A DNA stretch of 64,000 bases. Origin: Burkholderiales bacterium (GTDB taxonomy: Bacteria; Pseudomonadota; Gammaproteobacteria; Burkholderiales; Ga0077523). The translations under genes were made by a program, and so were the position numbers. The stretch spans positions 1-64,000 of the forward strand of contig JAIEQG010000022.1 in NCBI GenBank assembly GCA_019747905.1, given 5' to 3'. Below, piece after piece: positions 1 through 64,000 of this stretch. Positions within the stretch are counted from its first letter, which is position 1. Each line of letters begins with the position of its first letter. The notes under the pieces were generated by a model. That model was not told where the DNA came from. It did no database searches and was given only the letters and a program-made list of their open reading frames with translations.

Positions 1-183
1 GGTCGCTGCCCCCCGAGGGGGCGCGTCAGTGGCTTGGGGCGGCCCGGCGCCACTGACATGGGACTGCCCCCACGCTCCCGTCGGTCGCTGCCCCCCGAGG
101 GGGCGCGTCAGTGGCTTGGGGCGGCCCGGCGCCACTGACATGGGACTGCCCCCACGCTCCCGTCGGTCGCTGCCCCCCGGAGG
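1..183. repeat. Tandem 82-bp GC-rich palindromic repeat (family A)
   Basis: Two identical 82-bp units (1-82 and 83-164) are followed by the first bases of a third (165-183). Each unit contains a run of C then G, and an inverted repeat with arms GTCAGTGGC and GCCACTGAC. Related single copies lie at about 24536-24682, 55557-55695 and 61793-61930. The truncated third unit leads directly into GGAGG, which serves as the ribosome binding site of the RND gene, so the array abuts the coding sequence. It may begin before the window. Confidence 0.85.
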
Positions 184-189
184 AACGCG

Positions 190-3100
190 ATGAATTTCTC
201 CGAGATCTTCATCCGCCGCCCGGTCATGACGTGGCTGGTCATGATCGGCATTCTCGCGTTCGGCGTGTTGGCCTATCGGCAGCTGCCGGTGGCGCAACTG
301 CCCAACGTGGATTTCCCCACGATCCAGGTGACCGCGATGCTGCCGGGGGCGAGCCCGGAGACCATGGCCGCGGCCGTGGCCACGCCGCTAGAGAAGGAGT
401 TCTCGGCCATTGCCGGGCTGGAGCAGATGACCTCGTCCAGCGCCAAGGGCACCACCCAGATCACGCTCCAGTTCTCGCTCGATCGGCCCATCGACGCCGC
501 CGCGCAGGACGTGCAGACCGCCATCACGCTCGCACGTCGCAACCTGCCGCCGAACATGCCGGTGCCGCCGTCCTACCGCAAGGTGAACCCGGCGGACCAG
601 CCCGTGCTCTACCTGGCGCTCACCTCGGACGTGTTTCCCATCTCCCAGGTGAACGAGTACGCGGAGACGCTGATCGCGCAGCGCATGTCGACGGTCAAGG
701 GTGTCGCGCAGGTGCTCGTCTACGGTTCGCAGAAGTACGCCGTACGCGTGCAGGTAGACCCGTACGCGATGGCGGCCCGCGGTGTGGGCATCGAAGAGGT
801 CGAACAGGCCATCGCCCGCAACAACGTCAACCTGCCCACCGGCACACTCAACGGGCCGACCAAGGCGCTCTCGATCGAATCCACCGGGCAGCTCACCAAC
901 GCCGAGGGCTTCCGCGAAGTCATCGTGACCTACCGCAACGGTGCGCCATTGCGCGTGAAGGATATCGGCACCGCCATCGACAGCGTGCAGGACAACAAGC
1001 AGGCCGCCTGGTACAACGACAAGCGCGGCATTCTGGTCTCGGTGCAGCGCCAGCCCGGCACCAACACGGTGGAAGTGGTCGATGCGCTGAAGAAGCTGCT
1101 GCCGGTGTTCCGCGAGCAGATTCCCCCCGGGGTCAAGCTGGAGCTCGTCTACGACCGCTCGGTGTCGATCCGCGAGTCGGTGCGCGACGTCCAGTTCACC
1201 CTGGTGCTGGCGCTCGCCCTGGTCGTGCTGGTGATCTTCCTGTTCCTGCGCAACCTGTCGGCGACCTTCATTCCGAACATGGCGCTGCCCATGTCCATCA
1301 TCGGGACCTTCTCGGTGATGTACCTGATGGGCTTCAGCCTCGACAACCTGTCTCTCATGGCGCTGACGCTGTGCGTGGGTTTCGTGGTGGACGACGCCAT
1401 CGTCATGCTCGAGAACATCATGCGCCACGTGGAGATGGGCAAGTCGCGCATGCAGGCCACGCTGGAAGGATCGAAGGAGATCGCCTTCACCATCGTGTCC
1501 ATGACCATCTCGCTCGCCGCGGTGTTCATCCCGGTGCTGTTCATGGGCGGGGTGCTGGGCCGGCTGCTGCACGAGTTCGCCGTCACCATCATCGCCGCGA
1601 TCCTGGTGTCGGGCTTCGTCTCGCTGTCGCTGACGCCGTTGCTGTGCAGCCGGATGCTGCGGTCGACGCACGGCGTGCAGCACGGCCGCGTGTATCTCGC
1701 CTTGGAGCGCGTCTTCGATGGTGCCCGCAGCGTCTATGACCGTACGTTGCGGGCGACACTCGCGTTCCCGCGCATCTGCATGCTCGCCTTCCTCGGCATC
1801 ACGGTGTTCACCGGTTGGCTCTTCACGAGCATGCCGAAGGGCTTCCTGCCGAGCGAGGACGTCGGCCAGCTCTTCGCCTTCACCGAAGCCGCCCAGGACG
1901 TGTCGTTCGACGCGATGTTCGAGTTGCACCAGCAGGCGGCGGCGATCATCCGAACCGACCCCGCCGTGGATGCCACCATGGCGTTCATGGGTGTCGGCGG
2001 CTCGAGTCAGTCGATCAACCTGGGCCGCATGCTGATCCGCCTCAAGGACCGGCACGAGCGACCGTCGGCTGACGAAGTCATGCAGCGGTTGCGGCCGAAG
2101 CTGCAATCGATCCCTGGCGTGAAGGTGTATCTCCAGAACCTTCCCACCATCCGGCTGGGCGGGTTCCTCACCAAGAGCCAATACCAGTTCACGCTGCAGG
2201 ATGCCGACGCCGACGAACTCTACAAGTGGGCCCCGCTCATCGAGGAGAAGATCCGCGCGCTGCCCGGCTTCATGGACGTGACGAGCGACCTGCAGATCAG
2301 GAACCCTCAGATCGTGCTCGACATCGATCGCGACAAGGCCGCAGCACTCGGCGTCACCGCCGATCAGATCGAGAACGCCCTGTACAGCGCCTACGGACCC
2401 CGGCAGGTGTCGAACATCTTCACGCCGACGAATCAGTACTGGGTCCTGATCGAAGTGCAGCCCAGGTACCAGCTCGATGCCACCGCCCTGTCGCAGCTGT
2501 ACGTGCGCAGCTCCAGCGGCAGCCTGGTACCGCTCGCCGCGGTGGCGACCATGAAACCCGCCGTCGGTCCGCTGGTCATCAGCCACCTGGGGCAACTGCC
2601 GGCGGTCACGATCTCGTTCAATCTGAAACCGGGGATCGCGCTCGGCCAGGCCATCGAAGGCATCAACAAGCTGATGGTCGAGCAACGCGCACCGAGCACG
2701 CTCAACACGAGCTTCCAGGGCTCGGCCCAGGCGTTCCAGTCGTCGCTGTCCGGCATGGGTGTCCTGCTGATCCTCGCGGTGTTCGTGATCTACCTGATCC
2801 TCGGCATCCTCTACGAGAGCTTCATCCATCCGCTCACGATCCTCTCCGGCCTGCCGACCGCGGGGCTAGGCGCGCTGCTGTCGCTGAAACTCTTCCACAT
2901 GGAACTCGACATGTTCGGCTTCGTCGGGCTGGTCATGCTGATCGGCATCGTGAAGAAGAACGCGATCATGATGATCGACTTCGCCATCGAAGCGCGGCGC
3001 CACGGCGGCAAGAGCCCGCGCGACGCCATCTACGAGGCTGCGCTCACGCGGTTTCGGCCGATCATGATGACCACTATGGCCGCGCTGATGGGCACGCTCC

Positions 3101-3312
3101 CCATCGCCCTGGGCTACGGCGCTGGCGCCGAATCGCGGCAACCGCTCGGCGTCGCGGTCGTCGGCGGCCTGCTCGTGTCGCAGATCCTCACGCTGTACAT
3201 CACTCCGGTCATCTACATCTACCTCGAACGATTCCAGAGCTGGATGCGGAAGGATCGCGCCGCCGCCGGTCCGGAACCCGGGTTCGCGCACGGCGCCGAA
3301 TCGCCCCGCTGA
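190..3312 (+). CDS. RND efflux transporter inner-membrane (permease) subunit
   Basis: Proton-driven inner-membrane pump of a tripartite hydrophobe/amphiphile (HAE-1 type) efflux system. The 1040-residue length is typical. There is one N-terminal membrane helix (about residues 12-32), a large periplasmic loop, a cluster of helices from about 335, then the same arrangement repeated in the second half. The proton-relay pair is seen as Asp401-Asp402 in GFVVDDAIVMLEN. The ATG follows GGAGG at a normal distance. The membrane-fusion partner would be expected upstream, outside the window, and no outer-membrane channel gene follows. Substrate cannot be told from sequence; the MdtB/MdtC/MuxB branch is likely because the protein starts NFSEIFIRRPV. 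Confidence 0.93.
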   Translation: MNFSEIFIRRPVMTWLVMIGILAFGVLAYRQLPVAQLPNVDFPTIQVTAMLPGASPETMAAAVATPLEKEFSAIAGLEQMTSSSAKGTTQITLQFSLDRPIDAAAQDVQTAITLARRNLPPNMPVPPSYRKVNPADQPVLYLALTSDVFPISQVNEYAETLIAQRMSTVKGVAQVLVYGSQKYAVRVQVDPYAMAARGVGIEEVEQAIARNNVNLPTGTLNGPTKALSIESTGQLTNAEGFREVIVTYRNGAPLRVKDIGTAIDSVQDNKQAAWYNDKRGILVSVQRQPGTNTVEVVDALKKLLPVFREQIPPGVKLELVYDRSVSIRESVRDVQFTLVLALALVVLVIFLFLRNLSATFIPNMALPMSIIGTFSVMYLMGFSLDNLSLMALTLCVGFVVDDAIVMLENIMRHVEMGKSRMQATLEGSKEIAFTIVSMTISLAAVFIPVLFMGGVLGRLLHEFAVTIIAAILVSGFVSLSLTPLLCSRMLRSTHGVQHGRVYLALERVFDGARSVYDRTLRATLAFPRICMLAFLGITVFTGWLFTSMPKGFLPSEDVGQLFAFTEAAQDVSFDAMFELHQQAAAIIRTDPAVDATMAFMGVGGSSQSINLGRMLIRLKDRHERPSADEVMQRLRPKLQSIPGVKVYLQNLPTIRLGGFLTKSQYQFTLQDADADELYKWAPLIEEKIRALPGFMDVTSDLQIRNPQIVLDIDRDKAAALGVTADQIENALYSAYGPRQVSNIFTPTNQYWVLIEVQPRYQLDATALSQLYVRSSSGSLVPLAAVATMKPAVGPLVISHLGQLPAVTISFNLKPGIALGQAIEGINKLMVEQRAPSTLNTSFQGSAQAFQSSLSGMGVLLILAVFVIYLILGILYESFIHPLTILSGLPTAGLGALLSLKLFHMELDMFGFVGLVMLIGIVKKNAIMMIDFAIEARRHGGKSPRDAIYEAALTRFRPIMMTTMAALMGTLPIALGYGAGAESRQPLGVAVVGGLLVSQILTLYITPVIYIYLERFQSWMRKDRAAAGPEPGFAHGAESPR

Positions 3313-3583
3313 TTGCGCTGCGACGCAACACCGGTTGCGCCGGATGCGCAACATGACGCGCGAGAATCGCTATCGCCCGGAATTTCCACGAATGGGTCGC
3401 AGCGAATCTCGCTGTGCGTAGCGTCCTGGGTGCGCAACGCCGGCCATCTCGATCGAGGATGGGTCATCCCGGTCCCCGCGACGCTACCGGCGGCGGTATA
3501 GTCGCTGTCGCGCACCTGCAAAGCGCCCAGGCCGGCAACGATCCGGCCGAAGTGAGCTGAACGACACACCTGGGGAGGACCGC

Positions 3584-4954
3584 ATGACCGACAGCGTCAA
3601 GTACCTGCTGGACGAAACACGTATACCGAAGCACTGGTACAACCTGATGGCGGATCTGCCTTCGCCACCGCCGCCGGTGTTGCATCCGGGCACGCTCCAG
3701 CCGGTCGGACCGGACGATCTTGCGCCGCTGTTCCCGATGGCGCTGATCATGCAGGAGGTGTCGGCCGACCGCGAGATCGAGATCCCCGATCCGGTGCGCG
3801 ACGTCTACCGCCAGTGGCGCCCGAGTCCGCTGTATCGCGCACGCCGCCTCGAGAAGACGTTGCAGACACCCGCGCGCATCTACTACAAGTACGAAGGCGT
3901 CAGCCCGGCCGGTAGCCACAAGCCCAACACCGCCGTGGCGCAGGCCTTCTACAACAAGGAGGCGGGCGTCAAACGCATCAGCACCGAGACGGGTGCTGGC
4001 CAATGGGGTTCGTCACTGGCCTTTGCCGGCGCGTTGTTCGGGCTCGAGGTCCAGGTCTTCATGGTGAAGGTGTCCTACAACCAGAAGCCCTACCGACGGG
4101 CATTGATGGAGACCTACGGCGCCCGCTGCATCGCGAGCCCGTCGATGGAGACCAATTTCGGCCGCGCGCTGCTCGCCAGGTCACCGGACAACAACGGCAG
4201 CCTCGGCATCGCCATTTCCGAAGCGGTGGAAGTCGCCGCGAGCCGCGAGGACACCAAGTACGCCCTCGGGTCCGTGCTGAATCACGTGCTGCTGCACCAG
4301 ACGGTGGTCGGGCAGGAAGCCATGGCGCAGATGGAAATGGCGAACGACTTTCCCGACATCATCGTCGGGTGCACCGGGGGCGGATCGAATTTCGCCGGCA
4401 TCGCGTTTCCGTTTCTCGGGGCCCAACTGCGCGGCGGCAAGAAGGTGCGCATCATCGCGGTCGAACCGGCGGCGTGCCCCAGTCTCACGCGTGGCCGCTA
4501 TGCCTACGACTTCGGCGACACCGGCCACATGACGCCACTTGCCAAGATGCACACGCTCGGTTCCGCGTTCATGCCGCCCGGATTCCACGCCGGCGGTCTG
4601 CGCTACCACGGCATGGCCCCGCTCGTCTCGCACATCAAGGAGCTCGGCCTCATCGAGGCGCGTGCCTACCACCAGGTGTCGTGCTTCGAGGCCGGCGTGC
4701 TGTTCGCGCGCAACGAGGGCATCGTGCCCGCGCCCGAAGCCAACCACGCGGTCAAAGGCGCAATCGACGAGGCGCTGCGCTGCAAGGAATCGGGCACGTC
4801 GAAGGCGATCCTGTTCAACCTGTGCGGCCACGGCCATTTCGACATGCAGGCCTACACCGACTATTTCGCGGGCAAGCTGACCGACCAGCAATACGACGAG
4901 AAGGAGCTCGCCATGGCATTGGCGGGCCTGCCTTCCGTGCCCGAGACCGCCTGA
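3584..4954 (+). CDS. TrpB-like (TrpB2 type) PLP-dependent enzyme
   Basis: 456-residue pyridoxal-phosphate enzyme of the tryptophan synthase beta family, TrpB2 branch, which is longer than classical TrpB (about 400) and usually lacks an adjacent trpA. The PLP lysine is Lys113 in GSHKPNTA, and the phosphate-binding glycine loop is CTGGGSNF. No trpA or other tryptophan genes are nearby, so the true role may be indole scavenging or another beta-replacement such as serine deamination. A GGGGAGGA ribosome binding site precedes the ATG. A GNAT acetyltransferase follows within about 20 bases, suggesting co-transcription. Confidence 0.88.
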
Positions 4955-4977
4955 ACGAGCGTGCGACCGTGACCCAC

Positions 4978-5442
4978 ATGATCCGCCTCGCGGAGCCGCA
5001 GGACGCGCAGCAGATGGCGCGGTTGTCGCGCGATCTCATCGAGTCCGGGCTCGGCTGGTCGTGGACGCCCAAGCGCGTGCTCGGGTCGTTGCAACACCGC
5101 GACACCTGCAGCATCGTCGCCGACGCCGACCGTCCGGTGGCGGGCTTCGCGATCATGGAATTCCTGGACGAGCATGCGCACCTGTCGCTGCTCGCCATCG
5201 GCGAGCAGCATCAACGCAAGGGCATCGGCCGCAGCCTGGTGCACTGGCTCGAGGCGAGTGCGCGCACCGCCGGCATCGGCATCGTCTACGTCGAAGCACG
5301 GGTCGGCAATCAGGCCGCGCGCGATTTCTACCGCTCGCTCGGGTATCGGGAGATGTTCCTGATGCCCGGATACTACCGTGGACGCGAAGCCGCGATCCGC
5401 ATGGGGCACGACCTGCGCAAGGCCGTGCCGTTCAGCGCCTGA
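4978..5442 (+). CDS. GNAT family N-acetyltransferase
   Basis: About 154 residues with the GNAT fold. The acetyl-CoA pyrophosphate-binding motif A is visible as QHQRKGIGRSLV near the middle, followed by the beta5/alpha4 segment (VEARVGNQAARDFYRSLGY) typical of small-molecule or protein N-acetyltransferases. The start is uncertain: ATG at 4978, or GTG at 4969 three codons earlier; neither has a strong ribosome binding site. It lies about 20 bases after the TrpB-like gene and 22 bases before the next gene, so the three probably form one transcript. The substrate is unknown. Confidence 0.82.
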   Translation: MIRLAEPQDAQQMARLSRDLIESGLGWSWTPKRVLGSLQHRDTCSIVADADRPVAGFAIMEFLDEHAHLSLLAIGEQHQRKGIGRSLVHWLEASARTAGIGIVYVEARVGNQAARDFYRSLGYREMFLMPGYYRGREAAIRMGHDLRKAVPFSA

Positions 5443-5464
5443 TCACTTCCATCAGAAAAGGACG

Positions 5465-6088
5465 ATGACGATGTCGCGACCCGCCATGAACCCCCGCCCG
5501 GTCGACTGGTCCGGTGAGAACCCCGGCATGTACCTCCGGAACAAGGCGGACGGACCGTACGTCGCACTCGTGAGCTTCTTCCGGGTCGTGCTGTCGCCGC
5601 ATGGCAAGGGCCACGCCGCGTTCCTGGTGCTCGATCCCTCCGGCAACGGCACCAATCCGGTCAAGCCCAACGTCTGCATCACCGACAACGAACCGCTCGC
5701 GGTCTATCTGCGCGACGGCTTCGTGCAGCACTTCCTCGCTTTTCGCGGCAGCAATGCTCTGGCTTCAACCAAGCTGATCCCGGGCTGGGATTTCGTTGCG
5801 GGCGGCGACGGTCGGACGGTCCACACCGAATGGTTCCGGTCGTCGCTCGGCCAGGTTCAATTGACGTGGGGCGGCTGGGGCGATTGCTACGAAGTGGAAC
5901 TCGCCGGCGACCAGAAGGCGGTCACCGGCAAGCACGAGATGTTCTCCACGTTCGTCGACGTGCGCGAGACGTCGGGACACATCAACGGCCGGCCCATCGA
6001 GGGCCGCCCGTTCCCGCGCGAATTCGCCGGCAAGAAGGACAGCAGCACCGCTTTCCTCGCGTTCTCGGAGACCTGGGTCAAGGCGTGA
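5465..6088 (+). CDS. Conserved hypothetical protein, 207 residues
   Basis: Start chosen at ATG 5465 (MTMSRPAMNPRP), which follows AAAAGGA at good spacing; the open frame extends further upstream into the GNAT gene, which is not credible. There is no signal peptide, no membrane segment and no motif I recognise. The protein is rich in aromatic and beta-prone stretches (for example LGQVQLTWGGWGDCYEVEL), suggesting a soluble beta-rich fold. It is third in a likely operon with the TrpB-like and GNAT genes. Its last 11 bases overlap the end of the convergent MATE gene. Confidence 0.7.
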   Translation: MTMSRPAMNPRPVDWSGENPGMYLRNKADGPYVALVSFFRVVLSPHGKGHAAFLVLDPSGNGTNPVKPNVCITDNEPLAVYLRDGFVQHFLAFRGSNALASTKLIPGWDFVAGGDGRTVHTEWFRSSLGQVQLTWGGWGDCYEVELAGDQKAVTGKHEMFSTFVDVRETSGHINGRPIEGRPFPREFAGKKDSSTAFLAFSETWVKA

Positions 6089-7439
6089 GTGCTGCGGCGG
6101 CGAGTCTCGATCCGGAACCAATGAAGCGCCGCAGCAGCAACAACGCCGCCACTGCCAGACCCAGGGCGAAACCACCCCAGAAGCCGGCGGCACCGAAGCC
6201 CATCGGCACCGCGAACAACCACCCGAACGGCAGCGCGAGCAGCCAGTAGGCGCCGAGAGTGACCAGCGTCGGCCAGCGGTTGTCGAGCAACGCTCGCAAC
6301 GCACCGAGGCTCACCGACTGGATACCGTCGAAGATCTGCATGATGCCGACGGCCACGAACATGGCGGTGGCCGCGGCAATGACCGTGCGATCGTCGATGA
6401 ATGCGGCGGCGATGTCCGCACCAGCCACGATCAGCGTGGTCGTGAAGAGCACCGTCCACAGCGTCACAAGGCTCATGGCGGCCAGGCCGATCGGCTGCAC
6501 CCGGTCAGGCTCGCCGCTGCCCAACGCCTGCGCGATGCGGATCGCCACGGCACCGGCCATGCCGAGCGGCAGCATGTAGAGCACCGAGGCGACACTGAAC
6601 ACGATCTGGTTGGCGGCCAATGCGGTCGCGCCGAGCAGGCCGATCAACACGCCTGCCACCGACAAAGCACTGCCTTCGGCGAGGTACTGCAGTCCCACCG
6701 GCACGCCTTCTTTCGATTGCTCGGTGAATCCGATGCGGCGCAGGCGCACGGCGAGACGCAACCCGGCCATGGCGGGTGCCAGGCGCCAGTACGCCCAGAA
6801 CACCAGCAGCGCAATCCCTTCCGCCACCAGGGTGGCGACAGCGGCACCGGTAAGCCCGAGCCGCGGGAAACCCCAGACGCCGTTGATGAGCGCGTAGTTG
6901 AGCGGCACGTTCACGACGACGGCGATGAGGAGTATGGCGACACCGGTCCACGGACGATCGACGGCATCCAGCAGCTGCTTGAACACGAGATTGATCGAAT
7001 AGGGCACGAGCACCAGGGCCATGGTGATCCAGTACGGTGCAATCACATCGAGCACTTCGCGCGGCTGACCTGCGAAAGGGAGCAGCGGCAGTACCGTGAC
7101 CATGAGCGCAGCCAACGCGATGCCGATCCCGAGACCGAGCCACCGACCGTGCGCCACCACGCTCGCGACGCGCGCGACATCGCCGGCGCCGAATGCCCGG
7201 CCGATCAGGATGCCCACGGGCGTCATGAAGCCGTACACCGCGGCCCACAGGATCAGAATCACGCTGCCAGTGAGCGACGCGGCCGCCAGAGGCACGGCAC
7301 CCAGCGGGCCGAGCATCCAGGTGTCGGTGATCATGATCAGCGACGAGGTGGTGAGCCCGGCCACCAGCGGTACGGCGAGGCCCACCAGGCCGGCGATCTC
7401 GGCGCGGCTGCGACGGTAGAGGGAGTTCATGACTTGCAT
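6078..7439 (-). CDS. MATE family multidrug/Na+ exporter
   Basis: 453-residue integral membrane protein with about 12 hydrophobic helices in two similar halves, the pattern of NorM/DinF-type MATE exporters, which expel cationic compounds using a Na+ or H+ gradient. Family-like segments include LAVPLVAGLTTSSLIMITDTWMLG at the first helix pair and AANQIVFSVASVLYMLPLGM in the second half. It is divergent from a LysR regulator whose likely operator lies between them, so that regulator probably controls it. The shorter start MNSLYRRS four codons in is possible. Confidence 0.9.
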   Translation of the reverse strand: MQVMNSLYRRSRAEIAGLVGLAVPLVAGLTTSSLIMITDTWMLGPLGAVPLAAASLTGSVILILWAAVYGFMTPVGILIGRAFGAGDVARVASVVAHGRWLGLGIGIALAALMVTVLPLLPFAGQPREVLDVIAPYWITMALVLVPYSINLVFKQLLDAVDRPWTGVAILLIAVVVNVPLNYALINGVWGFPRLGLTGAAVATLVAEGIALLVFWAYWRLAPAMAGLRLAVRLRRIGFTEQSKEGVPVGLQYLAEGSALSVAGVLIGLLGATALAANQIVFSVASVLYMLPLGMAGAVAIRIAQALGSGEPDRVQPIGLAAMSLVTLWTVLFTTTLIVAGADIAAAFIDDRTVIAAATAMFVAVGIMQIFDGIQSVSLGALRALLDNRWPTLVTLGAYWLLALPFGWLFAVPMGFGAAGFWGGFALGLAVAALLLLRRFIGSGSRLAAAALTP

Positions 7440-7472
7440 CCGGTCTGCATCGGTTCGATCGGACGCAGTATG

Positions 7473-7525
7473 CTGTCAATATTCTATTGGCGGATTGGTA
7501 ACACTGTTCCATTAGAATTGACAAT
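7473..7525. promoter_or_regulatory. Inverted repeat between divergent MATE and LysR genes (candidate LysR operator)
   Basis: The left arm TGTCAATATTCTATTGG (about 7474-7490) and right arm CCATTAGAATTGACAA (about 7509-7524) are imperfect inverted copies separated by about 18 bases. They sit in an AT-rich island inside otherwise very GC-rich DNA, 22 bases before the LysR start and 34 bases before the MATE start. This is the usual place for the site of an autoregulating LysR protein that also controls its divergent neighbour. The binding assignment is inferred. Confidence 0.6.
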
Positions 7526-7546
7526 GAGTCCGCAACCATCCCACCC

Positions 7547-8467
7547 ATGGCCGACAACGTCCACCTGATGCGCACCTTCCTCGCGGTGGCCGCTGCCGCG
7601 AGTTTCAGCGGTGCCGCCAAGGCTTTGGGGGTGTCGCGCGCCGCTGTGTCGAGCCAGGTCGCACAGTTGGAAGCGCGGCTCGGCGTGCGCCTGTTCCGCC
7701 GCACCACGCGCACGGTCGCCCTCACTAGCGAGGGCGAACAGTACGCGGCTCGCGTCGGCGGGTTGCTCGAGCAGATCGACGCGCTGGACAACGAGTATGC
7801 AACCCGGGCGGGCGAAGTGGCCGGGCCGCTTACGGTGGAGGTGCCGGAGTTCTTCGGCGTACGTGTCCTCGCCGCGCGGGTACCCGCGTTCCTGGAACGT
7901 CATCCCGGCGTCAATCTGAATCTCGTGCTCAACGAACGGGTCGACGAGATCGCTCACACCGACGCGGACATCTTCGTGCGGACGTCGCTGCCGCGCGCGC
8001 ACCATCTCAAGTACCGGCTGCTGGGCGGCTTCCGGCTCATCGCGGCTGCCAGTCCGCGGTACCTGAGCAAGCACGGCGAGCCGCGTCATCCGCGCGAGTT
8101 GGAGCGCCACACGACCATCGACTACATCAACTCGGTGTCCGGCCAGCCCTTCGACTGGGAGTTCGAGCCGGCGCGCCGCGGTCGCGGCGAGCCGCTGGTG
8201 ATAGCGCCCAAGGGTAGACTCACCTGCAACAACTCCGACGCCTGCATCGAAGCCGCCATCGCCGGATTCGGCGTCGTGACGGATGTCGACTTCATGCTGG
8301 CACCGCTGTTCGCGCGCAAGCTGCTGGTGCCGGTGCTGGCGGGCTGGCAGTCTCCCGAGTACCCGCTCCATGCGCTCTGGCATCCGGGCCGTCCGGTAGC
8401 GCCGCGCGTCACGGCGTTCGTCGCTTTTCTGGCCGAGATCACGAAAGCCGGCGACGCCGGGCACTAA
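7547..8467 (+). CDS. LysR family transcriptional regulator
   Basis: 306 residues. An N-terminal winged helix-turn-helix (about residues 1-60; AVAAAASFSGAAKALGVSRAAVSSQV is the recognition region) is followed by a periplasmic-binding-protein-like effector domain. Length and layout are normal for the CrgA/DsdC-like branch. It is divergent from the MATE exporter with an inverted repeat between, so it probably regulates that exporter and itself. The effector is unknown. The stop codon overlaps the end of the convergent methyltransferase gene by 4 bases. Confidence 0.92.
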   Translation: MADNVHLMRTFLAVAAAASFSGAAKALGVSRAAVSSQVAQLEARLGVRLFRRTTRTVALTSEGEQYAARVGGLLEQIDALDNEYATRAGEVAGPLTVEVPEFFGVRVLAARVPAFLERHPGVNLNLVLNERVDEIAHTDADIFVRTSLPRAHHLKYRLLGGFRLIAAASPRYLSKHGEPRHPRELERHTTIDYINSVSGQPFDWEFEPARRGRGEPLVIAPKGRLTCNNSDACIEAAIAGFGVVTDVDFMLAPLFARKLLVPVLAGWQSPEYPLHALWHPGRPVAPRVTAFVAFLAEITKAGDAGH

Positions 8468-9294
8468 GCCCGCGCGGTGACCACCGGCTGATAGAAGCCG
8501 CTATCGGCAGGGAAATGCCAGTGAATGTCGCGGAATCCCGCGGCCTTCAAGGCTTCGTCCACTTCGGCGCGACGCAGTGCCCGGAACCGCGAGACGTGAT
8601 GGGATGTCCGATGCTCGCCTTCAAATTCCTGCACGAAATACTGGTGCACCGCGTACGAGCGTCCGTCGGGCGCCCAGTCCCAGACCTGGAATGCGATGCG
8701 GCGGCCGGTTGCGTCGTCGAACACCTGGGGCATGGTGCCGCGCGGACCGTGGTCCTGGCTCTTGCCATGCAGTCCGGGCAATCCGGGGTCGAGTGCCCCG
8801 GCACTCCCGTCGCGAGCCAGCAATCGGTCGTAGTCACGGATGCTCGCGAGGAACAGCCCGCCGGATCGCAGGCGCCCCTGCATCTGCCCGAGTGCGCGCG
8901 GCAGATCGTCGTCCGCCAGGCAATGGGACAGCGCGTTGTCACAACAGATGACGACGTCGAATCGTTGCGTGAGCACCTCACCCAGATGTCGGAAATCCGC
9001 GACCTCGACTGTCATGACGGCTCCGAAGGATTGCGCTTCCCGCCGCGCACGCTCGGCCGCCGGCGCACTGAAATCGGTCGCGTGCACGCGATAGCCCTGC
9101 AGCGCCAACGCGATCGCCTGGGTTCCGATTCCGCATGCGCAATCGAGCAGCGACGCCACTGCACCGTCCGACTGCCGGTGGATCAAGGCATCCAGCGCTT
9201 CGCCCTGCCGCGCGATCTCCCGGCGCCAGTCGGCGAACATGAGGTGGTACTCGCCGGCGAGGCCATCGTAGAACGCCCGGACCGATTCACTCAC
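8464..9294 (-). CDS. Class I SAM-dependent methyltransferase
   Basis: 276 residues with a Rossmann-type methyltransferase fold. Motif I, the SAM-binding glycine loop, is seen as LLDCACGIGTQAIALA at about residues 49-64, and motif II acidic residue as VHATDFS. The start MSESVRAFYDGLAGEYH is typical of small-molecule methyltransferases related to glycine/sarcosine N-methyltransferases, but the substrate cannot be read from sequence. It lies just downstream of msrQ on the same strand (18 bases apart), so they may be co-transcribed. Confidence 0.85.
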   Translation of the reverse strand: MSESVRAFYDGLAGEYHLMFADWRREIARQGEALDALIHRQSDGAVASLLDCACGIGTQAIALALQGYRVHATDFSAPAAERARREAQSFGAVMTVEVADFRHLGEVLTQRFDVVICCDNALSHCLADDDLPRALGQMQGRLRSGGLFLASIRDYDRLLARDGSAGALDPGLPGLHGKSQDHGPRGTMPQVFDDATGRRIAFQVWDWAPDGRSYAVHQYFVQEFEGEHRTSHHVSRFRALRRAEVDEALKAAGFRDIHWHFPADSGFYQPVVTARA

Positions 9295-9312
9295 GATGCT
9301 GAGGCTCCATTC

Positions 9313-9966
9313 TCAACCCGGCCGTGCGGCGACCTGGGCGCTTGCGGACGCGGTACGGGTGCGTTCGCGCCAACGGAACGCGAGCCGCGCTCCCAGCAGC
9401 ACCGCGAGAACCAAAGCAAACACCAGCGGTTCGCGGATGTCCTTCTTCACCAGCCACAGGAAATGGATCACGCCGAGCGTACCGATGACGTACACCGCCC
9501 GGTGCAACCATTGCCAGCGCCGGGCGCCGAGCCGCTTGACCATCGCATTGGTGGACGTGGCCGCGAGCGGGATGAGCAGCACGAAGGCGGTGAAGCCGAC
9601 GGTGATGAACGGGCGCTTCACCACGTCCTTCACGATGGCGGCGAGATCGAAGAACTGGTCGAGCCAGATATAGGTGGTGAAGTGCAGGCTCGCGTAGAAG
9701 AAGGCGAACAACCCGAGCATTCGCCGCAGGCGCAGCAGCCACGGCATCGAGAGCAGTCGGCGCACGGGCGTCACCGTCAGCGTGATCATCAGGAACGTGA
9801 GGGTCCACCAGCCGGTTGCCCGGGTGATGTATTCGATCGGATTTGCCCCGAGCTGGTCGCGCCACGCGCGCAACGCCAGCAGGGCGAGCGGGATCAGGCA
9901 GGCGACGAACACCGCGGCCTTGATCCTGGCAACTTGGGTGGGATTGGGTTGGAAGGTCAAAGGCAA
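9313..9966 (-). CDS. msrQ: MsrQ, haem-binding membrane subunit of periplasmic methionine sulfoxide reductase
   Basis: 217-residue cytochrome b-type membrane protein of the ferric reductase-like transmembrane family (formerly YedZ). It passes electrons from the quinone pool to MsrP, which repairs oxidised methionine in periplasmic proteins. About six hydrophobic helices are visible, and haem-ligand histidines sit in FYASLHFTTYIW, WQWLHRAVY and GVIHFLW. The start appears to be TTG at 9966, although an internal start is possible. It lies downstream of msrP, but the two are separated by a 110-bp hairpin-forming repeat, unlike the close spacing usual in this operon. Confidence 0.92.
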   Translation of the reverse strand: MPLTFQPNPTQVARIKAAVFVACLIPLALLALRAWRDQLGANPIEYITRATGWWTLTFLMITLTVTPVRRLLSMPWLLRLRRMLGLFAFFYASLHFTTYIWLDQFFDLAAIVKDVVKRPFITVGFTAFVLLIPLAATSTNAMVKRLGARRWQWLHRAVYVIGTLGVIHFLWLVKKDIREPLVFALVLAVLLGARLAFRWRERTRTASASAQVAARPG

Positions 9967-9970
9967 ACTC

Positions 9971-10080
9971 GTTCACCACGAAGGACGCGAGGGGCACGAA
10001 GGTCCACGAAGCAAAATCAGAAAGCAGTTCCTTCGCCTTTCTTCGTGTCCTTCGTGTCCTTCGTGTCCTTCGTGTTTCAA
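9971..10080. repeat. Inverted array of 9-bp CCTTCGTG motifs (family B)
   Basis: The left side carries ACGAAGG motifs and the right side four CCTTCGTG motifs at 9-bp spacing, making a long imperfect inverted repeat of about 110 bp. It lies between msrP and msrQ. Similar elements are at about 12000-12082, 36119-36231 and 53797-53872. As RNA it would fold into a long hairpin between the two cistrons and could lower msrQ expression relative to msrP. Confidence 0.8.
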
Positions 10081-10085
10081 GCTGT

Positions 10086-11033
<948 letters not shown>

Positions 11034-11132
11034 GGGGGACCTTTCGTGCAGCGGTGCGCAGTTCGACCGGGGCGCTCCGCCGACGGTTCGTCTACGGAAC
11101 AGTCATTTTACGATCACGAAACTCTCTCGGAT

Positions 11133-11984
11133 TCAGTGCGACGCGACGAAGCGCGCGATTTCCTCGAGGATCGGCGGATCGGCGCGAAAGGGCCTCGCGA
11201 GCGCCGCGACGGTGCGACCGTGCCCGAGCCCCGGGTAGACGTGCTCCGTAACGGCAACGCCCGCCTCACGCATGCGCACAGCCAGGTGCTCGGAGTTGCG
11301 CGGCAGCACCCGGGTATCGGCAGCGCCCGTCATCAGCATGGCAGGCGGAGCGCCCGACGATACGTAGGCGATCGGCTGGGTCGCGGGCCATTGGTCGCGC
11401 GGCCCGAAGATGGTCTGGATCACCGGCGTCTTGATCGGCAGGAAATCGTACGGCCCCGAGAGGCCTATCCACCCGCGCAGCATCCGTTGCGGATCGAGCC
11501 CCACCTCGGCCAGCCAGCGCCCGTCCAGGGCCAGCATGGCCGCGTTGTAGGCACCGGCGGAGTGGCCCATCACGAACAGGCGAGCCGGATCTCCGCCGTA
11601 GCCGTCGGCATGATCGTGCACCCATCGAACGGCAGCAGCAGCATCACGCAGGAATTCCGGGTATCGCACTTCCGGATAGACACGGTAGTCGGGGACGACG
11701 GCAATGAACCCGCGCGACGCGAGCGCCTCGCCGGCGAACCGGTACTGCTCTCGGCTACCTTCCTGCCAACTGCCGCCGTAGAAGAACACGACGACCGGCA
11801 ACGGCGAGGCTGCGGATTCAGGCACGTAGACATCGAGCTTCTGACGCGGCAGCGCCCCGTACGCAATGCCCGCCTCACGGCGATAGCCCTCGGACGGCGT
11901 GGTGGCATTGAGCAGACCGAGCGGAGTGCAAGCGCTCAGCACGGCCAGGATTGCGACTGCGGTCAGAGCGACGAGGCTTCTCAT
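11133..11984 (-). CDS. Alpha/beta hydrolase (esterase), predicted lipoprotein
   Basis: About 283 residues. The start at ATG 11984 gives MRSLVALTAVAILAVLSAC, a lipoprotein signal with lipobox LSAC; the in-frame ATG at 12008 lies inside a repeat and is less likely. Hormone-sensitive-lipase/BD-FAE-like features: oxyanion segment FFYGGSWQEGS, nucleophile serine in GHSAG, and probable catalytic histidine in GLGHGRT. It is likely anchored in the envelope and hydrolyses an ester or carbamate. It lies downstream of mgtE on the same strand, separated by a family B repeat. Natural substrate unknown. Confidence 0.85.
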   Translation of the reverse strand: MRSLVALTAVAILAVLSACTPLGLLNATTPSEGYRREAGIAYGALPRQKLDVYVPESAASPLPVVVFFYGGSWQEGSREQYRFAGEALASRGFIAVVPDYRVYPEVRYPEFLRDAAAAVRWVHDHADGYGGDPARLFVMGHSAGAYNAAMLALDGRWLAEVGLDPQRMLRGWIGLSGPYDFLPIKTPVIQTIFGPRDQWPATQPIAYVSSGAPPAMLMTGAADTRVLPRNSEHLAVRMREAGVAVTEHVYPGLGHGRTVAALARPFRADPPILEEIARFVASH

Positions 11985-11999
11985 GCCGGGAAGAAAACC

Positions 12000-12082
12000 G
12001 TGAACCACGAAGGACGCGAAGGTTCGCGAAGAAAGGCGAAGGAACTGCTTCCTGGTCTTCCTTCGCTTCCTTCGTGTTGAAA
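12000..12082. repeat. Inverted CCTTCGTG-type repeat (family B)
   Basis: About 80 bp with ACGAAGGACGCGAAGG on the left and CCTTCGCTTCCTTCGTG on the right, separated by a diverged centre. It lies between mgtE and the lipoprotein esterase, just past the mgtE stop codon. It is a shorter relative of the elements at 9971 and 36119. Confidence 0.75.
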
Positions 12083-12093
12083 GAGGTTTGCCC

Positions 12094-13539
12094 CTAAACC
12101 AGGAACAGCGTCGCCAACCCCAGGAAGATGAAGAACCCGCCGCTGTCCGTGATGGCCGTGATCAGCACGCTCGAGCCCACCGCCGGATCGCGACCGAAGC
12201 GGTGCATCAGCATCGGGATGAACACGCCGAAGGACGCCGCCACCAGCAGATTCAGGGTCATCGCCGCCATCATCACGAGGCCCAGCGCCCAGCTGTGGTA
12301 TAGCAGCATCGCGAACACCCCGAAGATGCTGCCCCATACCAGACCGTTCAGCAGGCTGATCAGCAGCTCTTTCGTCAGCAGCGCCTTGGCATTGGCGCGC
12401 TGGATCTGCCCCAACGCCATGGCGCGCACGATCATCGTGATGGTCTGGTTGCCGGAGTTGCCGCCGATGCCGGCGACGATGGGCATCAGTGCCGCCAGCG
12501 CCACCAGCTTCTCGATGCTGCCCTCGAAGAGGCCGATGACGCGCGAGGCGATGAAGGCAGTCACGAGATTGATCGCGAGCCAGGTCCAGCGGTTCTGCGC
12601 CGACTTCCAGACCGAAGAAAAGATGTCCTCGTCTTCGCGCAGGCCGGCGAGGTTCAGCATCTCGCTGTCGGACTGGTCGCGGATGAAGTCCACCACCGCC
12701 GCCACCGTCACCCGGCCGACCAGTTGGCCGTGGTCGTCCACCACCGGCGCCGAGACCAGGTCGTAGCGCTCGAACGCCTGCGCCGCCTCCTCGGCGTCAT
12801 CGTGGGGCTTCAGGCGTACGGCGTCGACGAGCATCAGGTCGATCACCAGGCGATCCGGATCGGTCACCAGGACCCGTCCGATCGGCAGCACCCCCTGCAG
12901 GACTTCGTTACGGTCGACGACGAAGAGCTGGTCGGTGTGATCGGGCAGATCGTCGAGCCGGCGCAGGTAGCGCAGCACCACCTCGATGGTGACGTCCTCG
13001 CGCACCGTGACCATGTCGAAATCCATCAGCGCCCCGACCGAGTCCTCGGGGTAGGACATGGCGGCGCGCAGCTGCTCGCGCTCTTCCACCGACAGCGCCT
13101 GGAAGACGTCCTCGATGACCTCCTCGGGCAGGTCGGGTGCCAGGTCCGCGATCTCGTCGGTGTCGAGCTGCTCGGTGGCGGCGACCAGTTCCTCCGGTGC
13201 CATGTCCGCGATCAGGGTCGCGCGCACGGCGTCGGATGCCTCGAGCAGGATCTCGCCGTCGCGATCGGCCTTGACCAGGTTCCAGACGATCAGCCGCTCC
13301 TCGAGCGGCAGGGCTTCCAGGATGTAGGCGACGTCGGCCGGATGCAGCTCCGCGAGCTTCTGCTGCAGCTCGGCCAGGTTCTGCCGGTGGACCAGCGTTT
13401 CCACCAGTTCGTGCCTGGGCATGTCCTGTCGGTGGACGAGCTGCTCCACGAGGCGGTGCTTCTGCAGCAGGGCCATCACCTGCTGCAGGCTTTGCTGCAC
13501 GCTCTCCTGGGATTTGGCTTCGTCGACTTCCGGCGACAT
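12094..13539 (-). CDS. mgtE: MgtE family magnesium transporter
   Basis: 481 residues with the three MgtE parts in order. First is an N-terminal superhelical MgtE_N domain (to about 160) rich in acidic residues that sense cytosolic Mg2+. Next are paired CBS domains (about 160-285, including LMDFDMVTVREDVTIEVVL and VSAPVVDDHGQLVGRVT). Last is a C-terminal five-helix channel domain (about 310-481) containing the conserved GGNSGNQTITMIVRA selectivity region. It takes up Mg2+ and possibly Co2+. The N-terminal part is longer than in Thermus MgtE, as is common in proteobacteria. No Mg2+-sensing leader was recognised upstream. Confidence 0.95.
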   Translation of the reverse strand: MSPEVDEAKSQESVQQSLQQVMALLQKHRLVEQLVHRQDMPRHELVETLVHRQNLAELQQKLAELHPADVAYILEALPLEERLIVWNLVKADRDGEILLEASDAVRATLIADMAPEELVAATEQLDTDEIADLAPDLPEEVIEDVFQALSVEEREQLRAAMSYPEDSVGALMDFDMVTVREDVTIEVVLRYLRRLDDLPDHTDQLFVVDRNEVLQGVLPIGRVLVTDPDRLVIDLMLVDAVRLKPHDDAEEAAQAFERYDLVSAPVVDDHGQLVGRVTVAAVVDFIRDQSDSEMLNLAGLREDEDIFSSVWKSAQNRWTWLAINLVTAFIASRVIGLFEGSIEKLVALAALMPIVAGIGGNSGNQTITMIVRAMALGQIQRANAKALLTKELLISLLNGLVWGSIFGVFAMLLYHSWALGLVMMAAMTLNLLVAASFGVFIPMLMHRFGRDPAVGSSVLITAITDSGGFFIFLGLATLFLV

Positions 13540-13617
13540 CGGTGTGGTGCTCCGCGTGGCGGGTTTTCGGGCGGGGAAACCGCCGTATTGTATGGGTCGG
13601 CCCCCCTGCGGTACACG

Positions 13618-13653
13618 GAAAAAGGGCGGGAAAGCCCCCGGCTCCCCCGCCCT
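13618..13653 (-). terminator. Rho-independent terminator downstream of the NTF2-like gene
   Basis: Read on the minus strand: GC-rich arms AGGGCGGG and CCCGCCCT around a short loop, followed directly by TTTTTCC. It lies between the stop of the 13727-14191 gene and the mgtE start, so it would separate the two transcription units. Confidence 0.7.
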
Positions 13654-13726
13654 CGTCCGACAGTACTGCTCTTGCTGGTGGCGCCGAGGCTCTCGCTAGC
13701 GAGAACGCCTGTGCCGCGTCCGGCGT

Positions 13727-14191
13727 TTACTGCTTCGGCGGCACCCGTGTCGCCTGCCAGGAGATGAACTGCAGCTGGCCCTTGCGCTTTGCCCAGATGG
13801 CGTGGAAGCGCAGTTCCACCGCGACGTCCTTGCCCTTGATGGTCACGTCGTAGTTCGCGTGGCCCGAGAGGATGGCGATGCAGCCGTAGGTGCGCACCGT
13901 GACGTCGTCGCGCTTCATCACCCGGTAGTGCACTTCACCGGATCGGATCAGTTCGATGTAGCTCGCCTTGGTATCGACCAGCGTGGAGGAATGGATGTAG
14001 ACGAGGTCGTCGCCAAGCAGCCGTTCCATCGCGGCGAAGTCCTCGGTGGTCTGCGCGGCATAGCGCGCATCCTCGGCCGCGACCGCCTCGGCGGCCGTCA
14101 CTGCTTCGGTGCAGTCGGCCGCCCCCGCCGTGCCGCTCGCTACGATGCCCAGAATGGCCCAGCCGAACAGCAATCCCGCGATGCTTCTCAT
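13727..14191 (-). CDS. Exported NTF2-like/SnoaL-type (DUF4440) protein
   Basis: 154 residues. The N-terminal signal peptide is about 24 residues, ending near GTAGAA. The remainder looks like the NTF2-like superfamily (DUF4440): helices with DARYAAQTTEDFAAMERLLGDD, then beta strands LVYIHSS, YRVMKRDDVTVRTYG and VELRFHAIWAK. Members are small ligand-binding or catalytic cone folds with many different roles, so no function is assigned. It is followed by an intrinsic terminator. The gene upstream on the same strand is another exported hypothetical protein, 33 bases away. Confidence 0.75.
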   Translation of the reverse strand: MRSIAGLLFGWAILGIVASGTAGAADCTEAVTAAEAVAAEDARYAAQTTEDFAAMERLLGDDLVYIHSSTLVDTKASYIELIRSGEVHYRVMKRDDVTVRTYGCIAILSGHANYDVTIKGKDVAVELRFHAIWAKRKGQLQFISWQATRVPPKQ

Positions 14192-14224
14192 GTCCCCCTC
14201 CTGTCGTGATCGTGGTTTCGGGTA

Positions 14225-15046
14225 TCAGTCCTGCAAGGTCAGCACCGCGAACGGCTTGCGTTCGCAGCGCACGTTCTTTGGCTCCGTGCCGGCCGCATCG
14301 AAGAGATGCAGCTTGTCGCCCTTCCACCCGAACCCGTAGCGCTTCTTGCCGCCCGGTGCCTTGTCGTCCGGCGTGTCGAAATAGTCACAGGCTGCACCTT
14401 CGGCCGCGAGCGACACCTCGTACTCGAACTTCCTGTCGGGAAACGTCGCCTCGCCTGCCTCGGTGAACTCGTAGGTGCGCCCCTTCTCGTCGGCGTACTT
14501 GCCGGCGATGACAGCGCGGTTGACGAACACGACCAGCCCTTCCGCCACGCGCACGAAGTTGCGGAAGCGGCGCTTCGCGAAGGTCGGATCCGCGATCGCC
14601 AGGGTGTCGAACCGCCCCTGGACTCCCCGCTCGCCCTGGAACGGAATGTAGGTTGCATCGGCCGACGACACGATGCCGCGGTCGTCGTCGGCAACCACCA
14701 TGCGATACGAACCGGGCTTGCCAGCGGGCTCGATGTCGATCACGCGCTGCAGCACCGCCTTGGAGAAGTCGGTACGCATGATGGGATAGCTGCGGTCCTC
14801 CTTCTGGATCTTGATGGCGAGCGGAGCGGCCTTGCGCGCCGCCGCGTGCGGCTGCCGGGTCACCCGCAGTGCGTCCATATAGTCCTGGGGCAGCCAGACG
14901 CCCTCGATGTCCTTCACGAACACCCGGTCTTTCTGCTTGGCCGACTTGGGTTTCTCCGCGGGCGGCTTGGCCGGATCGGGTTGCTGTGCCAGTGCCGGGC
15001 TGGCGAGAACAAATGCGCAAAGAAAGGAGCAGACAAGACGGATCAT
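14225..15046 (-). CDS. Exported hypothetical protein, 273 residues
   Basis: Signal peptide MIRLVCSFLCAFVLASPALA, followed by a Lys/Pro-rich linker (about residues 22-42) and a soluble domain beginning DIEGVWLPQDYMDALRVTRQP. The segment starting at about 44 resembles lipocalin-like stress proteins in outline (D-EGVW), but I do not recognise the family. Cysteines are few. It is probably co-transcribed with the downstream NTF2-like exported protein. Function unknown. Confidence 0.65.
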   Translation of the reverse strand: MIRLVCSFLCAFVLASPALAQQPDPAKPPAEKPKSAKQKDRVFVKDIEGVWLPQDYMDALRVTRQPHAAARKAAPLAIKIQKEDRSYPIMRTDFSKAVLQRVIDIEPAGKPGSYRMVVADDDRGIVSSADATYIPFQGERGVQGRFDTLAIADPTFAKRRFRNFVRVAEGLVVFVNRAVIAGKYADEKGRTYEFTEAGEATFPDRKFEYEVSLAAEGAACDYFDTPDDKAPGGKKRYGFGWKGDKLHLFDAAGTEPKNVRCERKPFAVLTLQD

Positions 15047-15170
15047 GGGCTTCGATGAATCGTGGTGGGACTGGGCGCCGGCCCGAGGTTGACCTCGCGG
15101 CCGGCGCGCGGCCCGCGATCATACCCTCGAATATTCCTCGACCGCCGACCCGTGCGTCTCAGCCCTTGCC

Positions 15171-15239
15171 GGGCCGCCCCAAGAGGGCTGGCCCCCGCGG
15201 GGGGGAGAGGCCGCAGGCCTAGCGTGGGATTCAACCTCA
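15171..15239. repeat. GC-rich palindromic repeat (family A-like variant)
   Basis: GGGCCGCCCC, AGGGCTGGCCC, a run of C/G and GCCGCAGGCC occur in the same order as at about 41385-41460, with a partial match at 55709-55758. It ends at the stop codon of the amidase gene. The three sites share the block AGGCCGC-GGCC and closely follow gene ends. Confidence 0.6.
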
Positions 15240-16649
15240 GGTCGCCGCGGCCGGACGCCGAGCGGCGAAGCGCGTGGCCTGCTCGAAGGCATGGGCCACC
15301 TGCAGCACACCGAAATCGTCGAGATAGCGCCCGACAATCTGCAAACCCACCGGCAACCCATCACGGCTGAAGCCGGCCGGGACGGAAATCGCTGGCAGGG
15401 TCGTGGCGGAGATGCGATAGCACGAGCGCATCCACTCGATGTAGCTGGCGAGCGGCTTGCCATCGATCGCCATCGGGTACTCCGTGTTCACGTCGAAGGG
15501 CAGGACCTGTACCACCGGACACACGAGATAGTCCCAGCGCTCGAAGAACGCGCGCATGCGAGCAAAGAGCTCGGTCCGCTTGCGCTCGGCGCGCGCCACC
15601 TGCGAACCGGAGAGGCGCTGACCCTCCTCGATGTTCCAGATCACCGTCTGTTTGAGCTGCGAGCGTTTGGTGCGCAGCAAGTCCCCGTGGGAGAGATCGA
15701 AGTTCCAGGCGCGCAGCACTTCGAAGATCTCGTCGGCATCGGTGAGGTCCGGTGTGGCCGGTTCCACGACGCAGCCCAGGTCTGCGAACGCCGGCATTGC
15801 GCGCTCCAGGGTCTCGAGCACTTCACCCTCGATCGGCAGTCCGCCGAGGTCGCGACTCCAGGCGATGCGCACGCCCTTCATGTCGCGCGCGAGAGGTCGG
15901 GCAAACCTTTCTCCCGTTTCATGAACCGAAATCGGACAGCGCCGATCCGGCCCGGCGACGGCAGACAGCATGAGCGCGACGTCCTCGACGCTGCGCGCCA
16001 TGGGTCCGACCACCGGCAGGGAAAACCAGGCGTTGAAGGTGGGCCAGCTCGGAACGCGCCCCGGCGTGGGGCGGAAACCGACCACGTTGCAGAAGCTGGC
16101 GGGATTGCGCAGCGACCCGCCGAAGTCGGATCCGTCGGCGATGGGCACCATGCCGCACGCGAGTGCCACGGCAGCACCACCGCTCGAGCCGCCGCAAGTG
16201 CGCTCGAGATTCCACGGGTTGCGCGTCGCCCCGAACACGGTGTTGAACGTCTGCGAGCCGGCACCGAACTCCGGCGTGTTGGTCTTGCCGACCATGACCG
16301 CCCCCGCCGCGCGCAGCCGCTCGACGATGATCGCGTCGGTGTCGGGCACGAAATCGCGAAACAGCGGCGAGCCGAACGTGGTGCGGACTCCCTGGGTGAC
16401 CGCGAGATCCTTGTGCGCCACGGGCAGGCCGGCGAGCGGACCGCAATCCTCGCCACGCGCGAGCCGTGCATCGATCGCGCGGGCCGCGGTTTCGGCCTGC
16501 TCGAAGGTTCGAGTGACCATCGCGTTGACGGCCGGGTCGACCCGTTCGATCTGCTGCACGTGGGCCCGCAGCACTTCGACTGCCGACAGCTCGCGCGCAC
16601 GGATGCGCCGCGCGAGCTCGGCCGCGCTGGTGAAACACAATTCGTTCAT
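15237..16649 (-). CDS. Amidase (amidase signature family)
   Basis: 470 residues from ATG 16649 (MNELCFTSAAELARR); the open frame runs further upstream through the next gene and is not used. The amidase-signature Ser-cisSer-Lys triad is visible: the lysine in LPVAHKDLAVTQG, and the Gly/Ser-rich segment TCGGSSGGAAVALACG followed by DGSDFGGSLRNPASFC. The C-terminal part contains PAISVPAGFSRDGLPVGLQI, typical of GatA-like amidases acting on small amides. Its ATG overlaps the stop of the upstream DUF486 gene by 4 bases, so translation is probably coupled. Substrate unknown. Confidence 0.92.
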   Translation of the reverse strand: MNELCFTSAAELARRIRARELSAVEVLRAHVQQIERVDPAVNAMVTRTFEQAETAARAIDARLARGEDCGPLAGLPVAHKDLAVTQGVRTTFGSPLFRDFVPDTDAIIVERLRAAGAVMVGKTNTPEFGAGSQTFNTVFGATRNPWNLERTCGGSSGGAAVALACGMVPIADGSDFGGSLRNPASFCNVVGFRPTPGRVPSWPTFNAWFSLPVVGPMARSVEDVALMLSAVAGPDRRCPISVHETGERFARPLARDMKGVRIAWSRDLGGLPIEGEVLETLERAMPAFADLGCVVEPATPDLTDADEIFEVLRAWNFDLSHGDLLRTKRSQLKQTVIWNIEEGQRLSGSQVARAERKRTELFARMRAFFERWDYLVCPVVQVLPFDVNTEYPMAIDGKPLASYIEWMRSCYRISATTLPAISVPAGFSRDGLPVGLQIVGRYLDDFGVLQVAHAFEQATRFAARRPAAAT

Positions 16650-17008
16650 GGTCCGGTACGGAAAATGAAGTAGACCGCACCCAGGATGCACAGCGCGGCC
16701 CAGAGATAGTCCAGCTTGAGCGGCTGGTGCATGTAGAACATCGCGAACGGGACGAACACCGACAGTGTGATGACCTCCTGCAGGATCTTGAGCTGCGGCA
16801 GCGACAGCGTCGTGTAGCCGATGCGGTTCGCCGGCACCTGCAGCAGGTACTCGAACAGCGCGATGCCCCAGGACACGAGTGCTGCGATGATCCAGGGTTT
16901 GTGTGCGAGATTCTTCAGGTGGGCGTACCACGCGAAGGTCATGAACACGTTGGACGCCGTGAGCAGCAGGATGGTCTGCAGGATCGGAGGCAGGGCGAGT
17001 GCTGGCAT
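16646..17008 (-). CDS. DUF486/DMT-like small membrane protein
   Basis: 120 residues with four hydrophobic helices (for example ILQTILLLTASNVFMTFAWYAHL and YLWAALCILGAVYFIF). Length and the segment FEYLLQVPANRIGY fit the DUF486 family, short relatives of drug/metabolite transporters that act as dimers. The stop overlaps the amidase start, so the pair is likely one operon. It may export or import a compound linked to the amidase, but no evidence shows which. Confidence 0.85.
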   Translation of the reverse strand: MPALALPPILQTILLLTASNVFMTFAWYAHLKNLAHKPWIIAALVSWGIALFEYLLQVPANRIGYTTLSLPQLKILQEVITLSVFVPFAMFYMHQPLKLDYLWAALCILGAVYFIFRTGP

Positions 17009-17020
17009 GGATCGACAGGG

Positions 17021-17473
17021 TCAGGTGGTCGGGGAAACACCGCGGGCCATCAGAACGGCGGCCAGCGGCATCAGGGCAAACAGGAACAGTTCGAGCGCGA
17101 TCAGGCGCCGCACCCGCCCGATATCCTTGCCGGACAGCACGCGCGCCTCACCTTCCCGCAACGCGCGGTTCCACCGCAGGAACTGCATGGTGGGCACGAT
17201 CGAGATCAGGCCGATCGCGACGAACAAGGCGATCTTCACGTAGAAGAGCGGATTCCCGAGGTAGAAACCGGCGCCCTTGGCTAGCCATCCGAACCGGATG
17301 ACGCCCGTGGCCAGCACGGCCAGCGCGGCGACCATGTAGCCCACGTCGATACGGACCAGCAGCCGCACGTGACCTGGCTGCAAGTGCTCGTTGCACAGGA
17401 AAAACTCGGCGGCGAGCAGACCTGCGAGCGCCAGGATCGACACGAAGTGCAGGTAGGCGAACGATGCTTCCAC
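17021..17473 (-). CDS. DUF2214-like membrane protein
   Basis: About 150 residues with four to five hydrophobic helices: FAYLHFVSILALAGLLAAEFFL, VGYMVAALAVLATGVI, FYVKIALFVAIGLISIVP and LELFLFALMPLAAVLMARG. The histidine in the first helix and overall length fit the DUF2214 (YtvB-like) family of uncharacterised membrane proteins. The start is uncertain: GTG at 17473 (VEASFAYLHF) is preferred because the upstream ATG at 17530 would add a charged, unlikely leader. It lies 12 bases upstream of the DUF486 gene on the same strand, so it is probably first in that operon. Confidence 0.7.
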   Translation of the reverse strand: MEASFAYLHFVSILALAGLLAAEFFLCNEHLQPGHVRLLVRIDVGYMVAALAVLATGVIRFGWLAKGAGFYLGNPLFYVKIALFVAIGLISIVPTMQFLRWNRALREGEARVLSGKDIGRVRRLIALELFLFALMPLAAVLMARGVSPTT

Positions 17474-17608
17474 GGCGCCGATGATACCTGCCCGCTTCGG
17501 GCCCGACCGGCCACATCCGCGATATTTCACGCCGCATTCACACCTGGCGGAATGCCGCGTTCACGGGCGCCCGGATGATGGCATCCATCACTTCAGGAGG
17601 AACCCATC

Positions 17609-17932
17609 ATGCAAACCCTTGCCGTCGCTGCCGGCCAGACCGGCCACCTCGACCTCGGACAGACCGACGTCGCCACCATCACCCGGCCCGCCGGCGTGCG
17701 CCTTACCTGCACTTCAGGCGCTGCCTGGATCACGCAGGGCAACGAATCGCGCGACCTGGTGCTCTACGCAGGACAGGTGTTGACACTCGATCGGCGCAAG
17801 CCGGTCTACGTCTCGGCGCTCAACCGCTGCACCTTGCGCGTTGACGGTCCCGCCCCCGAGCCCTCCGCATGGTCACGCAGCACGGCGACGGTCGCCGCGT
17901 GGCTGCAGCGGTCGGCCAGCGTCACCGCCTGA
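17609..17932 (+). CDS. DUF2917 domain protein
   Basis: 107 residues, with AGGAGGAACCC immediately before the ATG, one of the best ribosome binding sites in the window. The central part (RLTCTSGAAWITQGNESRDLVLYAGQ) is the DUF2917 core, a small cupin-like beta fold found mainly in betaproteobacteria. Function is not established for the family. No signal peptide. The gene is isolated on the plus strand, with a degraded fragment after it. Confidence 0.75.
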   Translation: MQTLAVAAGQTGHLDLGQTDVATITRPAGVRLTCTSGAAWITQGNESRDLVLYAGQVLTLDRRKPVYVSALNRCTLRVDGPAPEPSAWSRSTATVAAWLQRSASVTA

Positions 17933-17943
17933 GCGAGCCCGCC

Positions 17944-18198
17944 ATGCATTCCGAGCTGGCGGCACAGCACGCGGCGCTCGAAGCGCTCGCGGACCCGATA
18001 ACGCCGTTGCCCTCGGCCGCGCCGGTGAAGACCCGTACCGGCATGGCGTGGCCGCCGCGTCTGGACGCTGTGAACTTCCTCCGCGGCCTGGCGATGGCCG
18101 TCATGGTGCGGGCTCGCGTCTGGCACCTTCGCGGCGCCGGCACACCCGGGTCGATCCGTCGTCGGTCCGGCTTCGGAAAGCCACGGCGCAAGGCCTGA
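17944..18198 (+). pseudogene. Possible remnant of a DUF1624-type acyltransferase membrane protein
   Basis: An open frame of 84 residues contains RLDAVNFLRGLAMAVMV, closely like the conserved first helix of DUF1624/HGSNAT-type proteins (usual pattern R-D-LRG--M--M-LDH). The match stops there; the expected LDH and all later helices are missing, and the remainder is Arg/Gly-rich. Such proteins normally have about 370 residues. I read it as the N-terminal stub of a deleted gene. It could instead be a short real gene. Confidence 0.4.
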
Positions 18199-18227
18199 CA
18201 GCTCACCGACTTCCCGCGCCGATACCC

Positions 18228-18992
18228 ATGAATGCGACATCTCCAGTCGAATACGACCGCATCGCCGAGTTGTACGACCGCTACGTCACGGCCGACCACG
18301 ACGTGGCGTTCTTCATCGCTGCCCTCGGACTGGCGCGCGGCGGGGAAGTGGTCGAACTGACCGCCGGCACGGGCCGCCTTTCGATCCCGCTGATCGAGGC
18401 CGGCGCCCGGCTCACCTGCGTCGACCTGTCGCCGAAGATGCTCGACGTCCTGCGGCGCAAGCTGGTCGCCCGCGACCTCGACGCCAAAGTGCTTTGCCGG
18501 AACGTATGCCGGCTCGATCTGCCGTCGCGCTACGCGCTCGCGCTGATGCCGTTCCAGGCCTTCATGGAAATCGTCGACGAAGCCGAGCAACGCGCGACCT
18601 TGCGCTCCGTGTTCGCCTGTCTCGAACCGGGCGGCCATTTCATCTGCACGCTGCACAATCCCGCCGTCCGCCGGCAGCAGGTGGATGGCACGGTGCGAGC
18701 CGCGGGTGCCTTCCCTTCCTACGATGGGACGCTCGTGGTGTCGGGCGCCGAGGTGGGTGGCGACCCCATCGTGGTGCGCTCGCAGTTCTTCGAGTCGTTC
18801 GGCCTGGACGGAGAGCTGCGCTGGAAGCGGCTGCTGTCGTTGCGCTTCGCCCTCATCGGGCGCGACACGTTCGAGCGCATGGCAATGGACGCCGGATTTC
18901 GTGTCGCCAGGCTGACGGGCGACTACGCGGGCGGGCCGTTTCGACCGGAGTCGAGTCCGGTGATGATCTGGACGCTCGAGCGACCGGTTTGA
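18228..18992 (+). CDS. Class I SAM-dependent methyltransferase
   Basis: 254 residues from ATG 18228 (MNATSPVEYDRIAELYDRY). The SAM-binding motif is EVVELTAGTGRLSIPLIEAG, then motif II LTCVDLSPKMLDVL, then the strand LALMPFQAFMEI. The layout is that of Methyltransf_25-type small-molecule methyltransferases. The Asp/Glu in motif II and the aromatic residue in ELYDRY fit the family. It stands alone between the gene remnant and a convergent peptidase gene. Substrate unknown. Confidence 0.85.
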   Translation: MNATSPVEYDRIAELYDRYVTADHDVAFFIAALGLARGGEVVELTAGTGRLSIPLIEAGARLTCVDLSPKMLDVLRRKLVARDLDAKVLCRNVCRLDLPSRYALALMPFQAFMEIVDEAEQRATLRSVFACLEPGGHFICTLHNPAVRRQQVDGTVRAAGAFPSYDGTLVVSGAEVGGDPIVVRSQFFESFGLDGELRWKRLLSLRFALIGRDTFERMAMDAGFRVARLTGDYAGGPFRPESSPVMIWTLERPV

Positions 18993-19011
18993 TCGCGACG
19001 CAAGCGGCGTG

Positions 19012-20463
19012 CTATCGCAACAGGGCCGCGGGCGTGGCGTAAGTTCCGCGAGCCATGATCGCGTCGCGCACGTCGATGCGTGGGGCGTCCGACTTCAACT
19101 CCACCTTGCCGCCAAGCGCCTCGAGTCCGATGTCGGCGTAGAGCTGCGCGAGATCGGGAAACGCCGTGGCGGCGACGTGGGCATCGTAGAGCCGGCGGAA
19201 CACGTCGGTACCCGACAATTCGTCGAACTTGTCGAAGACCTGGCGCGCGGTCCACTCCGGATTAGGATCGAGACAGCAGTCCGCGAACTGCGCGAGCACC
19301 GTGTCGAGGGACTGCCGGTTGTCGGAGCGGCTGCGCAGTTCCACGTCCGCGAGCAGGAGCATCGCCGCCCCCGACCAGTACACTCGCATGTAGCCGCCGT
19401 CGCGAAACATGCGCACCGTCGCCTGCTCCAGCGTCATCCCCTTGACGGCGGAATCCCGGCCGCGTTTGAACCCGGCGTGCATGCGTTGCCATGCTTCGTT
19501 CGGCGTGATTGCACCGCTACGCGCACGGGTGACGTTCTGATAGTAGGTGGCCATGCCTTCCGCCAGCCACGCATCGTGCGAAGTCACGTACGGTAGCAAC
19601 AGATGCGAAAGCTCGTGCGGCGCGGTCCAGTCCTCGATGTAGTCGCGCAGCGGCCGGCGCTGGTTCACGAAGAAGTGCGCGGCCGCCTGGCCCCCGCGCA
19701 GCACATAGGCCCAGGGCGTCGGCTCCTGGGCGCGCGCACCGGGCACCACGAGAATCTGCGGGCTTGCCACCGGAAACCGGCCATGCACGCCGGCCACGCT
19801 CATGGCGGCATCGTGGATCCAAGTACGCATCGCATCGACGTCCGCCGGCGGTGCACCATCGAGGATGGCAAGGCGCAGCACGGCCCCCGGCACTTCCACG
19901 GGAATCTCCTTGAACCAGCCGAAGGCCACGGCCGATGGCCGATCGAACTCCGCATGGCCGATCCGATAGGACGGCCACTCGCGTGCCGGTTCCACGGGAC
20001 GCCAGGGCGTCGACACCGCCAGCCCCTCGGGCAGCGCGAAACTCACCTCGATGTCCTCATCCGGCGCAAGCTGAGCCGGCCGCCAGAACCACAAACCCAC
20101 TTCGGTGAACAGGTCGCGCCCCACTCGCTTGGTGGTGTTACCCGAGAGGTCGTTCTTGGTGTAACCGCCGGCAAGGTTGACCGAGTACTCGATGCAACCA
20201 TCGTCGGCGATGCCCTTCAAGCGCATCTCGGTGCCGTTGGGCTGAAGCGGCTGGCGTCGCTCCATCACAGCCTTGCCCTCGACGAAGGCCGCGGGCGCAT
20301 CGAGCGACTCGGCCACGAGTTGCGCCGGCGGCCGTCCTGCGAAGCAAGCCTTCACCTGCATGCTGCGGATGTCGGGATCCACCGTGACCCGATACTGGTG
20401 GATACGCTGCGCCCACACCGGAACGGACGCTGTCATCACCAGCAGGAACGCGATGCTGCGCAA
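19012..20463 (-). CDS. Exported zinc metallopeptidase-like protein (gluzincin, M1/M61-like)
   Basis: About 480 residues. A signal peptide is evident (LRSIAFLLVMTASVPVWAQ), but no ATG precedes it, so TTG at 20463 is the best guess and the start is uncertain. The zinc motif HELSH (HEXXH) lies in WTAPHELSHLLLPY near the middle, and the third ligand is probably the glutamate in WLAEGMATYYQN, as in gluzincins. The N-terminal half is beta-rich like M61 glycyl-aminopeptidases. It probably acts in the periplasm on peptides. It lies downstream of metH on the same strand after about 200 bases. Confidence 0.75.
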   Translation of the reverse strand: MRSIAFLLVMTASVPVWAQRIHQYRVTVDPDIRSMQVKACFAGRPPAQLVAESLDAPAAFVEGKAVMERRQPLQPNGTEMRLKGIADDGCIEYSVNLAGGYTKNDLSGNTTKRVGRDLFTEVGLWFWRPAQLAPDEDIEVSFALPEGLAVSTPWRPVEPAREWPSYRIGHAEFDRPSAVAFGWFKEIPVEVPGAVLRLAILDGAPPADVDAMRTWIHDAAMSVAGVHGRFPVASPQILVVPGARAQEPTPWAYVLRGGQAAAHFFVNQRRPLRDYIEDWTAPHELSHLLLPYVTSHDAWLAEGMATYYQNVTRARSGAITPNEAWQRMHAGFKRGRDSAVKGMTLEQATVRMFRDGGYMRVYWSGAAMLLLADVELRSRSDNRQSLDTVLAQFADCCLDPNPEWTARQVFDKFDELSGTDVFRRLYDAHVAATAFPDLAQLYADIGLEALGGKVELKSDAPRIDVRDAIMARGTYATPAALLR

Positions 20464-20604
20464 AGGAAGCAAGTCGATCAAGGCTCGGAACGATGCGTGA
20501 GGATGCAACGCACCGATAGAGGACGATCGTCGTCCAAGGTTCCCGCAGCGCGCCGGATGCAGTTTCCGGCAGGCGCAACGTCGAAGCAAGCAGGCGCATG
20601 GCGC

Positions 20605-20630
20605 GCCTGGACGAACCGGTTTGTCCAGGC
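20605..20630 (-). terminator. Hairpin downstream of metH
   Basis: GCCTGGAC and GTCCAGGC form a perfect 8-bp stem around a 10-base loop. It lies between the metH stop and the peptidase gene. There is no T-run after it on the minus strand, so it may be only a 3'-end stabilising or weak termination hairpin. Confidence 0.35.
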
Positions 20631-20661
20631 CAGGGCCTGTTCAAACCAAGAACGGACCTGG

Positions 20662-24360
<3,699 letters not shown>

Positions 24361-24378
24361 GTTCGCCCTGTCAGAAAA

Positions 24379-24411
24379 CGAAAAACCCGGCCGCTGAAGG
24401 GGACCGGGTTT
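24379..24411 (-). terminator. Intrinsic terminator between SAM-II aptamer and metH
   Basis: On the minus strand AACCCGG and CCGGGTT form a 7-bp stem followed by TTTTTCG. It starts 6 bases after the end of the aptamer and ends about 20 bases before the metH start. Its loop contains CTTCAGCGG, complementary at 8 of 9 positions to CCGCTAAAG in the aptamer, allowing an alternative antiterminator pairing. Confidence 0.8.
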
Positions 24412-24416
24412 GCAGT

Positions 24417-24470
24417 CACTCTTTAGCGGAATTTGTAACGCGCCCGCAAGCTGTAGCTCAAATCGGCGCG
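24417..24470 (-). promoter_or_regulatory. SAM-II (SAM-alpha) riboswitch controlling metH
   Basis: On the minus strand the element has the SAM-II signature in order: P1 5' strand CGCGCC, then GATTTG, then GCTTGCGG, then P1 3' strand GGCGCG (perfect 6-bp P1), then TTACAAATT and CGCTAAAG. CTTGCGG can pair with CCGCTAAAG (GCGG with CCGC, CTT with AAG) to give the characteristic H-type pseudoknot that encloses S-adenosylmethionine. It precedes metH, an expected target, and a terminator hairpin follows immediately. High SAM should lower metH expression. Confidence 0.9.
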
Positions 24471-24535
24471 AATCGACCCGGAACGCTACCCGGCCGGCCC
24501 TCGCCTGTCAATTGCCACCGTCGGTGCGGTGTTCG

Positions 24536-24682
24536 CCATCGCGATAGGCCAGCGGCCGGCGCAGCCGGGGCGCACGGGCCCGCTCCCAACGAACCTTGAG
24601 GTGGGTGGCGCCGGGCCGCCCCAAGCCACTGACGCGCCCCCCCGGGGGGCAGCGACCATAGGGAGCGTGGGGGCTGTTTCAG
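24536..24682. repeat. GC-rich palindromic repeat, full-length copy (family A, reverse orientation)
   Basis: About 145 bp. It contains the reverse complement of the 82-bp unit at the window start (GGGCCGCCCCAAGCCACTGACGCG, the C/G run and GCAGCGACC) plus an extra half GCGATAGGCCAGCGGCCGGCGC--CGGGGCGCACGGGCCCG, which is also present at 61793-61930. It occupies the space between metH's leader and the end of the AAA ATPase gene. Confidence 0.75.
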
Positions 24683-24683
24683 T

Positions 24684-26156
24684 CTAGGCCATGACGGCCC
24701 GGTCCCGCGCCCAGAAGCGCAGCGCCTCGATTTTCTCGGCGGCGATCACCGAGAGCGGGCGGGTCGCCTTGGCCTCGGCCAGGACGTGCGCGGTGCCGAG
24801 TGGCTCCCCGGCGGCGTGGGCGGCAAACAGCGCCGCGACGATAGCCTGCTCGATCTCGGCCCCGGAGAAGCCCGCCGTGGCGTCGCCCAATGCGGCGACG
24901 TCGAACGCTGCGGGGTCGAGCGACCGGCGTTTAAGGTGGATGCGCACCACGTCTGCGCGCGTCGCGGCATCGGGCAGATCCACGAAGAAGATCTCGTCGA
25001 TGCGCCCCTTGCGGATCAGTTCCGGCGGGAGCTGCTCGATCGCATTGGCGGTGGCCACGAGGAACACGCGACTGGTGCGTTCGGCCATCCAGGTGAGCAG
25101 CGTCCCGAGCATGCGGCGCGAGACGCCGCCTTCGCCGTTGTCGCCCGCTTCCTGGCTGATGCCCTTCTCGATCTCGTCGATCCACAGCACGCACGGAGCC
25201 ATGCGCTCCGCGCTGCGCAGCGCTTCGCGCAGATTGCGCTCGGTCTCGCCGATCCACTTGCTGTAGAGCACGCCGAAATCCAGTCGCATCAACGGCACGC
25301 GCCAGGCCCCCGCGACGGCCCGGGCGGCGAGACTCTTGCCTGAGCCCTGCACGCCGAGCAGCATGACGCCGCGGGGCGCCTCGAGACCTCTGAGCTCGCC
25401 GGTGAAGGCGTTGCGGCGCTGATCGAGCCAGCGCTTGAGATTGGCGAGACCGGCGACGTCGTCCCACTTCGCGACGTCCAGTTCGAGCGACAGGACGGCA
25501 TCGGCACCCATCGCCTCGTGTTTCTGCTTCAAGACGCGCGCGGTGTCTTCGATGGTGATGGCGCCATCGTCATAGATCGCCTGGCGCACCAGGCGGCGGG
25601 CATCGTCCTCGCTCATGCCGACCAGCAACTGAAGCAGCATGTCGAGCGCCTCCTGATGGCCCTGGACGCGCGCATCGTTCTTGAACTGCCAGTCGTCCAG
25701 TTCCGTTTTCACCAGGGCACGGATTGCAGCGAGATCCGGCATCGCCATCTGGAACCGCGCCGCCATGCGCGACAGATCGGCGGGCAGTTCGAGTCGCGGG
25801 CTCAGGAACACCAGGGTCTTCTGGCTGCGGCCGTGATCCTGCGCGATGGTCTTGAGATAGCGCTGATGCACCGGATCGTTCAGGAACGGATGGAAGTCCA
25901 CCAGCACGTACACGCCGTTCTGCGGCGTGCTGTGGATGTGGCGAAGCACATCGGGCGGGTCGCGTGTCTCGGGGAGGGAGTCCGGCCGGCTGCGGCGGCG
26001 CAGGCCCTCGGTGAGGGTCCAGACGAACAGCGGTCGATCCTCGAGGTTGGCGACGCGCTCGAGCAGCTCGAGTACGCGCAATTCCTCGAAGGATTCAACG
26101 ACCACCAGCGGAAACCGCGAACGCAGGATGACCTTGAGGTCGTGCTCGTCGTTCAT
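24684..26156 (-). CDS. AAA family ATPase, Ycf46-like
   Basis: 490 residues from ATG 26156 (MNDEHDLKVILRSRF). The N-terminal half (to about 225) resembles the Ycf46-specific region, with strand VYVLVDFHPFL. The C-terminal half is a single AAA domain with Walker A GVQGSGKSLA at about residues 268-277, Walker B VLWIDEIEKG, a sensor-1 segment VFLVATANAIEQLP and arginine-finger region RKGRIDEIFFVDLP. In cyanobacteria Ycf46 affects CO2 uptake and photosynthesis, but the role in heterotrophs is unknown. The gene stands alone. A FtsH- or Cdc48-type role is unlikely because no membrane segment or second AAA ring is present. Confidence 0.88.
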   Translation of the reverse strand: MNDEHDLKVILRSRFPLVVVESFEELRVLELLERVANLEDRPLFVWTLTEGLRRRSRPDSLPETRDPPDVLRHIHSTPQNGVYVLVDFHPFLNDPVHQRYLKTIAQDHGRSQKTLVFLSPRLELPADLSRMAARFQMAMPDLAAIRALVKTELDDWQFKNDARVQGHQEALDMLLQLLVGMSEDDARRLVRQAIYDDGAITIEDTARVLKQKHEAMGADAVLSLELDVAKWDDVAGLANLKRWLDQRRNAFTGELRGLEAPRGVMLLGVQGSGKSLAARAVAGAWRVPLMRLDFGVLYSKWIGETERNLREALRSAERMAPCVLWIDEIEKGISQEAGDNGEGGVSRRMLGTLLTWMAERTSRVFLVATANAIEQLPPELIRKGRIDEIFFVDLPDAATRADVVRIHLKRRSLDPAAFDVAALGDATAGFSGAEIEQAIVAALFAAHAAGEPLGTAHVLAEAKATRPLSVIAAEKIEALRFWARDRAVMA

Positions 26157-26303
26157 TGGAAAGGTACTGCGTGCCGGGACACGCGGCGCGGGCAATCCAC
26201 GCTAGAACGGCACAGGCCGCCGGGAACTTGAGGATGAACTCGATCGCCCCCCTATGGGCGACCAGGGAGGCACGAGCGAGCCTCCCTCAAGGGACGCCCT
26301 CGC

Positions 26304-27323
26304 TCAGTTGGTCTTCACCTTGGTCCATGCGCGGTCGTAGACCTTAAGATCGGCACCGAGGTCTTCGAAGATCTGCAGTTTCGCGCGGACCGCGGCCGGC
26401 GGATTGATGTTGACGTTGTCGCGGATGTTCGGGGGCAGCAGCGCGGGCACCTTGGTGTTCACGGTGCCGTTCTTCTGCTGGATCGTGTTGAGGACCGAGA
26501 TCTCGGGCCGCATCATGAACTCCTGGAACTTCTTCGCGTTCGCCTTGTTCGGGGCCGATTTCAACACGCAGATGTCCTCCTGGTACATGGTGGCACCCTC
26601 TTCGGGGATCACGTAGGCGAGCGTGTCGGGTTTCTCCAGCACGTACATCATGGCGCCGACGAAATAGTGGGCTGCGTGCATGTCGCCCGACTGCACCAGC
26701 GGAATCACTTCATAGGTGAAAGCGCCGATATTCGGCTTGTGCTTCAGGATCAGGTCCTGGGCCGCCTTGATCTCGGCCGGATTGCGCGAGTTGACCGATT
26801 TGCCGTTCATGATCAAGCCGACGCCGAGAGTCTCGCGCATGTCGTCCAGCATGGTGACCTTCTTCGGATTCTTCGCCGCATAGTCGAAGAAGTCCTTCCA
26901 CGACTTCAGTTGCGGAATCTTCTTCCTGTTGTAGACGATGCCGACCGTGCCCCAGGCGTAGGGCACGCAGTACTCGCCCTTCGGATCGGACTTGGCGCGC
27001 AGTGCGGCCTTGTCGATGTTGGCGAAGCCCGGCAGCTTGTTCGGCTCGGTCTTCTCGAGCAGGCCGAGCTTGCTCATGATGTCGTGCATGTGCACCGAAG
27101 GCCAGACCACGTCGTAGCCGGTGGCGCCGGCCTGGATCTTGGCGAGCATCTCCTCGTTGCTCGCGTAGGTGTCGAGGCTCACCTTGACGTCGTACTCCTT
27201 GCCGAACTTCTCGAGGATCTGGGGATTGATGTAGTCGCCCCAGTTGTAGAGCGCGAGCTTGCCCTCGGCATGGGCCGGGGCGGCGGCGCAGCAGAGCAGC
27301 ACGAATGCGGTACGGATCGACAT
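26304..27323 (-). CDS. Polyamine-type ABC transporter substrate-binding protein (PotD/PotF-like)
   Basis: 339 residues with a signal peptide of about 19 (ending AAAPAHA). The mature start GKLALYNWGDYINPQILEKF is the hallmark of the spermidine/putrescine-binding family, in which the Trp and Asp form part of the ligand site. It captures ligand in the periplasm for the permeases encoded upstream on the same strand. The gene is last in the run comM-ATPase-permease-permease-peptidase-binding protein. The true ligand may be another amine or a short peptide, because a P1 peptidase sits inside the operon. Confidence 0.92.
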   Translation of the reverse strand: MSIRTAFVLLCCAAAPAHAEGKLALYNWGDYINPQILEKFGKEYDVKVSLDTYASNEEMLAKIQAGATGYDVVWPSVHMHDIMSKLGLLEKTEPNKLPGFANIDKAALRAKSDPKGEYCVPYAWGTVGIVYNRKKIPQLKSWKDFFDYAAKNPKKVTMLDDMRETLGVGLIMNGKSVNSRNPAEIKAAQDLILKHKPNIGAFTYEVIPLVQSGDMHAAHYFVGAMMYVLEKPDTLAYVIPEEGATMYQEDICVLKSAPNKANAKKFQEFMMRPEISVLNTIQQKNGTVNTKVPALLPPNIRDNVNINPPAAVRAKLQIFEDLGADLKVYDRAWTKVKTN

Positions 27324-27361
27324 GGCGGTTCTCCTGGCGAAAAGGGGATGTGGGGGTGGAT

Positions 27362-28477
27362 TCATGCGGTGGCGCGGCCGTAACGCCGCATCACCGCCAA
27401 CAATGCTTCGTGGTCGATCGCCCGCACGACGCGGTCCGCCGGGCGGAAGGTCGGCGTATCCGCAGCTGCGATCAGCGCGTTGACGACCGCTTCCTCCACG
27501 CATTGCACCGCCGCCTCGTAGATCGGATCGAAATGTTCGTCGTTGAGCGCCTCGATGGTCCACGCAGGCTGGCCGCGTTGCGGCAGCTCGATCGGATTGC
27601 CGGTGCCAAGGGCGAGGAAGATGTCGCCGGAGTTGTTGCCGCCCGGCGAGCCGCCGCGACCGACGCCGATGGCGGCGCGCTTGGCGAGCCGGCGCAACTG
27701 GTGCGGCATCAACGGCAGGTCGGTCGCGAGAATCACGATGATGGAGCCTTGCTCCTGCTCGAAGATCCGGTCGGCCGTCAGATGCCGGCCCACCGGCACG
27801 CCGAGGATCGTCAACCAGTCGCGCAGTCCGTGATTGGCCTGGACCAGGGCCGCGACGATGCCGGTGCGATCCGCGGCCGCGACCCGGCGGGACGACGTGC
27901 CGGTACCGCCCTTGAACTCGTAGCAGATCATGCCGGTGCCGCCGCCGACGTTGCCCTCGGCCACGGGGCCGGTCGATGCTGCATCGAGCGCCGCCAGGGC
28001 ATCGGCTTCGCCGACATGCAGGCCGTAGATGTCGGACAGCACGCCGTCGTAGGTCTCGGCAACGACCGGCATGGCCCACAGGTGCAGGTCGTCGAAGTCG
28101 CGCTGGTAGCGGCGGATCATCCAGCGCACGGCGGCGTGATGCACGATGCCGACGCTATGGGTGTTGGTGATGAGCACCGGTCCGCAGAACCAGCCGGCAT
28201 CCTCGATCCAGTGGGTACCGGTCATTTCGCCGTTGCCGTTGAGCGCATGGTAGCCAGCCCACGTGGGCGACAGCGCCGTATCCTTGGCTCGCGGGATGAT
28301 CGCCGTGACGCCGGTACGTACCTGCGGCGGTCCGTCGGCCACGAGGGTGCGAAACCCGACGGCGATACCGGGCACGTCGGTGATCGCGTTGTGGCGCCCG
28401 GGCGTCCCGGGGAACGGCAATCCCAGATCGCGCGCCCGCGGCTTGGATGTCGAAGGCATGCCGCGATGCTGAGTCAC
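27362..28477 (-). CDS. P1 (DmpA) family self-processing aminopeptidase
   Basis: 371 residues. DmpA/BapA enzymes are N-terminal-nucleophile hydrolases that cleave themselves before a serine and then release N-terminal D-, L- or beta-amino acids from peptides. The expected cleavage point is Gly244-Ser245 in EQEQGSIIVILATDLP, matching the family pattern G/N-S-I-I. Other conserved segments are NAITDVPGIAVGF near the start and GNVGGGTGM. There is no signal peptide, so it acts in the cytoplasm. It overlaps the permease stop by 4 bases and precedes the binding protein by 38 bases, so it belongs to the transport operon. Confidence 0.9.
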   Translation of the reverse strand: MTQHRGMPSTSKPRARDLGLPFPGTPGRHNAITDVPGIAVGFRTLVADGPPQVRTGVTAIIPRAKDTALSPTWAGYHALNGNGEMTGTHWIEDAGWFCGPVLITNTHSVGIVHHAAVRWMIRRYQRDFDDLHLWAMPVVAETYDGVLSDIYGLHVGEADALAALDAASTGPVAEGNVGGGTGMICYEFKGGTGTSSRRVAAADRTGIVAALVQANHGLRDWLTILGVPVGRHLTADRIFEQEQGSIIVILATDLPLMPHQLRRLAKRAAIGVGRGGSPGGNNSGDIFLALGTGNPIELPQRGQPAWTIEALNDEHFDPIYEAAVQCVEEAVVNALIAAADTPTFRPADRVVRAIDHEALLAVMRRYGRATA

Positions 28478-29295
28478 TGCCGCCTGGAACGCAACCAGAG
28501 GCCCGTCGCCGCCACGACGAACGAGAACACCAGCAGCAGTATGGCGATCGCATTGATCTCGGGCTTGATGCCCCGGCGCAGCATGCCGTAGATGAACAGC
28601 GGCAGCGTGGTGGAGTCGACGCCGGCGATGAAGTAGGTGATCACCAGATCATCGAGCGAGATGATGAAGGCGAGCAGCGCACCGCCCGCGACGCCCGGCA
28701 TGATCTGCGGCAGGGTCACGCGCCGGAACGTGGTCCACGGCCCCGCGCCCAGATCCGCGGAGGCTTCCTCCAGTTCGGTGTTCATCCCGGCAAGGCGTGC
28801 GCTCACGATCACGAAGACGTAACTGGACAGGAAGACGCAATGTCCGATCACGATGGTCGAGAGCCCGAGCTTGAAGCCGGCGCCCACGAAGAAGATCAGG
28901 AGCGCGATGCCGAGCACGATGTCGGGCATCACCATCGGCAGGACCAGCAGTCCCTGGTAGACACGCTTCAGGCGGAAGTCGTGCCGTGCCAGGCCCAGGG
29001 CGGTGGCGGTACCTATGGCTGTGGAGAGCGTCGAGGCACACAGCGCCACGATCGCGCTGTGGCGCACCGCGGCCAGCAGCGCCTCGGTGGAATGCACGTA
29101 GATCTGCGATTCGGAAAGGCGGGTGGTCAAGCCGAAGATGGACCGATACCAATCGAGCGTGAAGCCTTCCCACGCCATCATGTTCACCACGTTCGAGTTG
29201 AACGAGTAGACCAGGATCAGGGCGATGGGCGCGTAGAGCAGCAACAGGAAGACCGCGCCGTAGGCGTCCAGCACCCTGCCGCTGCGCCGGCTCAT
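28474..29295 (-). CDS. ABC transporter permease (PotC-like)
   Basis: 273 residues, six membrane helices. The EAA loop that contacts the ATPase is EEASADLGAGPWTTFRRVTLP. N-terminus MSRRSGRVLDAYGAVFLLLLYAPI and the conserved YSFNSN segment are typical of the second permease of spermidine/putrescine systems. The ATG overlaps the stop of the first permease gene by 4 bases, and its stop overlaps the peptidase start. It acts in the inner membrane with the other permease and the ATPase. Confidence 0.92.
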   Translation of the reverse strand: MSRRSGRVLDAYGAVFLLLLYAPIALILVYSFNSNVVNMMAWEGFTLDWYRSIFGLTTRLSESQIYVHSTEALLAAVRHSAIVALCASTLSTAIGTATALGLARHDFRLKRVYQGLLVLPMVMPDIVLGIALLIFFVGAGFKLGLSTIVIGHCVFLSSYVFVIVSARLAGMNTELEEASADLGAGPWTTFRRVTLPQIMPGVAGGALLAFIISLDDLVITYFIAGVDSTTLPLFIYGMLRRGIKPEINAIAILLLVFSFVVAATGLWLRSRRQ

Positions 29296-30194
29296 GCCTG
29301 CGCTCCCGCGGCAACGCCGCCACGCCCGATTCGCAAGACGTAGATCAGCATCAGCACGAGCACTGTCCCGAGGATCAACATCGCGAGTGCCGCTCCGAAG
29401 GGCCAGTTGCGGGCCGCGAGGAACTGCTGCTCGATGATGTTGCCCACCAGCATGACCTTGGCGCCACCGAGCAGGGCCGGGACCACGAAGTTTCCGAAGG
29501 CCGGAATGAAGACGATGAGCGAGCCGCCGATGACGCCAGGCAAGGTGAGCGGCAACACCACGCGCCGGAATGTCTGCCATGGCGTCGCGCCGAGATCCTG
29601 CGACGCCTGCACCAGGGCCGGGTCGAGTTTCTCGACACTCGCATAGATGGGCAGGAACATGAACGGCAGCAGGATGTAGACGAGCCCCGCCACCACCGAC
29701 ACCTCGGTGAAGATGATCTGCAGCGGTGCGTCGATCACACCTGCGCTCTCGAGCACGAGATTGAGAAAGCCCGTGGGGCGCAGGATCAGCATCCACGCGT
29801 AGACGCGGATGATGAGACTCGCGAAGAACGGCAGCGTGACCAGGAACAGCACGAAACTCTTGCGCTGGCCGCGAAACCTGGCGACCCAGAAGGCCGCTGG
29901 ATAGCTTATGACAAGGCTCAGCGCCACGACGATGCCCGCGAGCCGCAACGAGCGCAGCAGGATCTCCACGTAGACCGGATCGAAATCCTCCACGTCGCCG
30001 AGCGGCGCCCCGAGCACGCGGCCGTAGTTGTAAGGGTAGAAGCTCCACTCGACGCCACCGTACAGACCGGGCGTGAGGAAGCTGTAGACCGCCATGATCC
30101 CGAGCGGCACGAGGAAGCAGGTGCCCAGCAGCAGCGAGACGGGCGTGAGCAGCGCCGTGAGGCGCAATCGGCGGCTGCCCGCCAGCGTCGTCAC
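29292..30194 (-). CDS. ABC transporter permease (PotB-like)
   Basis: 300 residues, six membrane helices, EAA loop VQASQDLGATPWQTFRRVVLP. The start is taken as GTG 30194 (VTTLAGSRRLRLTALL), whose last bases overlap the stop of the ATPase gene (GTGA); the open frame reaching further upstream is an antisense artefact. The first helix LTPVSLLLGTCFLVPLGIMAVYSF and the following periplasmic loop fit PotB/PotH proteins. It forms the channel with the PotC-like subunit. Confidence 0.9.
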   Translation of the reverse strand: MTTLAGSRRLRLTALLTPVSLLLGTCFLVPLGIMAVYSFLTPGLYGGVEWSFYPYNYGRVLGAPLGDVEDFDPVYVEILLRSLRLAGIVVALSLVISYPAAFWVARFRGQRKSFVLFLVTLPFFASLIIRVYAWMLILRPTGFLNLVLESAGVIDAPLQIIFTEVSVVAGLVYILLPFMFLPIYASVEKLDPALVQASQDLGATPWQTFRRVVLPLTLPGVIGGSLIVFIPAFGNFVVPALLGGAKVMLVGNIIEQQFLAARNWPFGAALAMLILGTVLVLMLIYVLRIGRGGVAAGAQA

Positions 30195-31303
30195 GGCTGC
30201 TGAGCCATCAGGTGCACCACCTCGGGATCGTACCCGAGCCGCACCGCCGAGCCCGGTTCCAGGCCCGCGAGCGGCGTGCGTCGATGCCGTACCAGCGCCT
30301 TCACCGGCGAACCGTCGGCGAGGCGGGCGTGAACCTGCAGATCCGCGCCCACGAAGACGAGGCGCTCCACGGTGCCTTCGAGGCTCGGACCCTGCAAGGC
30401 AGTGCGCTCCACGACGACCTGCAGTTGCTCGGGCCGGATCATGACATCGAGGCGGGCGCCGGCAGCTATTGCAGCGGACCGCGCCCACAGGTCGATACCG
30501 CCATCGGTTCGAACGATGCAGTGCGGCCCGTCGCGCCGATCGATGGTGCCCGCATACACGTTGCTGACGCCGATGAAACCGGCTACGAAGCGATTGGCCG
30601 GAGTGTCGTAGATTTCGCCCGGCGTGCCCACTTGCTGGATGCGCCCGCCGTTCATCACCGCGATGCGATCGGACATCACCAGTGCCTCCTCCTGATCGTG
30701 GGTGACGACGAGGAAGCTGATGCCGACTTCGTGCTGCAGGTTCTTCAGCTCGATCTGCATGGCCTGGCGCAGGTTGCGGTCGAGCGCCGAGAGCGGCTCG
30801 TCCAGCAGGAGCAATCGCGGCCGGTTGACGAGCGCCCGCGCCAGAGCGACTCGCTGCTGCTGTCCGCCGGAGAGCTGCTTCGGCTTGCGCCGCCCGTACC
30901 CTTCGAGCCCGACCAGGGCCAGCGCGTCCGTCACCCGTGCATCGCGCTGCCTCCGCGCGAGTTTCTTCACGTCGAGCCCATAACCCACGTTGTCCGCCAC
31001 GTCGAGATGCGGAAACAACGCGTAGCTCTGGAACACCGTGTTGAACGGGCGTCGGTAAGCCGGCACACCGGCGAGCGAGATTCCGTCGAGCCGGATGTCA
31101 CCGCGGTCGAGATCCTCGAATCCCGCGATCGCGCGCAGCAGCGTGGTCTTGCCGCAACCGGACGGACCGAGCAGCGTCAGGAACTCGTTCGCGCGGACGG
31201 CGAGGTCGACTTCGTCGAGAGCGGTGACAATGCTGCCTTCGGGGGTGCGGAAGATTCGCACGGCCCCGCCGATCTCGAGCAGACCCTGCACGGGTGGATT
31301 CAC
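30191..31303 (-). CDS. ABC transporter ATP-binding protein (PotA-like)
   Basis: 370 residues. Walker A GPSGCGKTTLLRAIAG, signature LSGGQQQRVALARALV, Walker B LLLLDEPLSALD and switch histidine in VVTHDQEEAL are all present. After the nucleotide-binding domain (about residues 10-245) comes a TOBE regulatory domain, as in PotA/FbpC-type importers. GTG at 31303 (VNPPVQGLLEIGG) is the chosen start: it overlaps the comM stop by 4 bases (GTGA), which indicates translational coupling to comM. Confidence 0.92.
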   Translation of the reverse strand: MNPPVQGLLEIGGAVRIFRTPEGSIVTALDEVDLAVRANEFLTLLGPSGCGKTTLLRAIAGFEDLDRGDIRLDGISLAGVPAYRRPFNTVFQSYALFPHLDVADNVGYGLDVKKLARRQRDARVTDALALVGLEGYGRRKPKQLSGGQQQRVALARALVNRPRLLLLDEPLSALDRNLRQAMQIELKNLQHEVGISFLVVTHDQEEALVMSDRIAVMNGGRIQQVGTPGEIYDTPANRFVAGFIGVSNVYAGTIDRRDGPHCIVRTDGGIDLWARSAAIAAGARLDVMIRPEQLQVVVERTALQGPSLEGTVERLVFVGADLQVHARLADGSPVKALVRHRRTPLAGLEPGSAVRLGYDPEVVHLMAQQP

Positions 31304-32796
31304 GCGCGATCGAGGCGTCGATACTGGATCGCCTCGGCCACGTGTGCCGACAGCACGTGCGGCGCTCCGGCGAGGTCGGCGATGGTGCGTGCCAGCTTCA
31401 GGATGCGATGGTAGGCGCGCGCCGAGAGCGACAGGCGCTGCATGGCCTGCCGCAGCAAGGCCTCGCCCTGCACATCGGGAACGCAATGCAGGTCGACCTC
31501 GGCCGGGCCGAGCTGCGCATTGGGCTTCGCCTGACGGGCGAGTGCCAGGTCGCGGGCGGCGCTCACACGTCTGCGAATGATGCTGCTCGATTCTCCCGCT
31601 GGCTTCTGTGCGAGCGCATCGTCGGCAACCGCCGGCACTTCGATCTGAATGTCGATGCGATCCAGCAGCGGGCCGGAAATGCGCGCGCGGTAGCGCGCCA
31701 CCTGGTCGGGGGTGCAACGGCACTTGCCGTTCACGTGCCCGAGATAGCCGCACGGGCAGGGATTCATCGCGGCGACGAGCTGGAACTGCGCGGGGAACTC
31801 GGCCCGCCGCGCCGCGCGCGAGACGGTGATGCGGCCGGATTCGAGCGGCTCGCGCAGCACCTCGAGCACGTCGCGGTCGAACTCCGGCAGTTCGTCGAGG
31901 AACAGCACGCCGTGCATGGCCATGGAGATCTCGCCGGGGCGCGGGTTGCTGCCGCCGCCCACCAACGCCACGGCCGATGCCGTGTGATGCGGTGCACGGT
32001 AGGGCCGGCGTTTCCAGCGCGTGATGTCGAAGCCGACGCTGCCGATCGACTGGATCGCCGCGGAGGCGAGCGCCTCGGCCTCCGTCATCGGTGGCAACAC
32101 GCCGGCGAAACGCTCCGCGAGCATCGTCTTGCCGGTTCCCGGCGGACCGACCATCAGGACGCTGTGCGCCCCGGCCGCCGCGACCTCGAGCGCGCGCTTG
32201 GCGTGCGTCTGGCCTTTGACATCGGCAAGGTCGGGGTACCCGGTCTCGCTCAGGGGTGGTCTGGCGGTCCACCGTTCGAGCGGCCGCGCGCCCGTGAGAT
32301 GGCTGCAGACATCGAGCAGGGTCGCAGCCCCGAAGACTTCCGCATCCGCCACCAGCGCTGCCTCGGGTGCACTTTCGGCAGGTACCATGAACCCGCGCCC
32401 GGCTGCGTGTGCCTGGAAGGTCATCGCCAGTGCGCCGCGCACCGCTCGCAGCGCGCCGGTGAGAGCGAGTTCTCCCGCAAACTCGTAGCGGTCGAAGGCC
32501 TCGGCCGGAAGCTGTCCGGACGCCGCGAGAATGCCGAGCGCAATGGGCAGGTCGAATCTGCCGCTTTCCTTGGGCAGATCCGCGGGTGCCAGGTTGACGG
32601 TGATGCGCCGTGCGGGAAACTCGAAGCGGCAGCTCTGGATGGCGGCGCGCACTCGGTCCTTCGCTTCCTTGACCTCGGTGTCGGGCAGCCCGACGATGGT
32701 GAACGAAGGCAGGCCGTTGGCGAGGTGCACCTCCACCTGCACTTCCTGTGCATCCATGCCGGCCAGGGCGCGGCTGCGCAGGACGGCGAGGCTCAT
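31300..32796 (-). CDS. comM: ComM/YifB family Mg-chelatase-like AAA ATPase
   Basis: 498 residues, full length. N-terminal Lon-like/Mg-chelatase-accessory domain (MSLAVLRSRALAGMDAQEVQVEVHL), central AAA domain with Walker A GPPGTGKTML near residue 220 and Walker B FLDELPEF, then the cysteine cluster (CPCGYLG and CRCTPDQV) and C-terminal Mg_chelatase_C. In naturally transformable bacteria ComM is a hexameric helicase that extends branch migration during recombination of incoming DNA. It is followed by the transporter ATPase gene with a 4-base overlap and preceded by ubiK 25 bases away. Confidence 0.95.
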   Translation of the reverse strand: MSLAVLRSRALAGMDAQEVQVEVHLANGLPSFTIVGLPDTEVKEAKDRVRAAIQSCRFEFPARRITVNLAPADLPKESGRFDLPIALGILAASGQLPAEAFDRYEFAGELALTGALRAVRGALAMTFQAHAAGRGFMVPAESAPEAALVADAEVFGAATLLDVCSHLTGARPLERWTARPPLSETGYPDLADVKGQTHAKRALEVAAAGAHSVLMVGPPGTGKTMLAERFAGVLPPMTEAEALASAAIQSIGSVGFDITRWKRRPYRAPHHTASAVALVGGGSNPRPGEISMAMHGVLFLDELPEFDRDVLEVLREPLESGRITVSRAARRAEFPAQFQLVAAMNPCPCGYLGHVNGKCRCTPDQVARYRARISGPLLDRIDIQIEVPAVADDALAQKPAGESSSIIRRRVSAARDLALARQAKPNAQLGPAEVDLHCVPDVQGEALLRQAMQRLSLSARAYHRILKLARTIADLAGAPHVLSAHVAEAIQYRRLDRA

Positions 32797-32821
32797 CGCG
32801 GCAGCCGCGGTGGCCTGTGGA

Positions 32822-33070
32822 TCAGCGACGGGACGGGTCTGCGCCTTCGAGCGCGGCGATCCGTTGCTCCAGAGCTTCGAGCCTCTCGCGCGTGCGCGCC
32901 AGCACCCGAGCCTGAGCGTCGAACTCTGCGCGGGTCACCAGATCGAGCCGGGCGAAAGTACCGGCCAGCAGCGCCTTGAAGTTGCGCTCCAGATCCGCTG
33001 CCGGGCTCTGCCCTGCGAGAGTGCGCAGGCGCTGGGCGATGTCATCGAGTACGCCAGTCGGTGTGGGCAT
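32822..33070 (-). CDS. ubiK: UbiK (BMFP domain) ubiquinone biosynthesis accessory factor
   Basis: 82 residues from ATG 33070 (MPTPTGVLDDIAQRLRTLAG). Short amphipathic N-terminal helix, then a long coiled coil ending RTRERLEALEQRIAALEG, the pattern of the BMFP/YqiC family. UbiK supports aerobic ubiquinone synthesis by interacting with UbiJ and lipids. A neighbouring comM is common in betaproteobacteria. The longer open frame upstream of this ATG is not used. Confidence 0.88.
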   Translation of the reverse strand: MPTPTGVLDDIAQRLRTLAGQSPAADLERNFKALLAGTFARLDLVTRAEFDAQARVLARTRERLEALEQRIAALEGADPSRR

Positions 33071-33230
33071 GACAGTCTCCAACAGGAAATTTTTGTTCGC
33101 ACCAGTGTAGCAAAGCACCCTCGAAGACAACCCGCCCCTAGAATCGCACCGAAACCGTGCGAAAGGTTGTCTGCCCGCACCGCAACCGTGCGCGCAGGCA
33201 TTGGAGGGGCCGCGGAATCGTTGCAAGTAA

Positions 33231-33255
33231 CTGATTTATATATTTTATAAATCAG
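33231..33255. promoter_or_regulatory. Perfect AT-rich palindrome upstream of the porin-glnK-amtB genes
   Basis: CTGATTTATA, a 5-base centre, then TATAAATCAG: ten perfectly inverted pairs. It stands out in DNA otherwise near two-thirds GC, about 95 bases before the porin start. A palindrome like this is a likely operator or binding site controlling the porin-glnK-amtB run and perhaps ubiK on the other strand. The binding protein is unknown. Confidence 0.55.
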
Positions 33256-33350
33256 GCATGTCACTTGCACAACCGCTGCCGCGCGGTTTCCGTTGCAGCG
33301 GGATTACCCGTTTGTCTTTCACGAAACATCACCTGAAAAGGACAAGCACC

Positions 33351-34217
33351 ATGCTGGAAAAGAAAGTCCTGGCCGCAGCTGTCGCCAGTATCGGTCTGGC
33401 GATGCCCGTCGCCCATGCTGACGAAGCCGCCTCCCCGATCACGGGGAACCTGACGTTCACGACGGACTACATCGTTCGCGGCCTGACCCAGACGGGCAAC
33501 TCGCCCGCTCTGCAGGGCACTCTCGAGTACGGCCACTCGTCCGGTCTGTACCTCGGGGGCTTCGCGTCGAACGTGAGCTGGCCCGGCGACTTTTTCGGCC
33601 CGACGGCTCCAGGCGCCAATCCGGTCACCGGCGGCGGACCCAACACCGCGATCAGCAACAGTCTGGAGATCGACGTCTACGCCGGTTTCCGCAACAAGTT
33701 CGCGGGCGACTTCACCTACGACGTCGGTGCCGTGTATTACTACTATCCAGGCCGCTACAACCTCGACACCTCCTATGTCCCGGGGTTGAACAAGCCCCAC
33801 ACGGGCGAGGTGTACGGCGCCCTCGGCTGGAAGTGGATCACCGCCAAGATCTGGTACGCGGTGACGGATAGCGTGTTCACGATCGGCGATGCGGCAGGGA
33901 CCTACTACGCCAACCTGGGAGCCAACGTGCCGCTCGGAGACTCCGGCTTCAACCTCGTCGCGGGCGTCGGCACCTGGAAGTGGAGCGGTGCGATGCAGCT
34001 CTACAAGAACAACGGCGACACGAACGAAGTGTTCGATCTGGTCGACTGGAAACTCGGCGCCACCAAGGATTGGGGCGGGTTCACGTGGGGCCTGTTCTAC
34101 ACGGGCAGCACGGCCGAGGCCTACACCAGCAACAATGCCCTTTCCGTCTGGACCGACCGCTTCGGCAAGGAAGTCGGCAAGGACACCGTGTTCCTGTCCG
34201 TCACCAAGTCGTTCTGA
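33351..34217 (+). CDS. TorF family putative porin / conserved exported protein
   Basis: 288 residues from ATG 33351, which follows AAAAGGA; the longer frame from 33258 is rejected because this start gives a clean signal peptide (MLEKKVLAAAVASIGLAMPVAHA). The mature part begins with SPITGNLTFTTDYIVRGLTQT, the conserved start of the TorF-like/gcw_chp family, is rich in alternating beta strands with Tyr/Trp, and ends in phenylalanine (VTKSF) like outer-membrane beta barrels. The family often precedes glnK-amtB in betaproteobacteria, so it may admit nitrogen sources across the outer membrane. Confidence 0.87.
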   Translation: MLEKKVLAAAVASIGLAMPVAHADEAASPITGNLTFTTDYIVRGLTQTGNSPALQGTLEYGHSSGLYLGGFASNVSWPGDFFGPTAPGANPVTGGGPNTAISNSLEIDVYAGFRNKFAGDFTYDVGAVYYYYPGRYNLDTSYVPGLNKPHTGEVYGALGWKWITAKIWYAVTDSVFTIGDAAGTYYANLGANVPLGDSGFNLVAGVGTWKWSGAMQLYKNNGDTNEVFDLVDWKLGATKDWGGFTWGLFYTGSTAEAYTSNNALSVWTDRFGKEVGKDTVFLSVTKSF

Positions 34218-34625
<408 letters not shown>

Positions 34626-34643
34626 CTCTCCGGGGGCTCCAAC

Positions 34644-36014
34644 ATGAAGCGACTTCTCATGCTGCTCGCGATGCTCGTGGCCTTCGGCCTCGGGACGCTG
34701 ACGCACGCGCAGGACAACAAACCGGCGGACGCGGCCGCACCCGCGGCCACGGCCGATGCCGCGGCGCCGGCGGCCGATGCTGCACCGGCGGCGGAAGCCC
34801 CGAAGATGGATACGGGCAGCACCGCCTGGATGATCACCGCCACGGTGCTGGTGATCATGATGGCGGTCCCGGGCCTCGCGCTGTTCTACGGCGGCCTCGT
34901 GCGCACCAAGAACATGCTCTCGATCCTGATGCAGGTCTTCGTGACCTTCTCCCTGCTCTCGGTGTTGTGGGCAGTGCTCGGCTACTCGCTCGCCTTCAGC
35001 GAGGGCAACGCGATCTTCGGGGGCATGGGCAAGGCGTTCCTTTCAGGCGTCACTCCCGACTCGCTCCAGGGCGTGATTCCGGAGTACGTGTTCCTGACCT
35101 TCCAGCTCACCTTCGCGTCCATCACACCGGCGCTGATCGTGGGCGGCTTCGCCGAGCGCATCAAGTTCTCGGCAGTGCTGTGGTTCATGGCGCTGTGGAT
35201 GCTGCTGGTGTACGCACCCATCGCCCACATGGTCTGGGGCGGCGGCTACCTCGGCACCCTGGGAGCCAAGGACTTCGCCGGCGGCACGGTCGTGCACATC
35301 AACGCGGGTATCGCGGCACTCGTCGGCTGCATCGTCCTCGGCAAGCGGATCGGCTACGGTCGCGAAGCGATGCCTCCGCACTCGCTCACCATGACCATGA
35401 TCGGTGCCTCGCTGCTGTGGGTGGGCTGGTTCGGCTTCAACGTCGGCTCGGAACTCGCGGTGGACGGCGTCGCCGGGCTGGTGCTGGTCAATACCCAGGT
35501 CGCGACGGCCGCCGCCGTGCTCGGCTGGATGTTCATCGAGTGGATGGTGAAGGGCAAGCCGTCGATGCTGGGTGCCGCTTCCGGTGCGATCGCCGGACTA
35601 GTGGCGATCACCCCGGCGTGCGGCTTCATCGGGCCGATGGGTTCCATCATCCTCGGCCTCATCGCCGGCGTCGTGTGCTTCTGGGCAGTCACCGGCTTGA
35701 AGCGCATCTTCGGATACGACGACTCGCTCGACGTGTTCGGCGTGCACGGCGTGGGCGGCATCATCGGCGCCATCCTCACTGGCGTGTTGATGTCCAAGGA
35801 TCTGGGGGGCGTGGGCTACGCCGAAGGCGTGACCATGAGCGCCCAGCTCTGGAACCAGATCGTCGCGGTGCTGGTCACCGTCGTCTGGTGCGGCGTCGTG
35901 AGCCTGATCCTGTACAAGATCATCGACATGGTGATCGGTCTGCGCGTGACCGAAGACAAGGAACGCGAAGGCCTCGACATCACGGAGCACGGGGAGACGG
36001 CTTACCACGCGTAA
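34644..36014 (+). CDS. amtB: Ammonium transporter AmtB
   Basis: 456 residues. A signal peptide (MKRLLMLLAMLVAFGLGTLTHA) is followed by an Ala/Pro-rich linker (about residues 27-55) before the 11-helix channel. Conserved segments include GGLVRTKNML, SEGNAIFGG, the pore histidines in the twin-His regions (GGTVVHINAG and DVFGVHGVGG) and the C-terminal tail binding GlnK. Long low-complexity linkers of this type are usual in betaproteobacterial AmtB. It is co-transcribed with glnK and followed by a strong terminator. Confidence 0.96.
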   Translation: MKRLLMLLAMLVAFGLGTLTHAQDNKPADAAAPAATADAAAPAADAAPAAEAPKMDTGSTAWMITATVLVIMMAVPGLALFYGGLVRTKNMLSILMQVFVTFSLLSVLWAVLGYSLAFSEGNAIFGGMGKAFLSGVTPDSLQGVIPEYVFLTFQLTFASITPALIVGGFAERIKFSAVLWFMALWMLLVYAPIAHMVWGGGYLGTLGAKDFAGGTVVHINAGIAALVGCIVLGKRIGYGREAMPPHSLTMTMIGASLLWVGWFGFNVGSELAVDGVAGLVLVNTQVATAAAVLGWMFIEWMVKGKPSMLGAASGAIAGLVAITPACGFIGPMGSIILGLIAGVVCFWAVTGLKRIFGYDDSLDVFGVHGVGGIIGAILTGVLMSKDLGGVGYAEGVTMSAQLWNQIVAVLVTVVWCGVVSLILYKIIDMVIGLRVTEDKEREGLDITEHGETAYHA

Positions 36015-36055
36015 GCCCTGCCCGCGCGGTGCAATGCCGCGGCAAGCAGCAAGGA

Positions 36056-36088
36056 ACAACGGGCGCCCTCAGGCGCCCGTTGTTCTTT
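36056..36088 (+). terminator. Rho-independent terminator after amtB
   Basis: ACAACGGGCGCC, loop CTCA, GGCGCCCGTTGT: a perfect 12-bp stem followed by TCTTTC. It closes the glnK-amtB unit. Confidence 0.8.
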
Positions 36089-36118
36089 CGTGGTTCGGTC
36101 GGGTTACGGCTATGCGGC

Positions 36119-36231
36119 ACCGCTTTCACCACGAAGGGCACGAAGAGCACGAAGGAAAAGCACACGAAGGTCGATCCGGCTTTTCCTTCGTGGTCCTTCG
36201 TGTCCCTCGTGTCCTTCGTGGTGAAAGCGGT
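36119..36231. repeat. Family B repeat with perfect 19-bp terminal inverted repeats (MITE-like)
   Basis: Ends ACCGCTTTCACCACGAAGG and its exact inverted copy at 36213-36231 enclose arrays of 9-bp motifs (CACGAAG on the left, TCCTTCGTG on the right). It is the best-preserved copy of the family, lies between amtB and fhs, and marks the left edge of the methylamine block. No target duplication or transposase was seen, so mobility is only a possibility. Confidence 0.8.
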
Positions 36232-36259
36232 TTCTTCTTCAGCGCCTGCACGAAGGCGT

Positions 36260-37936
36260 TCAGAACAAGCCCACCACCCGCCCTTCCGGCGTGAGATCGA
36301 TCTTCGTCGCCGACGGCACCTTCGGCAGCCCCGGCATGGTCATGACGTCGCCGCACACGAACACGATGAACTCGGCGCCGGCAGCCAGGCGCACTTCCCG
36401 GATGTTGATCGTGTGTCCGCTCGGCGCACCGCGCGCAGCCGCGTCGGTCGAGAACGAATACTGCGTCTTCGCGATGCAGACCGGGTAGCTGCCATAGCCG
36501 TCGTCCTGGAGGCGCTGGATCTGCGCCCGTACCTTGGCATCGGCCGAGATGTCCGCGGCACCGTAGATCTTCTTCGCCACCGCCTCGACCTTCTCCCATA
36601 GCGGCGCGCTGTCCTCGTACACGAACTTCACTTTCGGCGCCTGGCTCTCGGCGACCTGCACCACGGCGCGAGCCACGGCCTCCGCCCCCTTGCCGCCCTC
36701 GGCCCAGTGGCGCGCCGTCACGACCGGCACCCCGAGCGCTTCGATGCGGCGTTTCAGCAAGTCATGCTCTGCCGGCGTGTCATGGGTGAAATGGTTGACC
36801 GACACCACGCACGGCAGGCCATAGTGGTTGCGGACGTTGTTCACGTGCCGCTCGAGGTTGGCGAGACCACGCTCGAGCGCCTCAAGGTTCTCGGTGTTGA
36901 GCCCCTTCAAGTCCACGCCGCCGTGGTACTTGAGCGCCCGCACGGTGGCGACGATCACGCAGGCCGAGGGCCTCAGCCCCGACTTGCGGCACTTGATGTC
37001 GACGAACTTCTCGGCTCCGAGGTCGGCGCCGAAACCGGCTTCGGTCACCACATAGTCGGCGAGCTTGAGCGCGCTGCGGGTCGCGATCACCGAGTTGCAG
37101 CCGTGCGCGATGTTGGCGAACGGGCCGCCGTGGATGAACGCCGGATTGTTCTCGAGCGTCTGCACCAGGTTGGGCTTCAGGGCATCCTTGAGCAGCACTG
37201 TCATCGCGCCGTGGGCATCGAGGTCGCGCGCGCGGACCGGGCGTTGGTCGCGCGTGTAGGCCACCACGATGTTGCCCAGGCGCTCCTTCAGGTCCGGCAG
37301 GGAACGCGCGAGGCAGAAGATCGCCATCACCTCCGAGGCGACCACGATGTCGAAGCCGTCCTCGCGTGGAAAGCCGTTGGCCGTGCCTCCGAGCGACACG
37401 ACGATGTCGCGCAGTGCGCGGTCGTTCATGTCCAGCACCCGCTTCCAGGTGATGCGCCGCACGTCGATCTGCAGTTCGTTGCCGTGGTGGATGTGATTGT
37501 CGAGCAACGCGGCCAGCAGGTTGTTGGCGAGCTGGATCGCGTTGAAGTCGCCGGTGAAATGGAGGTTGATGTCCTCCATCGGCACCACCTGCGCATGCCC
37601 ACCGCCGGCGGCACCGCCCTTGACGCCGAAAACCGGGCCGAGCGACGGTTCGCGCAGGCAGATCAGCGTCTTCTTGCCGATCTGGTTCAAGGCGTCGCCA
37701 AGTCCGACGGTGGTGGTGGTCTTGCCTTCCCCGGCGGGTGTCGGACTGATGGCGGAGACCAGGATCAGTTTGCCGTCCGGCCGGTCCCCCAGCGATTCGA
37801 GGTAGTCGAGGGACACCTTGGCCTTGTAGTGGCCGTAGGGCTCGAGATGTTCCTCGCTGATGCCCAGTCGCTCGGCAGCGAGCGGGGTGATGCGCTTCAT
37901 CGTCGCCTGCTGGGCGATCTCGATGTCGGAAAGCAT
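36260..37936 (-). CDS. fhs: Formate-tetrahydrofolate ligase
   Basis: 558 residues, normal for the family. Joins formate to tetrahydrofolate using ATP, giving 10-formyl-tetrahydrofolate; it can run in reverse to release formate and ATP from C1 units. The P-loop is [10 protein letters not shown] at about residues 67-76, with FTHFS signatures [19 protein letters not shown] and [17 protein letters not shown]. It follows the XRE regulator on the same strand after about 95 bases. Next to genes that liberate C1 units from methylated amines, its likely role is handling tetrahydrofolate-bound C1 for assimilation or oxidation. Confidence 0.97.
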
Positions 37937-38031
37937 GCGGTCGGTCCTTTTTCCTGGTGCTGTCGAAAAAACCGGGCACGCTTTTCACCCGCGACCCGGG
38001 GCCGGCATGTTAGCGCAGCCGGGAGCCCCGG

Positions 38032-38763
38032 TCAGACGTCGTCGGCCGGGCCGTAGGTGATGACCGAGAGCAGGCGGATGGGGGTCTCGATCAGGCGTTC
38101 GGGGCCGTGCGGAATCTCGCCGCGAAACGAAAGGGAATCGCCGGGGTCGAGCAGGTAGGTCTGCTTGCCGTGGCGATACTCGATCCGCCCTTCCAGCACG
38201 TAGATGAATTCCATCCCGGGGTGCTCGAAGCTCGGGAACACTTCCGAGGCATCGTCCATGGTCACCAGGAACGGCTCGAAGGTCTTCTTCGGACCCTTGT
38301 CGTAGGCCAGCAGATGATAGGTATGTCCGCGTTTGGTGCCGCGCCGGACCACCTGCATGCCTTCGCCGGCCTTCACCAGTTGCGCTCCTCCGCCGGGTAC
38401 GTCGTAGTTGGCGAACAGCCGCTCGAGCGAGATGCCGAGGGCCGCAGCCAGTTTGGCCAGGGTGTCGAGGCTGGTGGAAACCTTGCCGTTCTCGATCTTC
38501 GAGAGCATGCCGCGACTGATGCGCGCCTGGGCCGCTACGTCGGAGATGGTGAGCATCTGCTGGCGGCGCAGGTCGCGCATGACCGCGCCGAGATGGCGCT
38601 CGAGGCTCTTGGGACCGACGCTGCGCTCGGACGCACCGTCCGCTGCGCTCGTCGTGGTCGCGGACGGTGGAGCGTGCTTCGACTTGCGCGGGGCGGCGGT
38701 GCGTAGTGGCACCGTCTTGCCCGGCTCAGTCCGGGCCGCCACCGGGGCTGGTCGGCGCGCCAT
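38032..38763 (-). CDS. XRE family regulator with C-terminal cupin domain
   Basis: 243 residues. A low-complexity N-terminal tail (about 1-50) precedes a helix-turn-helix (about 60-120; LTISDVAAQARISRGMLSKIENGK), then a cupin sensor domain (about 150-243) with GMEFIYVLEGRIEYRHG and PGDSLSFRGEIPHGPE. This architecture is typical of regulators for amine and amino-acid catabolism, such as PuuR-like and SutR-like proteins. Its start overlaps the end of dmmC by 38 bases, so it is translated from the dmm transcript and probably controls it. A palindrome at 43568-43582 is a candidate binding site. Confidence 0.92.
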   Translation of the reverse strand: MARRPAPVAARTEPGKTVPLRTAAPRKSKHAPPSATTTSAADGASERSVGPKSLERHLGAVMRDLRRQQMLTISDVAAQARISRGMLSKIENGKVSTSLDTLAKLAAALGISLERLFANYDVPGGGAQLVKAGEGMQVVRRGTKRGHTYHLLAYDKGPKKTFEPFLVTMDDASEVFPSFEHPGMEFIYVLEGRIEYRHGKQTYLLDPGDSLSFRGEIPHGPERLIETPIRLLSVITYGPADDV

Positions 38764-39769
38764 CGTCGTATCGGGACAGCCAGGCCACCGCGGTGTCGCG
38801 ATAGCGGGTCAGACCCTTGTAGTCCACCAGTTCCTGCGGCAACGACTTCAGCACGCGGGGCAGGCGTCGGGCCCATTTGGGTACGGTCACGAGTTCCTCC
38901 AGCTTGATCAGGTAACAACGGATCGGGAACAACAGCGCGTTGCTGCGCGGCAGGCGCCAGAACGACTGCAGTTCGACTCGCAGGTGCGCCTTGTGACCGA
39001 CATTGTCGGGTGTCACGGTCGTGCGATCCGGTCCCCAGACCGGATAGCGTTCCGGCGCGGTATCCAGCAGGGGATTGATGGTCATGGTCCAGTTGAGCCG
39101 TCGCACCGGCGAGCCCACCCGCACCTGCATGAGGTATTTCAGGGCGCGCTCGAAGACGCCCAGTTCATGGGCGAGCGGGACCGGCCCGTGCCATTCGAAG
39201 AAGTTCATGCCGATGTCGAAGTCGAGGGACCAATCCGCCTGGGTGGTGACCATGCCTGCATCCATCCACAGATTGCCGTCGCGCTGGTCGACGATGACCC
39301 AGTCCCCCTGCGCCTGTCGGGTCACGTACTCCATCGGCTCGTAGGGCAGAGTCAGCGCGTCGCCGAACACGAAGCGCTGATCGATACCGAGCGGCCGGTT
39401 CACCCAGTGCCAGCGCTCGCCGTCCCGCTCCAGCGAAAAATGCTCCGGATAGTCGCGAGCGAAGCTCGTCATGATGAGTTCGAGCAGATCCCACTGCGCT
39501 GCCATCATGTGGGGCAACGCCTGGCAGCGCAGCGGGTCCTGGCGCAGCACCAGCTCGCGATCGCGCATCTCGCTCACGTAATGCTCGTCGACGTCGAACG
39601 CGAACTCGACCACCGACCCCTTCGGGCCGGGCAGCGCGTGTGGTTCGATGTTGACCGCGTACATGTACCGGTCCTCGTGAAACGGAAACGGGAAGCGGCG
39701 GATGGCGTGGGGACTGTTGCGGAACGTGTAGTCGTCGCGGAAGGTCTCGTCCCGGAAGGCAATGGTCAT
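38726..39769 (-). CDS. dmmC: Dimethylamine monooxygenase haem subunit (DmmC; HODM alpha-like, DUF3445)
   Basis: 347 residues from ATG 39769. Member of the haem-dependent oxidative N-demethylase family (formerly DUF3445), which cleaves secondary methylamines to the primary amine and formaldehyde using O2. Family features include PFPFHEDRYMYAVNIEPHALPG at the start, the central FDIGMNFFEWHGPVPLAHELG with candidate haem-site histidines, and LRVELQSFWRLPRSNALLFPIR near the end. Reducing power should come from the adjacent DmmB. Identity as DmmC rests on family plus gene order D-A-B-C; exact substrate range is inferred. Confidence 0.88.
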   Translation of the reverse strand: MTIAFRDETFRDDYTFRNSPHAIRRFPFPFHEDRYMYAVNIEPHALPGPKGSVVEFAFDVDEHYVSEMRDRELVLRQDPLRCQALPHMMAAQWDLLELIMTSFARDYPEHFSLERDGERWHWVNRPLGIDQRFVFGDALTLPYEPMEYVTRQAQGDWVIVDQRDGNLWMDAGMVTTQADWSLDFDIGMNFFEWHGPVPLAHELGVFERALKYLMQVRVGSPVRRLNWTMTINPLLDTAPERYPVWGPDRTTVTPDNVGHKAHLRVELQSFWRLPRSNALLFPIRCYLIKLEELVTVPKWARRLPRVLKSLPQELVDYKGLTRYRDTAVAWLSRYDDGAPTSPGGGPD

Positions 39770-39789
39770 GGGGGCCTCGAGTCGTGGGG

Positions 39790-40755
39790 TCAGAGGTCCA
39801 GCACCAGTTCGCGCCCTTCGAAGCGCGAAACGCAGGGCATGATCTTGCGCCCCGCCGCACGCTCCTCGGCGCTCAGGTAGTGGTCGTTGTGGATCAATCG
39901 GCCGTCGCAGGCCAGCACGCCCGTCTCGCATTGGCCGCACGCGCCACCCCGGCACAGATAGGGTGCCTCCACGTCGGCAGCCTCGATCGCTTCGAGCAGG
40001 CTTTCGTGCGTTCCGACGTGGACGCGCTTGCTGCTGCGCCGCAGTACCACGTCGAAGGCCGCCCCGGTGGCAGGCGCCTGAAAGCGTTCGGAGTGCAGAT
40101 TCTCCTCCGGCCAGCCGAGCCCGCGGGCGGTGGCGTAGACGCCCTCGATCATCGGTCCGGGCCCACAGACGAAAAGGTGTGTGCCCAGCGGTTGCATGAC
40201 GAGCAACGCCTCGACATCCATGCCGAGCCCGCTCTCGGCCCGATGCACCTGCACGCGGCGGCCGTAGCGCTGCTGCAAATCACGCCAGTACGGACCGCGA
40301 TCGTCGTTGCGGATGCAGTAATGCAACTCGAACGGCATCTCGCTCCGATCGAGCTGGATCATCTGCGAGACGAACGGCGTGATGCCGATGCCGCCGGCGA
40401 GCAGCAGGTGCTTGCGGGCATCCCACGCGATCGCGAACAGATTGACCGGCGGGCTGACTGCCATTTCGTCGCCGGCCTTGACGCGCTCGTGCATGAAGAC
40501 AGAGCCGCCGCGCGAATCCTCCACCTTCCGCACGCTGATCTGATACGAATCGAGTTCGTCCGGTGAACCCATGAGCGAGTAGGGATTGCGTCGTACCACG
40601 GCACCGTCGTGCATCTCGACGACCGTGTGCGCCCCGCCGGAAAAGGCCGGCAGCAATCCGCCCGCCAAGGGCACGAAGCGAAACCGTTTCACCAGCGGCG
40701 TCACCGGCACGACCTCCGCCACCCGTACCTTGATCGACTGTGGTCTCACCGCCAC
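39790..40755 (-). CDS. dmmB: Dimethylamine monooxygenase reductase subunit (DmmB)
   Basis: 321 residues from GTG 40755 (VAVRPQSIKVRVAEV), which follows GAGGG; the frame reaching further upstream runs into dmmA. It is a phthalate-dioxygenase-reductase-type protein: FMN/FAD barrel with RNPYSLMGSP, NAD-binding part with LLLAGGIGITPFVSQM and CGPGPMIEGV, and a C-terminal plant-type [2Fe-2S] domain with cysteines in YLCRGGACGQCETGVLAC and a last one in IMPC. It moves electrons from NAD(P)H to the haem subunit encoded immediately downstream. Confidence 0.9.
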   Translation of the reverse strand: MAVRPQSIKVRVAEVVPVTPLVKRFRFVPLAGGLLPAFSGGAHTVVEMHDGAVVRRNPYSLMGSPDELDSYQISVRKVEDSRGGSVFMHERVKAGDEMAVSPPVNLFAIAWDARKHLLLAGGIGITPFVSQMIQLDRSEMPFELHYCIRNDDRGPYWRDLQQRYGRRVQVHRAESGLGMDVEALLVMQPLGTHLFVCGPGPMIEGVYATARGLGWPEENLHSERFQAPATGAAFDVVLRRSSKRVHVGTHESLLEAIEAADVEAPYLCRGGACGQCETGVLACDGRLIHNDHYLSAEERAAGRKIMPCVSRFEGRELVLDL

Positions 40756-40774
40756 TTGGAATTCCGCCCTCGGC

Positions 40775-41380
40775 TCACTTGAACACCTCTTCCACCTTCG
40801 GCAGTTGCCCCGGCGCCTCGGCATCGATGTTGACCCCCTGGAAGGCCCCCACGCGCCGGGAGTAGTGATCGCGCACCAGCAGGTGCAGCCCGCAATGGGC
40901 GCACGGAACGATGTTGGTCGTCACCGACTCGGTGATGCCCTTGCAATGCACGCACTGCACTCGCCGGGCGAGCGATCCGCGATGTTCGGTCCGGATGCTC
41001 TGGTGGCGGATGCCGTACTCCCCCGCCACCCGCATGCCCTCGCCCATCAGCGGCTCGGTGCCGGCGAGGTACAGCTGTGTCCCCATGCGAGCAGCCCCGA
41101 GCAAGGCCTTCAGGCGCGGCAGCGCCGACGCGATGGTGGGTGCCTCGTGACAGGAGTGCGTGCCGAGGGCCTGCAATTTCGCGAAGTGACCTTGCGGCGC
41201 CGATCCGCCGGCGACGTAGATCACGTGCGTCCTGGCCCAGAACGCCGTGGGCGCTGCCGGCTTCATGGCGAGCACGGCCAGCGCACCCTCGCCATCGGCG
41301 AACACGATGTTGAGCCGCGCCTGCTCGTTCGGCGCAAGAGTGCCGTAGACGGGGCGGCTCTTGATGCCAGACACCAGCAT
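40775..41380 (-). CDS. dmmA: Dimethylamine monooxygenase subunit DmmA
   Basis: 201 residues. N-terminal part has a ferredoxin-reductase-like flavour (WARTHVIYVAGGSAP, GTQLYLAGTEPLMGEG) and the C-terminal part carries two CxxC pairs (CVHCKG and CAHCG, 17 residues apart), a zinc-ribbon or rubredoxin-like arrangement. These features match the DmmA family associated with DmmB and DmmC. Its exact task in the complex is not clear; electron transfer or structural zinc are both possible. It is 81 bases downstream of dmmD, across a GC-rich repeat. Confidence 0.82.
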   Translation of the reverse strand: MLVSGIKSRPVYGTLAPNEQARLNIVFADGEGALAVLAMKPAAPTAFWARTHVIYVAGGSAPQGHFAKLQALGTHSCHEAPTIASALPRLKALLGAARMGTQLYLAGTEPLMGEGMRVAGEYGIRHQSIRTEHRGSLARRVQCVHCKGITESVTTNIVPCAHCGLHLLVRDHYSRRVGAFQGVNIDAEAPGQLPKVEEVFK

Positions 41381-41384
41381 CGTC

Positions 41385-41460
41385 AGCCCTCTCGGGGCGG
41401 CCCGGCGAGGGCTGGCCCGCTCGGGGGAAAGGGCCGCGGGCCCATCAGGGCGGTCATCAC
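41385..41460. repeat. GC-rich palindromic repeat (family A-like variant)
   Basis: CTCGGGGCGGCCC, GAGGGCTGGCCC, CTCGGGGGAAAGGGCCGCGGGCCC; the same blocks occur at 15171-15239. It fills the dmmD-dmmA gap inside an operon and would form a stable hairpin in the transcript. Confidence 0.6.
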
Positions 41461-41461
41461 C

Positions 41462-42607
41462 TCAGCCCCTGCCCACGACCGTGCGCTTCTTCTTCTCCGG
41501 GTCGTCGAAGGTGAGGGTGTGCGCGATGGCGGGGCAGGAGACATTCTTGCCCCGAACCTCGAGCTTGGTGCCCTGCACCGCGTACGCCGGATCGAAGCGG
41601 GCGATCGCCATGGACCGGTTGGTGAGCTTGGAGAACATGCCGCAGGTGATCACGCCCACCTTCTTGCCCGCGGACCACAGTTCGTCGCCGCCGTCGGTGG
41701 GCTGGTCGGTCTGCGCGAGCACACCGAAGATCTTCATCCGTTCCTTGCCCTTCAGCGCATAGTGCCGCTCGGCGCCGCGAAAACCGGTCTTGCCGGGACT
41801 CACCGTGAAATCGAGTCCCAGTTCCCACAGGGAATCGCCGTCCACCGCGTCGGGCTTGTCGTACGGATACATCTGGGAATTGTCGTACGGGTAGAACAGC
41901 AGATACGACTCGACCCGCAGCATGTCGAGCACCGTGAAGCGGCACGGGATGATGCCCATCGACTTGCCCTGCTCGAGGATGGTGTCCCACAGGTACACCA
42001 CGTCCTTCGCGCCGACGAACAGCTCGTAGCCGCGCTCGCCGGTGTAACCGGTGCGCGAGATCATGACGTGGCGCCCGAACAGCGTGGTCTGCAGATGGTG
42101 GAAATAATTGAGATCGTGAATGGCGGGAATGTGCTTCGCCAGGAACTCGACCGCGAGCGGCCCCTGCAACGAGATGTCGTGGATGTCGTCGTCGAACTTG
42201 ATGGCGACGTCCTTGCCCACCGCCGAGCGCGCGATCTCCTCCTGCCCGGTGCCGCTGCCATGCACGAGCAGCCAGGAGTTGGGGCTCAGGCGATAGCAGA
42301 TGCAGTCCTCCGTGAAGTAGCCGGCATCGTTCAGCATGCAGGCATAGACCGACTTGCCCGGATAGACCTTCGACAGGTCGCGCGTCGTCGCGTGCGTCAG
42401 CACGGCCGTGGCGTCGGGACCGGTGACGTGCACCTTCTTGAGGCCGCTCACGTCCATCAGTCCGGCCTTGGTGCGGATCGCGATGTGCTCCTCGTACATG
42501 TCCTTGTCGTAGGTCCACGCGGTCCCCATCCCGTTCCAGTCCTCGAGCTTCGAGCCGAGTGCCAGGTGACGGTCCTTCAGTGCCGAGGTTCTCCACGATT
42601 GCGCCAT
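41462..42607 (-). CDS. dmmD: DmmD, GcvT-like folate-binding protein of dimethylamine degradation
   Basis: 381 residues from ATG 42607 (MAQSWRTSALKDRHLALG). Aminomethyltransferase (GcvT) fold: EEHIAIRTKAGLMDVSGLKKVHVTGPDA at the start, SRTGYTGERGYELFV in the centre, and the C-terminal barrel. These proteins bind tetrahydrofolate and capture one-carbon units; here the likely job is to trap the formaldehyde released by the haem subunit as methylene-tetrahydrofolate. First of the dmmD-A-B-C set. A sarcosine- or DMSP-demethylase-like (DmdA) function would be the alternative, but the neighbours favour DmmD. Confidence 0.82.
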   Translation of the reverse strand: MAQSWRTSALKDRHLALGSKLEDWNGMGTAWTYDKDMYEEHIAIRTKAGLMDVSGLKKVHVTGPDATAVLTHATTRDLSKVYPGKSVYACMLNDAGYFTEDCICYRLSPNSWLLVHGSGTGQEEIARSAVGKDVAIKFDDDIHDISLQGPLAVEFLAKHIPAIHDLNYFHHLQTTLFGRHVMISRTGYTGERGYELFVGAKDVVYLWDTILEQGKSMGIIPCRFTVLDMLRVESYLLFYPYDNSQMYPYDKPDAVDGDSLWELGLDFTVSPGKTGFRGAERHYALKGKERMKIFGVLAQTDQPTDGGDELWSAGKKVGVITCGMFSKLTNRSMAIARFDPAYAVQGTKLEVRGKNVSCPAIAHTLTFDDPEKKKRTVVGRG

Positions 42608-42752
42608 GTATCGCCTTTCTAGCCAGTGGTTGGTCGAGGTCCGCGCCGATCGGGCGCGCACGCGGGTGTGATCCGGCCCGAAGGAGCAAAAGCGCGACCT
42701 TCGCCTGCGGTCGCGAGGGCGGTGACCAGGGCCGCACGGGCCGCCATGTCCC

Positions 42753-43283
42753 TCACCGCTCGTCCTCCTCGGCCAGCCGGCGGTAGCGGCTGTGGAAGTA
42801 CAGCAGCGGCGCACCTTCGGGATCGGTCTCGAAACGCAGGACACGGCCAAGGATGATCATGTGGTCACCGCCGTCGTACTGAGCGTGGTGGGTGCACTCG
42901 AAGCTCGCGACGGTACCTTCGAGAATGGGCGCGCCGAGCTCCGACGGCCGGTGGCTCACGCCGATCCACTTGTCGTCGCCGGTGCGGGCGAAACGATGGG
43001 ACAACGCCCGCTGGTCCTCGCGCAGGACGTTGACGACGAAACCCGGGGTCTCGAGGAAGGGACGCAGGGTGAAGGAGGTGCGCGCGAGGCTGAACAGGAC
43101 CAGCGGCGGTTCCAGGGAAACCGAATGGAACGAGTTCACCGTGATTCCCAGCAATCCGTCGCCGGGGTGGGCAGCGGTAATGATCGTGACTCCTGTTGCG
43201 AACATGCCGAAAGCTCGCCGCAGTTGCGCCGCGTCGACGGCGGCCGCGTCCTGACCCACCGCATCGGTGCGCAACGAGGACAT
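42753..43283 (-). CDS. Flavin reductase family protein
   Basis: 176 residues with the split-barrel flavin reductase fold (HpaC/DIM6 type): RRAFGMFATGVTIITA near the N-terminus, then ITVNSFHSVSLEPPLVLFSLAR and FVVNVLREDQ, and the C-terminal histidine segment DHMIILGRVL. It reduces free FMN or FAD with NAD(P)H. It lies 145 bases upstream of dmmD on the same strand, so it may supply reduced flavin to the demethylation system or to the flavin-linked dehydrogenases; it is not one of the four Dmm subunits. Confidence 0.88.
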   Translation of the reverse strand: MSSLRTDAVGQDAAAVDAAQLRRAFGMFATGVTIITAAHPGDGLLGITVNSFHSVSLEPPLVLFSLARTSFTLRPFLETPGFVVNVLREDQRALSHRFARTGDDKWIGVSHRPSELGAPILEGTVASFECTHHAQYDGGDHMIILGRVLRFETDPEGAPLLYFHSRYRRLAEEDER

Positions 43284-43311
43284 GGTCCGCCCGTCTCACC
43301 CGCCGGTCGCG

Positions 43312-43470
43312 TCAGGCCGTGTGCTCGAGCGCGGCCGGAGCCGGTCCGGCCAGCGGTCCTGCTCCGGCGTGCAGATGCTGCCCGCGCCGCTCGAACGGAA
43401 GGGCCTCGCGGCCCCATCCCTTGCCCGCCCCCTGCAACCCGGAGCCGGACCGCGTCTTCGCCTCAGCCAT
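43312..43470 (-). CDS. Possible small protein, 52 residues, at the head of the dmm transcript
   Basis: ATG 43470 follows GAGAGACCACC and the frame runs to TGA at 43312, 29 bases before the flavin reductase start. The product begins MAEAKTRSGSGLQGAGKGWG and is rich in Gly, Ala, Pro and Arg with no membrane helix. No family is recognised. In GC-rich DNA a frame of this length can occur by chance, so the support is the ribosome-binding-like site and its place in the leader of the dmm genes. Confidence 0.35.
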   Translation of the reverse strand: MAEAKTRSGSGLQGAGKGWGREALPFERRGQHLHAGAGPLAGPAPAALEHTA

Positions 43471-43538
43471 GGTGGTCTCTCATTCGAAACGATCAGCGGG
43501 TCCTGCGTGGCCGTGTGCTAAGCGCGCAAAAGGATCGA

Positions 43539-43582
43539 TTGACGATGCGCTGTTTTCTGTCACTATATTTCCTGTCAGGAAA
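43539..43582. promoter_or_regulatory. Divergent promoter with palindromic operator between dmm genes and APC permease
   Basis: On the plus strand TTGACG (43539-43544) is followed 19 bases later by TATATT (43564-43569). The palindrome TTTCCTGTCAGGAAA (43568-43582) overlaps the -10 region and likely start site, where a bound repressor would block transcription. The complementary strand offers TATAGT in the same place for the dmm direction. The nearby XRE-cupin regulator is the natural candidate to bind it. Promoter and operator are inferred from sequence only. Confidence 0.6.
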
Positions 43583-43812
43583 AAAGAAAAGAATCGGCAG
43601 CAGGTCTCGCGCGAGCGTCGGGACCGGCGGTTCGATCCGGGCGCCAGGGGTATCCGGCACGGGGTGGTGCGCGCGTCGGTTGGCTCGGAACGTTCCACGG
43701 TCTTCACCTGCCACGCCGTGCCCACCATCACGGAAAGATCGGTGCTCCACGTTGCAGCCGAGCGGGGAGCATGTGTCGGCGTGCGCAAGATGACCCAAGG
43801 GAGACCTACCTG
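43583..43812 (+). other. Long untranslated leader of the APC permease gene
   Basis: About 230 bases between the predicted promoter and the permease start. No gene with coding character, no recognised riboswitch and no terminator was found. Short GC-rich inverted segments such as CTCGCGCGAG (43608-43617) and GCGCGCGTCGG are present. The 342-base interval 43471-43812 therefore holds only the promoter/operator and this leader. Confidence 0.4.
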
Positions 43813-45507
43813 ATGAGCGCAACGAGTGCCACCGTGGCGGCGGCAGCCGCCGGTCAGCTGCATCGCAATATCAACTGGACCGGTGCATTCTGGATCGCGA
43901 GCGGCGTGCCCGCCCTCGTCCTCTTTTCCATCGGCGGCATCGCCGGCAACGTCGGGACCTTCGCGTTCATGATCTGGATCCTGTCCATGGTCATGGGCTT
44001 CATCCAGTCGTTCACCTATGCCGAGATCGCCGGGCTGTTCCCGAACAAGTCCGGCGGCGCTTCGATCTACGGCGCCACGGCCTGGCTGCGCTACGGCAAG
44101 CTGATCGCGCCGCTGTCGGTCTGGTGCAACTGGCTCGCGTGGACACCGGTGCTGTCGCTCGGGTGTTCCATCGCCGCCGGTTACATGCTGAATGCCATCG
44201 CACCGATCCCGGCGGCCGACTCGGCCGCGGTGCAGCAGTGGCTCGCCGCCAATGCAGGTGCCAAGCCCGAGGACGCGGTGGCGGCGCTCACGCCCGCCAT
44301 CCGCACCTGGGCCTTGGTGAGCTTCCAGATTCCGGGGGTAGTGGACATCGCCCTCAACGCGACGTTCTTCATCGGGGCTGCGTTGATGCTGCTGGTGTTC
44401 GCGATCCAGCATCGAGGAGTCCTCGGCACTGCCCGCGTGCAGATGTGGATCGGCATCCTGGTGATCCTGCCGATGCTGATCGTCGGCGTCGTCCCGCTGC
44501 TCAACGGCGCGGTGGACTGGAACAACTTCTCTCCGCTGGCGCCGCTGGCGGCACCGTACGAGGCGAAACCGGGCTCGTGGAACATCACCGGGTTCACGCT
44601 CGTGTTCGGTGCCATGTTCATCGCCGCGTGGTCCACCTACGCCTTCGAGACAGCGATCTGCTACACGAGCGAGTTCCGCGACCCGGCGAAGGACACGTTC
44701 AAGGCGATCTTCTTTTCGGGCCTGCTGTGCCTCGTGCTGTTCACGCTGGTGCCCTTCACGTTCCAGGGTGTGCTGGGGCTCGAAGGCATGCTCGCCACCC
44801 CGATCGTGGACGGCTCCGGCGTGGCCGAGGCCATGGCGACGATGGTACGCGGCGGCCCGTTCATCAACGGCCTGCTGCAGATGCTGATGATCCTCGCGCT
44901 GATCCTGAGCATCATGACCGCCATGGCGGGTTCGTCGAGGACCCTCTATCAGGGTTCCGTGGACGGCTGGCTGCCGAAGTACCTCTCCCACGTGAACGTG
45001 CATGGCGCGCCCACCCGGGCCATGTGGACCGACCTCGGCTTCAACCTGATCCTGCTCACGTTCGCCTCGTCCGACGCCGCGAGCTACTTCACGATCCTCG
45101 CCATTTCCAACTGCGGCTACATCATCTTCAACTTCCTCAACCTCAACGCGGGCTGGATCCATCGCATCGACAATGGCCACATCAAGCGGCCTTTCCGTGC
45201 ACCCAACTTGCTGCTGGCGCTCGGAGCGTTGTTCGCCTTCGTCAACGCCGGCTTCATGGGCGCCGGTGCCAAGGTCTGGAACCCGAATGCGCTCTGGTTC
45301 GGCCTGATCGCGGCCCTGCTGATCGTGCCGGTGTTCTGGTATCGCCACTACGTCCAGGATCGCGGCCGATTCCCCGACCACATGCTGGCGGACCTCGGGC
45401 TCGAGGGTCAGACTCTCTCGGAACGCAAGGCCGGCATTCTTCCGTACGTGACGCTGGCGGCCGGTGTCGCCGTCGTCCTGATCGCGCACTTCACGTTCAC
45501 GCTGTAG
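43813..45507 (+). CDS. APC superfamily amino acid/amine permease
   Basis: 564 residues, about 12-14 membrane helices. It opens with NWTGAFWIASGVPALVLFSIGGIAGNVGTF, and helix 1 carries the Gly-rich unwound segment typical of amino acid-polyamine-organocation carriers. GTG/ATG alternatives were considered; ATG 43813 is preceded by AAGGGAG. It is divergent from the dmm genes and converges on mgsC, so it sits between the two methylamine modules and is a likely importer of methylated amines, gamma-glutamyl amides or glutamate. Substrate specificity is inferred from context alone. Confidence 0.87.
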   Translation: MSATSATVAAAAAGQLHRNINWTGAFWIASGVPALVLFSIGGIAGNVGTFAFMIWILSMVMGFIQSFTYAEIAGLFPNKSGGASIYGATAWLRYGKLIAPLSVWCNWLAWTPVLSLGCSIAAGYMLNAIAPIPAADSAAVQQWLAANAGAKPEDAVAALTPAIRTWALVSFQIPGVVDIALNATFFIGAALMLLVFAIQHRGVLGTARVQMWIGILVILPMLIVGVVPLLNGAVDWNNFSPLAPLAAPYEAKPGSWNITGFTLVFGAMFIAAWSTYAFETAICYTSEFRDPAKDTFKAIFFSGLLCLVLFTLVPFTFQGVLGLEGMLATPIVDGSGVAEAMATMVRGGPFINGLLQMLMILALILSIMTAMAGSSRTLYQGSVDGWLPKYLSHVNVHGAPTRAMWTDLGFNLILLTFASSDAASYFTILAISNCGYIIFNFLNLNAGWIHRIDNGHIKRPFRAPNLLLALGALFAFVNAGFMGAGAKVWNPNALWFGLIAALLIVPVFWYRHYVQDRGRFPDHMLADLGLEGQTLSERKAGILPYVTLAAGVAVVLIAHFTFTL

Positions 45508-45518
45508 CGCGTCCTGAC

Positions 45519-45543
45519 CGGGGCCCGGGCGCGCCGGGCCCCG
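45519..45543. terminator. Bidirectional GC hairpin between APC permease and mgsC
   Basis: CGGGGCCCGG, loop GCGCG, CCGGGCCCCG: a perfect 10-bp stem in the 40-base space between two convergent genes. No T-run follows on either strand, but its position suggests it ends both transcripts or protects their 3' ends. Confidence 0.6.
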
Positions 45544-45547
45544 CTAG

Positions 45548-46924
45548 TCAGGCAGGCGTCACACCGGGTATCCAGCTGGTGCCGGCCAGAGGTACCCGCG
45601 CCATGGCGGCAGCTTCGATGGTGAGTGCCACCAGGTCCTCGCGTTCCAGATGGTGCACGTTCGACTTGCCGCACGCACGCGCCACCGTGGTGAGCTCCAT
45701 GTTCATCGTCTTGAAGTAGTTCTTGAGGCGCTTAGCGCCCACCGCCGGATCGAGACGCTGCTCCAGGATCGAGTCCTGCGTGGTGATCCCCACCGGGCAC
45801 TTGCCGGTGTGACAGTGATGGCAATAGCCGGGCGCCGTACCGAGTTTCGCGTAGTCCTCTTCGGCGGAGTGGTTTGCACCGGCCTGGAAGTACGATTCGT
45901 GATTGCAGCCCAGCGCGATCAGCGTGCCCTGCCCCACCGAAACGGCATCGGCACCGAGCGCCAGGGCCTTCGCCACGTCGGCTCCGGTGCGAATGCCGCC
46001 GGAGATGACGAGTTGCACCTTGCCGCGCATGTCGAGTTCCTCGAGGGCCTCGACCGCCTGCCTCAATGCTGCCAGGGTCGGAATGCCCACGTGTTCGATG
46101 AACACCGACTGCGTGGCGGCGGTACCCCCTTGCATGCCATCCACCACCACCACGTCGGCGCCGGCGTGCACCGCGAGCTTCACGTCGTTGTAGACGCGGG
46201 TGGCGCCGATCTTCACGTAGATCGGCACCTGCCAGTCGGTGATCTCGCGCAGTTCGTTGATCTTGATCACGAGATCGTCGGGACCAGTCCAGTCGGGATG
46301 GCGGCAGGCCGAGCGCTGGTCGATACCCTCGGGCAGGGTGCGCATCTTCGCGACGCGCGGATTCACCTTCTGCCCGAGCAGCATGCCACCGCCGCCCGGC
46401 TTGGCGCCCTGGCCGATCACCACTTCGATCGCATCGGCCCGGCGCACGTCGTCGGGATTGAAGCCGTAGCGCGACGGCAGGCACTGGTAGACGAGTGTCT
46501 TCGACGACTGCCGCTCTTCCTGCGTCATGCCGCCGTCGCCGGTGGTGGTGGACGTACCGAGTTCCGTGGCCGCCCGTCCGAGCGCTTCCTTCACGCGCGC
46601 CGACAGCGAGCCGAAACTCATGCCGGCGAACGTGATGGGGATGTCCAACTCCACCGGTTTCCTGGCGAAGCGCGTCCCGAGCACGGTTTTCGTGTGGCAC
46701 TTCTCGCGATAGCCCTCCAGCGGATAGCGCGACACCGAACCCGCGAGGAAAACCAGATCGTCGAAGTGCGGCAGCTTCCGCTTCGCTCCGAGCCCGCGGA
46801 TCTCGTACAAGCCATGGGCAGCAGCGTTGTGGATGTAGTCGATGACGGTGCGGTCGAAGCCGGCAGACTCCTCCCGCTGGATGCGCTTCGGCGCTTGGGC
46901 AGCGTGTTCGACTGGTTTGTTCAT
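45548..46924 (-). CDS. mgsC: N-methylglutamate synthase subunit C (FMN-binding glutamate-synthase-like)
   Basis: 458 residues from ATG 46924 (MNKPVEHAAQAPKRIQ). Corresponds to the FMN-binding barrel of glutamate synthase: PITFAGMSFGSLSARVKEALG, TGDGGMTQEE, KPGGGGMLLGQKV and VVVDGMQGGTAATQ. The iron-sulfur cysteines are seen in YCHHCHTGKCPVG. With MgsA and MgsB it forms N-methylglutamate from gamma-glutamylmethylamide or methylamine and glutamate. The same fold is called GlxD in rhizobia, so context decides. Last gene of an eight-gene run; its ATG is 1 base from the mgsB stop. Confidence 0.9.
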   Translation of the reverse strand: MNKPVEHAAQAPKRIQREESAGFDRTVIDYIHNAAAHGLYEIRGLGAKRKLPHFDDLVFLAGSVSRYPLEGYREKCHTKTVLGTRFARKPVELDIPITFAGMSFGSLSARVKEALGRAATELGTSTTTGDGGMTQEERQSSKTLVYQCLPSRYGFNPDDVRRADAIEVVIGQGAKPGGGGMLLGQKVNPRVAKMRTLPEGIDQRSACRHPDWTGPDDLVIKINELREITDWQVPIYVKIGATRVYNDVKLAVHAGADVVVVDGMQGGTAATQSVFIEHVGIPTLAALRQAVEALEELDMRGKVQLVISGGIRTGADVAKALALGADAVSVGQGTLIALGCNHESYFQAGANHSAEEDYAKLGTAPGYCHHCHTGKCPVGITTQDSILEQRLDPAVGAKRLKNYFKTMNMELTTVARACGKSNVHHLEREDLVALTIEAAAMARVPLAGTSWIPGVTPA

Positions 46925-46925
46925 G

Positions 46926-47612
46926 TCAGTACTCCTGGTTGGCGTCGGCGTTCCAGTGGTAGAGGGAACGGGCGGACGCCACACGCTTGAACTCGGTGGG
47001 GTCGTAAGGGAAGCCGGCACGCTTCAGCAACTCGGCGACGGCAGCATGATCGGCGGCAGTCATGGGCTCCTGTTGCGCATCCGCCCCCAGGGACTTGATC
47101 TTCCCGCGCACGTAGATCACCGCTTCGTACAGCGAATCGCCCAGCGCATCGCCGGCGTCGCCGCAGATCACGAGCCGCCCTGCCTGCGCCATGAAGGCGG
47201 AGTAGTTGCCGACCCGGCCGCCGACGACGATGTCGATGCCTTTCATGGAGATGCCGCAGCGCAGGCTCGCGTCGCCCTCGATGATCAACGTACCGCCATG
47301 GCCGGTCGCGCCGGCGGATTCCGAAGCGAAACCCTTCACCCGCACCGAGCCGGACATCATGTTCTCGGCCACTCCCCAGCCCACGTTGCCGTGCACCGTG
47401 ATGTTGGCGAACTTGTTCATGCCGCCGACGTAATAACCGCCCTGGCCGCGGATGTCGATGTCCACCGCGTGGTTCACGCCGACGGCGATGCTGTGGCTGC
47501 CGTTCGGATTGAGCACGTCGATGTGCTTGATGCCGCTGCCGGCCAGATCGTGATGCAGGAACTGATTCAGCTCGCGCACCGAGGCTTTCGCCAGGTCGAA
47601 GGTCTTGTCCAT
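46926..47612 (-). CDS. mgsB: N-methylglutamate synthase subunit B (GXGXG domain)
   Basis: 228 residues from ATG 47612 (MDKTFDLAKASVRELNQFL), which follows GAGAAGCGG; an in-frame ATG at 47645 would overlap mgsA by 13 bases. Right-handed beta-helix of the glutamate synthase alpha-subunit C-terminal (GXGXG) type: repeated VDIDIRGQGGYYVGGM, ITVHGNVGWGVAENM, VVGGRVGNYSAFMAQ. It is the structural subunit linking the amidotransferase (MgsA) and FMN (MgsC) parts. Confidence 0.88.
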   Translation of the reverse strand: MDKTFDLAKASVRELNQFLHHDLAGSGIKHIDVLNPNGSHSIAVGVNHAVDIDIRGQGGYYVGGMNKFANITVHGNVGWGVAENMMSGSVRVKGFASESAGATGHGGTLIIEGDASLRCGISMKGIDIVVGGRVGNYSAFMAQAGRLVICGDAGDALGDSLYEAVIYVRGKIKSLGADAQQEPMTAADHAAVAELLKRAGFPYDPTEFKRVASARSLYHWNADANQEY

Positions 47613-47632
47613 GGTGGTCCGCTTCTCGATCG

Positions 47633-48529
47633 CTAGACTGTCCATACGTAGAGCTCCTCGGGCATCGGTTCGAACAGCTTCGCGTCGTTCACGCCCGGCA
47701 GATGGGCGAGCCCGCGAAACTCCGAGCTGATGGCCACGTAGTCGTCGGTCTCGGCCACGATCGCCGGCTTGCAGGCGAACGCATCGCGCACCAGCGCCAG
47801 CTGGTTGTCGGTGCCGATCAGGAAGGTGTAGAAGCCGTCCAGTTCCTCGAAGCCCTTGCGCAACGCCTGCTCGAGCGTGTCGCCTTCGCGCGTGCGCCAC
47901 TCGAGAAAGCGCGTGGCGGCTTCGGTATCGTTGTCGGTCTCGAACCGGATGCCGCGGTGCTCGAGCTTGCGCCGGACCATGAAGGGGTTGGAGATGGTGC
48001 CGTTGTGCACCAGACAGAAATCCTCGCCCGCGGTGAACGGATGCGCACGATCCGGCGTCACCGCCGATTCGGTCGCCATGCGGGTGTGTCCGACCACATG
48101 GGTGCCGGTCAGCTTCGGGAAATCGTAGCGCTTCGCGATGTCGGCCGGATGGCCGATGTCCTTGTAGATGTCGATGCGGCGACCGGCCGAGAGCACGTGC
48201 AGCGCCGGATAGTTCTGCCGCGTCCACGCTTTGACGGCATCCGCCGGTTCGTCGCACGTGAGCACCGCATGGTTGCCCTTGACCGCCATCTGCGCTTCGG
48301 TGCCGAAGCGCTTGATGAAGTCCGCTTCGAACGGCGCCCAGTCGTAATCCCAGGCGGGCGCGTACAGGCTGTACTTGCGATCGGTCTCGGGCAGGCGGTC
48401 GGTGAACACCGCGAGCCCGGCCGATTCCGGACCGCGCGAGGCCATCTCCTCCAGCATCGGCACCATCAGTTCACCCAATCGGCCGCGCATGGCCGGGTTC
48501 TTCACCAGCAATCCCACGATTCCGCACAT
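47633..48529 (-). CDS. mgsA: N-methylglutamate synthase subunit A (class II glutamine amidotransferase)
   Basis: 298 residues. N-terminal nucleophile Cys2 (MCGIVGLLV) and the Ntn-amidotransferase segments SRGPESAGLAVFTD, GHTRMATESAV, HPFTAGEDFCLVHNGTISN and SSEFRGLAHLP are all present. In the N-methylglutamate pathway this subunit works on gamma-glutamylmethylamide, releasing methylamine to the synthase site. It lies between gmaS and mgsB on the minus strand, 32 bases downstream of gmaS. A generic glutamine amidotransferase (GlxB) would look the same. Confidence 0.88.
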   Translation of the reverse strand: MCGIVGLLVKNPAMRGRLGELMVPMLEEMASRGPESAGLAVFTDRLPETDRKYSLYAPAWDYDWAPFEADFIKRFGTEAQMAVKGNHAVLTCDEPADAVKAWTRQNYPALHVLSAGRRIDIYKDIGHPADIAKRYDFPKLTGTHVVGHTRMATESAVTPDRAHPFTAGEDFCLVHNGTISNPFMVRRKLEHRGIRFETDNDTEAATRFLEWRTREGDTLEQALRKGFEELDGFYTFLIGTDNQLALVRDAFACKPAIVAETDDYVAISSEFRGLAHLPGVNDAKLFEPMPEELYVWTV

Positions 48530-48561
48530 GATCGAACTCCTTTTCTGGCCGCGAGTTCCGT

Positions 48562-49902
48562 CTAGAAGAACTCGAGATAGCGTTCCACTTCCCAGCCCGA
48601 CACATGGCGCTGGTACTCGATCCATTCCATCCGCTTCAACCGGATGAACTCCGCCGCGAGGTCCTTGCCGAGACCTTCGCACAGCACCTTGTCGGCCTCG
48701 AGCGCATCGACCGATTCGGCGAGGCTCTGCGGCAGCACGTCGATGCCGGCCTTCTTCAGCTGGGCGTCGGTCCACTCGTACAGGTTGGTGTTGTTGGGCT
48801 CGCCCGGATCCATCTTCTTCTCGACCCCGTCCATGCCCGCGGCGATGATGGCAGCACTGGCGAGGTAGGGATTCACCGCGGCATCCGGCAGGCGCATCTC
48901 CAGACGTCCGTAGGGAATGCGGACCATGCAGGTGCGGTTGTTGTCGCCGTAGGTCACGTACGCCGGCGCCCAGGTGGCCCCGGACAGTGCACGACCCACC
49001 ACGAGACGCTTGTATGAATTCACCGTCGGCGCGCAGATGGCCGTGAGACCGCGCGCGTGATGCAGCAGGCCGCCCATGAAGTGGTAGCCCATCTTCGAGA
49101 GTCCCAGGCCACGCTTGTCCTTGGTGTCGTAGAACAGGTTCTTCGTCTTGCCGTCGCCGATCGACAGGTGGAAATGCGCTCCGGACCCGGTGCGATTCGA
49201 GAACGGCTTCGGCATGAACGTGGCGATCAGGCCGAGCTGGTTCGCGATCTCGCTCGCCGCCATCTTGACGAAGATGTGCCGGTCGGCCGTCGTCATTGCG
49301 TCGGCGTAGGTGTAGTTCACCTCGAACTGGCCGTTCGCGTCCTCGTGGTCGATCTGGTAGACGTCGATCCCGACCTTGCGGCATGCCCCGGTGATCCGGG
49401 TCAGGAACTCGGCGCTGCGCGCGAGCCCCTTGTAGTCGTAGCAGGGCTTCTCGAGCGAGTCGGTGTCGTCGCAGGGTCCGACGCTGCCGTCCGGCCGGCG
49501 CTTGAGCAGCATGAATTCCGGTTCGATCCCGGTGTAGAGCGTGAGGCCCTTGGCCTTCAGCCGGTCGGTCGCGTTCTTGAGCGCGAGCCGCGAATCGTAG
49601 GGATAGGGCTTGCCCTTCACGTGGCCCCACGTGGCCATGCGCGCGAACCCGGGCATCCAGGGAATCGGCTGGAGCGTGTCGAGATCGCCCACCGCCATGT
49701 AGTCGGGGCCTTGCGGTCCCATGCCGAAGCCCCACAGCGCGAAGCCAGCGAAGCCGGCGCCGTCGGTGAGCACCATCTCGAGGTGCTCCACCGGCACGGC
49801 CTTCGCCTTGGCGGCACCGTGGATGTCCACGAACTGCGCCAGGATGTACTGGATGTTCTCGTCCTTGAAGAGCTTCTTCGCCTGCGCCGGTGTCATGGTC
49901 AT
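48562..49902 (-). CDS. gmaS: Gamma-glutamylmethylamide synthetase (glutamine synthetase-like)
   Basis: 446 residues from ATG 49902, preceded by AAGGGGAAG. Glutamine-synthetase fold: N-terminal beta-grasp ([25 protein letters not shown]), metal/glutamate residues in [13 protein letters not shown], the ATP-site [15 protein letters not shown], and [21 protein letters not shown]. It joins methylamine to the gamma-carboxyl of glutamate with ATP. Placement between the dehydrogenase (mgd) and synthase (mgs) genes is the reason for calling GmaS rather than a GlnT-type glutamine synthetase, which is the closest alternative. Confidence 0.87.
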
Positions 49903-49924
49903 CTTCCCCTTCTGGTGCGATGAA

Positions 49925-50608
49925 TCATTGGAGGTTCTGAAGTTGCGCGTCCGGGAACGCGCTCGCGAATCCGACGGCACCTCCGCCCAGTTCCGCGGCG
50001 ATGCCCGTCAACGTTTCCCACAGGTAAGGGCCCGAGGTGCCGTCGCACCACAGGCGCCAGCAATCGGTTCCCGCCAGGCGTTGCTGCAACACGGTGACCG
50101 ACACGCCCACCATCAGGGTCAGCGTGACGACGCGTGCGTCGCGCGTCTGCGCGGTGAAATCGACGTTGCAGGTCTGGACCAGCAGTTCGTTCACCAGCTC
50201 TCCGGTGAGCGCGAGGGCGCAATCCTGCCGCGGTACCGGGTAGACGCCGGGCGATCCCGGCTTCAGGTCCGGCGCGAGCCGCGCCACCGCCTTGCCGGAG
50301 AATCCGTCCTCGACCAGGAACTCGGTGCGTGCGAGGCGCGCCACCGCACCGCCACCTTCCAGCGCTGACCAGGTGTTCGGCTGGTCGGGGACCGGTACTC
50401 CGCGCGCGGACAACCAATCGGCAGCACCCGGACCCTTGAGCCCGATCCGCGGCAACGCCGACAGATCGCAGATGCCGAGTTTCGCGCTGCGATCGGGGCG
50501 ATCGTCGCGCAGCTTCGACGCGAGCGGCATGCCAGCCACCTCGATCCATTCAGGATGCAAGGTGGCCAAGGCGTGGGCCAGGGGACTCGAACGCAGCGCG
50601 GCTGCCAT
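49925..50608 (-). CDS. mgdD: N-methylglutamate dehydrogenase subunit D (sarcosine oxidase gamma-like)
   Basis: 227 residues from ATG 50608, which overlaps the mgdC stop (TGATG). Sarcosine oxidase gamma-subunit (SoxG) fold: [29 protein letters not shown] and the folate-related barrel ending [22 protein letters not shown]. With MgdC it helps hold tetrahydrofolate so that the N-methyl carbon is released as methylene-tetrahydrofolate. It is 22 bases upstream of gmaS. Confidence 0.85.
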
Positions 50609-53514
50609 CAGTCCACCACCTTCTGCCGCAGGCCTTCGGCGTCGTAGAACGGCGTGGGCACCACGCGCGCCTGCACCATGGTGCCGCCGTCGGCCCGGAT
50701 GAAGAACGGCGAGTTGAGCTCGGTCATGTCGGGGGCCACGAAGGCCAGACCCACGTGCTTGCCCAGCGTGTCGCTCCAGGCGATGCTGGTGACCCGCCCG
50801 GCGATCGCGCCATTGCGCACGACCAGATGACATTCGCGCGGTGCGGTCGAGGCGCCGATGGCATCGAGCTCGAAGCCGACGAGCTTCTGCCGCGGCCCGT
50901 TCTTGCGCACGATCTCAACGCTCCGCTTGCCCACGAAGAACGGCTTGTCGACCTTCACCGCCCATTCGAGTCCGGCTTCGTCCGGTTGCGTGAGGCCGTC
51001 GGTGTCCTGCCCGATGATGATGTGGCCTTTCTCCAGTCGCAGCAGGCGCTGCGCCTCGACCCCGAAGGGACGGATCCCATCGTCCTGGCCGGCCTCCATC
51101 AGGGCGTCCCAGACGCGCGCCGCGCGGTCGGCCGGCACGTGGATCTCGTAGCCGAGTTCGCCGACGAAGCCGACGCGCATCAGGCGCGCCGGCACGCCGG
51201 CCACATCGGCTTCGCGCAGCGCAAGATACGGAAAGGCCTCGTTCGACAGATCGAGTGACGTCAACTTGCGCAGCACCGCCCGTGCCTTCGGGCCGGCAAG
51301 GTTCATGGCGGCGAAGGCACCGGTCGCGTTGACGATGCCCACTTCGAGATTCCACTGTGCGTTCCAGCGCTGCAGTTCGCGATAGACGGTGGTCGAACCC
51401 GTCGTGGTCGTCGTGAAGTAGAAGTGCTGCTCGGACAACCGCGCCACCACGCCGTCGTCGATGACCACGCCGCTTTCGTCCAGCATCACCGCGTAGCGTG
51501 TGGTGCCCGGCTTCATGCCGGAGAACTTTGCGGTGTACACCCGTTCCAGGAATGCACCCGCGTCCGGCCCGTACAGCTCCATCTTGCCGAGCGTGCCCAC
51601 GTCGATGAGACCGACCGCGTCGCGCACCGCGCGCGCCTCGTCGCGCACGATCTCGCTCTTGCGCTTGCCCGGCAGGGCGTAATACTCGGGCCGCAGCCAG
51701 ACACCAGCCTGCATCCAGACGGCACCGAGGCCATCGTGCCGGCTGTGGAGCGGCGTTTCGCGATGCACGTTGAAACCCCGCCCGGCCAGGTGCGACAACG
51801 GCACCGGATGGAAGAACGGCCTGGCGGTCGTCGTGCCCACTTCACCGGGCGAGACACCGCGAATCCGCGCGAGGACGCGGATCGCGTTCATGTTCGAATG
51901 CTTGCCCTGGGATGGGCCCATGCCCACCGTCGTGTAGCGCTTCATGAGCTCGATGTTGTCGAAGCCTTCCTGCGCGGCATTGTGGAAGTCGCGCAGATGC
52001 AGGTCTTCGTCGAAATCCACGAAGTTCTTGCCGGCGGGATGTTCGACGATTGGCCACGGATGCGATGGCGGCGAGCGCTCGGGCGCGATCGAGAAACTGC
52101 GCTCGGGCGTGTCGAAACCGAGATGGCGTGCGGCTTCCGTCCCGGCCCGCTCACCGTCCTCGCAGCGCGAATCGAGCGCGTACACCCCGTTCACGCGCCC
52201 GCAGGCGAACACGCCGGCAGGCAAGCGCTCGGGGACGAACTGGTGCGTGGTCGTGTCGTAGCGCATGCTCGCGCCGGCCTGATACAGCAGGGCCGCCGCC
52301 GGAGCCCAGCCCACGCTCATCACCAGCCCGTCGCACGCGAACTTCTGCGGTGACGCCGTGTCGGGCTTGCCGTCGGCCCCGGTCGGGCACACGGTGGCGG
52401 CCACCAGCCTGTCACCGACGGCCTCGGCCTCCAGCACGCAGTGGCTCTTGAGCACCGGGATGCCCACCTGCTTCACTCGCATCGAGAGCGCACTCGGCTC
52501 GCCGTCGGCACGCAGGTCCGCGACGGCCGCGATCGCGACGCCATGGGCCATCAGGTCGAGCGCCGCGCGATAGCCGTCGGCATTGGCGGTCAGCACCAGC
52601 GCCTTGTCCATCGGCTTGACGGCGTAGCGATACAACAATCGCTGGGCCGCGGAAGCGAGCATGACACCCGGCGCATCGTTGTTGCGGAACACCGCCGGCT
52701 GCTCGAACGCGCCGCCGGCCACGATCACCGCGCGGGGGCGCAGCTTGGTCATGCGCTGCGCGTCCACCAGCGGGATCCAGTGGTCGGCGTAGTACCCCGC
52801 GGCCAGCGTACCGGGACGCACCGACACGTTGGGGAGATCGGCAAGGTCGCGCTCGAGATCGCGCAACATCTCGAAACCTTCGATGGAACCGCCGCGCTGA
52901 TAACCAAGCGATCCGCCGATGCGCGCATTCTCGTCCACCAGCACGACCTTGGCGCCGGCCCGCCCGGCGGCGAGCGCCGCATGCAGCCCTGCAGGACCGG
53001 CACCCACGACCAGGACATCGCAGAAGTCGTAGCGCTTCGGCGTGCGGATGTGGGGCGCGCCGAAGTCGAGCGTACCGAGGCCCGTCATGCGGCGGAACAC
53101 CCGCTCCCAGAAGGGAAACAGCGCCTTCGGCCGATGGAATGCCTTGTAGTAGAAACCCACCGGCAGGAAGCCGCCGAGCGCGTTCAGGATGCGCAGCCGG
53201 TCGCCGGATGCACCGCCCGCGGTATTGACGCTGGTGAGCGCCATGCCTTGCTCGAGCGGCTCGACGTCGGCACGCAGATTGAGCCGGGCGCCCGCCTGCA
53301 TCATCGTGTTCACGTCGTGGTTCGCCAGCGACAGCACACCGCGCGGCCGGTGGTACTTGAAGCTGCGACCGAGCACGTGCACGTCGGCGGCCCACAGCGC
53401 GCTGGCGGGTGTATCGCCGGCACAGCCGCGATACGCACGGCCATCGAACGTGAAATCGACGCCGCGCGAACGGTCGATCCATTCCCCGGTGACGGGTGGC
53501 AGGCGCGAGCTCAT
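50608..53514 (-). CDS. mgdC: N-methylglutamate dehydrogenase subunit C (sarcosine oxidase alpha-like)
   Basis: 968 residues. Order of domains: N-terminal ferredoxin-like segment (GVDFTFDGRAYRGCAGDTPASAL) with too few cysteines for a [2Fe-2S] cluster; dinucleotide-binding domain starting DVLVVGAGPAGLHAALAAGR near 160; second Rossmann part; and a C-terminal GcvT folate-binding domain from about 610 (FSGMKPGTTRYAVMLDESG, VGFVGELGYEIHVPAD, LRLEKGHIIIGQDTDG). It oxidises N-methylglutamate together with MgdA, transferring the C1 unit to tetrahydrofolate. Its ATG overlaps the mgdB stop (ATGA). Confidence 0.9.
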   Translation of the reverse strand: MSSRLPPVTGEWIDRSRGVDFTFDGRAYRGCAGDTPASALWAADVHVLGRSFKYHRPRGVLSLANHDVNTMMQAGARLNLRADVEPLEQGMALTSVNTAGGASGDRLRILNALGGFLPVGFYYKAFHRPKALFPFWERVFRRMTGLGTLDFGAPHIRTPKRYDFCDVLVVGAGPAGLHAALAAGRAGAKVVLVDENARIGGSLGYQRGGSIEGFEMLRDLERDLADLPNVSVRPGTLAAGYYADHWIPLVDAQRMTKLRPRAVIVAGGAFEQPAVFRNNDAPGVMLASAAQRLLYRYAVKPMDKALVLTANADGYRAALDLMAHGVAIAAVADLRADGEPSALSMRVKQVGIPVLKSHCVLEAEAVGDRLVAATVCPTGADGKPDTASPQKFACDGLVMSVGWAPAAALLYQAGASMRYDTTTHQFVPERLPAGVFACGRVNGVYALDSRCEDGERAGTEAARHLGFDTPERSFSIAPERSPPSHPWPIVEHPAGKNFVDFDEDLHLRDFHNAAQEGFDNIELMKRYTTVGMGPSQGKHSNMNAIRVLARIRGVSPGEVGTTTARPFFHPVPLSHLAGRGFNVHRETPLHSRHDGLGAVWMQAGVWLRPEYYALPGKRKSEIVRDEARAVRDAVGLIDVGTLGKMELYGPDAGAFLERVYTAKFSGMKPGTTRYAVMLDESGVVIDDGVVARLSEQHFYFTTTTTGSTTVYRELQRWNAQWNLEVGIVNATGAFAAMNLAGPKARAVLRKLTSLDLSNEAFPYLALREADVAGVPARLMRVGFVGELGYEIHVPADRAARVWDALMEAGQDDGIRPFGVEAQRLLRLEKGHIIIGQDTDGLTQPDEAGLEWAVKVDKPFFVGKRSVEIVRKNGPRQKLVGFELDAIGASTAPRECHLVVRNGAIAGRVTSIAWSDTLGKHVGLAFVAPDMTELNSPFFIRADGGTMVQARVVPTPFYDAEGLRQKVVD

Positions 53515-53759
53515 GCGGGCAGCCACGTGCGGATCACACGATCCGCCACCGTGTCGCGCTCGGCGTAGAACCACGTGCCGCTCGCGATGTGGTACCACCA
53601 CTCGATCTTCACGCCCGGAACGCCGCTGCGATTGAACACGTAGTCGGCCCATTCGCGGTCGGTACAGGTCGCCCCGTCCGGCATGGGGCGCACTTCACCA
53701 CCGTACGCGAACTCCGAGACCGGCCGCGGACCATTGACGGGGCAGGTCAGGATCTTCAT
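53511..53759 (-). CDS. mgdB: N-methylglutamate dehydrogenase subunit B (sarcosine oxidase delta-like)
   Basis: 82 residues, the SoxD family length. It begins MKILTCPVNGPRPVSEFAYGG, where canonical SoxD has CxxC; the second cysteine is replaced by Asn, so the usual zinc site is probably lost. The later DREWADYVFNRSG and HIASGTWFYAERDT match the family. It is a small structural subunit. It overlaps mgdC by 4 bases and is separated from mgdA by 135 bases carrying a repeat. Confidence 0.88.
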   Translation of the reverse strand: MKILTCPVNGPRPVSEFAYGGEVRPMPDGATCTDREWADYVFNRSGVPGVKIEWWYHIASGTWFYAERDTVADRVIRTWLPA

Positions 53760-53796
53760 GTCCCGAAGCCCCGACAACCTGAGGCGCCCACCGCGG

Positions 53797-53872
53797 AGGA
53801 GAAGCAAAACCTGAAGACGAAGGATTCGGTTTTCCCTCGCGTCCTCCGCGCTGAGAGCTTCTGTTCAGCGGA
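53797..53872. repeat. Diverged inverted repeat between mgdA and mgdB (family B-like)
   Basis: GGAGGAGAAGCAAAACCTGAAGACGAAGGATTC and CCCTCGCGTCCTCCGCG form an imperfect inverted element related to the CCTTCGTG family. It lies inside the mgd operon, in the only long gap between these subunit genes, and would make a hairpin in the mRNA. Confidence 0.5.
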
Positions 53873-53894
53873 CGAATGTGCCGGCTGTCGCATG

Positions 53895-55136
53895 TTAGTG
53901 ACCCACGCTCGCTGCGCCTTTCTCGCCGGTGAGCTCGTAGCGCTCGAACCGCGAGAGATTGAAGCCCTTGATCAATTCATGATTGCGGCCGTTGGCCACG
54001 GTCCACGACATGGTCTTGCCGCACACCGGGGTCGCCTTGAAGCCCCAGGTGCCCCAACCTGCGTCGAGATAGAACCCTTCCACCGGCGTGGTCCCCATGA
54101 TGGGCGCGAAATCCGGCGTCATGTCGGCCATGCCCGCCCACTGCCGGTTCACCCGCGCGTTCGAGAGGAACGGGAACATGTCGAGCATGTGTGCGGCGAG
54201 CCCCTCGACGAAATCGAGGGTCGAGCGCGTGGCATGCAGCTCGTAGGGATCGAGCGATGCGCCCATCACCAGTTCGCCGCGCGCCGACTGGCTCACGTAC
54301 ACGTGCAGGCTGCCGGACACCAGGATCGGATCGAGCCACGGCTTCATCGGTTCGGTGACCATCGCCTGCAGCGGATGGATGTAGATCGGCGTGCGCAAGC
54401 CGACCATGTCCGTGACCCGCGGCGTGAACCCCGCCACGGCCGACAGCACCCGCGGGGTCGCGATGTCGCCTTTGGTGGTGCGGACCCCGGTGACCTTGCC
54501 GCTCTCGACGTTGATGCCGAGCACCTCGGTCTGCTGATGGATCTCCACGCCGCGCTGATCGGCACCGCGGCCGTAGCCCCAGGCCACCGCATCGTGCCGT
54601 GCGATGGCGCCCGGCGCGTGATACAGCGCACCGAGAATGGGTGCGTGCCCGCCGCACGTGATGTCGATCTGCGGCGCCGCCTTCCTGACTTCGTCCGGAC
54701 CGACCAGTTCGCTGTCGACGCCGAAATGCTTGTTCACCTCCGCACGCCAGCGCATGGTGCGCACGGCGGAGTCGGTGTGCGCCAGCGTGAAGTGCCCGCG
54801 GGTGGCATAGAACAGGTTGAGGTCGAAATCCTGCGAGAGGTCCTGCCACAGCCGCACCGATTGGTCGTAGAACGCCACGCCCTCGGGCGTCAGGTAGTTC
54901 GAGCGGATGATCGTGGTGTTGCGGCCGGTGTTGCCGCCGCCGATATAGCCGCGCTCGAGCACCGCCACATTGGTCATCCCGTGATCGCGCGCGAGGTAGT
55001 AGGCCGACGCCAGTCCGTGGCCGCCGGCGCCGATGATCACGGCGTCGTAGGCGTTCTTCAGGCGCTCGGGCGTCCGGAACATCCGGGGTTCGGGATGTTT
55101 CGAGGCGAATGCGAAGCGCAGGAGCTGATACGGCAT
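53895..55136 (-). CDS. mgdA: N-methylglutamate dehydrogenase subunit A (sarcosine oxidase beta-like)
   Basis: 413 residues. FAD-dependent D-amino-acid-oxidase-type fold: dinucleotide motif YDAVIIGAGGHGLASAYYLARD at about residues 30-51, the flavin site GGGNTGRNTTIIRSNYL and the C-terminal MADMTPDFAPIMGTTPVEGFYLDAGWGTWGFKATPVCG. It carries the flavin that oxidises the N-methyl C-N bond of N-methylglutamate (or sarcosine in the SoxB relatives). It is the first gene of the mgd-gmaS-mgs run. The 125 bases upstream contain an AT-richer stretch and are the probable promoter. Confidence 0.9.
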   Translation of the reverse strand: MPYQLLRFAFASKHPEPRMFRTPERLKNAYDAVIIGAGGHGLASAYYLARDHGMTNVAVLERGYIGGGNTGRNTTIIRSNYLTPEGVAFYDQSVRLWQDLSQDFDLNLFYATRGHFTLAHTDSAVRTMRWRAEVNKHFGVDSELVGPDEVRKAAPQIDITCGGHAPILGALYHAPGAIARHDAVAWGYGRGADQRGVEIHQQTEVLGINVESGKVTGVRTTKGDIATPRVLSAVAGFTPRVTDMVGLRTPIYIHPLQAMVTEPMKPWLDPILVSGSLHVYVSQSARGELVMGASLDPYELHATRSTLDFVEGLAAHMLDMFPFLSNARVNRQWAGMADMTPDFAPIMGTTPVEGFYLDAGWGTWGFKATPVCGKTMSWTVANGRNHELIKGFNLSRFERYELTGEKGAASVGH

Positions 55137-55261
55137 CGAGGCGGGAAAGGCGGGGCGGGCGGCGGTTACCGGCGACGGACGATGATTCTTGCCGTGAATC
55201 TTTCGTGCATATGATGAACGCCAGCAGGGGCAGCGTCAACGTGCCGCCGCCGGCGGCTGCC

Positions 55262-55540
55262 TCAGGGATGCGCGAGCCGGGCCCGATGCAGTTCGTAGCG
55301 CCAGCGTGCCAGCCGATAGGCGTCCACCACGGAGATGGCGTACACGAGGAAACCGCCGGCGTGCCGGCCCACGAACGAATGCGCGGGGGTGGTGAGATGC
55401 CAGCTCACCATGCCGAGCATGAACATGAAGAAGATGAACGTGAGCGCACGGGCGGTCATGCCGTTCATGACCTGGCCCATGCCCGGCAGCAGCGCTGCCA
55501 CGACCATCACCACCAATGGGTGCGGCGGGCTGCGGGTCAT
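55262..55540 (-). CDS. Small membrane protein, 92 residues, upstream of mgdA
   Basis: Start ATG 55540 (MTRSPPHPLVVMVVAALLPG). Two to three hydrophobic helices: VVMVVAALLPGMGQVMNG, LTFIFFMFMLGMVSWHL and GGFLVYAISVVDAYRLARW. The GMGQVMNG segment resembles the Gly-rich PG-GQ-Y-G turn of TM2/DUF5683-like small membrane proteins, but the family is not certain. It precedes mgdA on the same strand by 125 bases and may belong to the same transcript. Function unknown. Confidence 0.65.
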   Translation of the reverse strand: MTRSPPHPLVVMVVAALLPGMGQVMNGMTARALTFIFFMFMLGMVSWHLTTPAHSFVGRHAGGFLVYAISVVDAYRLARWRYELHRARLAHP

Positions 55541-55556
55541 GTCGGTACGGTGTGCG

Positions 55557-55695
55557 CCATCGCAATGGGCCGGCGACCGGGGCGGGCGGGCCCTCTCACA
55601 AGAGACCTCGACATGGGTGGCGCCAGAGCGCCCCAAGCCGCTGATGCGCTCCCTCGGGGGTCAGCGAACGAATTACGCACGGAGGCCGTTTCATC
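55557..55695. repeat. GC-rich palindromic repeat (family A, diverged full copy)
   Basis: ATCGCAATGGGCCGGCGACCGGGG--GGGCCC followed by GGTGGCGCCAGAGCGCCCCAAGCCGCTGATGCGCTCC; the same two halves, more diverged, as at 24536-24682. A partial variant (GAGAGGCCGCAGGCC) follows at 55719-55733. It separates the permease/UspA group from the small membrane protein and mgd genes, and fills the 216-base gap there. Confidence 0.65.
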
Positions 55696-55756
55696 CTGGT
55701 CCGCGCCGGGCCTGCCATCGGCGAGAGGCCGCAGGCCTGTCGGGAGGTAGTCAACG

Positions 55757-56440
55757 TCAGGCGGCGCGGCGCTGTTCATCGGACGCAGTGCCCAGCGCCT
55801 GAACAAGCACGCGCGCGTCGGCCAATCGCGCGGCGACCGCGGCCGGATCGATCCGGTCCAGGTCGAAGCGCGGCCGCCGCAACATCAAGTACTCCGCTCG
55901 GCGGCCTTCAGCCAGGAGACTCAACAGGCGCACGCCTTTCGGCGACACCACGATCTCCTTGGCTTGCGGAGACTGGAAGAACTGCGCGCCCATCGTTGCC
56001 ATCGCCATGGGCAGCGTGCTCTCTCGATCCGCCCGCAGGCTCACATGGCGCGGCCAGGCACCCGGCAGCGACAGGCGCACCGGCAGGTCGGCGGCCGGTG
56101 AGAAGAACTCCGTACCCTGCTCGCGCGCCAGCGCGTCGAATGCAGCATCGACCCCAACCCGGACCGCAATCGTCACGGATAGCCAGAGGACCGGCAGCTT
56201 GCGGTATCCCAGATCGTCGAAGATCAGACTGCAGGTGACCGGCATGCCCTCCGACGTGCCCTCCAGGACCGGCCATCCGGTGCGGTCGATGCGGATCGCA
56301 GGCCGCGCCAACAGCATGCTGCAACCGTCGAACAACTGCGCGCGCCATGCTCGCACCCGCGCCTGGTCGCGCCGCGCCTGCCACGCCAGGGCGCCGGCCA
56401 ACGCGGCGCCCAGCAGAACCACATCCCAGCGCACGAACAA
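55757..56440 (-). CDS. Hypothetical membrane-anchored protein, 227 residues
   Basis: A single N-terminal hydrophobic helix (WDVVLLGAALAGALAW) anchors a soluble domain of about 200 residues that contains no motif I recognise. Segments such as PVLEGTSEGMPVTCSLIFDDLGYRKLPVLWLSVTI suggest a beta-rich fold. It lies 7 bases downstream of the UspA gene on the same strand, so it is probably in the same transcript as the ethanolamine-permease-like carrier. Function unknown. Confidence 0.65.
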   Translation of the reverse strand: MFVRWDVVLLGAALAGALAWQARRDQARVRAWRAQLFDGCSMLLARPAIRIDRTGWPVLEGTSEGMPVTCSLIFDDLGYRKLPVLWLSVTIAVRVGVDAAFDALAREQGTEFFSPAADLPVRLSLPGAWPRHVSLRADRESTLPMAMATMGAQFFQSPQAKEIVVSPKGVRLLSLLAEGRRAEYLMLRRPRFDLDRIDPAAVAARLADARVLVQALGTASDEQRRAA

Positions 56441-56447
56441 CGCGCCT

Positions 56448-56879
56448 TCAGCGCACCACCGTCACGGGACAGTGCGCCTTGGCCACGACGTCGGCGGCAA
56501 CCGAACCGAGCATGAGTCGCGCAAGGCCGGTGCGCCCCAGCGAACCGGTGACGATGTGGTCGAAGCCGTTCTTCTCGGCGTAGTCGATGATGGCGGCAGC
56601 GACGTTGCCGCCCTGGGTCGTGACACACTGCACCTGCGTGAGGCCGGCGTTGCGGGCTTTTGCGGCGGCCGCGGACAGATCGCGATGCGTCTGGGCAACC
56701 GCCAAGTCGAGCACCTGGGAATCCCAGAACGCCGAATTGGCGGCCTTCTCCACCGTGACGCGTTCGACCGTGACGAAGGTGAGTGCCGCCCCGAGTTGCG
56801 AAGCCAGTTCGACCGCCGCGTCCACGGCCTTCGCAGAAGCCGTGGACCCGTCAGTGGCACAGAGGATCTTCCGGATCAT
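56448..56879 (-). CDS. Universal stress protein (UspA family)
   Basis: 143 residues with the full UspA fold: KILCATDGSTASAKAVDAAVELASQLG at the N-terminus and the ATP-binding loop GSLGRTGLARLMLGSVAADVV (G-2x-G-9x-G-S) near the end, so ATP binding is expected. It lies 24 bases after the permease gene. Usp proteins are often encoded beside transporters and can regulate them, which fits this placement. Confidence 0.92.
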   Translation of the reverse strand: MIRKILCATDGSTASAKAVDAAVELASQLGAALTFVTVERVTVEKAANSAFWDSQVLDLAVAQTHRDLSAAAAKARNAGLTQVQCVTTQGGNVAAAIIDYAEKNGFDHIVTGSLGRTGLARLMLGSVAADVVAKAHCPVTVVR

Positions 56880-56903
56880 GGCGATACCTCCACGTTGGAC
56901 GGG

Positions 56904-58310
56904 TCAATAGCCCTTCGGCCGGGGCCACGGCATGGTGAACTGGTCGCCGCGCCGCACGAACTTGTAGCGATGGAACACGAACCAGGCGGAAGCGAGAATG
57001 TAGAACGCCATCACCGCCACCAGCGTCGCGCCGTAGCCGAGGAACGTCGCGAAGTACGTGGCGATGCACAGCACCAGCAGCACGATGGCAGGCAGCGGAT
57101 GGAACGGATGCACGTATCCGCGCTTGATGCTGCCGAGCGGCCACTGCTTGCGGAATTTCATCATGTTGAACGACATGAAGGTGTAGCCGAGCAGGCCCGA
57201 CAGGATCGAGAAGCTGATCACCTGGTCGAGCGGCGCCTGGAAGGCGAACACCACCGCAATCGGAATCAGGAACAGGATTGCCCGGTACGGCGTGCGGTAG
57301 CGCGGATGCACCGCGCCGAACCACGTGGGCAGATAGCGATCGCGCCCCATGGAAAACCACGCGCGTGACGCGTCGTTGATGCAACCGTTGGCCGATGCGA
57401 TGGCCGAGAAGATCGTGCCCACGAACAGGATCACCTGCAGCGTGCCGCTGCCTGTGAGCTTGGCCGCGTCATACAGCGGCGTGATCGCCTGCCCGAGATA
57501 CTCCCACGGCATCAGTCCGGCGGCGACGTACCACGTGAGCGACGCGGCGATCAGCAGCGTGATCATGCCGCTCATGGTGCCGAGCGGAATCGAGCGACCG
57601 GCGGAGCGCACTTCCTCTGCCGCCTGGCACGTGCCCTCGATGCCGAGGTAGTACCACATGGCGAACTGCATGGCCGCGATCACGCCGATCCAGCCGTAGG
57701 GCAGATCTACCAGGAGGTCCTTGTGGAGCAACACCTTGGCAGGCTCCCAGGGCGACACGCCCACGAACAGGATGACGATCGCGAGGAACGCCGCCGCCGT
57801 GATCACGAAGTTCACGGTGAGGGTCATGAACACGCCACGGTAGTTGAGCCACGCGAGGAGCGCGATCGACAGCACCACGAACGGCCGGGGATCGAGATCG
57901 GCGTGGCCGAGTTCGCCGGCCACCGCCTTCATGAGGTCGCCGACCACGAGGGCATCGCCGGCTTCCAGCATCGTGTACGCCATCACAAGATACAGACCCA
58001 CGTTGAAGGCCATCAACGGCCCCACGATGTGCTTCGCCTGCGTGTATTGCCCACCCGCCGCCGCCACCGTGGACGTGACTTCGGAGTCGATCATCGCGAC
58101 ACAGGTGTAGAGCAGACCGACCACCCAGCACGCGATGAGCGACCCGTAGGCTCCGCCTTTGCCGACGGAGAAGTTCCAACCCATGAACTCGCCCACCAGC
58201 ACGATGCCCACGCCGAGGGCCCACACGTGCACCGGGCCCAGCACCTTGAGCAAGGCGATGCGCGTCGGTTGTCCGGATGCGCTGCCCGCTGCCGTCGTTG
58301 CCTCACTCAT
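56904..58310 (-). CDS. APC family permease, ethanolamine-permease-like
   Basis: 468 residues from ATG 58310, preceded by AGGGGAGAGACG. About 12 membrane helices; helix 1 region ALGVGIVLVGEFMGWNFSVGKGG and the IEGTCQAAEEVRSAGRSIP loop are characteristic of the ethanolamine transporter (EAT) branch. Its place in a methylamine block suggests uptake of a small amine. Three genes for tiny membrane proteins precede it on the same strand, and a UspA gene follows, an arrangement that suggests accessory or regulatory subunits. Confidence 0.9.
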   Translation of the reverse strand: MSEATTAAGSASGQPTRIALLKVLGPVHVWALGVGIVLVGEFMGWNFSVGKGGAYGSLIACWVVGLLYTCVAMIDSEVTSTVAAAGGQYTQAKHIVGPLMAFNVGLYLVMAYTMLEAGDALVVGDLMKAVAGELGHADLDPRPFVVLSIALLAWLNYRGVFMTLTVNFVITAAAFLAIVILFVGVSPWEPAKVLLHKDLLVDLPYGWIGVIAAMQFAMWYYLGIEGTCQAAEEVRSAGRSIPLGTMSGMITLLIAASLTWYVAAGLMPWEYLGQAITPLYDAAKLTGSGTLQVILFVGTIFSAIASANGCINDASRAWFSMGRDRYLPTWFGAVHPRYRTPYRAILFLIPIAVVFAFQAPLDQVISFSILSGLLGYTFMSFNMMKFRKQWPLGSIKRGYVHPFHPLPAIVLLVLCIATYFATFLGYGATLVAVMAFYILASAWFVFHRYKFVRRGDQFTMPWPRPKGY

Positions 58311-58335
58311 CGTCTCTCCCCTGACGCTAGACCCG

Positions 58336-58476
58336 CTATTCCTCGCCTTCGCGCGACGACAGCAGGAAATCCTCGTCGAAGTTCCGGCCGACACCCCAGG
58401 CGTCCGCCAGCATCCAGATGAACAGCAGGGCCGATACCGCCCATGCCGCGTAGCTCAACAGATCCCAGGCATCCAT
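58336..58476 (-). CDS. Very small membrane protein, 46 residues
   Basis: Start MDAWDLLSYAAWAVSALLFI with AGGAGAG before the ATG (8-10 bases), an excellent ribosome binding site. One membrane helix (about residues 6-25) is followed by an acidic tail ending SSREGEE. It is 25 bases upstream of the permease gene and 15 bases downstream of the next small gene. No family is recognised. The strong ribosome binding site and tight packing argue that it is real. Confidence 0.7.
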   Translation of the reverse strand: MDAWDLLSYAAWAVSALLFIWMLADAWGVGRNFDEDFLLSSREGEE

Positions 58477-58491
58477 GCCGTCTCTCCTGCT

Positions 58492-58896
58492 CTAGTTGCC
58501 GCCGTCGCCAAAGCGCTCGCGCACCACCTCGCGGTACTCCCGGTCGGAGATGCGGAACACGAACACGAAGTAGCCGACGATGACGGCGATGGTGACGATC
58601 AACGCCATCGGATCGACGGCGTAGTCGAAGCGGTTATCGATGATCGGTTTCGCGGTCTCGGGTGTGTGGCCGAGCTTTTCCCACTGCTGCGCCTGTACCG
58701 GCGTCTGCCCGAGCCCCTGCCAGGTCGCCTCGACCTTCGTCGCTTCCTCCTTCGCCTCCTCGGGCGGTGCCGCGCTGTGGTCCGCCTTCAGGTAGACCGG
58801 TGCCAACAGGCAGATGAACACCAGTACCATGAGCAGGATGCTGTCGATGAACTGACCCATGCCCCCTTGCTTCGGGGGCGCGTAGTGCTGCGCCAT
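58492..58896 (-). CDS. Small two-helix membrane protein, 134 residues
   Basis: From ATG 58896 (MAQHYAPPKQGGMGQFIDS), preceded by GAGGAGGGGAAC. Helix 1 is SILLMVLVFICLLAPVYL and helix 2 VDPMALIVTIAVIVGYFVFVF. Between them lies a charged 55-residue loop with Glu/Ala/Lys and QTPVQAQQWEKLGHTPE. The C-terminus is cytoplasmic-like and basic/acidic mixed. No homologue is recognised. It is part of a three-gene small-protein set ahead of the permease gene. Confidence 0.75.
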   Translation of the reverse strand: MAQHYAPPKQGGMGQFIDSILLMVLVFICLLAPVYLKADHSAAPPEEAKEEATKVEATWQGLGQTPVQAQQWEKLGHTPETAKPIIDNRFDYAVDPMALIVTIAVIVGYFVFVFRISDREYREVVRERFGDGGN

Positions 58897-58974
58897 GTTC
58901 CCCTCCTCTCGTAACCCCTGACCATCGAATCGGTTCGCACCGGACCCCAGTCCATCGGAGCGCGAATGCGCCAC

Positions 58975-59259
58975 CTAGCGCGAGCGGTTCTCGTCCAGGT
59001 GGCGGATGTCCAGACCGTAGATGTGTTCCTTGTCCTCGCGATAGTGACGGATCATCGCGAGGATCGAGGCGGTGTTGAAGGCGAGCAGAAACAGCGCCGC
59101 AATTGCGAGTGCTATGCGTATGCCGCCGTTCGCGACGAGCGCGTCCACCGCGAAGTAGACGAAACCCGTGACCAGCCAGAGCAGGGCCACGAACAGCAGC
59201 GCCATGATCCGGTCGCGCGCGAACATGCGGTCGATGCGTGAGGCGAGTGACTCCGCCAT
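58975..59259 (-). CDS. Small two-helix membrane protein, 94 residues
   Basis: Start ATG 59259 after GGAGGAG. Charged N-terminal tail (MAESLASRIDRMFARDR), helix 1 IMALLFVALLWLVTGFVYFAVDAL, helix 2 IRIALAIAALFLLAFNTASILAMI, and a charged C-terminal tail HYREDKEHIYGLDIRHLDENRSR. The layout resembles the tiny DUF485-type partners of solute/sodium symporters, but no sequence match is claimed. It is the first gene of the permease run; the divergent gshA lies 255 bases away. Confidence 0.75.
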   Translation of the reverse strand: MAESLASRIDRMFARDRIMALLFVALLWLVTGFVYFAVDALVANGGIRIALAIAALFLLAFNTASILAMIRHYREDKEHIYGLDIRHLDENRSR

Positions 59260-59514
59260 CGACTCCTCCAGTGACTGTGTAGATCTAGTTATAGGTCGTT
59301 CACCGCTCGCGGGGGAAAAAGCCCTACGGCACGCTGATAACTGCGGCGAACCTTTGTTTCGTGCGAGTGGCTTTGTACTCCCCGTCGTTTTCGGCTGTCA
59401 AGCACCGTTCATGCTGCGACCGCAAACCATGATTCGATCGGGGTTGTCGAAAAAACTCGTGGGCTATACTCCGCCGACTCATCCACCCCGCAGGACGTGG
59501 CGCGCATCGCACTC

Positions 59515-60807
59515 ATGACTGTTCCCAATCTCGTCACCGCCCTCACCGGACCGCTGCTCGAACTGGAGCGGCAGATCCTCGACGCTCAGCCGACCATCGA
59601 ACACTGGCTGCGCTCGCAATGGCTCGAGCACGCAGCACCCTTCTACGCTTCGGTGGATCTGCGCAACGCCGGGTTCAAGCTGGCACCAGTCGACACCAAC
59701 CTCTTCCCGGGCGGCTTCAACAATCTCGCGCCCGAGTTCATGCCGTTGTGCGTGCAGGCGATCATGGTCGCGGTCGAGAAGATCTGTCCCGACGCACGCG
59801 GCGTGCTGCTCGTGCCCGAGAACCACACACGCAACACGTTCTATCTGCAGAACGTGGCGACGCTGCAGTCGATCCTGCGCCAGGCCGGCATGAAGGTGCG
59901 GGTCGGCACCCTGATTCCGGAGATCACCGCGCCGACCGAACTGGCGTTGCCCGATGAACGCAAGCTCCTGCTGGAGCCGATCGTGCGCTCCGGTCGCCGC
60001 GTGGAGCTCGCAGGGTTCGATCCGTGCACGATCCTGCTCAACAACGACCTGTCGGCCGGCATTCCGAAGATCCTCGAAGGCATCGACCAGCCGATCATCC
60101 CGCCGATGCACGCCGGCTGGTCGACGCGCCTGAAATCGAACCACTTCAGCGCCTACCGCGAAGTCGCGAAGGATTTTGCCGAACTGATCGGCATCGATCC
60201 CTGGTTGATCGACCCGTACTTCGGCGTATGCGGCGAGATCAACTTCCAGGAACGTACCGGCGAGGAATGTCTGGCAGGCTGGGTCGACGACATCCTGAAG
60301 CGTACCGCGGCGAAGTACCGCGAGTACGGCATCTCCCAGCAACCGTTCGTGATCGTGAAGGCCGACGCCGGCACCTACGGCATGGGCATCATGTCGGTGA
60401 AGAGCCCGGACGACGTGAAGGGCCTCAACCGCAAGCAGCGCAACAAGATGGCCGTGGTCAAGGAAGGCCTCGAGGTATCCAACGTGATGGTGCAGGAAGG
60501 CGTGCCGACCTTCGAGAACGTGAACGAGGCAGTGGCCGAGCCGGTGGTCTACATGATCGACCACTTCGTGGTGGGTGGCTTCTACCGCGTGCACACCGAC
60601 CGCGGACCGGAGGAGAACCTGAACGCGCCGGGGATGCACTTCGTGCCGCTCGCCTTCGACACGCACTGTTCGCAGCCCGATTTCGACGTGTCGCCGCACG
60701 CGCCGCCGAACCGCTTCTACTCCTACGGGGTCGTCGCACGGCTCGCCCTGCTCGCCGCCTCGCTCGAACTGGAGCGCACCGAACCGGCGCTGGAAGCCGC
60801 CGCCTAG
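59515..60807 (+). CDS. gshA: Glutamate-cysteine ligase (GshA, proteobacterial PF08886 type)
   Basis: About 430 residues. First step of glutathione synthesis, joining glutamate and cysteine with ATP. Matches the betaproteobacterial GshA family in length and in segments PVDTNLFPGGFNNLAPEFMP, MHAGWSTRLKSNHFSAYREV, KADAGTYGMGIMSVKSP and VVYMIDHFVVGGFYRVHTD. GTG at 59497 or ATG at 59515 could start it; the ATG is preferred. A TATACT box at about 59465 with TTGTCG upstream is a plausible promoter. gshB follows after 13 bases. Confidence 0.92.
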   Translation: MTVPNLVTALTGPLLELERQILDAQPTIEHWLRSQWLEHAAPFYASVDLRNAGFKLAPVDTNLFPGGFNNLAPEFMPLCVQAIMVAVEKICPDARGVLLVPENHTRNTFYLQNVATLQSILRQAGMKVRVGTLIPEITAPTELALPDERKLLLEPIVRSGRRVELAGFDPCTILLNNDLSAGIPKILEGIDQPIIPPMHAGWSTRLKSNHFSAYREVAKDFAELIGIDPWLIDPYFGVCGEINFQERTGEECLAGWVDDILKRTAAKYREYGISQQPFVIVKADAGTYGMGIMSVKSPDDVKGLNRKQRNKMAVVKEGLEVSNVMVQEGVPTFENVNEAVAEPVVYMIDHFVVGGFYRVHTDRGPEENLNAPGMHFVPLAFDTHCSQPDFDVSPHAPPNRFYSYGVVARLALLAASLELERTEPALEAAA

Positions 60808-60820
60808 GCCCGGTCGTCGC

Positions 60821-61759
60821 GTGAACATCGCCTTCGTCGTCGATCCGCTCGAGTCGATCAAGCCGTACAAGGATTCCTCCTTCGCGATGATGCGTGCCGC
60901 CGCTGCGCGCGGACATCGCCTGTTCGTGCTGTTCCAGGAGGATCTCGCCTGGATCGGCAACAAGGTCGAAGCGCGAGCGACCGAGCTGCAGCTCACCGGC
61001 AGCGAGGACGACTGGTACCGCGTCGTCGGCGAGTCGACCGGTGAACTCGCTCGGTTCGGCGCCGTGCTGATGCGCAAGGATCCGCCGTTCGACACCGAGT
61101 ATCTCTACAGCACCTTCCTGCTCGAGCTCGCCGAGGCGCGTGGCGCGCGGGTGTACAACAGCCCGCGGAGTTTGCGCGACTTCAACGAGAAACTCGCGAT
61201 CGCGCGTTTTCCCCAGTTCACCGCACCGACCCTGGTGACCCGCCAGGAAACCGCCATCCGCGCCTTCCTGGCGGAGCACGGCGACATCGTCCTGAAACCG
61301 CTGGACGGCATGGGGGGGACGTCGGTGTTCCGCATCCGCGCCGATGACCCGAACGTGGGCGTGATCATCGAGACGCTGACCCTGCATGGCCGGCGGACCG
61401 CCATGGCGCAGCGTTTCATCCCCGACATCGTGCGTGGCGACAAACGTATTCTGCTGATCGACGGCGTGCCCGTGCCCTACGCGCTGGCACGCATCCCCAA
61501 GGCCGGCGAAACCCGGGGCAACCTGGCCGCCGGCGGTACCGGGGTCGCACAACCGCTGTCCGCGCGGGATCGGGAAATCGCCGAAGGCGTGGGACCGGTG
61601 GCGAAAGCCCACGGCCTGCTGATCGTCGGCCTGGACGTGATCGGCGACTGCCTCACCGAGGTCAACGTCACCAGCCCGACCTGCATGCGCGAGATCCTCG
61701 ACCAGACCGGTTTCGATACCCCTGCCCTGGTAATGGATGCCCTGGAGCGCCGGGCGTAG
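60821..61759 (+). CDS. gshB: Glutathione synthetase GshB
   Basis: 312 residues, GTG start. ATP-grasp enzyme that adds glycine to gamma-glutamylcysteine. N-terminus MNIAFVVDPLESIKPYKDSSFAMMRAAAARGH, ATP-binding loop KPLDGMGGTSVFR and C-terminal LDVIGDCLTEVNVTSPT are all standard. It forms an operon with gshA. Glutathione is also needed for glutathione-dependent formaldehyde oxidation, relevant to the neighbouring methylamine genes. Confidence 0.95.
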   Translation: MNIAFVVDPLESIKPYKDSSFAMMRAAAARGHRLFVLFQEDLAWIGNKVEARATELQLTGSEDDWYRVVGESTGELARFGAVLMRKDPPFDTEYLYSTFLLELAEARGARVYNSPRSLRDFNEKLAIARFPQFTAPTLVTRQETAIRAFLAEHGDIVLKPLDGMGGTSVFRIRADDPNVGVIIETLTLHGRRTAMAQRFIPDIVRGDKRILLIDGVPVPYALARIPKAGETRGNLAAGGTGVAQPLSARDREIAEGVGPVAKAHGLLIVGLDVIGDCLTEVNVTSPTCMREILDQTGFDTPALVMDALERRA

Positions 61760-61792
61760 AATCTGCCCGTCCTCTCCATCAAGGTTCAATGT

Positions 61793-61930
61793 GCCCCCAC
61801 GCTCCTTTCAGTTGCTGCCCCCCGAGGGGGCGCGTCAGTAGCTAGGGGCGGCCCGGCGCTACTCACCTCAAATGTTAATGCGAGGGGGCCCGTGCGCCCC
61901 GGCTGCGCCGGCCGCTGGCCCATCGCGATT
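61793..61930. repeat. GC-rich palindromic repeat, full-length copy (family A)
   Basis: CCCCCACGCTCC--TTGCTGCCCCCCGAGGGGGCGCGTCAGTAGC--GGGGCGGCCCGGCGCTAC, then GCGAGGGGGCCCGTGCGCCCCGGCTGCGCCGGCCGCTGGCCCATCGCGAT. It is the inverse of the copy at 24536-24682 and fills the gap between gshB and the EIIA gene. Confidence 0.75.
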
Positions 61931-61950
61931 ACGAATATCGTACTGACATC

Positions 61951-62364
61951 ATGGTCGGCATCCTCATCGTCGCCCACGGCACCCTGGGCGAAAGCCTGAT
62001 CCACTGCGCCAGCCACGTCATGGGCACCCGCCCGCCGCAGCTGATGCAGATGGGCGTCACCGTGCACGACGATCCGGCGCAGATCCTGCCCCAGGCCCTG
62101 CGGCTCGTGAAGCAACTCGACCGCGGCGCCGGCGTGCTCGTGCTGACCGACGTCTACGGCGCGACCCCCGGCAACATCGCTGCGCGCCTCCTGATCCCGA
62201 ACCGGGTCGAGGGCGTGGCGGGTGTCAATCTTCCGATGCTCGTGCGGGCACTGACCTACCGCAACGAGCCGCTCAAGACCGTCGTCGCCAAGGCCATGTC
62301 GGGCGGCGTCGAAGGGGTGCTTCGCATGCCGCCGGCGATCGAGAATGCAGCGACGGGAAGTTGA
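61951..62364 (+). CDS. PTS EIIA component, mannose/fructose-type
   Basis: 137 residues. EIIA(Man)-type fold, phosphoryl-accepting His9 in ILIVAHGTLGESL and the acidic DVYGATPGN turn. No EIIB or EIIC sugar permease is nearby. In betaproteobacteria the set EIIA-HPr-EI next to gshAB works as a regulatory phosphorelay rather than in sugar uptake. Its 3' end overlaps the HPr gene by 20 bases. Confidence 0.9.
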   Translation: MVGILIVAHGTLGESLIHCASHVMGTRPPQLMQMGVTVHDDPAQILPQALRLVKQLDRGAGVLVLTDVYGATPGNIAARLLIPNRVEGVAGVNLPMLVRALTYRNEPLKTVVAKAMSGGVEGVLRMPPAIENAATGS

Positions 62365-62614
62365 TATCGTCAACAAGCTGGGACTGCACGCACGCGCTTC
62401 GGCGAAGCTGACGCAGCTCGCCGGCAAGTATCAGTGCGAAGTCTGGCTGTCGCGCAACGGCCGCCGCGTGAACGCAAAGAGCATCATGGGCGTCATGATG
62501 CTGGCGGCGGCGAAGGGCTCGAAGATCGAGATCGAGACCGACGGCACCGACGAAGCCGACGCCATGGCCGCATTGGTGGAGCTGATCGCGGACAAGTTCG
62601 GAGAAAGCGAGTAG
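62345..62614 (+). CDS. ptsH: Phosphocarrier protein HPr
   Basis: 89 residues, standard length. His15 (KLGLHARASAK), phosphorylated by EI, and Ser46 (AKSIMGVMML), the site used by HPr kinase, are both present. It passes phosphate from EI to EIIA and signals carbon status. Its start overlaps the EIIA gene, and ptsI follows after 97 bases. Confidence 0.95.
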   Translation: MQRREVDIVNKLGLHARASAKLTQLAGKYQCEVWLSRNGRRVNAKSIMGVMMLAAAKGSKIEIETDGTDEADAMAALVELIADKFGESE

Positions 62615-62711
62615 GCAGGTAACCGGTTTCAGGAAACAGGCAACCGAAACGCGCCGCGCCGCCTCGCCCTCCGGCTAGACTGTTGCCTGTCACCCGTCTC
62701 CTGATTCCTGC

Positions 62712-64000
62712 ATGTCCTTCACTCTCCAAGGTATCGCGGTCTCCAGCGGCATCGCCATCGGGCGGGCGCACCTGGTGTCGCACGCCCAGCTCGAGGTGCC
62801 ACACCTCGAGATTCCGGCGAACCGCATCGAGCAGGAGCAGGCGCGCTTCGACACGGCGCTCACCCGGGTCCGGCGCGAGCTGTCCGATCTCGCGAGCGAC
62901 ATTCCGGACAATGCGCCGCCGGAGTTCGAGGCGTTCCTCAACGTCCACCTGATGATCCTCGGCGACGAAACACTCGCCGTGACCCCCAAGACCCTGATCG
63001 CGAGCCAGCGCTGCAACGCCGAGTGGGCGTTGAAGCAGCAGATGGACGCGCTGCTCGCCCAGTTCGACGAGATCGACGATCCGTACCTGCGCAGCCGCAA
63101 GACCGACGTGGTCCAGGTGGTTGAACGCGTACTCGCCGCCCTGCTGCTCGACACCACGAGTGCCGCGACCGTCGCCACGCCGGAGGACGGCAGCATCCTG
63201 GTGGCCCACGACCTGTCGCCCGCGGACGTGATCCTGTTCAAGCAGCACAAGTTCGCGAGCTTCATCACGGACGTGGGCGGCACGACGTCGCACACCGCGA
63301 TCGTCGCGCGCAGCCTGGGAATTCCCTCGATCGTGGCGCTGCACCACGCGCGCCGCCTGGTGCGCGAGGAAGAGCTGCTGATCGTCGACGGCACGCACGG
63401 TGTGGTCATCGTCAATCCCGACGAGACCACGCTCGCCGAGTATCGCCTGCGCCAGGAGGAGTGGGACCTCGAACGCCAGAAGCTGCGGCGCCTCAAGACC
63501 ACGCGTTCGGCCACGCTCGACGGCACGCGCATCGAGCTGCAGGCGAACATCGAGCTGCCCGACGACGTGGCCCAGGCCAAGGACAACGGCGCCGCCGGGG
63601 TGGGCCTGTTCCGCACCGAGTTCCTGTACCTCAACCGGCGCGATCTGCCGACCGAGGACGAGCAGTTCGAAGCCTACCGCCGGGTCGCCGAGGATATGGA
63701 AGGACTGCCGGTGACGATCCGGACCTTCGACCTTGGTGCCGACAAGGCCCTGCTCGACACCGAGCGTGTCTCCACCAATCCGGCGCTGGGGCTGCGCGCC
63801 ATCCGCCTCTGCCTCGCGGAACCGCTGATGTTCTTCGGGCAACTGCGCGCGATCCTGCGCGCCTCGGCCTACGGCAAGGTGAAGATTCTCGTGCCGATGC
63901 TCTCCGGTGTGCACGAACTCAACCAGACCTTGCACCTGATCGACGAAGCCAAGCGCAGCCTCGACCAGGACGGCATCCGCTACGACCCGGCGATCCCGAT
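62712..64000 (+). CDS. ptsI: Phosphoenolpyruvate-protein phosphotransferase EI (3' end outside window)
   Basis: The first 429 residues are seen; the gene runs off the window. The family is about 575-590 residues. N-terminal HPr-binding domain, active-site His194 in GGTTSHTAIVARSLGIPSIV, then the start of the PEP-binding barrel (NIELPDDVAQAKDNGAAGVGLFRTEFLY and IRTFDLGADK). It starts the phosphorelay EI-HPr-EIIA encoded here. Truncation is due to the window edge, not to mutation. Confidence 0.95.
   Translation, partial: MSFTLQGIAVSSGIAIGRAHLVSHAQLEVPHLEIPANRIEQEQARFDTALTRVRRELSDLASDIPDNAPPEFEAFLNVHLMILGDETLAVTPKTLIASQRCNAEWALKQQMDALLAQFDEIDDPYLRSRKTDVVQVVERVLAALLLDTTSAATVATPEDGSILVAHDLSPADVILFKQHKFASFITDVGGTTSHTAIVARSLGIPSIVALHHARRLVREEELLIVDGTHGVVIVNPDETTLAEYRLRQEEWDLERQKLRRLKTTRSATLDGTRIELQANIELPDDVAQAKDNGAAGVGLFRTEFLYLNRRDLPTEDEQFEAYRRVAEDMEGLPVTIRTFDLGADKALLDTERVSTNPALGLRAIRLCLAEPLMFFGQLRAILRASAYGKVKILVPMLSGVHELNQTLHLIDEAKRSLDQDGIRYDPAIP

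Follow-up and report, generated by a model that had tools for sequence, protein, structure and literature searches.

The window analysed here is a 64 kb (64,000-nucleotide) stretch of DNA from a Burkholderiales bacterium. On its minus strand an open reading frame for an AAA-type ATPase (named by eye, ending at 24684) is followed in order by a promoter-like pair of elements, a SAM-II core, a terminator, a Shine-Dalgarno-like AGGGCG and metH. The metH product scores above the NCBIfam cut-offs, with 2168 bits for NF007024 and 1741 bits for TIGR02082. In the order of transcription, the features of the leader are:

24506..24511, minus strand: -35 promoter element TTGACA (from the sequence)
24483..24488, minus strand: -10-like element TAGCGT, 17 nt from the -35 and a weak match to TATAAT
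24421..24470, minus strand: SAM-II aptamer core (Rfam match 24402-24479; 75.6 bits with our model R1, whose training set includes this very sequence)
24465..24470, minus strand: P1 5' strand CGCGCC, pairing with 24439-24444 (Rfam match, nascent folds, sequence)
24464-24458, minus strand: conserved segment GATTTGA (from the sequence)
24446..24453, minus strand: L1 segment CAGCTTGC, conserved in 51 aligned beta-type aptamers; its role as 5' strand of pseudoknot P2 is taken from the known SAM-II fold
24439..24444, minus strand: P1 3' strand GGCGCG (Rfam match, nascent folds, sequence)
24421..24429, minus strand: CCGCTAAAG, in RNA CCGCUAAAG (CCGCUaAAG), proposed as P2 3' strand if SAM is bound and as antiterminator 5' strand if it is not (Rfam match, folds, enrichment, covariation)
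24413..24417, minus strand: linker GACUG, which in the predicted antiterminator pairs with the terminator 5' arm at CGGUC (24406-24402) (nascent minimum free energy structures)
24383..24411, minus strand: intrinsic terminator hairpin AAACCCGGUC...CCGGGUUU, directly after the aptamer (folds, sequence)
24391..24399, minus strand: CTTCAGCGG, in RNA CUUCAGCGG (CUUcAGCGG), predicted as the 3' strand of the antiterminator and lying in the loop and the inner 3' arm of the terminator (nascent folds, sequence)
24375..24385, minus strand: U-rich tract UUUUUCGUUUU, the first Us of which overlap the terminator 3' arm (from the sequence)
24364..24369, minus strand: Shine-Dalgarno-like AGGGCG (from the sequence)
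20662..24360, minus strand: metH, cobalamin-dependent methionine synthase, 1232 aa, TTG start at 24360 (NCBIfam)

The elements listed in a preliminary description of this DNA, namely P1, GATTTGA, CAGCTTGC, CCGCTAAAG, CTTCAGCGG and the U tract, are all present as named within 24379-24470 on the minus strand. A 1607-aa open frame (19603-24426, plus strand) runs antisense to metH and the riboswitch, and most likely reflects nothing more than GC-rich coding sequence.

The promoter-like pair TTGACA-N17-TAGCGT (24511-24483, minus strand) lies upstream of the SAM-II core, with a predicted transcription start at about 24477-24475. Its -10 element is kept as TAGCGT or TAGCTT in the closest relatives. 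Among 151 related loci TTGACA, allowing at most one mismatch, occurs upstream in 122, against 15 of 151 shuffles; it stands mostly 40-45 nt ahead of GATTTGA, and 101 of the loci have TAnnnT at the matching distance of 16-18 nt from it. A generic promoter scan of the region called nothing, the TAGCGT element included, a miss that is probably due to the weakness of this -10 and was not counted against the promoter.

Identification of the aptamer as SAM-II, already proposed from the sequence, was borne out by the Rfam covariance model SAM_alpha (RF00521), which matches 24479..24402 on the minus strand over its full length (model positions 1-79 of 79) with an E value of 5.8e-5. The score of 37.9 bits barely exceeds the gathering cut-off of 36, and this is the sole Rfam match at gathering level in the window. 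The P1 helix and the GATTTGA, GCTTGC and GCTAAAG segments are all present, and the leader sits upstream of a gene of methionine/SAM metabolism, as is expected from the gene context of SAM-II. The two P2 strands, L1 (GCUUGC) and 3' (GCUAAAG), are complementary, and both are near-invariant in the 51 aligned sequences, which leaves no covariation within P2 to score. The metH leader shares with the SAM-II riboswitches described by Corbino et al. (2005, PMC1273637) the P1 helix, the GATTTGA/GCTTGC/GCTAAAG segments and the P2 strand, and also a promoter close upstream, a terminator after many members and a downstream methionine gene. It differs from them in its beta-type consensus, GCGCC-GATTTGA-n-CAGCTTGC-GGGCGC-n-AAAT-n-GCTAAAG, which scores low in the Rfam model, and in its target, which is metH rather than metA, metX or metY.

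The preliminary description considered SAM-II to be unusually placed in this lineage and before metH, and this view is not upheld. At E <= 0.001 the Rfam model finds SAM-II in 137 of 300 genomes of the order, of which only 51 of 300 are over the cut-off. A beta-type model (R1), trained on 51 sequences that are mostly beta-type and come in part from this order, finds it in 232 of the 300, the lowest-scoring hits perhaps being false. With R1, SAM-II precedes metH in all 12 genomes of the same genus and at 8 of 27 other metH loci, the latter being the closest matches in a 100-genome sample, so that the arrangement extends to other families. Twenty of these other metH loci, scanned with Rfam, gave no riboswitch of any kind at gathering level, SAH included, and four of these 20 carry SAM-II by the beta-type model. 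The counts of 51 and 232 genomes show that the Rfam threshold misses most beta-type SAM-II members, which matters for how methionine regulation is annotated throughout a large order. The genome itself has two further SAM-II aptamers with terminators. One (G000:C98:14764-14705; L002, L240) is ahead of metZ, encoding O-succinylhomoserine sulfhydrylase; the other (G000:C90:18209-18043; L242) is directly followed by a SAM-V-like aptamer, GTTAATCAACAACTTGCAGGGCG...GCTGCTAAAGCG.

The preliminary description also stated that betaproteobacterial metH is often linked to SAH riboswitches. This background is right, since control of metH by the SAH riboswitch in Comamonadaceae is reported by Leyn et al. 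(2014, PMC4239095), but it does not make SAM-II in the metH leader odd. The SAH riboswitch (RF01057) thus resembles the present leader in regulating metH in that family; it differs in sensing SAH and, in this genome, in its position. An SAH riboswitch at the metH locus was rejected, as Rfam matches nothing in the window but SAM_alpha, and the only SAH match of the genome lies on another contig (C155), ahead of open reading frames that were identified by eye as ahcY and metF. Among 60 relatives, 51 carry SAH riboswitches.

The beta-type alignment also bears on an element published without a known ligand. Leyn et al. describe SAM_alpha as found only in Rhizobiales and Rhodobacterales, and report a new 'metXZ' element, presented separately from SAM_alpha, from beta-proteobacteria upstream of metX/metW or metZ. 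It is said to have six conserved regions, with a pseudoknot formed by regions 1/4 and 2/6, an alternative pairing of region 5 and a terminator behind it, and an antiterminator was speculated upon. Six blocks are conserved in our alignment of beta-type SAM-II (GCGCC, GATTTGA, CAGCTTGC, GGGCGC, AAAT and GCTAAAG) and allow the metXZ-type pairings, and beta-type SAM-II precedes metX and metZ, the latter in Nitrosospira and Methylophilales as in Leyn et al. The two agree in their six regions, pairing logic, metX/metZ targets and terminator when compared by description, and on this comparison metXZ very probably is SAM-II. It may have been missed as such since the Rfam scores of beta-type members lie close to the cut-off or below it. 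A search of open-access papers found none equating metXZ with SAM-II.

Terminators behind SAM-II aptamers have been noted before. Bordetella bronchiseptica is among the SAM-II carriers of Corbino et al. (2005), who noted that many members are followed by putative terminators, and Barrick and Breaker (2007, PMC2258182) recorded terminator-bearing SAM-II leaders in beta-proteobacteria. A 2024 review classes SAM-II with the switches that directly occlude the ribosome-binding site. Scheuer et al. (2022, PMC9373788) predict transcription termination for the metZ SAM-II of S. meliloti; that system is like the present one in its predicted terminator control upstream of a methionine gene, and differs in belonging to an alphaproteobacterium and in its metZ target. 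A 2026 covariation study of whole riboswitches dealt with fluoride, ZTP, lysine and TPP, and also with purine, SAM (RF00162) and glmS, RF00521 not being among them. The metH leader is a member of a known riboswitch class, and the useful parts of the present analysis are the covariation-backed antiterminator and the under-annotation of the class.

At the metH locus the terminator follows right after the aptamer, and CCGCUAAAG (24429-24421) can pair with CUUCAGCGG (24399-24391) at eight of nine positions, exactly as first described. The statement that CTTCAGCGG is the terminator loop holds for the most part, its final GG belonging also to the inner terminator 3' arm. A generic terminator scan of the locus, limited to loops of 8 nt, called no terminator; the miss is probably due to a loop longer than this and was not counted against the hairpin. 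In nascent folds that begin at 24479, the minimum free energy structure is the antiterminator as long as the RNA reaches no further than GCGGCCGGG with its 3' terminus inside that segment, and the fold flips to the terminator upon completion of the terminator 3' arm. The growing-transcript folds add a feature that the preliminary description did not have, a GACUG:CGGUC pairing that ties up the terminator 5' arm. A loop-only pairing, coexisting with the terminator as a pseudoknot, was set aside; the nascent fold ties up the 5' arm as well. At full length the terminator is slightly stabler than the antiterminator, by about 2.5 kcal/mol, which means that any switching would need to be kinetically driven. 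Were transcription to start at 24482, the 5' CCGG could pair with the terminator 3' arm, and the computed balance would then favour the antiterminator even at full length. RNAfold ignores both the P2 pseudoknot and kinetics, and these folds therefore show balanced alternatives rather than actual switching.

It is suggested here that the leader is a SAM-II riboswitch and shuts metH off by ending transcription early, which we regard as the best explanation and as highly likely. When SAM is bound, CCGCUAAAG would be locked in pseudoknot P2, leaving the hairpin AAACCCGGUC...CCGGGUUU to form, and RNA polymerase would stop at the U tract, short of metH. When SAM is absent, CCGCUAAAG would pair with CUUCAGCGG as soon as the latter is transcribed, and this pairing, together with GACUG:CGGUC, would constitute an antiterminator that allows transcription to continue into metH. 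The sequence and the comparison show the aptamer and the terminator, two alternative pairings whose computed energies are close to equal, and an antiterminator that is conserved and covaries among relatives; that the metH leader binds SAM, that transcription really terminates there and that the switch works in the OFF direction is what we infer.

The comparison drew on loci gathered with the Rfam model in relatives and with the exact beta-type pattern in named genomes. They gave 185 distinct related aptamers, 152 of them followed by a detectable terminator, and the interiors of 146 terminators were compared with four aptamer segments. After deduplication by loop similarity (n=39), which removes shared ancestry only in part, terminators contained the complement of the P2 3' strand with a mean of -10.26 kcal/mol against -7.96 in shuffles (sd 0.32, z -7.1), none of 200 shuffles being as good. 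The L1 strand was enriched in this set too (z -3.2), and the linker and GATTTG control segments showed no enrichment over shuffles. Within the metH group alone the P2 3' strand complement was again enriched, with 0 of 200 shuffles as good; this 'metH' cluster of 23 loci includes four that apparently encode a shorter, betaine-homocysteine methyltransferase-like protein (L058 by NCBIfam; L070, L125 and L147 judged by short closed open reading frames). When terminators were swapped between loci, pairing with the P2 3' strand became worse, only 6 of 5000 permutations being as good, and pairing with the control segments did not. Permuting only the variable base before GCUAAAG was worse in 5000 of 5000 cases overall and in 4999 of 5000 in the metH group; in metX leaders it had no effect. 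This base is mostly G or A and is thus not expected to pair in P2, so its covariation would be evidence for the antiterminator. Compensating examples are GCCGCU/AGCGGC, GCGGCU/AGCCGC, CCAGCU/AGCUGG and CGGCU/AGUCG. In 84% of loci the nascent folds contain a pairing between the P2 strand and the terminator, compared with 51% once the loops are shuffled; L025 and L107 gave no antiterminator in this test.

The earlier proposal that the P2 strand serves as antiterminator without SAM is therefore backed, at the computed and comparative level, by nascent folds, enrichment of complementarity and covariation, and the predicted antiterminator would be exclusive with both the predicted ligand-bound fold and the terminator. 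An eight-of-nine match between loop and P2 strand might arise by chance in GC-rich DNA, being met with in 6 of 2133 60-nt stretches of the window and, when the 60 nt downstream are shuffled, in 0.55% of cases. Such a match is rare, and it is conserved with compensating changes over many lineages; pure chance is a most implausible account and was rejected on the enrichment and covariation among relatives. It is also conceivable that a SAM-II aptamer is combined with a constitutive terminator of fixed rate, SAM acting on the promoter, RNA stability or translation. A precedent exists in S. meliloti metA, whose terminator was not predicted to be under riboswitch control (Scheuer et al.). However, a complement of the strand that SAM controls is present in the metH-leader terminator and covaries with it, and the aptamer is upstream of the terminator, some 60 nt from the metH start, and does not directly cover the start site. 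We consider this combination improbable.

Leaders differ by target gene, those of metZ and the metH group favouring the P2 3' strand and those of metX the L1 strand. Terminators of metX leaders, and of some metZ leaders, carry the complement of the other P2 strand, CAGCUUGC, as in the loop GCGCAAGCTG of L003, which suggests, at the sequence level, a second antiterminator design. That the metH antiterminator likewise forms through CAGCUUGC, with loops such as GCAAGCUG, is very unlikely: the L1-strand complement is enriched in metX-leader terminators (0 of 200 shuffles as good) but not in metH-group leaders (30 of 200), and GCAAGCUG is absent from the metH-leader terminator.

Riboswitch control of metH through the P2 3' strand may be one case of a wider arrangement. 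We think it quite likely, as a joint claim, that SAM-II of beta-proteobacteria and some relatives share a terminator mimicking a P2 strand, the strand clamped by SAM acting as antiterminator when free, that metXZ is SAM-II, and that most of the order has SAM-II while the Rfam cut-off reports a minority. If true, a published orphan element would fold into a known class, and the covarying antiterminator would give terminator-type SAM-II a concrete mechanism that can be tested by mutation.

Among the related loci, L058 and L070, from metagenome-assembled genomes labelled Acidimicrobiia, have SAM-II and a terminator before the betaine-homocysteine methyltransferase-like gene, and would lie outside Proteobacteria if these labels are right. 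In Bosea, Microvirga, Rhodoplanes and others (L052, L053, L055, L059, L064, L068, L095, L129 and L134) SAM-II precedes ABC-transporter-like open reading frames, mostly with no detectable terminator, and these are probably of the translational type.

Follow-up and report, generated by a model that had tools for sequence, protein, structure and literature searches.

Why should three very small membrane-protein genes be packed directly in front of the gene for an amine permease? The question is raised by a run of genes on the minus strand of a 64,000-nucleotide stretch of DNA from a Burkholderiales bacterium (contig JAIEQG010000022.1), the whole of which we refer to as the window. The run begins with sm1 (58975..59259), which encodes a 94-aa membrane protein with two predicted spans, sm2 (58492..58896), which encodes a 134-aa membrane protein whose two predicted spans flank a loop of about 60 aa, and sm3 (58336..58476), which encodes a 46-aa membrane protein with one predicted span and a conserved SSREG tail. 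They are followed by the gene of a 468-aa APC permease that starts with an ATG at position 58310 (56904..58310) and that we propose to be a methylamine importer. The next two genes encode a universal stress protein (Usp; 56448..56879; PF00582, 2.3e-32), which is an optional member, and P6 (55757..56440), a 227-aa membrane-anchored protein with a TTG start as listed, recognized by a conserved homologue and its predicted fold. The gaps between each stop and the next start, from sm1 through P6, are 78, 15, 25, 24, and 7 nt. A purine-rich Shine-Dalgarno run can be read from the window sequence just 5′ of the starts of sm1, where it is strong, and of sm2, sm3, and the permease gene. The original prediction had described the three genes with these sizes and places, each with a strong ribosome binding site, and had put Usp and then a membrane-anchored protein behind the permease, and it was correct on all of these points.

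The sm1-sm2-sm3-permease set stands first in a methylamine-oxidation cluster of the N-methylglutamate (NMG) type whose genes all run in the same direction, a position that the original prediction had left unmentioned. The NMG-pathway genes mgdABCD, gmaS, and mgsABC occupy 45548..55136 on the minus strand and were assigned from their open reading frames and domains, with general domain models detecting the domains of mgdA, mgdB, mgdC, gmaS, mgsA, mgsB, and mgsC, and with mgdD placed from its position only. A further small gene on the same strand, P7 (55262..55636), had likewise gone unnoticed; it is a conserved membrane-protein ORF with homologues, its real start may be further in, and its match to DUF5683 is weak and under the cut-off. 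An AmtB gene and dimethylamine genes are also found within the window.

The original prediction stood or fell with the presence of the same gene order in other genomes, and we found that order to be widely kept. Our main sample comprised 85 loci, namely, the best 80 of 271 permease-profile relatives on genome contigs and 5 plasmid loci chosen from 22 plasmid records at 67 to 81% permease identity. Profile HMMs placed sm2 and sm3 in 85/85 loci and sm1 in 83/85, directly upstream of the permease gene and on the same strand, and the two loci without sm1 (L078 and L081) start at a contig end. The loci cover alpha-, beta-, and gammaproteobacteria, with Methylophaga, Methyloversatilis, Methylotenera, Methylobacillus, Paraburkholderia, Methyloligella, Aminobacter, and Paracoccus among the hosts, and the spacing in them is short or gives way to 4-nt overlaps (medians of 10, 8, and 36 nt). 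In a sample of 60 relatives, the permease clade occurred in 8, counting the window's own genome, at identities of at least 77% (the next relative had 32%), and all 8 carried the trio; this sample and that of the 85 loci are not independent, since some genomes are common to both.

Searches over whole genomes gave the same picture. Across 399 genomes of the order, the sm2 (E < 1e-40) and permease (E ≤ 1e-100) profiles picked out the identical 15 genomes (Fisher p 1.7e-27). Marginal sm2 matches (0.001 to 0.008) fell within frames longer than 900 aa in 3 further genomes of the order, and a second, marginal match besides the main one came from the window's own genome. At the level of the phylum, sm2 was present in 14 of 398 genomes (12 of them outside the order set), where it always adjoined sm1, sm3, and the permease gene; none of the 398 had sm2 without these three. 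Taking order and phylum together, this independent sm2 search found the set complete in 27/27 distinct genomes. Conversely, no sm1, sm2, or sm3 was seen at 21 loci of related genomes that encode more distant APC permeases, among them true ethanolamine permeases. The conservation of the gene set is far beyond chance.

All three small genes are also under purifying selection, with median dN/dS values of 0.12 for sm1, 0.10 for sm2, and 0.11 for sm3, compared with permease and P6 medians of 0.03 and 0.19 (17, 15, 17, 16, and 13 usable pairs, respectively, from 17 tried for each). This selection marks sm3 as a real gene. The view that the 46-residue gene is too short for routine annotation is too strong: alphaproteobacterial homologues of sm3, with a length of about 55 aa, do appear in annotations, under the label of hypothetical proteins.

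Two apparent fusions among the sampled loci were rejected. The sm3-permease fusion in Sinorhizobium meliloti Ak57 (L043) is explained by one extra base that opens the frame, the stop being kept in close relatives; sm2 is likewise without its stop in that record, and the open frames are most likely sequence errors. The predicted structure of the read-through sm3-permease chain had a pLDDT of 63, with much of the permease at low confidence and only the sm3 helix confident, and is too poor to indicate docking. In Methyloceanibacter (L095), the permease and Usp frames seem to be joined by a one-base slip, judging from L082.

The permease itself belongs to the APC superfamily (PF13520, AA_permease_2; 104.5 bits versus a gathering threshold of 27.0; 8.5e-30) and to a separate clade, with 67 to 100% identity inside it and at most 32% to all others seen. 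Its nearest curated model is that of the ethanolamine permease Eat (TIGR00908), another member of the superfamily, with which it shares a TM1 motif, G-E-[YF]-x-G-W, and a TM6 motif, I-E-G. To this extent the description "ethanolamine-permease-like" holds, as kinship, but the name itself is ruled out by the TIGR00908 cut-off, the permease reaching 186.3 bits, or about half of the required 381.75, whereas true members in related genomes score 597 to 647 bits. Identity to Eat is about 27 to 32%, and Eat loci are without the small-gene trio found before the window permease. TM1 reads GEFMGWN in the clade and GEYFGWS in true ethanolamine permeases, with an acid common to both that is absent from an amino-acid-transporter-like relative (L017); judging from this residue, an amine without a carboxylate may be a suitable substrate. 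The clade further differs from Eat in motifs of its own in TM3 (MIDSEVTST) and TM8 (ANGCINDA).

The genomic neighborhood points to methylamine. In 64/85 loci, NMG genes are found at a distance of up to about 10 kb from the set, and they are its most constant neighbors. The other 21 loci, without NMG genes nearby, still keep the set order, and an mgsC match was obtained in 18 of the 19 genomes or records drawn from them and searched, 2 of the 18 being matches of only 45% identity in long frames and the one negative being a 62-kb plasmid record alone; mgsC is also present in the genome (G002) of a further locus of the 21, L063. Among the genomes of the order, mgsC occurred in 14/15 with the permease versus 28/384 without it (Fisher p 3e-14), and in the one genome with the permease and no mgsC (G093), mgdA-like, amidotransferase, and fused glutamate-synthase-like frames, read by eye, adjoin the set. 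The link of the set to methylamine use is strong, which bears out the amine-using setting assumed in the original prediction. On the other hand, the permease is missing from 28 of the 42 mgsC genomes of the order, and so the NMG pathway does not need it and other uptake routes exist. For the Pseudomonas C5pp cluster, the accessible text of the study names Amt as the methylamine transporter (PMC8292978).

Published work may bear on the set in two organisms. During growth of Methyloversatilis universalis FAM5 on methylamine, NMG genes and "co-clustered conserved proteins" were reported to be upregulated 6- to 10-fold, and the abstract also names induced amino-acid permeases (PMC5023235); as far as the accessible text goes, its Table 3 has no entry for the permease or for the small genes, and the induced genes given there are not matched to the set. 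In Aminobacter niigataensis MD1, we found the set on plasmid paAMD1, which also bears NMG genes according to the portion of the report available (PMC9699525).

Profile scans against Pfam and NCBIfam (the window protein alone in the case of sm1 versus NCBIfam) showed that no known family claims sm1, sm2, or sm3. Matches of the small proteins to FA_desaturase, Ac76, FixQ, BCCT, HdeD, and NF045534 fell below the cut-offs or involved few members and were attributed to chance. DUF485 and DUF4212 proteins are small subunits that partner solute:sodium symporters, and they resemble Sm1 to Sm3 in being small membrane proteins encoded right before a secondary carrier. However, neither was among the matches listed at E ≤ 0.1 for 24 sm1, 25 sm2, and 24 sm3 members (for sm1, with 25 of 30 weak families listed), and the present set differs in having three genes instead of one and an APC permease as the partner. 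The hydropathy spans are constant among aligned homologues, with two in sm1 (24/24), two in sm2 (25/25), and one in sm3 (24/24). Their charge distribution suggests that both termini of Sm1 and Sm2 are inside, with the Sm2 loop of about 60 residues exported, and that the N terminus of Sm3 is outside, with its acidic tail in the cytoplasm.

The best reading of these sequence data, to which we would assign a probability of about 0.5, is a methylamine importer that has three small membrane proteins as obligate partners. The original prediction of a candidate small-subunit-assisted amine importer or regulator set is partly supported. The APC permease would import methylammonium and thereby feed GmaS of the cytoplasmic NMG pathway. 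Sm1, Sm2, and Sm3 would be its obligate partners in the membrane, most likely as small subunits bound to the permease, and may stabilize it or tune its gating. P6 would be a further accessory with a membrane-anchored cytoplasmic domain of a TtfA-like fold, and Usp would be dispensable to the proposed uptake system.

P6 is where this reading meets its nearest rival. Its gene follows that of the permease in 83/85 loci and P7 does so in 80/85, the missing cases being contig ends. The predicted structure of P6 is confident (pLDDT 91.9; pTM 0.87), and its best Foldseek match was TtfA of the mycobacterial MmpL3 complex (E 1.5e-3, with a TM of only 0.35 to 0.43). Realignment to TtfA gave a Z of 12.1 over 156 residues at 13% identity, and comparison with chains of three translocon structures, which we take to be CCDC47, gave Z values of 9.0 to 11.2, the next row being at 7.5; no solved structures stood out besides TtfA, the translocon chains, and secretion chaperones. 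As modeled, P6 thus shares a TtfA-like/CCDC47-like fold over most of its domain. The accessible parts of the respective reports describe TtfA as an essential accessory of the MmpL3 transporter, in a complex stabilized by a second protein (PMC6593404), and structure 9i78 as containing CCDC47, a member of an intramembrane chaperone complex (PMC12572126). The likeness of P6 to TtfA is one of fold and possibly of an accessory role, and the two differ in that the partner of TtfA transports lipids and comes from a different family.

These matches would suit a reading in which Sm1 to Sm3 and P6 are factors for the assembly, stability, or quality control of the permease, that is, a chaperone set dedicated to a single client and standing outside the working carrier, and the lead position of the small genes, by which the small proteins would be made first, fits this as well. 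However, fold likeness by itself shows no function, and selection on P6 is weaker than on the small genes (median dN/dS of 0.19). This alternative is less probable than bound subunits but a serious rival, and the data at hand agree with both. Elements of both could be combined in a bacterial set that serves a single client both as intramembrane chaperone and as subunits: a CCDC47/TtfA-type anchor and the three tiny proteins would assemble one amine permease, hold it, and then remain with it as a five-part carrier; this model, prompted by the predicted fold, is speculative, and we regard it as improbable.

For the importer with small partners, it may also be asked whether methylamine is the substrate. 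The same multi-part carrier could instead exchange methylamine for ammonium, carry dimethylamine, ethanolamine, or N-methylglutamate, or export the ammonium from the pathway. Methylamine is indicated by kinship and gene context only, the TM3 and TM8 motifs are the clade's own, and dimethylamine genes lie near the set in several loci as well as in the window, but just 8/85 loci have the DUF3445 dimethylamine gene within reach, compared with 64/85 for the NMG genes, and the permease falls under the ethanolamine-permease cut-off, so that we consider another substrate or mode rather unlikely.

Still less probable is that the methylamine importer proposed here is in fact a sensor, with the permease acting as a transceptor and the small proteins, Usp, and P6 relaying the presence of methylamine. 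A Usp homologue does adjoin the permease in the window and in 26/85 loci, and the set comprises the first genes of the run; yet Usp is missing from 59/85 loci, and profile scans found no signaling domain in Sm1 to Sm3 or P6, which makes such a role very unlikely. As for co-evolution, mirror-tree comparison with the permease over all shared loci gave r values of 0.71 to 0.84 for the small genes (n of 82 to 83) and 0.46 for mgsC (n of 47), and over the 38 loci that have all of the genes the small genes gave 0.83 to 0.88 and gmaS 0.89. We dropped this as specific evidence for the small genes, because gmaS tracks the permease equally well. That the small genes are bystanders, held only through block inheritance of the whole cluster, would agree with this tracking by gmaS but is hardly credible against the set order kept in the 21 loci without nearby NMG genes and the constant company of sm2 and the permease in 27/27 genomes.

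Small partners of carriers are already known as a kind, and the proposed importer with its three putative partners would take its place among them. Heteromeric amino-acid transporters consist of an SLC7 light chain and an SLC3 heavy chain, and the permease profile has SLC7 chains among its matches. They resemble the proposed system in that an APC carrier depends on a partner in the membrane, whereas here the putative partners are three proteins of 46 to 134 aa without a large outer domain. The TMAO permease TmoP (NF053774) is an APC-type carrier from the same methylated-amine clusters, and a member is encoded in the window itself at 43816-45507 (869 bits versus a cut-off of 690), but no sm1-sm2-sm3 set precedes it there, and the 14 NCBIfam models that match the window permease up to an E of 5 do not include that of TmoP.

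Within the openly accessible article text that our literature search covered, we found no paper that names the small genes or the function of the permease, no report of transport, deletion, co-purification, or interaction for the set, and no description of a methylamine pathway in which an obligatory trio and a TtfA-like anchor accompany an APC carrier. The set is thus a concrete, conserved candidate, and single-gene deletions are feasible in the culturable Methyloversatilis, Methylophaga, Aminobacter, and Paracoccus. If the importer reading is true, three tiny membrane proteins, left as hypothetical by annotation, would be tied to an APC carrier. P6, by its predicted structure, would join a fold that has so far been seen in accessory proteins of transporters and translocons. 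Should the chaperone-and-subunit model hold instead, these methylamine users would have a division of labor that has so far been described for the eukaryotic PAT and mycobacterial MmpL3 complexes.

The clade of the APC-type permease encoded next to the small membrane-protein genes was absent from 28 of the 42 Burkholderiales genomes that carry mgsC, our marker for the N-methylglutamate (NMG) pathway, i.e., about two-thirds of the NMG-type genomes sampled. The mgs genes, which belong to the NMG synthase, are faced by a second APC-type carrier on the plus strand of the window (43816-45507), a TMAO permease according to its match to NCBIfam NF053774 (869 bits versus a cut-off of 690). An ammonium transporter (TIGR00836, above the cut-off) is also encoded close to the cluster on the plus strand (34644-36014) and could possibly serve as a second route for methylamine.

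Among the permease loci fetched from other records, the one on pSymB of Sinorhizobium meliloti Ak57 (L043, 11400-13371) had no stop codon in either sm2 or sm3, the second and third small genes, probably due to sequence errors. Two genome contigs (L114 and L117) carried methylotroph genes under Klebsiella pneumoniae MAG titles, which appear to be wrong. In genome G093 (contig C5, locus L199, 3637-6482), a single 650-aa frame adjoining the small-gene set appeared to be a fusion of mgsB-like and mgsC-like sequences, perhaps representing a variant NMG synthase, and two further genomes (G768 and G769) had 45% matches within 651-aa frames.

Finally, a minus-strand group in the window (38726-42850), comprising genes for a haem-dependent oxidative N-demethylase subunit (PF11927), a reductase-like protein, and an aminomethyltransferase-like protein, is likely to be a dimethylamine monooxygenase cluster.
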